Made by a program: the position numbers and the translations under genes | Notes under the pieces: generated by a model | The model's input: only the letters and a program-made list of their open reading frames with translations | Database searches by the model: none | What the model was told of the DNA's origin: nothing | Shown: piece after piece, positions 1 to 35,954 of the stretch | Layout of the letters: every line of letters starts with the position of its first letter | How positions within the stretch are numbered: position 1 is the first letter of the stretch | Source of the DNA: Myxococcota bacterium | Lineage (GTDB): Bacteria > Myxococcota_A > UBA9160 > UBA4427 | Direction of reading: 5' to 3' | Length of the DNA: 35,954 nucleotides | Assembly (NCBI GenBank): GCA_028284295.1 | Contig: JANQSB010000004.1 | Span: 1 to 35,954, forward strand

Positions 1-2980
1 GGCGCGGGCCTCAGCGAGGACGACCTGGGCGACCCCGGTGGCATCGCCGTCACCCGCCTGAGCCCCAGCAGCGGCCACTGGGAGTTCTCCCTCGACGACG
101 GCGGCAGCTGGTCCGACGTCCCGGCGGTCGCGCCCTCGAGCGCCCTGCTGCTGCGCGAGACCGACCGCATCCGCTTCGTGCCCGACGGCGCGGCCGGCGA
201 GATCGCGAGCTTCGAGTTCGCGGCCTGGGACCAGAGCAGCGGCAACCCGGGAACGCTGACGAACGCCCTCCCGGGCGGCGGGACCAGCGCGTTCTCGACC
301 GGCGTCGCGCGCGGCCAGCTCGTGGTCCTCGACGCGAACGACGCACCGATCCTGACTCCGGGCTCGCCCTCGCTCACGTCCATCGACGAGGACGACGTGG
401 ACAACCCGGGAGACCTCGTCTCGAACCTGTTGGGCGGGTCCGTGCGCGACCCCGACGGTGCCTCCACGATGGGCATCGCCATCACCGCCCTCGCCTCCGG
501 CAACGGCACCTGGCAGTTCTCCACCGACGGCGGCGCCGGCTGGAACGACATGGGGAGCGTCTCCCCGGCGACCGCGCTCCTGCTTCGGGGCAGCGACCGG
601 GTGCGCTTCGTCCCCGACGGTGAGAACGCGGACAGCGCCAGCTTCGACTTCCTGGCCTGGGACGGAAGCAGCGGCACGGCCGGGGGCACCGCGAGCACCG
701 GGGTCGTCGGGACGACGACGCCCTTCTCCGTCGCCAGCGATACCGCGAGCATCGACGTCACGGCCGTCAACGACGCCCCCGTCCTCACCCCGAGCGCGCC
801 GGCCCTCACTCCCATCACCGAGGACGACACGAGCAACCCGGGCGACCGGATCGACATCCTGCTCGGCAGCTCGGTCTCCGACGTCGACGCGGGGGATCCG
901 CTGGGCATCGCCATCACCGGACTCGATCCCGGCAACGGCACCTGGCAGTTCTCCATCGACGACGGCGCCACCTGGTCCGACGTGGGCAGCGTCTCGACGA
1001 CGAGCGCACTGCTGCTGAGCGAAGACGACCGGGTCCGGTTCGTCCCCGACGGCCTGAACGCCGACAGCGCCCACTTCGACTTCGTGGCCTGGGACGAGAG
1101 CGTCGGCCTGCCCGGAAACCTGGCCGACGCGACCGCCACGGGCACCACCACCCCGTTCTCCACCGCCAGCGACCGCGCGCGGATCGTCGTCGGCGCCGTC
1201 AACGAGGCGCCGGTCCTGACCCCGTCCGCTCCGGCACTCACCCCGATCACCGAGGACGAGACCGGCAACCCGGGCGACCGCGTCGGCGCCCTGCTGGGGA
1301 CTTCGGTCCGCGACGACGACCTGGGCGACCCGCTCGGCATCGCCATCACCGGACTCGCTTCCGGCAATGGCAGCTGGCAGTTCTCCACCGACGACGGCGC
1401 CAGCTGGTCCGACGTCGGCAGCGCCTCGATCGGGAGCGCCCTGCTCCTTCGGGACACGGACCGGGTGCGCTTCGTCCCCGATGGCGAGAACGCCGACACG
1501 GCCCACTTCGACTTCGTCGCCTGGGACCGGAGCGGTGGCAACGCGGGCCTTCGGGCCGACGCGTCGATCCGGGGGGGCACCTCGCCCTTCTCGAACGCCA
1601 GCGACACCGCTCGGATCGACGTGACCGCGGTGAACGACGCCCCGGTGCTCGACGCGAGCGGCACGATGACCCTGAGCGACGTGCCGGAGTCGACCCCCTC
1701 GCCCGCTGGAGACCCGGTGGCCGCCATCCTGGCGAGCGCCGGGGGCGACCGGGTCACGGACGTCGACAACGGGGACCCGGAGGGCATCGCGGTCATCGGC
1801 GTCGACGACAGCAACGGTTCCTGGCAGTACTCGACCGACGACGGCGTGATGTGGACCGCCTTCGGCACGGTGAGCGACGGCGCCGCGGTGCTGCTCGACG
1901 AGAAGGCGCTCGTGCGCTTCGTCCCGGACGTGGGCTGGTTCGGCAGCTCCGGAGACATCCGCTTCCGGGCCTGGGACCAGAGCAACGGCGCGAGCGGCCA
2001 GACCGGCGTCGATGCATCGGCAAACGGGTCGACGACCGCGTTCAGCGCGGCCACCGAGTCGGCGTCACTCACGGTCACCGCGCGCAACTTCGCACCGGTG
2101 CTGACCCCGTCGGCACCCTCGCTCACCGCGATCGACGAGGACGCGGTCTCGAACCCGGGCGACCGCGTGGGCAGCCTGGTGGCCGGATCGGTCAGCGACC
2201 TCGACCCCCTGTCTCCCGTCGGCATCGCCATCACCGGCCTCGCGAGCGGAAACGGAAGCTGGCAGTTCTCTACCGACGCCGGGGGCAGCTGGACGGACAT
2301 CGGGAACGTCTCCGACCGCAACGCCCTGCTGCTGCGCGACGTCGACCACGTCCGCTTCGTGCCCGACGGCCTGAACGGAGACCGGGCTTCGTTCGACTTC
2401 CGCGCCTGGGACCAGAGCGCCGGCGGTGTGGGTGCCCGGGCCGATGCGTCCGTCGCCGGCGGAGCCGCGGCCTTCTCCATGGCGACCGACACCGCCACGA
2501 TCGACGTGGGCGCCGTCAACGACTCCCCGTCGATCCGGGATGCCAGCCTCGCCAGCGTCTCCTCGGACGACACGGACCCGCCGGGCGCGAGAGTCGGGTC
2601 CCTGTTCCGCGCCGGCTTCTCGGACGTGGACACGGGCGCCCGACTGTCGGGAGTCGCCGTGATCGGGAACGCGGCCGACCCCGCCACCCAGGGCGAGTGG
2701 CAGTACTCGAGCGACGGCGGCACCAGCTGGGCGGCCGTCGGCAGGGTCGGCGACGACGGGTCCGCCCTCGCGCTGTCCCGGGGCACGCTGCTCCGCTTCG
2801 TCCCCGTCTCGAGCTTCGACGGCAGCGTGGCGCTGGACGTCCGGGGCCTCGACGACGCGTATGCGGGAACCTTCTCGGCCACGACCGCCGGCGTGGAGAC
2901 ACGTGCAAACGTCGACGCGTCCGCCCACGGCGGCACGAGCTCCATCTCCGGAAGTGCCGCCTCCCTGGCGACCCTCGTCA
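1..2980 (+). repeat. Tandem ~425-450 bp coding repeats (about six full units plus a partial one)
   Basis: Unit boundaries (VLTPSAPxLTxIxEDD or variants) near 351, 781, 1213, 1645, 2098 and 2520; protein repeat consensus is clear, nucleotide copies have diverged. Confidence 0.85.
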
Positions 2981-3711
2981 CGCCCGGCACGACGATCACC
3001 GACGGAGACCCCAACGATCTCGATCCCGACCCGGAGCCGGATCCGGACCCGGTCGAGGAGCCCGAGCCGGCGGACCCGACGCCCGACGAGCCCGAGACCG
3101 AGCCGCCCGCCGAAGAGCCGGAGACACCGCTCGGCCCGCCGCTCGCGGGCCCCGGCGACGAAGGAGGCGGAACCGTGGATCCGGTGGATCCCTCGGGCCC
3201 GGCCCCGGTGTCCGCGGCGCCTTCCTTCGCTCGGCCGATCATCCCGGGCGACACGGACCCGCGCTTCGACGAGAACGAAGAGGAGCGCGCGACCGCGGCG
3301 ACGCGCACCGCCCTGGACGTGCTGCGGGACGTCTACCTGGGCCGCTCCTCCATCGGCGCCGACACCCTCACCAGCCTCATCTTCAACGGCCAGCGCCTCG
3401 ACTTCATGGGCGAGCTCGACGCCTCCCAGGAGGACCTCCTGGCCCTGAGCCAGCTCGAGACCACGCTCGTCAGCTCGACCGTGGCCGTCACCAGCGGCCT
3501 CTCCGTGGGCTACGTGCTGTGGCTCACCCGCGGCGGGCTGCTGATCGCGAGCCTGCTGACCTCCCTGCCCGCCTGGCGCCTGGTCGACCCGATTCCCATC
3601 CTGGCGCACCTCGGTTCGGACGATGAGGAGGGCGGGCACGGCGACGACTCGCTGGGCTCGATGCTCGAGCGCGAAGACGAGGAACCCGAGCCCGGAACCC
3701 TCCCGACGTGA
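1..3711 (+). CDS. Repeat-rich adhesin/cadherin-like surface protein with C-terminal acidic Pro-rich linker and membrane anchor (5' truncated)
   Basis: Frame is open from base 1 (GAGLSEDDLGDPGGIAVTRL...) through the listed ORF to TGA at 3709-3711. ~140-aa repeats with GIAITGLASGNGSWQFSTDDG, ALLLRDTDRVRFVPDG, FDFxAWDxS and AVNDAPVLTPSAP motifs, then DPDPEPDPDPVEEPEP linker and hydrophobic GYVLWLTRGGLLIASLLTSLPAW. Confidence 0.9.
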   Translation, partial: GAGLSEDDLGDPGGIAVTRLSPSSGHWEFSLDDGGSWSDVPAVAPSSALLLRETDRIRFVPDGAAGEIASFEFAAWDQSSGNPGTLTNALPGGGTSAFSTGVARGQLVVLDANDAPILTPGSPSLTSIDEDDVDNPGDLVSNLLGGSVRDPDGASTMGIAITALASGNGTWQFSTDGGAGWNDMGSVSPATALLLRGSDRVRFVPDGENADSASFDFLAWDGSSGTAGGTASTGVVGTTTPFSVASDTASIDVTAVNDAPVLTPSAPALTPITEDDTSNPGDRIDILLGSSVSDVDAGDPLGIAITGLDPGNGTWQFSIDDGATWSDVGSVSTTSALLLSEDDRVRFVPDGLNADSAHFDFVAWDESVGLPGNLADATATGTTTPFSTASDRARIVVGAVNEAPVLTPSAPALTPITEDETGNPGDRVGALLGTSVRDDDLGDPLGIAITGLASGNGSWQFSTDDGASWSDVGSASIGSALLLRDTDRVRFVPDGENADTAHFDFVAWDRSGGNAGLRADASIRGGTSPFSNASDTARIDVTAVNDAPVLDASGTMTLSDVPESTPSPAGDPVAAILASAGGDRVTDVDNGDPEGIAVIGVDDSNGSWQYSTDDGVMWTAFGTVSDGAAVLLDEKALVRFVPDVGWFGSSGDIRFRAWDQSNGASGQTGVDASANGSTTAFSAATESASLTVTARNFAPVLTPSAPSLTAIDEDAVSNPGDRVGSLVAGSVSDLDPLSPVGIAITGLASGNGSWQFSTDAGGSWTDIGNVSDRNALLLRDVDHVRFVPDGLNGDRASFDFRAWDQSAGGVGARADASVAGGAAAFSMATDTATIDVGAVNDSPSIRDASLASVSSDDTDPPGARVGSLFRAGFSDVDTGARLSGVAVIGNAADPATQGEWQYSSDGGTSWAAVGRVGDDGSALALSRGTLLRFVPVSSFDGSVALDVRGLDDAYAGTFSATTAGVETRANVDASAHGGTSSISGSAASLATLVTPGTTITDGDPNDLDPDPEPDPDPVEEPEPADPTPDEPETEPPAEEPETPLGPPLAGPGDEGGGTVDPVDPSGPAPVSAAPSFARPIIPGDTDPRFDENEEERATAATRTALDVLRDVYLGRSSIGADTLTSLIFNGQRLDFMGELDASQEDLLALSQLETTLVSSTVAVTSGLSVGYVLWLTRGGLLIASLLTSLPAWRLVDPIPILAHLGSDDEEGGHGDDSLGSMLEREDEEPEPGTLPT

Positions 3712-6215
3712 CCTTCTTCAACGCCAAGACGCACATCGCCCTGGGACAGACCTTCCTGGTGGTGACCCTGTTGCTGGCTGCCCTGGCGGCGGGTCTCGTC
3801 CCGGACCGGGAGCGCGCCCAACGCGAGGGCCGCGCCGCACTCGCCGAGGCCCTGGCCATCACGGGCTCGGCGCTGGTCACCCAGGCCGAGCTTCGGCGCC
3901 TCCAGGCGACCCTCGGGCTCGTGGTCGAGCGCAACGACGATCTGCTGTCGGCCGGGGTCCGTCGCACCGACGGCCGCGTGATCGTCTCGGTCGCGGACCA
4001 CGTGGCACGCTGGGTGCCCGATCCCGAGACCTACTCCACTCCCTCCCAGCTGAAGGTGCCGATCTGGTCCCACGGCCAGCGCTGGGGCCAGGTGGAGCTG
4101 CGCTTCCGTCCCCTGTCGCCGCCCGGAATGTGGGCCTGGCTCCACGACCCGCGCCTCCAGCTGATCGGCGGGATCGCGCTGCTCTCCTTCGTGGCCTTCT
4201 ACTTCTATCTCGGGAAGATGCTCCAGCACCTGGACCCGTCCCAGGCGGTGCCGCAGCACGTGCGGTCGGCACTCGACACCCTGGCCGAAGGACTGGTCGT
4301 GATGGACACGCGGGAGCGCATCGTGCTCGCCAACCAGGCCATCGCGGCCATCGTGGGGCGCAGTCCGGAGCAGCTGATGGGGCGCCGCGTCTCCGAGCTG
4401 AACTGGGTGAACGCCGACGGAAGCTCCTTCGCCGAGGAGGAGTACCCCTGGCGGCTGGCCCTTCGCGACGGCGAGACGCGCTCGAACGACATCGTGCTGC
4501 TGCGCGATGCCGAGGACCAGCTGCGGACCTTCATCGTGAACGCCGCCCCGGTGCTCGGCGCGCGCGACAAGGCCGGTGGCGTGCTCGTCAGTCTCGACGA
4601 CGTCACGGCGCTCGAGGAGCACAAGGCCGAGCTGTCCTTTGCCAAGGAGCAGGCCGAGGCCGCCAACCAGGCCAAGAGCCAGTTCCTCGCGAGCATGAGC
4701 CACGAGATCCGGACGCCGATGAACGCGATCCTCGGCTTCACCGAGGTGCTGAAGCGCGGCTACGTGACCGACGAGCAGGACCGCAACAAGTACCTGGAGA
4801 CCATCCGTTCCAGCGGCGAGCACCTCCTGCAGCTGATCAACGACGTGCTCGACCTCTCGAAGGTCGAATCGGGTCACATGGAGCTCGAGCAGATGCGCTT
4901 CGCGCCCCACGCCGTCGTCCGCGAGGCGGTGACCGTCCTGTCGGGCAAGACCCAGGAGAAGGGGATCACGCTCGACTTCGAGATCCAGGGCCGGGTGCCC
5001 GAGACGGTGCTCGCCGACCCGACCCGTTTCCGGCAGATCGTGACCAACCTGCTCTCGAACGCCATCAAGTTCACCGACCAGGGCGGTGTGAAGGTCGTGC
5101 TCGGACTGACGGATGCCCGGGGCGCTTCGCGTCTGGTACTGCGGGTGAAGGACTCGGGCATCGGCCTCGAGGAGGACGCCTACGAGTCGATCTTCGACGA
5201 GTTCGTCCAGGCCGACAGCTCGGTCACGCGACGCTTCGGCGGTACGGGACTCGGTCTGCCCATCAGCCGTCGCCTCGCTCGCATGATGGGGGGTGACATC
5301 ACCGTGAAGAGCGCGCTCGGCAAGGGCAGCGCCTTCACGGTGAGCATCGATCCGGGTCCCCTCGATGGGATCGCGATGCTCACTCCGGAAGAGGCCCTCG
5401 ACCAGGCCCAGCCCCGGTCGAGCGAGAGTCGCGACGGCTGGGACCTGCCGTCGGCCCGCATCCTGGTCGTCGACGATGGCGAGGAGAACCGGGACCTGTT
5501 GCGCGTGGTGCTCGGCGACCTCGGGCTCGAGGTCGAAGGCGCCGAGAACGGGCAGGTCGGCGTCGAGAAGGCCCGCAGCGGCAGCTTCGACGTGGTGCTG
5601 ATGGACATGCAGATGCCGGTGATGGACGGGTACACGGCCACCTCGACCCTCCGCGGCGAGGGCTACGAGGGACCCATCGTCGCGCTCACCGCCAACGCCA
5701 TGAAGGGCTTCGAACGCGAGTGCCTGGAGGCCGGCTGCAGCCACTACCTCACCAAGCCCATCGACATCGATGCCCTCACCGAGACTCTGGCCGGCCTGCT
5801 CGGGGGCTCACGGCGACGTGGCGAAGCCAGACCGGCCGCCCCCGGGCCGGAGCGCCCGGCGACCCCCCGGAACGCGATGCCTGCCAGCGAGCCGATCGTC
5901 TCGTCCCTGGCCGCCAAGGGGGAGCCCTTCCTGGGCATCATCCGGAAGTTCGCGGGCCGCCTCGGCGAGAAGCTCGACGAGATGGACGGCAGCTTCCTGG
6001 CGCGCGACGGCGACGCGCTCGCGGCAGGCGCGCACTGGCTGAAGGGCTCGGCGGGGACCGTGGGCTTCGCCGAATTCCACGAGCCCGCCCTGGCCCTCGA
6101 ATCCTTCGCCCGCGACGGCAAGTGGAGCGAGGCCGAAGCCGCGCTCGAGCGGATCCGGTCGCTGGCCGAGCGGATCGAGCTGCCCGGCGCACCGCCGGCA
6201 GGGAGTGCGGGATGA
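3708..6215 (+). CDS. Hybrid sensor histidine kinase (N-terminal membrane/sensor region, PAS, HisKA, HATPase_c, REC, Hpt)
   Basis: GTG start overlaps upstream TGA (GTGA). [20 protein letters not shown]-box, [12 protein letters not shown]-box, [20 protein letters not shown]-box, [18 protein letters not shown]-terminal Hpt [13 protein letters not shown]. Confidence 0.95.
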
Positions 6216-8011
6216 CGGCCGCGAACCGCGCCGACAACCCGATCTCTCTCGTCACGAACGGCAACGCCGATTCGCAGACCCCGTTCAGCACGGCGACGAT
6301 CATGATGGTGGACGACGAGCCGACCACCATCGAGATCCTCGAGATGTTCCTCCGCAGCGAGGGCTACGAGCGCTTCGTCCACACCAGCGACCCGACCGAG
6401 GCCATCGGCCTCGCGCGGAACGCGCGACCCGACGTGCTGCTCCTGGACGTGATGATGCCCGAGGTGAGCGGGCTCGAGCTGCTCCAGACGATCCGCAACG
6501 ACGAAGACCTGCAGTACCTGCCCGTGATCATCCTGACCTCGGCGACCGAGCCGGAGACCAAGCTGCAGGCCCTGGAGCTCGGGGCCACGGACCTGCTGGC
6601 CAAGCCCGTCGATCCGAGCGAGCTCTCACTGCGCCTGCGCAACACCCTCGCGGCGAAGACCTACCAGGACCGCCTGGCCTACTACGACCGGCTGACCGGG
6701 CTTCCCAACCGCAGGCTCTTCACGGACCGCCTCGAGCGAACCCTGCAGCGGGCCCGCAGCCGCGAGATCGACTGCGCGCTGCTGCACCTGAACCTGGACC
6801 GCTTCAAGAAGGTGAACGACGCCCTGGGCCACCACGTGGGCGACGCCCTGCTGCAGGCGGTCGCCGCCCGGATCGAGCAGAGCATCCGCCCCGGGGACTT
6901 CGTCGGCGTGCCCGAGCTGCCGGAGATCCACGACCCGCTCTCGCGGGTGGGCGGCGACGAGTTCTCCGTCCTGCTGCCCGGCGCGGGCTCCGTCGAGGGA
7001 GCCTCGCGGGCCGCCGCACGCCTGCTCGAGAGCCTGGCCGACCCCTTCCAGGTCGAGGAGCACGAGCTCTTCGTCAACGCGAGTGTCGGCATCGCCCTCT
7101 TCCCGACCGACGGCGAGGACATCACCACCTTGATGGCCAACGCGGACACCGCCATGTCGCACGCGAAGAAGCGCGGGCGGAACTGCTTCCAGTTCTACGA
7201 GGCGTCGCAGAACTCGGAATCCGCCAAGCGGCTGAACCTCGAGAGCCAGCTGCACCGGGCCATCGACCGCAAGGAGCTCGTGCTCCACTACCAGCCCAAG
7301 GCCGACGTGGCGACGGATCGCATCACCGGGGTCGAGGCCCTGATGCGCTGGGATCACCCCGAGCTCGGCCTCGTGGGGCCCGACCAGTTCATTCCCATCG
7401 CCGAGGAGACGGGTCTGATCACCGCCCTGGGCGAGTGGGCGCTGCGCACGGCCTGCGAGCAGAACCGCGCCTGGCAGGAGGCCGGACTCGAGCCGATCTC
7501 GATCGCCGTGAACGTCTCGGCCAAGCAGTTCGAGAACGAGGCCTTCGTCGACGTCATCCAGCGCGCGCTGCAGCAGAGCGGCATGGACCCCAGGCACCTG
7601 ATCCTGGAGCTGACCGAGAGCGTCATCATGGCCAACCCGACCCAGACGGCCACCATGCTCGACGCCATCAAGGCGATGGGAGCCCGGACCTCGGTCGACG
7701 ACTTCGGGACCGGCTACTCCTCGCTCTCCAGTCTCAGCCGCTTTCCCATCGACGAGCTCAAGATCGACCAGTCCTTCGTCTCGAACCTGCCCGGCGACGA
7801 GAACGACGCCGCCATCGCCAACGCCATCGTCCTGATGGGACACAGCCTGGGGTTGACGGTCGTTGCCGAGGGCGTGGAGACGGTCGAGCAGCTGGCCTTC
7901 CTGGCGGGGCGGGCCTGCGACACCTACCAGGGCTACCTGCGCTGCAAGCCCATTCCGCCCGAAGCGCTCGAGAAGCTGCTCCAGACCGAGGCCGCCAAGA
8001 CCCGGCGGTAG
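6212..8011 (+). CDS. Response regulator with GGDEF and EAL domains (c-di-GMP metabolism)
   Basis: ATG overlaps HK stop (ATGA). REC VLLLDVMMPEVSGLELL, intact RVGGDEF, EAL motif GVEALMRW and DDFGTGYSSLSSL. Confidence 0.95.
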   Translation: MTAANRADNPISLVTNGNADSQTPFSTATIMMVDDEPTTIEILEMFLRSEGYERFVHTSDPTEAIGLARNARPDVLLLDVMMPEVSGLELLQTIRNDEDLQYLPVIILTSATEPETKLQALELGATDLLAKPVDPSELSLRLRNTLAAKTYQDRLAYYDRLTGLPNRRLFTDRLERTLQRARSREIDCALLHLNLDRFKKVNDALGHHVGDALLQAVAARIEQSIRPGDFVGVPELPEIHDPLSRVGGDEFSVLLPGAGSVEGASRAAARLLESLADPFQVEEHELFVNASVGIALFPTDGEDITTLMANADTAMSHAKKRGRNCFQFYEASQNSESAKRLNLESQLHRAIDRKELVLHYQPKADVATDRITGVEALMRWDHPELGLVGPDQFIPIAEETGLITALGEWALRTACEQNRAWQEAGLEPISIAVNVSAKQFENEAFVDVIQRALQQSGMDPRHLILELTESVIMANPTQTATMLDAIKAMGARTSVDDFGTGYSSLSSLSRFPIDELKIDQSFVSNLPGDENDAAIANAIVLMGHSLGLTVVAEGVETVEQLAFLAGRACDTYQGYLRCKPIPPEALEKLLQTEAAKTRR

Positions 8012-8066
8012 TCCCCGACTTGTCCCTCCCGCCGCGGCGCCTAGTCTCGGACCGAGGGGGCAGCCA

Positions 8067-9095
8067 TTGCGCTTCGACTCCGTTCTCGCGTCCGTCGTCG
8101 GCATCGGCCTGGCCGCGACCGCTTGCGGCGATCCCGATCTGAGCGACCAGCTCAGTGGATACGGGCAGGCGATCGAGGCGATCCTCGCGCGCGAGCCGGC
8201 GCCGGTGGACGCGGACGATACGCGCGGGATGCAGCTGCCCACGCGTCGCGAGCGCCGGATCGACGTGCCCGACCACCGGATGGGGGGCATGGACTTCCTT
8301 GCCATCCAGGGCTGCCGCCTCTCGCAGCTGGTCGGCAGCCGCAACGGACCCATGGGCCGCGTGATGGTCCCCAGCCGCCGCCTGGTCTACGAGCTGGAGG
8401 TGCTCGAAGCCGCCGACGAGTGCCTCGAAGGGCTCTCCGACGGCCGGGCGGCTCGACTGGGCGGGACCCTGGCCGCGAAGCGGGCAGAGCTTCCCGCGCA
8501 CCTGTGGAACGCGGTCTGGATGGGCGAGGAGATCGAGGGCTACCTGTCTTCGATGACGGGGCCGATGGCGCTGCTGTCGTCCGACGATGGCCAGGCCGGT
8601 CTCGACGGCGCGGTGGCCGTGCTCGAGCGACCGCTCGAGAGCGCCCAGGACGCTCTCGAGCTGGAAGCGGCGCTGGCGGAGCTGCGAAGCGAGCATGCCT
8701 TCGGCCCCATGCTGGGGAGCCTGCATCTCGTCCGGCGCACGCTGAACCGCGTCGCCGATCTCCTCGAGACGAGCCCGCCGACCGGGTGCCGAGGCGACGC
8801 CGTCCGCCTGGCGTCCGCCTTCGAGACCCACTACCTGAGGCTGCAGGCTCCGCTCGCAACCCTCGATCGCCGCGTGCACGCACGCCTCGAGGCACTCGAC
8901 CGCCTGTTCGACGCATCTTCCGCGGGTGTGACCGGGGTGCCCGATGCCATGTCGCGCTACGCGACCGAGCAGCTGAGCCCGCGGCACCCGACGGGTGCCT
9001 GGGCGCGCTACCGCGAGGCCGTAAGGCGGCACGCCCAGGCCTGGGAGCCGACCCTCGTCTTGTGCGGTGTGCTTCCGGATGCGGAGGCCGCGTGA
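8067..9095 (+). CDS. DUF3080-like lipoprotein
   Basis: TTG start after GA-rich RBS; signal LRFDSVLASVVGIGLAATAC with lipobox; LPTRRERRIDVPDHRMGGMDFLAIQGCRLSQLVGSRNGPMGRVMVPSRRLVYELE resembles DUF3080 proteins as remembered. Confidence 0.75.
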   Translation: MRFDSVLASVVGIGLAATACGDPDLSDQLSGYGQAIEAILAREPAPVDADDTRGMQLPTRRERRIDVPDHRMGGMDFLAIQGCRLSQLVGSRNGPMGRVMVPSRRLVYELEVLEAADECLEGLSDGRAARLGGTLAAKRAELPAHLWNAVWMGEEIEGYLSSMTGPMALLSSDDGQAGLDGAVAVLERPLESAQDALELEAALAELRSEHAFGPMLGSLHLVRRTLNRVADLLETSPPTGCRGDAVRLASAFETHYLRLQAPLATLDRRVHARLEALDRLFDASSAGVTGVPDAMSRYATEQLSPRHPTGAWARYREAVRRHAQAWEPTLVLCGVLPDAEAA

Positions 9096-9739
9096 GCCCG
9101 CACGACGCCGACGACCCCGGCAGGCATCCGGACGGGAGCTACGGCGACGGCTACTACGACGTCCACCCGCGAATCGCCATCGACCGCCCCCTGGCCCTGG
9201 TGGGCCATCCCGGCTCCGACGTCGACCAGGTGGGACGCATCCTGTGCGGCCGCAGCGGGCTGGTCTTCAGCGACGTCGAGCGCGCGGCCGAGTCCCAGGC
9301 CGGCTGCTCGCGAGCGAGAGTGGTCCTCGAGCAGGGTGTCCAGGCTCTTCGGGAGATCGAGGCCGAAGCGCTGCACCGCGCGGTGCGGCGCCGTCCCCAT
9401 GGCGTGATCGTCCTCGAGAGCAGCCTGATGACGCTTCCCGCACGGCGTGAGTGGTTGCTCGAGCGTGCATGCCTGGTCTACGTCCGGCGGGACCCGGAGA
9501 GCCTGCTCGCGCGCATTCGCCGGCGATTGCGGGACACACCCGGAAGCCTGCCCGAGTTCCTGGTCGGCGCTCCAACCGACGTCGAGGCGCTGCGCGACTT
9601 CCTGCGCGACCGGGACCAGGCCATGGAGGAGATCCCGCGCGTCGTCGAGGCACGCGACGAGCACCCCGCCCGCATCGCGGGGGAGATCCTCGACTCACTG
9701 GACCGGCTGCTGGGCGTGGAGCCGGCGCCCGGTTCATGA
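9092..9739 (+). CDS. Shikimate kinase-like protein with degenerate P-loop (probable pseudokinase)
   Basis: GTG overlaps upstream TGA (GTGA). LALVGHPGSDVDQVGRILCGRSGLVFSDVERAAE aligns with the shikimate kinase N-terminus but lacks GK[S/T]; RACLVYVRRDPESLLARIRRR resembles the SK C-terminal half. Confidence 0.65.
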   Translation: MSPHDADDPGRHPDGSYGDGYYDVHPRIAIDRPLALVGHPGSDVDQVGRILCGRSGLVFSDVERAAESQAGCSRARVVLEQGVQALREIEAEALHRAVRRRPHGVIVLESSLMTLPARREWLLERACLVYVRRDPESLLARIRRRLRDTPGSLPEFLVGAPTDVEALRDFLRDRDQAMEEIPRVVEARDEHPARIAGEILDSLDRLLGVEPAPGS

Positions 9740-10557
9740 GAAGAGCCGCCGAAGCAGCGCTCGCCTGCCTCGTCCTCGTCGCGAGCCCGTCACCGGTCGG
9801 AGCGAGCGCCACGGGAGCCGTCGAGACCGGCGCTCTGGCTCGAGGGGACCGCGCGTGGCAGGACCGAGCCGCGTCGATCGACGAGGACCTCGCCAGGCCC
9901 GATCGGATCGAGGAAGCCGTCGGGGCCTACGGCGAGGCCGCCGCGAGCGACGCCACGAGCATCGAGGCCCGCTGGAAGCTGCTGCGTGCACTGCACTTCC
10001 TCGTGGACTTCACCCACGCGGACGAAGCCCGGAAGGAGCAGGCCCTCGCGCAGGCCGTCGCGATCGCCCGCAACGGGGTCCCGCCAGACGACGAGGGCAA
10101 GTCGGCGGGGGATCGCGCGCAGCTGCACTTCTGGACCGCGATCGTCTGGGGTGTGCGGGGACAGCGGGTCGGCCTGCTGACGATCGTCCGAGAAGGCGTT
10201 GCCAGCCGGATTCGCGAGCACGCCGAGCACGCCGCCGCCCTCGACCCGACGATCGAGCGCGGCGGGGCCTGGCGCCTGCTCTCGAGACTCCACGGCGGAC
10301 TGCCCCGGGTGCCCTTCGTCTCGGGCTGGGTCGACCGCGAGCGAACCCTTCCGCTGGCCGAGCGCGCCCTGGCGGTCGATTCCGAAGACCCGGGAAATCG
10401 ACTGGTGCTCGCCATGGCGCTGCTCGAGCGCGCGCCCGACCGGTCGGCCGAGGCACGGGAGATGCTGGAGATCGTCTCGCAGCTCGTGCCGCGACAGAGC
10501 CTGCTCGTCGAGGACCTGGCGATCCGAGAGCAGGCGCGCGAGCTTCTCGGCCGCTGA
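9736..10557 (+). CDS. Secreted TPR protein, TRAP-transporter T-component (TatT)-like
   Basis: ATG overlaps upstream TGA (ATGA); signal peptide MRRAAEAALACLVLVASPSPVGASA; TPR-like helices; ERGGAWRLLSRLHGGLPRVPF...LPLAERALAVDSEDPGNRLVLAMALLE resembles TatT. Confidence 0.55.
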   Translation: MRRAAEAALACLVLVASPSPVGASATGAVETGALARGDRAWQDRAASIDEDLARPDRIEEAVGAYGEAAASDATSIEARWKLLRALHFLVDFTHADEARKEQALAQAVAIARNGVPPDDEGKSAGDRAQLHFWTAIVWGVRGQRVGLLTIVREGVASRIREHAEHAAALDPTIERGGAWRLLSRLHGGLPRVPFVSGWVDRERTLPLAERALAVDSEDPGNRLVLAMALLERAPDRSAEAREMLEIVSQLVPRQSLLVEDLAIREQARELLGR

Positions 10558-10720
10558 TCCCGTCCGGACGCGGCGAGGCCTCCCTCCACGATGGAGGCGA
10601 ATGGCTCGGAATCGGCGCGGACCGGCGCCGCGGGAAGCTTGCCCTGCAAGTCCGTCGCGGGACCCGCTTGCTCCAGGCGCGGGAAAGTGAAAAGATCCGG
10701 GGGCGAGGCGAGGAGAACCG

Positions 10721-12457
10721 TTGGCGCGCGAACCGTCCCTGCGCGAGCTGCTGTCCGGAGAGAAGCCGGGACCCGAGGCCGTCGCCTTCTGCGAGTGGAT
10801 GGAGTCCCTGGACTGGGACTTCCGGGCCGCAGCCGAGGCCCGCCGCACCGAGCCCCGCCTGCTGTATCGCGAGTGGCTCGCGGGGCTGAACTGGAATCAG
10901 TCGCTGGCGGCCCGGATCTACCGCAAGCCCGGCTCCAGGAAGCGTGGCGTCACACGCCAGGCCATCGACGCGCAGATGCGCTCGCTGGGCGTGACCCGGC
11001 CTCTCGACCTGCGCAAGCAGCTCGGCGAGCAGGACCTCGAAGGCGCGCTGGACGCCATGGAGCAGGCCCAGCGGGAGATCGAGTCGCGCACCTCGACCGC
11101 GCGCCTCGCGGGCGAGCAGCTGCTGGCACTGGCCGAGACCTACCGGCGAATGGGAGACGTCGCCGCGGCGCGACGGACCCTCGACGAGCTCGTCAAGCTC
11201 GCGCGCCGCAGCGAATCGGTCGAGCTCGCGGGCCGCGCCATGCGCGCCCTGCCCTACCTGCTCTTCCAGGCGGCTGCCTACGGCCACGAGGACCGCGAGC
11301 TCATCGACACCCTGGAGGCCTGGTCCGTCGGACTGCGCGAGTCGGGCGATCTCGATGCCCTCGTCCTGTGCCTCGCACGCCTGGGCTTCGAGCTGTACGG
11401 CATCAACCGCGACGGCTCGCGCGATCGCGCCCAGCAGCTCACCAAGGAGGCCTTCGAGCTGGCCCGGGGCCCCGTCGCTCCACGCACGCGCAGCATCGTC
11501 CACGCCTGCCGGATCGTGGCCCTGAGCGACCCCGACCACCTGGACGAGCGACTTCGGATCCTGGAGCCCGTGCTCGAGGAGTCGCGCCAGCTCCCGGCCG
11601 ACGACCGCTTCTTCGCCCTCGACATGCTCCTCACCGACCTCCTCGAGGCGGCGCGAGTCGACGAGCTGCCGGCAGTGCTCGAGGAGATGCGCGCGCTCGA
11701 GGACCGCTGCAGCGCGCCGTGGCCCCAGCGCTATCGGGCCACCCTCGCCATCCTGCGCGGCGACTTCGAGGAGGCCGAGCGACTGGCCGTCCTGCCGCCG
11801 ACCATGCCGCTCGCGTCCGCCGCCCAGGTCCGGGGCCTGCAGCAGTACGAGGCCCTCAAGCTGCGCGGCGAATGGGAGAACCTCTCCGGGCTGGTGCGCT
11901 GGAACGCCAATCAACAGCCGGAGTTCATCGGCTACCGCTTCTGTCTCGCTCAGCTCGCCTGCCTGATGGGACGGACCGAAGGCGTCGACGACGAGCTCGA
12001 CCGCTGGGCCGACCAGGGCTTCGCCTGCGTGCCCACCGACTTCCTGCGCGTCCCGAACCTCTGCATCCTCGCCGAGGTGGCGCACACCCTGGATCGACCG
12101 GACCACGCCGAGGCCCTGCACGCCCTGCTATCGCCCTTCGCCGAGCGCGTCTCGCTCGTTCGCGTGACCGCCTCGATCCAGGGGGCCGTCGCGCGCTACG
12201 TCGCCCTGCTCGAGTGCACCCTCGAGCGCTGGGACGAGGCCGAGTCCCACTTCCGCCAGGCCTGCGCGACCCACGAGGCGCTGCGCGCGCGCCCGTATAC
12301 CGCATGGACCCTGTACGACCACGGCCGCATGCTGGTCGAGACCGGGCGCGATCCGGGCCGCGGTCAGGACCTGGCGCGGATGGCGTCCGGCGAGGCCGCC
12401 GCCGTCGGGATGGGCTGGCTGGTGGAGCGCTCGCGTCAGCTGATCCAGCGCGCCTGA
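10721..12457 (+). CDS. TPR-domain cytoplasmic protein
   Basis: TTG start with AGGAGA upstream; all-helical protein with TPR-like repeats and a C-terminus resembling MalT/LuxR-type TPR regions (AWTLYDHGRMLVETG). Confidence 0.65.
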   Translation: MAREPSLRELLSGEKPGPEAVAFCEWMESLDWDFRAAAEARRTEPRLLYREWLAGLNWNQSLAARIYRKPGSRKRGVTRQAIDAQMRSLGVTRPLDLRKQLGEQDLEGALDAMEQAQREIESRTSTARLAGEQLLALAETYRRMGDVAAARRTLDELVKLARRSESVELAGRAMRALPYLLFQAAAYGHEDRELIDTLEAWSVGLRESGDLDALVLCLARLGFELYGINRDGSRDRAQQLTKEAFELARGPVAPRTRSIVHACRIVALSDPDHLDERLRILEPVLEESRQLPADDRFFALDMLLTDLLEAARVDELPAVLEEMRALEDRCSAPWPQRYRATLAILRGDFEEAERLAVLPPTMPLASAAQVRGLQQYEALKLRGEWENLSGLVRWNANQQPEFIGYRFCLAQLACLMGRTEGVDDELDRWADQGFACVPTDFLRVPNLCILAEVAHTLDRPDHAEALHALLSPFAERVSLVRVTASIQGAVARYVALLECTLERWDEAESHFRQACATHEALRARPYTAWTLYDHGRMLVETGRDPGRGQDLARMASGEAAAVGMGWLVERSRQLIQRA

Positions 12458-12459
12458 AA

Positions 12460-12503
12460 GCCCCCGAGCGCCCGGGGGCAAGCGCGATCGCTTGCCCGGC
12501 AAG
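12460..12503 (+). terminator. Cluster of three overlapping or alternative hairpins between TPR and RHS genes
   Basis: GCCCCCG-N6-CGGGGGC (12460-12479), GCAAGCG-CGAT-CGCTTGC (12478-12495) and CTTGC-CCG-GCAAG (12491-12503 region). Confidence 0.5.
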
Positions 12504-12551
12504 TGAAATTGTCGTTTGACGACGCGGGGTTCCGCTCCATACGTTGCCGCC

Positions 12552-15500
12552 ATGACGAGCCGGCAACGCTTCTTCCTCGCGAGCGCCCTGGCGGCGCTGA
12601 CCCTGGGAATCGTCGGATCCCTCTCGCCCGCGGGCGCGCGTACCGACACCTACGCCTACGACGAGGCCGGGCGCCTCGTCGAGGCCCGCCTCGGCGAGAT
12701 GGTGGTCACCTACAGCTGGGATCCGGCCGGGAACCTGCTGACGCGAACGGTGCCCGAGCCGGGCGCCGGGACCATCGCCGCAGCGGCCCTGCTCGCGATG
12801 GGCTTCCTGCGGCGCCGCTCCGCACGCGGGCTTCGAGCGCGCTCGCAGCGAGGCGCTCGCGCCCCCCTGGTCCTCGTGCTGGCCGTCGCCGGGCTCGGCT
12901 CCGCGACCACCGCACGCGCCCAGTGCGACCCCATCGACCCGCCGCTACCCAGCACGAACATCGCCGTCGAGACCGGGGACGGCAGCAAGGTGCGGGTCCA
13001 GTGCGACGAGTTGTGCACGCTCACCGCCAGCGTCTCGCCGGACCCGGGGCCGGTCAGCATCTCGCCGGAGATGGTCGACCTGGGTCCGGGCGTACCCTTC
13101 GACTTCCTGCTGCTGGCCGACGCCGATGCGACGGACGGCGACACCGTGTCGGTCTTCATCCAGTACTCCTGCCCGGGTGGCGGGAGCTCGTTCGACTACC
13201 GCGCCTACATCCAGGCCATCGACAACCAGACCATCGAGAGCAAGGGCGGCGGCACCGACGCCGACCCGGTGAGCACGCGCAACGGCGAGCTCTTCAAGGA
13301 GCTCTCTCCGGATCTTGACCTCGGCGGTCCCCTGCCTCTGCGCTTTCAGCGCTACTACGCGTCGAACCTCCTGACGGACGCGCGCACCGACAGCCGCCTC
13401 GGGGACAACTGGCTGCACAACTTCCGCTGGGAGCTACGAGCGCGCTCCCGCGACGCGGTCCTCACGACGCCGGTCGGGCGCACCGTACGCTTCCTCAAGC
13501 AGGGGGACGACTGGGTGCTGATCGGCCCGACGGCCATCCCCTTCCAGCTGGCCGACAACGACGCGACCAACGGCACCACCCTGTACGACCCCCGGACCGC
13601 GCTCTTCTACGAGTTCAGCATCGGCGACGTCCTGCTGAGCGTGAGGGATGGAAACGGCAACACCCATACCCTCGGATACTCGCTTCCGGGTCCCGGCCAG
13701 CTCCAGCTCGACAGCGTGAGCGACGGTCTGGGCCGCACCCTCAGCTTCACGTACACGAGCGGTCTGATGAAGAGCGTCAGCGACGGCAACCGCACCGTGC
13801 TCTTCGACCACAGCGGAAACGACCTCAGCTCGGTCACGGACGCGACGGGCCAGACGACGCTCTACGCGTACGATAGCGGCGCGCTGCTCGTCAGCGAGAC
13901 GCGTCCGGAGGGCAACGTGCCCTTCTCACAGACCTGGTCGACGGGGGGCGGCGGTGCTTCGTCCGGTGGCAGCGGCGCGGGCATCGTCACCGGCCTCTCG
14001 CAGGTGATGACCCAGACCGACGCCGACGGCAACAGCGTCGGCTTCGCCTATGCGGCCCCCTCGACGACCATCACCGACGTCCTCGGAAGCCGCACACACT
14101 TGCACGACGCGGCCGGAGAGCTCACCCAGAGCACCGACCGGACAGGAGAGAGCGTCTCGATCGAGCTCGACGACGACGGCCGGCGCAGCGACGTGACCGA
14201 CCGCTTCGGCGACACCACGAGCACCGCCTACGACGCGGTCGGCGGAGCCCCCGAGACCATCACCCACGCCGACGGAACGGAGTCGCATCTGGCCTACACC
14301 AGCCGCACGGTGGGTTCCCTGACGGCACGCGACCTCACCACCGTCACCAACACGGACGGCACCACGGAGACCCTCGGCTACGACGCCGATGGCAACCGCA
14401 ACTCGCGAACGGACCCGGCTGGCAACGTCTCGACCACCACCTACGACGGCAACGGCCGGACCCTGACGGCCACGAATCCCGAGACGGGCACCACCACCAT
14501 GGCGTACGACGGCGCCGCCAACCCGATCTCCCACACCGACCCGGCCGGAAACACCACCACCATCGACTACGACGCGATGCTGCGCCCGGAGCTCGTCACC
14601 TACGAGGACACGGAGACGGTCGGCCTGGGCTACGACGCCAACGACAACGTGACCAGCCGGACCGACGAGCGCGGCAACATCACCACCGTCGACTACGACG
14701 ACAACGGCAATCCCGGCACGCTCACCGATCCGCAGGGAAGCGTGAGCTACGGCTACGACGGCAACGACCGGGCCACGAGCCGCACGGACCGCACCGGCCG
14801 CACGATGAGCGTCGCCTACGACGCCACGGGTCGGCTCGCTTCGAGTACCGACGAGGGCAACAACACCACGACCTTCGACTACGACGCCCGGGGACGCCTG
14901 TCCCAGGTGACGCAGCCGGAAGGCAACGGGGTCGGACTCCAGTACGACGCCGAGGGCCTCCTCGCCATACTCACCGACGGCCGCGGCGAGTCCCTCTCCT
15001 TGAGCCGCGACGCCATGGGCCGCGCCACCCAGCTGACCACGCCCCGGGGCGACCCCTGGCGCATCGACTACGACCTGATGGGTCGGCCGAGCCTGTACGA
15101 GGACCCGGAAGGTGGGGAGACCACGGTGGCGCGCGACCCCAACGGAGCGGTCAGCGCCATCATGCTGCCCGGGGGCACCGTGACGGGCCAGTACGAGTAC
15201 GACGGCCTCGGCAATCTCGACCGGGTCTGGGACCCGAACGGCCAGCCCTGGGAACGGGCCCACGACACGTCGGGACGCCCCGTCTCGCGAACCGACCCCC
15301 TGGGCCAGACCACGACCATCGACTACGACGAGCGCAACCGGGTCTCCGGCTTCACCTTCGCGGGTTCCCTGGGGAGCCTGCAGATCGCCCGGGACGAGGC
15401 CGGCAACCCTACGGCCGTCAGTGGCTCGGACGGCACGGCCATGACCATGGGCTACGACAGCGCCGGGCGCGCCACATCGGGTACCGGGCTCTCGCTCTCC

Positions 15501-16961
15501 CGGGACGCCGAGGGTCGCGTCACCGACAGCAACGGCATCGGGGTGACCTACAACAGCGCCGGCCTGCCCGAGACGATGACCCTGGCGCCGGGCGTGACCG
15601 TCACCTACGGCTACGACGCGAACGGACGGCCCACCACGGTGGACGACTCGTTCGGCAACGGCGTCATCCTGAGCTATGACGGCGACGGGAACCTCGCGTC
15701 GATCGTCCGCTCCAACGGCACCACCACCACCTACAGCTACGACGAGGACGGAAAGCTCATCGGCATCGACGAGGGCAGCTTCGGCGACACCTGGCTGACA
15801 CGAGACGCGCTCGGGCGGGTCACCGGGGTCGAGCGCACCGGCATCGGCGACGACATGCTGCCCCTGGACGGCATCTCCCAGGGCTTCGACGACGCGTCGC
15901 AGGTGGAGGGCGCCGGGTACGACGAGCTGGGGCGCATGGTCGAGGACGGGTCGGACAGCTACGACTGGAGCCTGGGCGGCCCCCTCTGGAGCCACACCCG
16001 CGACGGCGAGACCACCGACTCCGAGTACGACGCCTTCGGCAACCGCACCTCGAGGACGCGCGGCGGTGAGACCCGCGACTACGTCTGGAACTACGCGCTG
16101 GACCTCTCCGGCCTTTCCATCGAGCGGGACGGAGGCGAGGACCAGCGCTACTGGGTCCACCTCACGCTCGGGCACCTGCTCTACCGAATCGACCCCGAGA
16201 CGGGCGCGCCCACCTTCTATCACTTCAACGAGTCGGGCGATACGACCTTCCTGACGGACGGCATGGGCAACCAGGTGGCCCAGTACCGCTACTCGCCCTT
16301 CGGACGCATCGACCGGGGGGAGGGGCAGGACGAGCCCTTCACCTACCGCGGCCAGTTCGGCGGCTTCGAGGACTCCCCGGGGCTGCACCTGATTCCGCGA
16401 TTCGGCTGGTACGACTCGGACCGCCAGCGATACATGGAGCGTCAGCCGGACGCCATGCGCCCGAATCACGTGAACCCCTACGACTTCTTCGGCAACAACC
16501 CGTTCCGCCTGCCGACCGGGCTGCCGCGCGTGCCTCCGATCGGAACCGTCCCCAGCGTGCCGGAGCTGATCGACCGGGCGAGCGGGCCCCAGGTCGACCG
16601 CACGACGGACCGCGCGGAGCGCCGGCTGACCTTCGCCGCGCAGGACCTCGGCTCGATCTTCCTGGACGAGTTCGAGGACGGGCCCCTCGACGGCCTTCCC
16701 TTCAACCCGAACGGTCTCGGCAGCGAGCTCGACCTCACCGAAGAGGAGGCCGAGGCCGCCCTGACGCGGCTCTCGCGGGACCTGCTGCTGCTGGCCGCGG
16801 CGCTCCAACGCAGCATTCCCTTCGAGTTCTTCTCGGACAGCGACGCGACGAACCAGTTCCCGCTGGGACCGCTGAATCACCGCGAGGCACCGAACAAGCC
16901 CGAGCTGGCCGAGCCCAGGCCCGGCAAGGCCCCCTCCCTGCGACTGCGCACCTCCTTCTAG
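12552..16961 (+). CDS. Secreted RHS/YD-repeat protein with DUF6531-like N-terminal region
   Basis: Signal peptide; DPVSTRNGELFKELSPDLDLGGPLPLRFQRYY; many YDxxGNxxxxTDPxGN YD repeats; RHS-core-like terminus YSPFGRIDR...RYMERQPDAMRPNHVNPYDFFGNNP. Confidence 0.92.
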   Translation: MTSRQRFFLASALAALTLGIVGSLSPAGARTDTYAYDEAGRLVEARLGEMVVTYSWDPAGNLLTRTVPEPGAGTIAAAALLAMGFLRRRSARGLRARSQRGARAPLVLVLAVAGLGSATTARAQCDPIDPPLPSTNIAVETGDGSKVRVQCDELCTLTASVSPDPGPVSISPEMVDLGPGVPFDFLLLADADATDGDTVSVFIQYSCPGGGSSFDYRAYIQAIDNQTIESKGGGTDADPVSTRNGELFKELSPDLDLGGPLPLRFQRYYASNLLTDARTDSRLGDNWLHNFRWELRARSRDAVLTTPVGRTVRFLKQGDDWVLIGPTAIPFQLADNDATNGTTLYDPRTALFYEFSIGDVLLSVRDGNGNTHTLGYSLPGPGQLQLDSVSDGLGRTLSFTYTSGLMKSVSDGNRTVLFDHSGNDLSSVTDATGQTTLYAYDSGALLVSETRPEGNVPFSQTWSTGGGGASSGGSGAGIVTGLSQVMTQTDADGNSVGFAYAAPSTTITDVLGSRTHLHDAAGELTQSTDRTGESVSIELDDDGRRSDVTDRFGDTTSTAYDAVGGAPETITHADGTESHLAYTSRTVGSLTARDLTTVTNTDGTTETLGYDADGNRNSRTDPAGNVSTTTYDGNGRTLTATNPETGTTTMAYDGAANPISHTDPAGNTTTIDYDAMLRPELVTYEDTETVGLGYDANDNVTSRTDERGNITTVDYDDNGNPGTLTDPQGSVSYGYDGNDRATSRTDRTGRTMSVAYDATGRLASSTDEGNNTTTFDYDARGRLSQVTQPEGNGVGLQYDAEGLLAILTDGRGESLSLSRDAMGRATQLTTPRGDPWRIDYDLMGRPSLYEDPEGGETTVARDPNGAVSAIMLPGGTVTGQYEYDGLGNLDRVWDPNGQPWERAHDTSGRPVSRTDPLGQTTTIDYDERNRVSGFTFAGSLGSLQIARDEAGNPTAVSGSDGTAMTMGYDSAGRATSGTGLSLSRDAEGRVTDSNGIGVTYNSAGLPETMTLAPGVTVTYGYDANGRPTTVDDSFGNGVILSYDGDGNLASIVRSNGTTTTYSYDEDGKLIGIDEGSFGDTWLTRDALGRVTGVERTGIGDDMLPLDGISQGFDDASQVEGAGYDELGRMVEDGSDSYDWSLGGPLWSHTRDGETTDSEYDAFGNRTSRTRGGETRDYVWNYALDLSGLSIERDGGEDQRYWVHLTLGHLLYRIDPETGAPTFYHFNESGDTTFLTDGMGNQVAQYRYSPFGRIDRGEGQDEPFTYRGQFGGFEDSPGLHLIPRFGWYDSDRQRYMERQPDAMRPNHVNPYDFFGNNPFRLPTGLPRVPPIGTVPSVPELIDRASGPQVDRTTDRAERRLTFAAQDLGSIFLDEFEDGPLDGLPFNPNGLGSELDLTEEEAEAALTRLSRDLLLLAAALQRSIPFEFFSDSDATNQFPLGPLNHREAPNKPELAEPRPGKAPSLRLRTSF

Positions 16962-17665
16962 CGGCGCTCCGGCGCGGACCTTTGGATCGCTCCCAGCAGC
17001 CCCTCGCTCACGTAGACGAGCATCAGGACGAGGAGCACGGCCCCGCCCGGCAGCCGGAACACGAGCAGCAGCAGGCCGGCGCCGATCGATCCGAAGTAGA
17101 CGGCCCTCGCCCGCGCGCTGCCGAAGTGCTTGAAGGAACGGAACGGGATCGGGACGACCATCAGGCCCGCCGCGACCAGCACCAGGGCGACGAGCAGCCC
17201 CGGCTCGCCCAGCAGCGCCCAACCGGTCTCGTGCCACGCCATGACCAGCGTCACGACGAGCAGCGCCGCCACGGGCGTGGGGATTCCCGAGAAGGACGCG
17301 TCGCCCTGGTCCGGGCGGCTGTTGAAGAGCGCCAACCGGACGGCGCTGCACCCGACGAAGAGCGCCAGCGGGAGCAAGGCGACGGGTACCCCCGCCAGCC
17401 GGCCGAGGTCGTCGAGACGCCAGGCCCAGGCCAGCCAGGCCGGCGCCACCCCGAAGGAGATCACGTCGGCGAGGCTGTCGAGCTGCTCGCCGAAGGAGCT
17501 CCGGGCGTCGAGCATCCGGGCGACCCGCCCGTCCACCATGTCGCACAGCGCGGCGGCGATGAGCGCATTGCAGGCCCAGTAGGCGTGCTCGGCAGCCCAC
17601 ATCATCGAGAGCAGGGCCGAGAAGACGCCGGCCAGGGTGACGGCGGCCGGGATCGCGAGCTTCAC
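16958..17665 (-). CDS. pssA: CDP-alcohol phosphatidyltransferase, probable phosphatidylserine synthase
   Basis: CDP-alcohol motif DGRVARMLDARSSFGEQLDSLAD; multiple TM helices; GTG start. Confidence 0.85.
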   Translation of the reverse strand: MKLAIPAAVTLAGVFSALLSMMWAAEHAYWACNALIAAALCDMVDGRVARMLDARSSFGEQLDSLADVISFGVAPAWLAWAWRLDDLGRLAGVPVALLPLALFVGCSAVRLALFNSRPDQGDASFSGIPTPVAALLVVTLVMAWHETGWALLGEPGLLVALVLVAAGLMVVPIPFRSFKHFGSARARAVYFGSIGAGLLLLVFRLPGGAVLLVLMLVYVSEGLLGAIQRSAPERR

Positions 17666-17793
17666 GATTCCCCGGCGCGGGCTGTGGGGTGGGCGGGCAG
17701 GTGCACGGCGAGAAGGTCCCCGCTCACCCGCCGGTGCGCCACCCGGTGCGCATCCCGGCGATCCAGATCACCCTCGAGCCGCGGGATCCCGCC

Positions 17794-18975
17794 TCACATC
17801 GCGAAGAAGGGCCAGTCGGGCTCGAGGCCGAAGAGGATCTGACCGACCGCTTCCAGACGCGCCTCGGCCACGAAGGCGTGCTGGCTGATCACGTGGACGT
17901 CGCGGAAGTAGCGCGGAAAGCGCTGCTCCTCACGGATTCCGGCGGTGCCGACGCAGGAGTGGACGAGATCGACCGCCTCGACCGCCGACAGCACCGCGTG
18001 GGAGCTGGCCTGCTGGCAGCGCGCCTTCTCCTCCATGTCGAGGGGGCGCTCGTGCGCGATCTCCCACGCCTCTCCGTACGCCTCGTGAAATAAGGCCCGT
18101 GCGGCCCGGAGGGTGGCGTCGGCGCGTGCCAGCCGTAGCTGGGCGCGGTGCCGATTGCGCAGCGTGTTCCCGGTGTAGGCGGGCACGCGCGCGCCGAGCT
18201 CGCGCAGCTCGTCGACGGCCGCCCGGGCGATGCCCAGCGCCACCGTGGCGTGACACGCCACGGTCGTCCAGACCACGAGTCGCGAGAGCGGGCCTTCGTA
18301 GGCGGGAGCCGGCTGCTCGAGCGGCCCGAAGGGCGCCGTGCGCTCGGAGGGAACGAAGACGTCCTCCATCTGCAGGTCGTGGCTGCCGGTGCCGCACATC
18401 CCCATGGTGTTCCAGTTGGGCAGGATCTCGCAGTCGCCGATCGGTGCGAGCATCAGCAGCACCTCGGGAAGCCCCTCGGCATCGACACGCGGGGTGTCGC
18501 CGTCGTACACGTCCGCCAGTCCGATCGTCCAGGTGGAGCCGTGGCAGTTGCTGTTGAAGGGCGTGCGTCCGGTCACGCGGAAGCCGCCCTCCACCGCGAC
18601 GGCGCGGCGGTGGGGGTTGAAGGCGCCGCTGACGACGGCATCGGGTGCGCCGTAGGCCTCGGCGCTCACCGCGTCCGCGAAGAAGCCCCCGTACAGCTCG
18701 CTGGCGTTGCTGACCTGAACGTTCCAGGCCGCCGCACTGTCGATTCGAGCCAGCTCTTCGGCCACGCTGAGCTCGGCGACCGGATCGAGACCCAGGCCGC
18801 CCCGTGTGACCGGGCGGAGCATCCGGTAGAAGCCCGCATCTCGCAGTGCCTCGTGCACCTCGGGCGCGAGCCGCTTCCTCCGCTCGGATTCGTCCGCGTA
18901 CTCGCAGATCAGCGGCGCGAGTCGCGCCAGTGCGTCCCGGAGCCCTTCGTCGGGGGTCGTCGTTGCCGTCGCCAT
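17794..18975 (-). CDS. Acyl-CoA dehydrogenase-family / flavin-dependent monooxygenase-like protein
   Basis: ATG at 18975; GFYRMLRPVTRGGLGLDP, SAAAWNVQVSNASE, VSGAFNPHRRAVAVEGGFRVTGRTPFNSNCHGSTW, GTGSHDLQMEDVFVP and C-terminal HVISQHAFV are family-like. Confidence 0.85.
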   Translation of the reverse strand: MATATTTPDEGLRDALARLAPLICEYADESERRKRLAPEVHEALRDAGFYRMLRPVTRGGLGLDPVAELSVAEELARIDSAAAWNVQVSNASELYGGFFADAVSAEAYGAPDAVVSGAFNPHRRAVAVEGGFRVTGRTPFNSNCHGSTWTIGLADVYDGDTPRVDAEGLPEVLLMLAPIGDCEILPNWNTMGMCGTGSHDLQMEDVFVPSERTAPFGPLEQPAPAYEGPLSRLVVWTTVACHATVALGIARAAVDELRELGARVPAYTGNTLRNRHRAQLRLARADATLRAARALFHEAYGEAWEIAHERPLDMEEKARCQQASSHAVLSAVEAVDLVHSCVGTAGIREEQRFPRYFRDVHVISQHAFVAEARLEAVGQILFGLEPDWPFFAM

Positions 18976-19084
18976 GCCCGGTGTCCTCCTGTGGTGTCGA
19001 GAGGATTGTCGGCGGCGGCGACGCGTGACACAATGCCAAGAATCCGAACGATCCTGCCAGCCCCGTTGCAAGCGAGGTCTCCGC

Positions 19085-20125
19085 GTGCCCGAGTACAAGA
19101 TCCCGACGCCCCGACTCCCTGCCCCCGGCGCTCCGCGACGCCGGGTCGTCGTCGTCACCAGCGCCCATGCGCGGTCGCTCGAGTACATGGGACCGCTGCA
19201 GGTCTTCGACGAGGCCCGGATCTTCCTGCAGTACGCGGGCCGCCTGGATCTGGCCTACGACCTCGAAGTCGTCAGCATCGGGGAGGGCTCGGTCTATGAC
19301 CGCAAGGGACTCACGATCGAGGCCGGCAAGCCCTACCACCGCCTGCGGGGCCCGGTGGACACCCTCCTCTTCCAGGGCGCCGACGAGCACGATCTGTGCC
19401 TCCAGGACGAACGCTTCCTGGCCTGGGTGGCGCGGATGTCCACGCGGGTGCGACGGATCGTGAGCATCTGCACCGGCTCGTTCATCCTGGCCGAGGCGGG
19501 CGTTCTCGACGGCCGGCGCGCCACCACCCACTGGTGTGCGAGCGACGACTTCCGCCGCCGCTACCCGAAGGTGACCCTCGAGCCCGACGCCATCTACGTG
19601 AAGGACGGGCACGTCTACACCTCGGCCGGGGCCACCTCGGGGATGGACCTGGCGATCGCTCTCGTCGAGGAGGACTACGGCACCGACTTCGCTCGCCGGG
19701 TCGCCCAGGGTCTCGTGATGTTCCTGCGACGCCCCGGAAACCAGTCGCAGTTCAGCGTGCAGGTGGCCACCGACCCGACCGACGGAGCCGCCCTGGAGGA
19801 CGTCGCCCGCCACATCTTCGATCATCTGGGCGACGACCTGCGCGTCGAAGCGCTGGCCGAGCACTTCGGCATGAGCCCGCGCAACTTCGCCCGGGTCTTC
19901 CGCCGCGAAGTGGGCGTCGCACCCGGCCGCTACGTCGAGCAGTGCCGCCTCGAGCGTGCCCGGCAGTACCTGGAGGAGACGGACGCCTCCATGAGCGAAA
20001 TCGCCGAGCGCTGTGGCTACACGACCGCGGATGGTCTGCGCCTGGCCTTCGAGCGCAACCTCGGCGCGTCTCCGCGCTCGTACCGCAAGCGCTTCACTTC
20101 GGCCGACCCGACCCTTTCCGCCTAG
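19085..20125 (+). CDS. GlxA-like AraC-family transcriptional regulator (DJ-1/PfpI-type domain plus HTH)
   Basis: SICTGSFILAEAGVLDGRRATTHW (GATase1-like), C-terminal AraC HTH MSEIAERCGYTTADGLRLAFERNLGASPRSYRKRF. Confidence 0.92.
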   Translation: MPEYKIPTPRLPAPGAPRRRVVVVTSAHARSLEYMGPLQVFDEARIFLQYAGRLDLAYDLEVVSIGEGSVYDRKGLTIEAGKPYHRLRGPVDTLLFQGADEHDLCLQDERFLAWVARMSTRVRRIVSICTGSFILAEAGVLDGRRATTHWCASDDFRRRYPKVTLEPDAIYVKDGHVYTSAGATSGMDLAIALVEEDYGTDFARRVAQGLVMFLRRPGNQSQFSVQVATDPTDGAALEDVARHIFDHLGDDLRVEALAEHFGMSPRNFARVFRREVGVAPGRYVEQCRLERARQYLEETDASMSEIAERCGYTTADGLRLAFERNLGASPRSYRKRFTSADPTLSA

Positions 20126-20159
20126 GGGCCAACGCTCGGAGCAGGGAATCTGCTGCCGA

Positions 20160-20702
20160 TCAGTCGTCGCGCGCGGCAGGCTGCAGCGTCCGACGCAGCC
20201 GTTCCGATTCGAAGCCGTGCCCTTCGACCTTCTCCACGAGCGCGGCGTAGAGCGCCGGTTCCATCTGCGGGGAGCGGGAGAGGATCCACAGGTAGTTGCG
20301 AGACGGGTGCCCGACCACCGCGTAGCGGTAGTCGGCGTCGAGCTCGACGATCCAGTACGAGCCCCAGAAGGGCCGGAAGAAGCTCACCCGCAGCTTGGCG
20401 GGCGCAGCGTCGGGGTCGGGCTGCCAGGCCACGCCGGTCGCGCTCCGTTCCTCCCCGTCGAGGGTCTCCGTGCGGCAGCGGTTCTCGACGCGGATGTCGC
20501 CATCCGGACGCAGGCTGTAGTCCGCGGTCGTCGCCACGCAGCCTTCCTGGAAGCTCTGCGGGAAGCTCGCGATCTCGTACCAGCGCCCCAGGTAGCGCTG
20601 GACGTCGAGCTCCTGCACCACCTCCAGGGGAGGAGCCGATGCGCAGGCGAGGGTCGCACCTGCCAGTGCCACGAGCGCCGTCGAAGTGGCCCTCGAGCGC
20701 AC
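20160..20702 (-). CDS. blc: Bacterial lipocalin, lipoprotein (Blc-like)
   Basis: LACAS lipobox; LDVQRYLGRWYEIASFPQSFQEGC, TADYSLRPDGDIRVENRC, YRYAVVGHPSRNYLWILSRSP lipocalin motifs. GTG start. Confidence 0.9.
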   Translation of the reverse strand: MRSRATSTALVALAGATLACASAPPLEVVQELDVQRYLGRWYEIASFPQSFQEGCVATTADYSLRPDGDIRVENRCRTETLDGEERSATGVAWQPDPDAAPAKLRVSFFRPFWGSYWIVELDADYRYAVVGHPSRNYLWILSRSPQMEPALYAALVEKVEGHGFESERLRRTLQPAARDD

Positions 20703-20705
20703 CGC

Positions 20706-21032
20706 TCAGATGGTCTCGCCCTTCTCCGTGCACGAGCCGGCGGGCGGGTGATGGGCCTCGTAGAGGCTCAGGTACTCCTCGAAGCTGGTGCTGCCGTCGC
20801 CGTCGGCGTCCGTCTGCTCGAAGCTCACGCCATAGCGGGCGAGCTCCGCCTCTTCGTACTCGGTCGCGCTGAGCGCACCGTCCTCGTCCGCATCCGCCAT
20901 CTCGAAGATGTGCTCGACCACTTCGCGGCCGTCCCCGGCGAGTGCCGCCGGGCCGAACCCGATGATCAGGACGAGGGAGATCAGGTACGTGGAGATCAGG
21001 GACGAGGAGATCCGGGAACCCGTGAGACGCAT
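20706..21032 (-). CDS. Secreted EF-hand protein
   Basis: Signal peptide; two EF-hand loops DADEDGALSATEY and DADGDGSTSFEEY; 3 nt upstream of the lipocalin start. Confidence 0.85.
   Translation of the reverse strand: MRLTGSRISSSLISTYLISLVLIIGFGPAALAGDGREVVEHIFEMADADEDGALSATEYEEAELARYGVSFEQTDADGDGSTSFEEYLSLYEAHHPPAGSCTEKGETI
20961..21020 (-). repeat. 15-bp imperfect tandem repeat x4 within the EF-hand protein signal peptide coding region
   Basis: + strand units: gatgatcaggacgag / ggagatcaggtacgt / ggagatcagggacga / ggagatccgggaacc, encoding RISSS-LISTY-LISLV-LIIG on the minus strand. Confidence 0.8.
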
Positions 21033-21128
21033 GTTCGAAACCTCTCTTTTCTCTTTTCTCTCTACTGTCCTCTACCGTCGGCGACCGGTCCGCGACGGGA
21101 CCGGAGTGCCGGCGACTGGACGCCTTTC

Positions 21129-22166
21129 CTACGGCCAGGTTGTAGCCGATCGCGTGCGGCGACCGAAGCGCCCCGCCGATCCCGACCCTCCCGGATAGAG
21201 CGCGTGCATCAGCCGCGCCAACGCCTGCCGCTTCTCGGGCGGCGTGGGGGCGAGGACCCCGTGGCGCTGCAGCGCGGCGACGAGCTTCTCGGGCCGCTGT
21301 TCCTCGTCTCCCACGATCTCGACGTGGCCGGCCGCGATCCGCTCGCTCTCCACGCGCGGGTCTTCGAGCACGCGCTCGTTCCACTGCTCCTCCAGGCTGA
21401 AGACGAAGTCGCTCTCCGCGCAGCGCCCCGAGGGCTCGAGACGGCGGCAGGTGTTCCGCTCGTCGGTCATGACGTTGAGGTGACCCGAGACCGCCGGCCA
21501 CAGCGCCCCGGGCTCCCGCACGATCTCGGCCCGGGGGTGGATCTCCGGCCAGTTCGAGCCGGTCGCGATCTGACACGCCGCCATGCTGATCCCGAGAGTC
21601 ACCACGTGCAGCCAGGTGCGGCCGCAGTCCGACGCGATGTCGATCCCGCCGAACGGAGACGACACGGTCACGAGGCGGTACGCCGAGGGCGTCGCATGTG
21701 GATCGGCCTCCCCGCTGAGCGCCGCTCGCGCCACCAGCCCGCCCTGACTGTGGCCGATCACCGTGATGCGGTCGTCGCGCATGTGCTCGCGAAGCCCGCG
21801 CAGCGCCGTCCGCAGCTGATCCGCAGACGTCCGGAGGCTGTCGCGGTAGTCGTAGTTGAAGCAGATCGCCTGCTGCCCGTGGAGTTCGAACACCCGGGCG
21901 AGGGAACGGAAGCGCCCACCCGACGCGTAGCAGCCGTGCACCAGCAGCACGAGCGGTCGCTCCGGATCGAGGGTCCGGGCCCGGGTGGGGTCGTGGGTGC
22001 ATGCCGCCAGACCCTGGAGGTGGCGGACCTCCCCTCCCCCGAAGGCCAGCGGGCTCGTCGCCGGCGTTCGTCCACACCCGAGCGACCCGAAGGCCAGCCC
22101 CAGCAGCACCGAGAGGAGAAGCGGGCGCGCGAGATGGAGCCGGCTCCGGCCAGGCGCGATCGGCAT
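21129..22166 (-). CDS. Alpha/beta-hydrolase lipoprotein (lipase/esterase-like)
   Basis: LAFGSLGCG lipobox; VLLVHGCYASGG; GHSQGG nucleophile elbow; C-terminal HVEIVGDEE. Confidence 0.85.
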   Translation of the reverse strand: MPIAPGRSRLHLARPLLLSVLLGLAFGSLGCGRTPATSPLAFGGGEVRHLQGLAACTHDPTRARTLDPERPLVLLVHGCYASGGRFRSLARVFELHGQQAICFNYDYRDSLRTSADQLRTALRGLREHMRDDRITVIGHSQGGLVARAALSGEADPHATPSAYRLVTVSSPFGGIDIASDCGRTWLHVVTLGISMAACQIATGSNWPEIHPRAEIVREPGALWPAVSGHLNVMTDERNTCRRLEPSGRCAESDFVFSLEEQWNERVLEDPRVESERIAAGHVEIVGDEEQRPEKLVAALQRHGVLAPTPPEKRQALARLMHALYPGGSGSAGRFGRRTRSATTWP

Positions 22167-22334
22167 CCCGAGAGACTAACCTGCCGAGCGTCGTCGCGGG
22201 AAGCGAATGCCCGGGCGCGACCGGCGGCCGCTGCCGACCGGCCTCGGCGTCGGTGTCGCGTCCTGGTGTCACGACGACGCCGGTCTTCCGCTAGCGTCCT
22301 CCGTCGAGACATCCTGCAACCCGGAGGTCGCCCC

Positions 22335-23288
22335 GTGAGCTTCAGCTCGAGCTTCCCCGCCACCTGCGGGATCGCCCTGGTCGTCCTGACCTGCACGGGA
22401 GTGGCGCTCGCACAGCCCCTGGTCACGGGAGATCTCACGCTCTACTACGACTTCGACGACAACGTCGGGGGGCAGATCCTCGACGAGTCCGGCAACGGCT
22501 TCCACGCCGAGATCGTGGAGGGCGGTGACAACACGTTGCTGATCGACACCGTCGACCCGCTCCGTGGAGCTGCGGCGGGGGTGTTCGTCCAGTCCTCCGA
22601 CCCGCTCGACGTTCCCGTCTATCTCGACGTGAAGGGCGAGGACATCACGGAGGACTTCCCCGAGCTCCTCCCGACGGACGCCATCACGATGGCCGCATGG
22701 CTGAAGCTCACCGCGAACATGGGCAACGACCAGTCGGTGTTCCAGGCGCGCTCACAGGACGGGTCGTTCTCGGTGCTCTTCCAGGTCCAGGCTGACGGCC
22801 GGCTGCGCATGACCCTCCGCGAGCAGCAGAACAGCATCACGGTCGCGAACGTGCGCGTCTACACGGATGGCAGCACCGACAACACCTCCGCGCCCTTCCC
22901 CGTCGACGAGTGGTTCCACTACGCCGGCACCTACGATGCCGAGTCGAAGCTCTGGGCGCTTTACTTCGACGGGGACCCGATCGCGAACGGCTCGGGGACG
23001 GGGGAGCCGATCGGCGACTGGGGCGGCCTACCCTCCGACTTCTTCGGCGCGGGCGTGGGCGCCATCTACGACAGCAACCTCCGCAATCTCGACGGGGCGA
23101 TGGACGAGCTGTACGTCTTCCACCGGGCGCTGTCCGCGCAGGAAGTCCAGACCCTCTACGCCCCCGAGCCGGACGGTGCCTGGCTGGCGGGCTTGGCGTT
23201 GGCCGGAGTGTGGGCCGCGCGGAGGACGGCTTCGCGTCCTCCGCGCGGGATCGAACGGACCCGGGGGTCCTCGAAGGGCTCGCGGTAG
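22335..23288 (+). CDS. LamG/concanavalin A-like domain protein with PEP-CTERM-type sorting signal
   Basis: GTG start, signal peptide ...VVLTCTGVALAQ; LTLYYDFDDNVGGQILDESGNGFHAEI, WFHYAGTYDAESKLWALYFDG, GAMDELYVFHRALSAQEVQTLYAPEPDGAWLAGLALAGVWAARR. Confidence 0.88.
   Translation: MSFSSSFPATCGIALVVLTCTGVALAQPLVTGDLTLYYDFDDNVGGQILDESGNGFHAEIVEGGDNTLLIDTVDPLRGAAAGVFVQSSDPLDVPVYLDVKGEDITEDFPELLPTDAITMAAWLKLTANMGNDQSVFQARSQDGSFSVLFQVQADGRLRMTLREQQNSITVANVRVYTDGSTDNTSAPFPVDEWFHYAGTYDAESKLWALYFDGDPIANGSGTGEPIGDWGGLPSDFFGAGVGAIYDSNLRNLDGAMDELYVFHRALSAQEVQTLYAPEPDGAWLAGLALAGVWAARRTASRPPRGIERTRGSSKGSR
23215..23248 (+). terminator. Perfect 14-bp stem hairpin located inside the 3' end of the LamG/PEP-CTERM CDS
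   Basis: CCGCGCGGAGGACG-GCTTCG-CGTCCTCCGCGCGG. Confidence 0.5.
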
Positions 23289-23295
23289 CTCGTCG

Positions 23296-25584
23296 CTACT
23301 TCGAGTCCCGGCTGTCGTCCGGCGCCGGCTCGGGATCGCGATCCCGCTCCGCGGGGTCGAGCTTCGGGATCTCGACCCCGAAGCCACCGGACGGGGTCAG
23401 GACTCCCGACCAGGGGTTGTAGCTGCCGGTCTGCACGGTCACGTCGATCGCGGCCTCGAGCGAAGGCGACCCCGGCCCGGGGCCGGGCCCGCCTTCGGGC
23501 TGGGGCGGCAGGTAGCTGCAGACGCCCTCGCAGTGACCGAGCAGGATGACCTCGTCGCTTCCGGCGTCCGTCTCCAGTCGCAGCACGGCTTCGTGCAGAC
23601 CCGGCAGCAGCGGGTGGTACTCGACGGTGAGCAGCTCCATGCCCCCGGGCTGCAGGTTGCAGTGGGCGCTCGGCGGCTGGGTCACCTTGCCGTCGCATTC
23701 CGAGCGGACGACGCGGAAGTAGCTCGCCTCGTACCCGCTCACGCCCAGGCGACCGCGCTGGAGCGGCGCATTGCCGAAGTTCGTCACCAGCACGTTGCGG
23801 ACGTGATCGTTCGGGCCGTTGGCGGCGTCGCCGCGCTTCAGGCTGACGACTCGCGGCAGCACCTCGAGATCGGCCTGCACGCCGTTGGCGAGCAGCGTGG
23901 CGTAGAGCTCCACCTGCTGCTGACCGGCGTCGGACCACGAGACGGCCAGCTGGGCCTGGTGCGGCCCCCAGGTGCTCGTCTCCACCAGCAGGTCCAGCGC
24001 GACTCCGCTGCCGGACGGCAGCACGAAGGGCAGCTCGCTTCCGAAGGGCAGCTCGACGTCGAAGGCGCCGGCGTCGCGACCGATCACCCGGATGTCCTCG
24101 ACGAGCACGCCGGCGGCCCCGTCGCTCTCGAGCCGCAGCGCCGACTCCACCCGCTGGGTGGTACCGATGGGCGCGTCGCCCGCATCCGCGTAGCCGGGGT
24201 CGATGCGAAGCGAGCCGGCCTGGGAGCCGAACTGCGGCGCCTGCAGGGTGAACTCGATGAAGAAGGGCTCGCTCGGGTCCACCGGAACAGGATCGTTCGC
24301 GTTCTCGGTGAAGAACTGCACGCGCCACTCCAGCTTCTCGGTCATGCGACCGTTCACGTCCGGGCTCAGCGCGTAGGTCGGCGTGGCCACGATGTCGCAG
24401 GGCGAGAGGTAGAGCGAGCCGTCGCCGTCGGGGTCGCCGGCCTGCTCGAGGTCGCAGCCCATGTCCACCGGGAAGGGCTCCTGGGGACCCAAGTCGCCGA
24501 CCTCGGCGATGCGCAGCTTGTCGGCGATCACGTAGTCGCGCAGCGGCGAGCCCTCGGGCGCGGGACCGCTGCCGATCTGCACGAAGAAGGCCGCGCTCTC
24601 GACCAGCACCGACGGTCCGAAGTTCTCGCGCCAGAAGGCGCCCGACGGATCCGGGTTGCCTTCCGGGTCGACGCTCTCGACCGCCCACGCGAAGGTGTGC
24701 ACGTAGCGGTTGCGCTCCACGTCGAGCTCGACGCCAGCGAAGGAGAGCGGCCGCGCGATGGTCCGGCTTCCGCGCACCACCTTCAGGTGGGGGATCACCT
24801 GGTGCACAGGAGAGCTGAACTGGGGATAGCTCAGGCTGATCGGATCGCCCGTGTGCGCGTCGACGTACTCGAGGACGTAGCTCGTGTCCTCGATCGGGTC
24901 GGCTGCGGGCGCTCCCTGCAGCAGGCACACGGGCTTGAAGGTGCCCGGGCTGCCGCCGGCCAGGTCGCGCCCCTGGGTGAAGGAGGAAGTCTCGCTCGGC
25001 AGCTGCTCGTCGCAGGCGCCGTACGGATTGCGGACGAGCTCGTTGCCGCTGTAGCTGAAGAGGCCCACCGCGAGGGTGTCGAGCTGGACCGCGAAGCCGC
25101 TGCCCAGGCCTTCCACCTCGAGCAGCGTGCGGGTCTCGGGGTGCGCGGCATAGCCGCCGCACAGGCTCACGGTGTCGAGGTTCGCCTCGCGACCACCCAG
25201 GTCGTAGTTCGTGAGGGTCGCCTCGTAGGTGAGCACCGGGAAGCCGCCCCCCTCGACGAAGAGGCAGCGGCTGCGGCGCAGCTCGCGCAGCCGCTCCGGC
25301 GGGATCATCGAGTGGTGGAGCTCCGAGACGAGCTGATCGCCGTCGGGGCCACCGTCGCTGTGGTAGGCCTTGCCGTCGATCTCGACCCAGGGCGGACCGG
25401 AGGTCTGCAGAGGCGTGAGCGGCTGCAGATCGGGCCGGATGCGCTCGTTGAAGTCCGCGTCGCCGCCGCCGAGCATCAGCTCGGCAATGGGGACGCAGGC
25501 CAGATTCTGGAACGCAGCCACGGCCAGCAGCAGGCAAGAGGCCAGGGAAATGCGTGCGGATCGCGAGGAAGCTGAGGTCGTCAT
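23296..25584 (-). CDS. Large lipoprotein with choice-of-anchor/ASH-like beta domains, unknown function
   Basis: ATG at 25584; FQNLACVP lipobox; VSLKRGDAANGPNDHVRNVLVTNFGNAPLQRGRLGVSGYEASYFRVV and VEYHPLLPGLHEAVLRLETDAG resemble HYDIN/ASH-type beta sandwiches. Confidence 0.75.
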   Translation of the reverse strand: MTTSASSRSARISLASCLLLAVAAFQNLACVPIAELMLGGGDADFNERIRPDLQPLTPLQTSGPPWVEIDGKAYHSDGGPDGDQLVSELHHSMIPPERLRELRRSRCLFVEGGGFPVLTYEATLTNYDLGGREANLDTVSLCGGYAAHPETRTLLEVEGLGSGFAVQLDTLAVGLFSYSGNELVRNPYGACDEQLPSETSSFTQGRDLAGGSPGTFKPVCLLQGAPAADPIEDTSYVLEYVDAHTGDPISLSYPQFSSPVHQVIPHLKVVRGSRTIARPLSFAGVELDVERNRYVHTFAWAVESVDPEGNPDPSGAFWRENFGPSVLVESAAFFVQIGSGPAPEGSPLRDYVIADKLRIAEVGDLGPQEPFPVDMGCDLEQAGDPDGDGSLYLSPCDIVATPTYALSPDVNGRMTEKLEWRVQFFTENANDPVPVDPSEPFFIEFTLQAPQFGSQAGSLRIDPGYADAGDAPIGTTQRVESALRLESDGAAGVLVEDIRVIGRDAGAFDVELPFGSELPFVLPSGSGVALDLLVETSTWGPHQAQLAVSWSDAGQQQVELYATLLANGVQADLEVLPRVVSLKRGDAANGPNDHVRNVLVTNFGNAPLQRGRLGVSGYEASYFRVVRSECDGKVTQPPSAHCNLQPGGMELLTVEYHPLLPGLHEAVLRLETDAGSDEVILLGHCEGVCSYLPPQPEGGPGPGPGSPSLEAAIDVTVQTGSYNPWSGVLTPSGGFGVEIPKLDPAERDRDPEPAPDDSRDSK

Positions 25585-25675
25585 CGGTCTTCTCCATTCT
25601 CGGGAGCCCGCCAGGCGGCGCGGACTCGGGGATTGGAGGTGAGTGCACGACGACGACAGGACGCTCCTCCCGAAG

Positions 25676-25695
25676 GGTGTGAGTCGGTTCACACC
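25676..25695. promoter_or_regulatory. Perfect CRP/FNR-superfamily-type palindrome upstream of sucA
   Basis: GGTGTGA-gtcggt-TCACACC; core TGTGA-N6-TCACA identical to the classical CRP consensus. Confidence 0.65.
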
Positions 25696-25766
25696 GGAGC
25701 AGCAGAGGGGCAGATGTCCCCGCAGCCCGGGGCGGCACGCACCGAGGCGGCTATCCTGACGCCCCC

Positions 25767-28640
<2,874 letters not shown>

Positions 28641-28642
28641 GC

Positions 28643-29977
28643 ATGGACATCGTCGTCCCCGAGCTGGGCGAATCGATCACCGAGGCGACGGTCGCCGTCT
28701 GGCTCGCGAAGCCCGGCGAGGCGGTGGCCTCGGACCAGCCGATCGTCGAGCTCGAGACCGACAAGGCCACGCTGGAGATCGGCGCCCCCAAGGCCGGCGT
28801 GCTGGCCGAGGTGCTGGTGGAAGAAGGCGAGGACGTGGCGGTGGGAGCCGTCCTCGGACGCATCGTCGAGGGCGAAGGTGCGGTGGCCCCGCCTCCGGCC
28901 GCGGCGACGGAGCCGACTGCGACGGCCAGCGCCGCGGGGCCCGCCGCCGCGGAAGCCCCCGCGGCTGCAAGGGCCGGGGAGGCCCCCGCGGCCCTGCCCG
29001 ACCTCGACCCGTCGTCCATCGCGGCCAGCGGTGCCGACGGACGCATCCGCCGGGAGGATCTCGAGTCGGCGCTGGGCATCTCCGCGGATCAGCTCGGTCC
29101 GGCGGCGCGCAAGTGGATCGAGGAGCACGACCTGGACCCGGCCCACATCCCGGGCAGTGGCCCCGGCGGGCGCATCACCAAGGGCGACGTGATCGACCAC
29201 CTGGAACGATCCGCGGCCCGGGCCGCCGCCTCGCCGGAGCCGGTCCCCGCCCCGTCTCCTTCCGCATCCGGCCCGCAGCGCGCGAGCGAACGCGTGAAGA
29301 TGTCGCGCATGCGGCGGACCATCGCCGCCCGCCTCAAGGAGGCCCAGGAGACCGCGGCCATCCTGACGACCTTCAACGAGGCGGACATGAGCGCGGTGAT
29401 CGCCCTGCGCCGCAAGCATCGCGACGACTTCGAGGAGCGCCACGGCGTGCGCCTGGGCTTCATGTCCTTCTTCGCGAAGGCCGCCGCCGCCGCCCTGCTG
29501 CGCATTCCGGAGGTCAACGCCGAGATCGACGGCGACCACGTGGTCTACCACCGGCACGCGGACATCGGCATGGCGGTGAGCACCGACAACGGTCTGGTGG
29601 TGCCGGTCGTTCGCGACTGCCACACGCGCTCCTTCGCCGAGATCGAGCAGGACCTGGCCCGCCTGGCCGAGCGCGCGCGCGACGGCGAGCTCACCCTCGA
29701 GGAGATGAGCGGCGGCACCTTCAGCATCACCAACGGCGGGGTGTTCGGATCGCTGATGTCGACGCCCATCCTCAACCGCCCCCAGTCGGCGATCCTGGGT
29801 CTGCACAAGATCGAAGAGCGACCGGTCGTGATCGACGGCGAGATCGTCGCGAGGCCGATGATGTACCTGGCCCTCTCCTACGACCACCGCCTGGTGGACG
29901 GACGCGAGGCCGTGAGCTTCCTGGTGATGATCAAGCAGGCGATCGAGGACCCGGAACGGCTCCTCTTCGACCTCTGA
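28643..29977 (+). CDS. sucB: Dihydrolipoyllysine succinyltransferase (E2 of 2-oxoglutarate dehydrogenase)
   Basis: N-terminal lipoyl domain ([11 protein letters not shown]), E3-binding domain, catalytic [14 protein letters not shown]. Confidence 0.97.
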
Positions 29978-30003
29978 GCCCGGGCGTGTAGAGGCGGGTA
30001 GAG

Positions 30004-31416
<1,413 letters not shown>

Positions 31417-31484
31417 GCCCGGCCCCGGCCCCGCTCGACCGCCGAAGGGAGGCCGCCCGCGCCGCTTCGTGCGATGCTCGGCGC

Positions 31485-32537
31485 GTGCACGTGGGACTGC
31501 CCGATACGAGCGCCTGGCCGCGGTGGGGTCGCGACAACGTCCTGAACGCGGCGCTCGTCCTGGCAACGCCGCTTCCCGCGATCGTCGTCACGTGGCTGCT
31601 CTTCCACGCGTTCGCCCCGGGAGCCATCCCGCCCGCACCCGAGCGGCTCGACCTGGCCGACCCCCGAGCTGCGGCGGCCTGGCTGCTCCACCGGCCGCTC
31701 CTGTCGCTGAACCTCCTGTACTTCGTGTTCGTGAACCTGCAGTTCTTCGCGGTCGCGCTGGTGCAACGCAGCAGCTGGCTCATCGATCCCTACTGGACCC
31801 TCCTGCCCCTCTTCATCGCGGGCTTCTACGCCGCCCATCCGCTCGCCGAGCCGCAGCCGACCCGGCTCGGGCTGGCAGCCGTGGCGCTCGCCATCTGGAG
31901 CCTCCGGCTCACCGGCAACTACTTCCGCCGCGAGGACTGGCGCTTCGGGCTGCGCGAGGACTGGCGCTACGCGAAGATGCGCCGCGAACGTCCGGGCTTC
32001 TGGTGGCAGCAGTTCTTCGTCGTCCACCTGGCCCAGCACGGCATGCTCGTCGGCCTCACCCTGCCCTTCTGGGCCATCTGCTTCCGGCCGGTGCCCCTCT
32101 CCGCAGCGGACCTCGTCTGCCTCGGACTGGCATGGGCCGGCATCTCGATCGCCCACGTCGCCGACGTGCAGCTCGACCGCTTCATGCGGGGCAACGAGGA
32201 ACGTCGGGCCCGGGGAGAAGAGCCCGTGCGGGTCCTCCGCACGGGAATCTGGCGCCTCTCGCGACACCCCAACTACTTCGGCGAGCAGCTCTTCTGGTGG
32301 TCCATCGCCGGCTTCGGCGTCGTCTGCGGCGAGCCGTGGGTCGTCGTCGGCACCCTGTTCAACTCGAGCGTACTGGCGGCCGTGACGGTCATGACCGAGC
32401 GGCGGATGCTCGACGTCCCGGAGCGCCGGGACGCCTACGCGGCCTATCGCGCGCGCACCTCGGTCTGGATCCCGTGGCCGCCCCGACGGGAAGACGCGGC
32501 GGCTCCGGACCGGATCGGGGCGCCGGCCCGGGACTGA
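31485..32537 (+). CDS. DUF1295 / steroid 5-alpha-reductase-like integral membrane protein
   Basis: Multiple TM helices, WSLRLTGNYFRREDW, GIWRLSRHPNYFGEQLFWWSI signature; GTG start. Confidence 0.88.
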   Translation: MHVGLPDTSAWPRWGRDNVLNAALVLATPLPAIVVTWLLFHAFAPGAIPPAPERLDLADPRAAAAWLLHRPLLSLNLLYFVFVNLQFFAVALVQRSSWLIDPYWTLLPLFIAGFYAAHPLAEPQPTRLGLAAVALAIWSLRLTGNYFRREDWRFGLREDWRYAKMRRERPGFWWQQFFVVHLAQHGMLVGLTLPFWAICFRPVPLSAADLVCLGLAWAGISIAHVADVQLDRFMRGNEERRARGEEPVRVLRTGIWRLSRHPNYFGEQLFWWSIAGFGVVCGEPWVVVGTLFNSSVLAAVTVMTERRMLDVPERRDAYAAYRARTSVWIPWPPRREDAAAPDRIGAPARD

Positions 32538-32557
32538 GTTCGAGCCCGGTCGGAGCT

Positions 32558-32588
32558 GGATCCGGACCCGGTACAGGGTCCTGGATCC
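32558..32588. terminator. Hairpin 1 in the convergent intergenic region
   Basis: GGATCCGGACCC-ggtaca-GGGTCCTGGATCC (one bulge). Confidence 0.5.
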
Positions 32589-32610
32589 ACCCGTGTGCGT
32601 CTCCGTACCC

Positions 32611-32647
32611 GGAGCAGGACCGCGAGACACCCTCGCGGCCCTGCTCC
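32611..32647. terminator. Hairpin 2, 16-position stem with one mismatch
   Basis: GGAGCAGG-A-CCGCGAG-acacc-CTCGCGG-C-CCTGCTCC; no T-tract. Confidence 0.55.
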
Positions 32648-32658
32648 GACTCGAGCGA

Positions 32659-32823
32659 TCAGGCGGCCCGATCGTTCCTCGGTGCCCGACTCCGCACGGG
32701 GACCAGCTCCGGCTGCACGTCGTTCACGTGCTCGCGGAAGCGCTCCCGCAGGTAGACATAGACACCACCCAGCGCGATGAACGAGACCGCGCAGCCCAGT
32801 GCAAAGAGATCGACGTCGGTCAT
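32659..32823 (-). CDS. Small (54 aa) single-pass membrane protein, not in the supplied ORF track
   Basis: Reverse-strand translation MTDVDLFALGCAVSFIALGGVYVYLRERFREHVNDVQPELVPVRSRAPRNDRAA*; ATG overlaps the upstream TGA (ATGA, 32820-32823). Confidence 0.6.
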   Translation of the reverse strand: MTDVDLFALGCAVSFIALGGVYVYLRERFREHVNDVQPELVPVRSRAPRNDRAA

Positions 32824-33056
32824 CCCTCTTCCCTCCCGAGAATCAGAGCGCCAGCGGAGAGGATCGAAGGGACCCAGATGCCGACGAAGATGCCGCGCTC
32901 GTGGTCTCCGCTGAAGAAGAGCGAGACCGAGGCCACGAAGGAGAGCCCGGCGGCCAACAGGAACAGGCCCTTGGCCTTGCTCACTCCGGGAACCACCTCG
33001 TCGCGGGCGCGGGCCTCCGTGACCGGCACCTCCAGGGGGTCTTCACGAAACGTCAT
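32820..33056 (-). CDS. Small (78 aa) two-TM membrane protein
   Basis: MTFREDPLEVPVTEARARDEVVPGVSKAKGLFLLAAGLSFVASVSLFFSGDHERGIFVGIWVPSILSAGALILGREEG; ATG at 33056 with purine-rich RBS (GGAGGCAATTCCCC context on the minus strand). Confidence 0.7.
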   Translation of the reverse strand: MTFREDPLEVPVTEARARDEVVPGVSKAKGLFLLAAGLSFVASVSLFFSGDHERGIFVGIWVPSILSAGALILGREEG

Positions 33057-33122
33057 GGGGAATTGCCTCCTTGAATCCGCCGACGGCGGTGGATGGGTTC
33101 TGACGAGTCGCGAGGATCGCAG

Positions 33123-33160
33123 ATGTCTATATTTTGTCAATATATTTATTAGACAAATTT
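33123..33160. promoter_or_regulatory. AT-rich promoter/operator island upstream of the MerR-family gene
   Basis: ATGTCTATATTTTGTCAATATATTTATTAGACAAATTT: contains TGTCTA...TAGACA and TTTGTC-N13-GACAAA inverted repeats in an otherwise strongly GC-rich window. Confidence 0.6.
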
Positions 33161-33273
33161 GATCGTCCCACTTCCGCCTGTGAGGGCCCGGATCGGGATC
33201 CCCAGGGTGATCGAACCGCTCCGAGCCTGTCGGATCGCGCAGGATCCGTCGATCCTCCTTCGGTCTGTCGAGC

Positions 33274-33287
33274 TTTTGTCTACTATT
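33274..33287. promoter_or_regulatory. Third copy of the TTTGTCTA motif proximal to the MerR-family gene
   Basis: TTTTGTCTACTATT, similar to TTTGTCTAATAAA on the minus strand at about 33145-33157. Confidence 0.5.
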
Positions 33288-33355
33288 CGATGGCACGGTC
33301 CGGACGTGCCGGATCGCGCTCGCATCCCCACCCCCCTCTCGAGGAGCTCTCGCGA

Positions 33356-34348
33356 ATGCCTCGTTCCAAGGCACAGGACGCACGCCCCGCCGGCTATCAG
33401 ATCGGCACCGTCGCGACGCTGACCGGGCTGGACCCGCACACCATCCGGGCCTGGGAGAGGCGCTACGGCGCCGTCAAGCCGGACCGGTCCGAGAAGGGAC
33501 GCCGCGTCTACGGCGACGAGCAGGTCGAGCGCCTGCAGCTCTTGAAGGCCCTCGTGGACTGCGGGGAGGCGATCGGCTCCATCGCGCACCTGGCCGAGGA
33601 CACCCTGCGCAAGCGGCTCCACAAGATCGCGGGACTGTCGGATTCGAAGGGACGCGAGCCGAAGCGGATCAAGACGGGCCGCCCGCTGCGCCTGGGCCTG
33701 CTGGCCCCCTCCATCGCCGCACAGATGCGCTCGCGTCCGGCCGGCATGGCCGGCTTCGAGATCCGCGCGACCCGCGATCGGCCCGAGTCGTTCCTGCGTG
33801 CGCTCGCCAAGGAGCCCTGCGACGTCGTCGTGCTCGAGCTCGACCAGCTCGGGACCGAGCCGGCCCGCCAGCTCGACGCCTGCCTGGAGGCCTCCGGCGC
33901 GCGCCTGGCGGTGGTCGTCTACACCTTCGCGCCGGCCGGAGAGCTGGCGCGCCTGGCGCGTCGTTCGGCACGGCTGGTGCGCGGCCCGCTGCGGGTGGAA
34001 GCCCTGCGACGGACCATCCTGGACCAGATCGCCGGCGCGGAAGCGCGGCAGCGACGCCTGCCCACGCCGCGCCTGCCGCGCACGCCCTCGCCCGAACGGC
34101 GGCTCTCGGACGAGCAGCTCGCGCGCCTCGCCGAGGTGAGCACCTCCGTGGAGTGCGAATGCCCGAACCACCTGTCCGCGATCATCTCCGGCCTGATCGC
34201 CTTCGAGACCTACTCCCGCGATTGCGAGAGCCGCGACGAGGCGGACGCCGAGATGCACGCGGAGCTGGCCTCGGGGACGGCGCGGGCCCGCTCCGTGATG
34301 GAGCAGCTGCTCGAGGGCCTGTGCGAGTACGAGGGCATCCAGCTCTAG
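33356..34348 (+). CDS. MerR-family transcriptional regulator (WERRYG type) with C-terminal CECPxHL domain
   Basis: YQIGTVATLTGLDPHTIRAWERRYGAVKPDRSEKGRRVYGDEQVERL; C-terminus SVECECPNHLSAIISGLIAFETYSRDC; ATG preceded by GAGGAG. Confidence 0.88.
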   Translation: MPRSKAQDARPAGYQIGTVATLTGLDPHTIRAWERRYGAVKPDRSEKGRRVYGDEQVERLQLLKALVDCGEAIGSIAHLAEDTLRKRLHKIAGLSDSKGREPKRIKTGRPLRLGLLAPSIAAQMRSRPAGMAGFEIRATRDRPESFLRALAKEPCDVVVLELDQLGTEPARQLDACLEASGARLAVVVYTFAPAGELARLARRSARLVRGPLRVEALRRTILDQIAGAEARQRRLPTPRLPRTPSPERRLSDEQLARLAEVSTSVECECPNHLSAIISGLIAFETYSRDCESRDEADAEMHAELASGTARARSVMEQLLEGLCEYEGIQL

Positions 34349-34411
34349 ATCGAGCGCGGGACGGGCCGCAGACGGGCCCGTACGAACCGAGCCGAGCGAC
34401 GAGGGAATCCG

Positions 34412-35089
34412 ATGAAGCGAAATCTGGACGGAGCCGTGGTGATCGTCGCGGGCGCGAGCGGCGCCCTCGGGTCGGCCATCGGACACGAGCTGGTCAAATC
34501 GGGCACGCGACTCGTGCTCTTCGGCCGCGACACCGCGAAGCTGACCGCGACGGGACTCGCCGGTCCGCAGGTCGAAGGCGACCTGGTCGAAGCGGCTGCC
34601 TGCACGAACGCAGTCGAGGAGGCGCTGTCGCACTACGGCCGCCTGGACGGGGTGGTGAACGCCGCCGGAGTCGTGGCGTTCGGCGAGGCCGAGTCGCTCA
34701 GCGACGCGGTGATCGACTCCCTGCTGGCCGCCAACCTGCTGGGCCCCGTCCGGCTGATGCGCGCCGCCCTGCCCCATCTCGAGCGAGGGGGCTTCCTCGC
34801 CAACCTGAGTGCCGTGGTCGCGGAACGGCCGGTGGCGAACATGGCCTTCTACTCCGCCACGAAGGCGGCGCTCACGGCATTCGACCACGCCCTGACCCGC
34901 GAGGTCCGGCGTCACGGGGTGGACGTGATCGACATCCGCCCGCCCCACACCGAGACGGGGCTCGCGCAACGACCGATCGCGGGCACCGCCCCGCGGCTTC
35001 CCGAGGGCCTGGCGCCCGCGCACGTGGCGAAGACCATCGTCGCCGCGATCGCGAACGGCGCCCGCGAGCTCTCCTCGAAGGACTTCTGA
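34412..35089 (+). CDS. Short-chain dehydrogenase/reductase (SDR) family protein
   Basis: GASGALGSAIG cofactor motif, NAAG, catalytic Ser region NLSAVVAERP and YSATK. Confidence 0.92.
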   Translation: MKRNLDGAVVIVAGASGALGSAIGHELVKSGTRLVLFGRDTAKLTATGLAGPQVEGDLVEAAACTNAVEEALSHYGRLDGVVNAAGVVAFGEAESLSDAVIDSLLAANLLGPVRLMRAALPHLERGGFLANLSAVVAERPVANMAFYSATKAALTAFDHALTREVRRHGVDVIDIRPPHTETGLAQRPIAGTAPRLPEGLAPAHVAKTIVAAIANGARELSSKDF

Positions 35090-35104
35090 ACGGGCCGCTC
35101 GGAG

Positions 35105-35954
35105 CTAGGAGCCCAGGAGCTCGGGCGTGAGCACTCCTCCCTCCAGCAGTCGCTCGCGAACGCGCGCCTCGATCCGGGCGTCTTCCTCGCGCTTCTCCGG
35201 CGACCTCCGCTCGAGGGAGCGAAGCGGCATCTGCATCCGCGCGTTGCTGGCGAGCTCGTCGCGGTTGCGATCCAGGAAGCTCCAGTAGAGAGACGTGATC
35301 GGGCAGTCGCGCTTCGGGGAGAAGCGACAGCTGCCGCAGGCGTCGGACATCCGATGGATGTACGCGGCACCGGAGACGTAGGGCTTCGTGGTGAAGAGAT
35401 TGCCGAGTGCGAAGGTGCCCATGCCCAGCACGTTCGGCTCGACCACCCAGTCGAAGGCGTCGACGAAGGCTACGTGGAACCAGTCGCTGAGCTCGCGCGG
35501 TGACACGCCGAGCAGGGTGGCGATGTTCGCGAGCACCATCAGCCGATTGATGTGGTGGGTGTAGCCGGTCTCCCAGACGTCCCGGACGGCGGCGTCCAGA
35601 CACGCGAGGCCCGACGGCGTGCCCCAGAACGCCTCCGGCAGGGGCACGTCCGCCTCGAGCCGGGCGGGAGTCGCGCCTCCGTCGATCCGGGCCGGAACCC
35701 GACCCGCCCGCCAGCTCCGGCCGGCCCAACGCTCGAAGCCGCCCGTGCCGGGCCGGCGGGCCACGTCGGAGGCTGCGCCACCGGGAAGACGACGGAAGCC
35801 GTCCGTCGCCTCGTGCACGTGGTGCACGAACTCGCGCCAGCCGAGCACCTGTCGGACGAAGCCCTCCTGGCTCGCCAGGGGAAGCGTCATCGCCTCGACG
35901 TCCGAAACGACGCGGGCCGGCAGCAGCCGGCCGAGGTTGAGGAGCGGGGAGACG
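35105..35954 (-). CDS. Cryptochrome/photolyase family protein of the Fe-S (FeS-BCP/CryPro, (6-4) photolyase-like) class (5' truncated)
   Basis: ETGYTHHINRLMVLANIATLLGVSP, NVLGMGTFALGNLFTTKPYVSGAAYIHRMSDACGSCRFSPKRDCPITSLYWSFLDRN; cysteines at expected Fe-S positions; frame open to window edge. Confidence 0.9.
   Translation of the reverse strand, partial: VSPLLNLGRLLPARVVSDVEAMTLPLASQEGFVRQVLGWREFVHHVHEATDGFRRLPGGAASDVARRPGTGGFERWAGRSWRAGRVPARIDGGATPARLEADVPLPEAFWGTPSGLACLDAAVRDVWETGYTHHINRLMVLANIATLLGVSPRELSDWFHVAFVDAFDWVVEPNVLGMGTFALGNLFTTKPYVSGAAYIHRMSDACGSCRFSPKRDCPITSLYWSFLDRNRDELASNARMQMPLRSLERRSPEKREEDARIEARVRERLLEGGVLTPELLGS

Follow-up and report, generated by a model that had tools for sequence, protein, structure and literature searches.

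A predicted periplasmic sensor kinase is partnered with a repeat-adhesin C-terminus and a c-di-GMP enzyme in an apparently undescribed, widespread bacterial module

How bacteria sense the engagement of a surface adhesin and convert it into c-di-GMP signalling is a long-standing question, and in known circuits such as Lap the direction runs from c-di-GMP to the adhesin, opposite to that proposed in this study. The locus analysed here, in which an adhesin gene overlaps the gene of a hybrid histidine kinase followed by that of a c-di-GMP enzyme, raises this question. The window, the whole stretch of DNA that was analysed, is the entire contig G000:C103 (35,954 bp) of a draft genome of 718 contigs that is 90% complete. 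Mis-binning of the contig was considered, but the window kinase is 70% identical across its length to that of a same-family genome, so the contig is not obviously mis-binned. The earlier note on this DNA had joined the first six ORFs into one envelope-sensing operon. The ORF list and a direct read of the junctions confirmed the presence of all six ORFs and of the five junctions between them, with the following features:

1–3711, + strand: adhesin ORF 1, with cadherin-like repeats (Cadherin_4, Pfam); 5′ end cut by the contig end
3319–3708, + strand: conserved adhesin C-terminal anchor, a long helix leading into one TM helix GLSVGYVLWLTRGGLLIASLLTSLPAWRLVDPIPIL, then an acidic tail and an SLxSM-type motif (A1/A3 alignments)
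3708–6215, + strand: hybrid histidine kinase, TM-sensor-TM-PAS-HisKA-HATPase-REC-Hpt (Pfam)
3708–4247, + strand: sensor region (SENS), two TM helices flanking a periplasmic PAS/Cache-like domain (60-sequence alignment A2)
6212–8011, + strand: response regulator REC-GGDEF-EAL (Pfam), both catalytic motifs intact in the window copy
8067–9095, + strand: DUF3080 lipoprotein (PF11279), TTG start; module B
9092–9739, + strand: pseudo-shikimate-kinase (PF01202, 51 bits); module B
9736–10557, + strand: TPR-like protein, with a weak match to the BstC-like NCBIfam model NF045602 (32 bits, below cut-off) and TPR_19 also below cut-off

Four junctions are stop/start overlaps (GTGA at 3708, ATGA at 6212, GTGA at 9092 and ATGA at 9736), and the fifth is a 55-nt gap at 8012–8066. 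Stop/start overlaps are normal in operons and are alone no proof of shared function. The overlapping or close junctions would favour a single six-gene envelope-sensing system, in which the DUF3080 lipoprotein, the pseudokinase and the TPR protein serve as accessories, but the gene neighbourhoods of relatives do not agree with such a system. DUF3080 was detected in the window protein at 155 bits, against a curated cut-off of 26.5, and profile search identified it in nine genomes of the order, including that of the window. The pseudokinase gene directly follows it in four of the eight other genomes and lies approximately 4–8 kb away in three more (g12 genomes); a DUF3080 lipoprotein followed by a pseudo-shikimate-kinase is thus a recurrent pair in the order (window 8067–9739; L034–L037 and L039–L041). 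In no relative with the adhesin–kinase module was DUF3080 or the pseudokinase found near the adhesin–kinase pair, this arrangement being confined to the window, and in G074, which has both modules, they are on different contigs. This neighbourhood comparison, named by the earlier note as its own refutation test, did not bear out the two proteins as members of the system, and gene 6, to which nothing at the loci of other genomes is homologous, gained no neighbourhood support as a member of either module. Genes 1–3 are therefore one module (A), and genes 4–5 are a separate module (B) placed downstream of module A in the window genome; the single six-gene system, set aside because of these neighbourhoods and largely refuted, is in our estimate highly improbable. 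The description of gene 5 as a pseudokinase was upheld: neither the window protein nor any of its seven aligned relatives (alignment of eight) has the Lys of the shikimate kinase Walker-A motif, GxxGxGK(S/T), and the family keeps an N-terminal YY-x-x-x-PR motif.

Based on a scan seeded with the adhesin C-terminus only (A1), with one genome per species, we identified 79 loci in Proteobacteria, Desulfobacterota, Myxococcota, Nitrospirota and Planctomycetota. The first same-strand downstream protein carries the same sensor region in 63 of these loci, with a median gap between adhesin and sensor of 8 nt (≤150 nt in 61 of the 63). Among the 16 loci lacking an adjacent sensor, L063 is cut by a contig end, and the isolate that it comes from also contributed L073; the remaining fifteen unpaired adhesins come from fifteen genomes, and the sensor is encoded elsewhere in 14 of them. 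Such orphan adhesins, which have this C-terminus but no kinase beside them (L053, L054, L066, L073, L080, L087, L088, and other loci of Granulosicoccaceae and Gammaproteobacteria), sometimes number several in one genome, where they appear to share a sensor whose gene lies at another site. Named isolates with the module include Marinobacter sp. 2_MG-2023, Desulfosarcina alkanivorans and Aquincola tertiaricarbonis. We found no description of module A in the open-licence literature, although a subscription paper could exist, and this widespread bacterial module is apparently undescribed.

The partnership was also seen at closer range. Six further genomes of the order have full-length orthologues of the window kinase, 57–70% identical, and a seventh has a fragment; the adhesin C-terminus was immediately upstream in all seven. 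REC-GGDEF-EAL was downstream in all six order relatives not cut by a contig end, in some cases with extra Hpt and REC units in between. At the class level, 91 genomes were searched independently with the adhesin-C and sensor-kinase profiles, strong matches being those above 100 and 230 bits, respectively. Strong matches to the two profiles fell in exactly the same nine genomes, and were always adjacent; random assignment would give such a nine-for-nine match approximately once in 8×10¹¹, a value that is only indicative since the genomes are related. The weaker sensor matches of the class represent a second, GGDEF-fused subtype (described below), which some of the weaker adhesin-C matches accompany. 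The distances of adhesin-C and sensor were correlated (Mantel r 0.65, with none of 2000 permutations as high), a correlation that shared descent alone could produce. This correlation is one of co-inheritance, and does not separate the adhesin as input of the kinase from the adhesin as its output.

The adhesin C-terminus, for which no Pfam or NCBIfam model was matched, was modelled by AlphaFold2 as a single continuous helix of 71 residues spanning the hydrophobic stretch, with pLDDT above 90 over most of residues 31–80 and low confidence for the acidic tail that follows. The window adhesin is thus predicted to end in one long helix entering the membrane, with an acidic tail. Full-length relatives with the same C-terminus carry DUF4347 (PF14252) at the N-terminus, alongside a LEPR-XLL motif in L099; this LEPR-XLL/DUF4347 N-terminus is not in the window adhesin ORF, whose 5′ end lies off the contig.

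Next in the module, the kinase start is supported because the sensor sequences of relatives align with it. The sensor was modelled by AlphaFold2 as TM-PAS/Cache-like-TM, with a pLDDT of 90, and its best Foldseek matches are mostly periplasmic or extracellular PAS/Cache sensors, including the LapD orthologue CdgS9 (4u64), all at E>0.01. Assignment of the sensor to a recognised Pfam domain was dropped, as kinase residues 1–183 gave no Pfam match and the fold similarity is weak. As for the cytoplasmic relay, the HisKA His and the N-box Asn are conserved in 61 of 61 aligned kinase homologues, the REC Asp in all 56 kinases reaching it and the Hpt His in 55 of these 56. The window kinase itself has the HisKA His, the N-box of the ATPase, the REC Asp and the Hpt His that mark a hybrid phosphorelay kinase. 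As judged from these alignments, it carries every residue of a predicted His-Asp-His relay, and its partner regulator has a receiver Asp of its own.

An alignment of 44 regulators showed no variation at the receiver Asp or at any of the eight EAL catalytic residues, and the catalytic set E-N-E-D-D-K-E-Q is complete in the window regulator. The GGDEF signature is intact in the window copy and in 25 of the 44, but degenerate in the remaining 19. Nine of the 63 sensor-paired loci have contigs that end too early, leaving 54 with room downstream, and a c-di-GMP enzyme is next in line or fused in 52 of these. They comprise 43 REC-GGDEF-EAL proteins, three REC-HD-GYP proteins occupying the same slot in Planctomycetes (L098, L106 and L113), and a remainder made up of REC-GGDEF forms that are truncated, masked or frameshifted, and of a single protein in which the sensor is fused directly to PAS-GGDEF. 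Two loci (L070 and L076) have no c-di-GMP enzyme despite the room. Because EAL is invariant, GGDEF is intact in only 25 of 44 and HD-GYP occurs in the same slot, the conserved output of the kinase subtype is probably c-di-GMP hydrolysis, with GGDEF optional. The earlier reading of an envelope-sensing module is thus supported for genes 1–3, of which the adhesin C-terminus and sensor stay adjacent across five phyla and the c-di-GMP enzyme is present in 52 of 54 loci with room, but not for the genes that follow. At two loci, a sensor-PAS-GGDEF-EAL type protein, as read from BLAST domain matches, adjoins the adhesin–kinase–regulator genes (L059, on the minus strand at +5329 to +8439 relative to the adhesin match; L069, at +4992 to +8039).

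A patchy distribution, in nine of 91 class genomes, might be expected if the adhesin, kinase and export genes formed a mobile surface-trait island linked passively and without direct functional coupling. We consider such passive linkage improbable, as the order and spacing of the genes are tight across phyla, adhesin and sensor co-occur even when unlinked, and one c-di-GMP enzyme type replaces another in the same slot.

The same sensor is also fused to PAS-GGDEF in approximately ten further proteins of the class, most of which are located with HlyD adaptors, a SecA paralogue, an M50-HlyD protein and DUF4347 adhesins. This second subtype was noted at L130–L139, L140–L148 and L117. The domain content of this subtype suggests c-di-GMP synthesis, so that the sign of the output would differ between the two subtypes. 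Because the sensor accompanies the adhesin locus with kinase and cyclase alike, it would appear to read something about the adhesin pathway, and this is the best evidence for such a role.

Beside LEPR-XLL/DUF4347 adhesins, the export set consists of a short SecA paralogue (SecA_DEAD, PP_bind, P-loop), the M50-HlyD protein and HlyD adaptors, and was observed at L056, L061, L062, L067, L068, L096, L102, L105, L110, L141–L147, L165 and L167. At least one of the three was present in approximately 22 of the 79 loci, as counted in the flanking sequence analysed, where a good number of contigs break off within the repeats of the adhesin. In G041, G038 and G031, the export genes and a DUF4347 adhesin are divergent, with the export genes upstream and the adhesin running beyond the contig end. 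The window genome has two M50-HlyD copies (G000:C272, 1841–3970, and G000:C283, 1–1716), and G000:C283, which ends in an adaptor gene, may be the missing piece upstream of the left end of the window. This gene set, including a SecA paralogue, is brought to light by the present analysis.

Taken together, we think it reasonably probable that genes 1–3 make up the signalling half of an adhesin locus that is conserved, and in which the tethered adhesin is read by the kinase sensor and the relay sets c-di-GMP degradation. The adhesin would be exported by the HlyD/M50-HlyD/SecA-paralogue apparatus and would stay tethered in the inner membrane through its C-terminal helix, so that its membrane-proximal stalk could contact the kinase sensor. 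Kinase activity would then respond to attachment, to tension or to the status of secretion, and the relay would set c-di-GMP degradation accordingly, so that adhesion would be brought into line with the choice between sessile and motile life. That the kinase senses the adhesin directly is likewise inferred. The wider proposal, of a new class of envelope system in which SecA-paralogue/M50-HlyD export delivers a LEPR-XLL adhesin that stays tethered, and a PAS-like sensor reads the tether and drives c-di-GMP hydrolysis (kinase) or synthesis (GGDEF-fused), is put forward tentatively. If true, the PAS-like sensor would be a direct outside-in sensor of an adhesin.

In the main alternative, the adhesin is an output: the kinase would sense another periplasmic cue (a ligand, a cation or the envelope state), c-di-GMP would control adhesin expression, export or release, and the adhesin C-terminus would be only an anchor or export signal. 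The fold matches of the sensor are mostly PAS/Cache, folds that commonly bind small ligands, and co-transcription fits control of the adhesin. There is also a precedent in LapD, the periplasmic domain of which has a PAS-related fold and works inside-out (PMC3032553). Against this stands the observation that it is the sensor region itself, and not simply some kinase or other, that tracks the adhesin C-terminus, and that this tracking holds in the GGDEF-fused subtype and where sensor and adhesin are unlinked. We therefore regard the adhesin as output as rather unlikely, and retain the adhesin as input of the kinase sensor as the preferred reading. As the module is widespread, is present in named isolates and names two domains expected to touch, outside-in adhesin signalling becomes directly testable.

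The nearest known system is Lap (LapA-LapD-LapG, with Bpf in Shewanella and a large-adhesin circuit in Vibrio cholerae), which resembles module A in having a giant repeat adhesin under c-di-GMP control and in the match of the module A sensor to the LapD orthologue noted above, which is among its top fold matches although at E>0.01. Lap works inside-out, in that its c-di-GMP receptor, which has GGDEF-EAL domains, keeps a periplasmic protease sequestered, and LapD is a single chain, TM-output domain-HAMP-GGDEF-EAL. In module A, by contrast, the sensor belongs to a full phosphorelay kinase (PAS-HisKA-HATPase-REC-Hpt), whose target is predicted to be an active c-di-GMP hydrolase; the EAL domain, with its full catalytic set, is in a second protein together with REC, and the adhesin has a predicted membrane helix at its C-terminus. 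LapA also has an N-terminal retention module with a LapG cleavage site; the corresponding end of the window adhesin lies off the contig, and the relatives of module A that were read carry DUF4347 there, with a LEPR motif in L099. A LapG-type protease (PF06035) was found neither in the window genome, a 90% complete draft, nor in seven of the eight other class genomes with the pair. G041 was the one genome, of the nine in the class that have the module, in which PF06035 was detected, and PF06035 was above cut-off in two of five others. With no LapG found in this draft, identity with the Lap system was rejected.

Module A loci also resemble type I secretion of RTX/LapA-like adhesins in having HlyD-type adaptors beside giant repeat adhesins, but in the loci read their export genes include the SecA paralogue and the M50-HlyD protein, and the adhesin C-terminus is a predicted TM helix with an acidic tail. 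Systems in which a hybrid kinase (REC-Hpt) acts with REC-GGDEF-EAL or REC-HD-GYP share with module A the layout of domains and the conservation of the phosphorelay residues; module A differs from these in its sensor, which matches no Pfam model and is strictly partnered with one adhesin type.

Further along the window, an RHS/YD-repeat protein with DUF6531 (12516–16961) lies directly 3′ of a TPR protein (10721–12457), and a DJ-1/PfpI-AraC type regulator (18974–20125) adjoins a Laminin_G_3-containing ORF (20013–23288).
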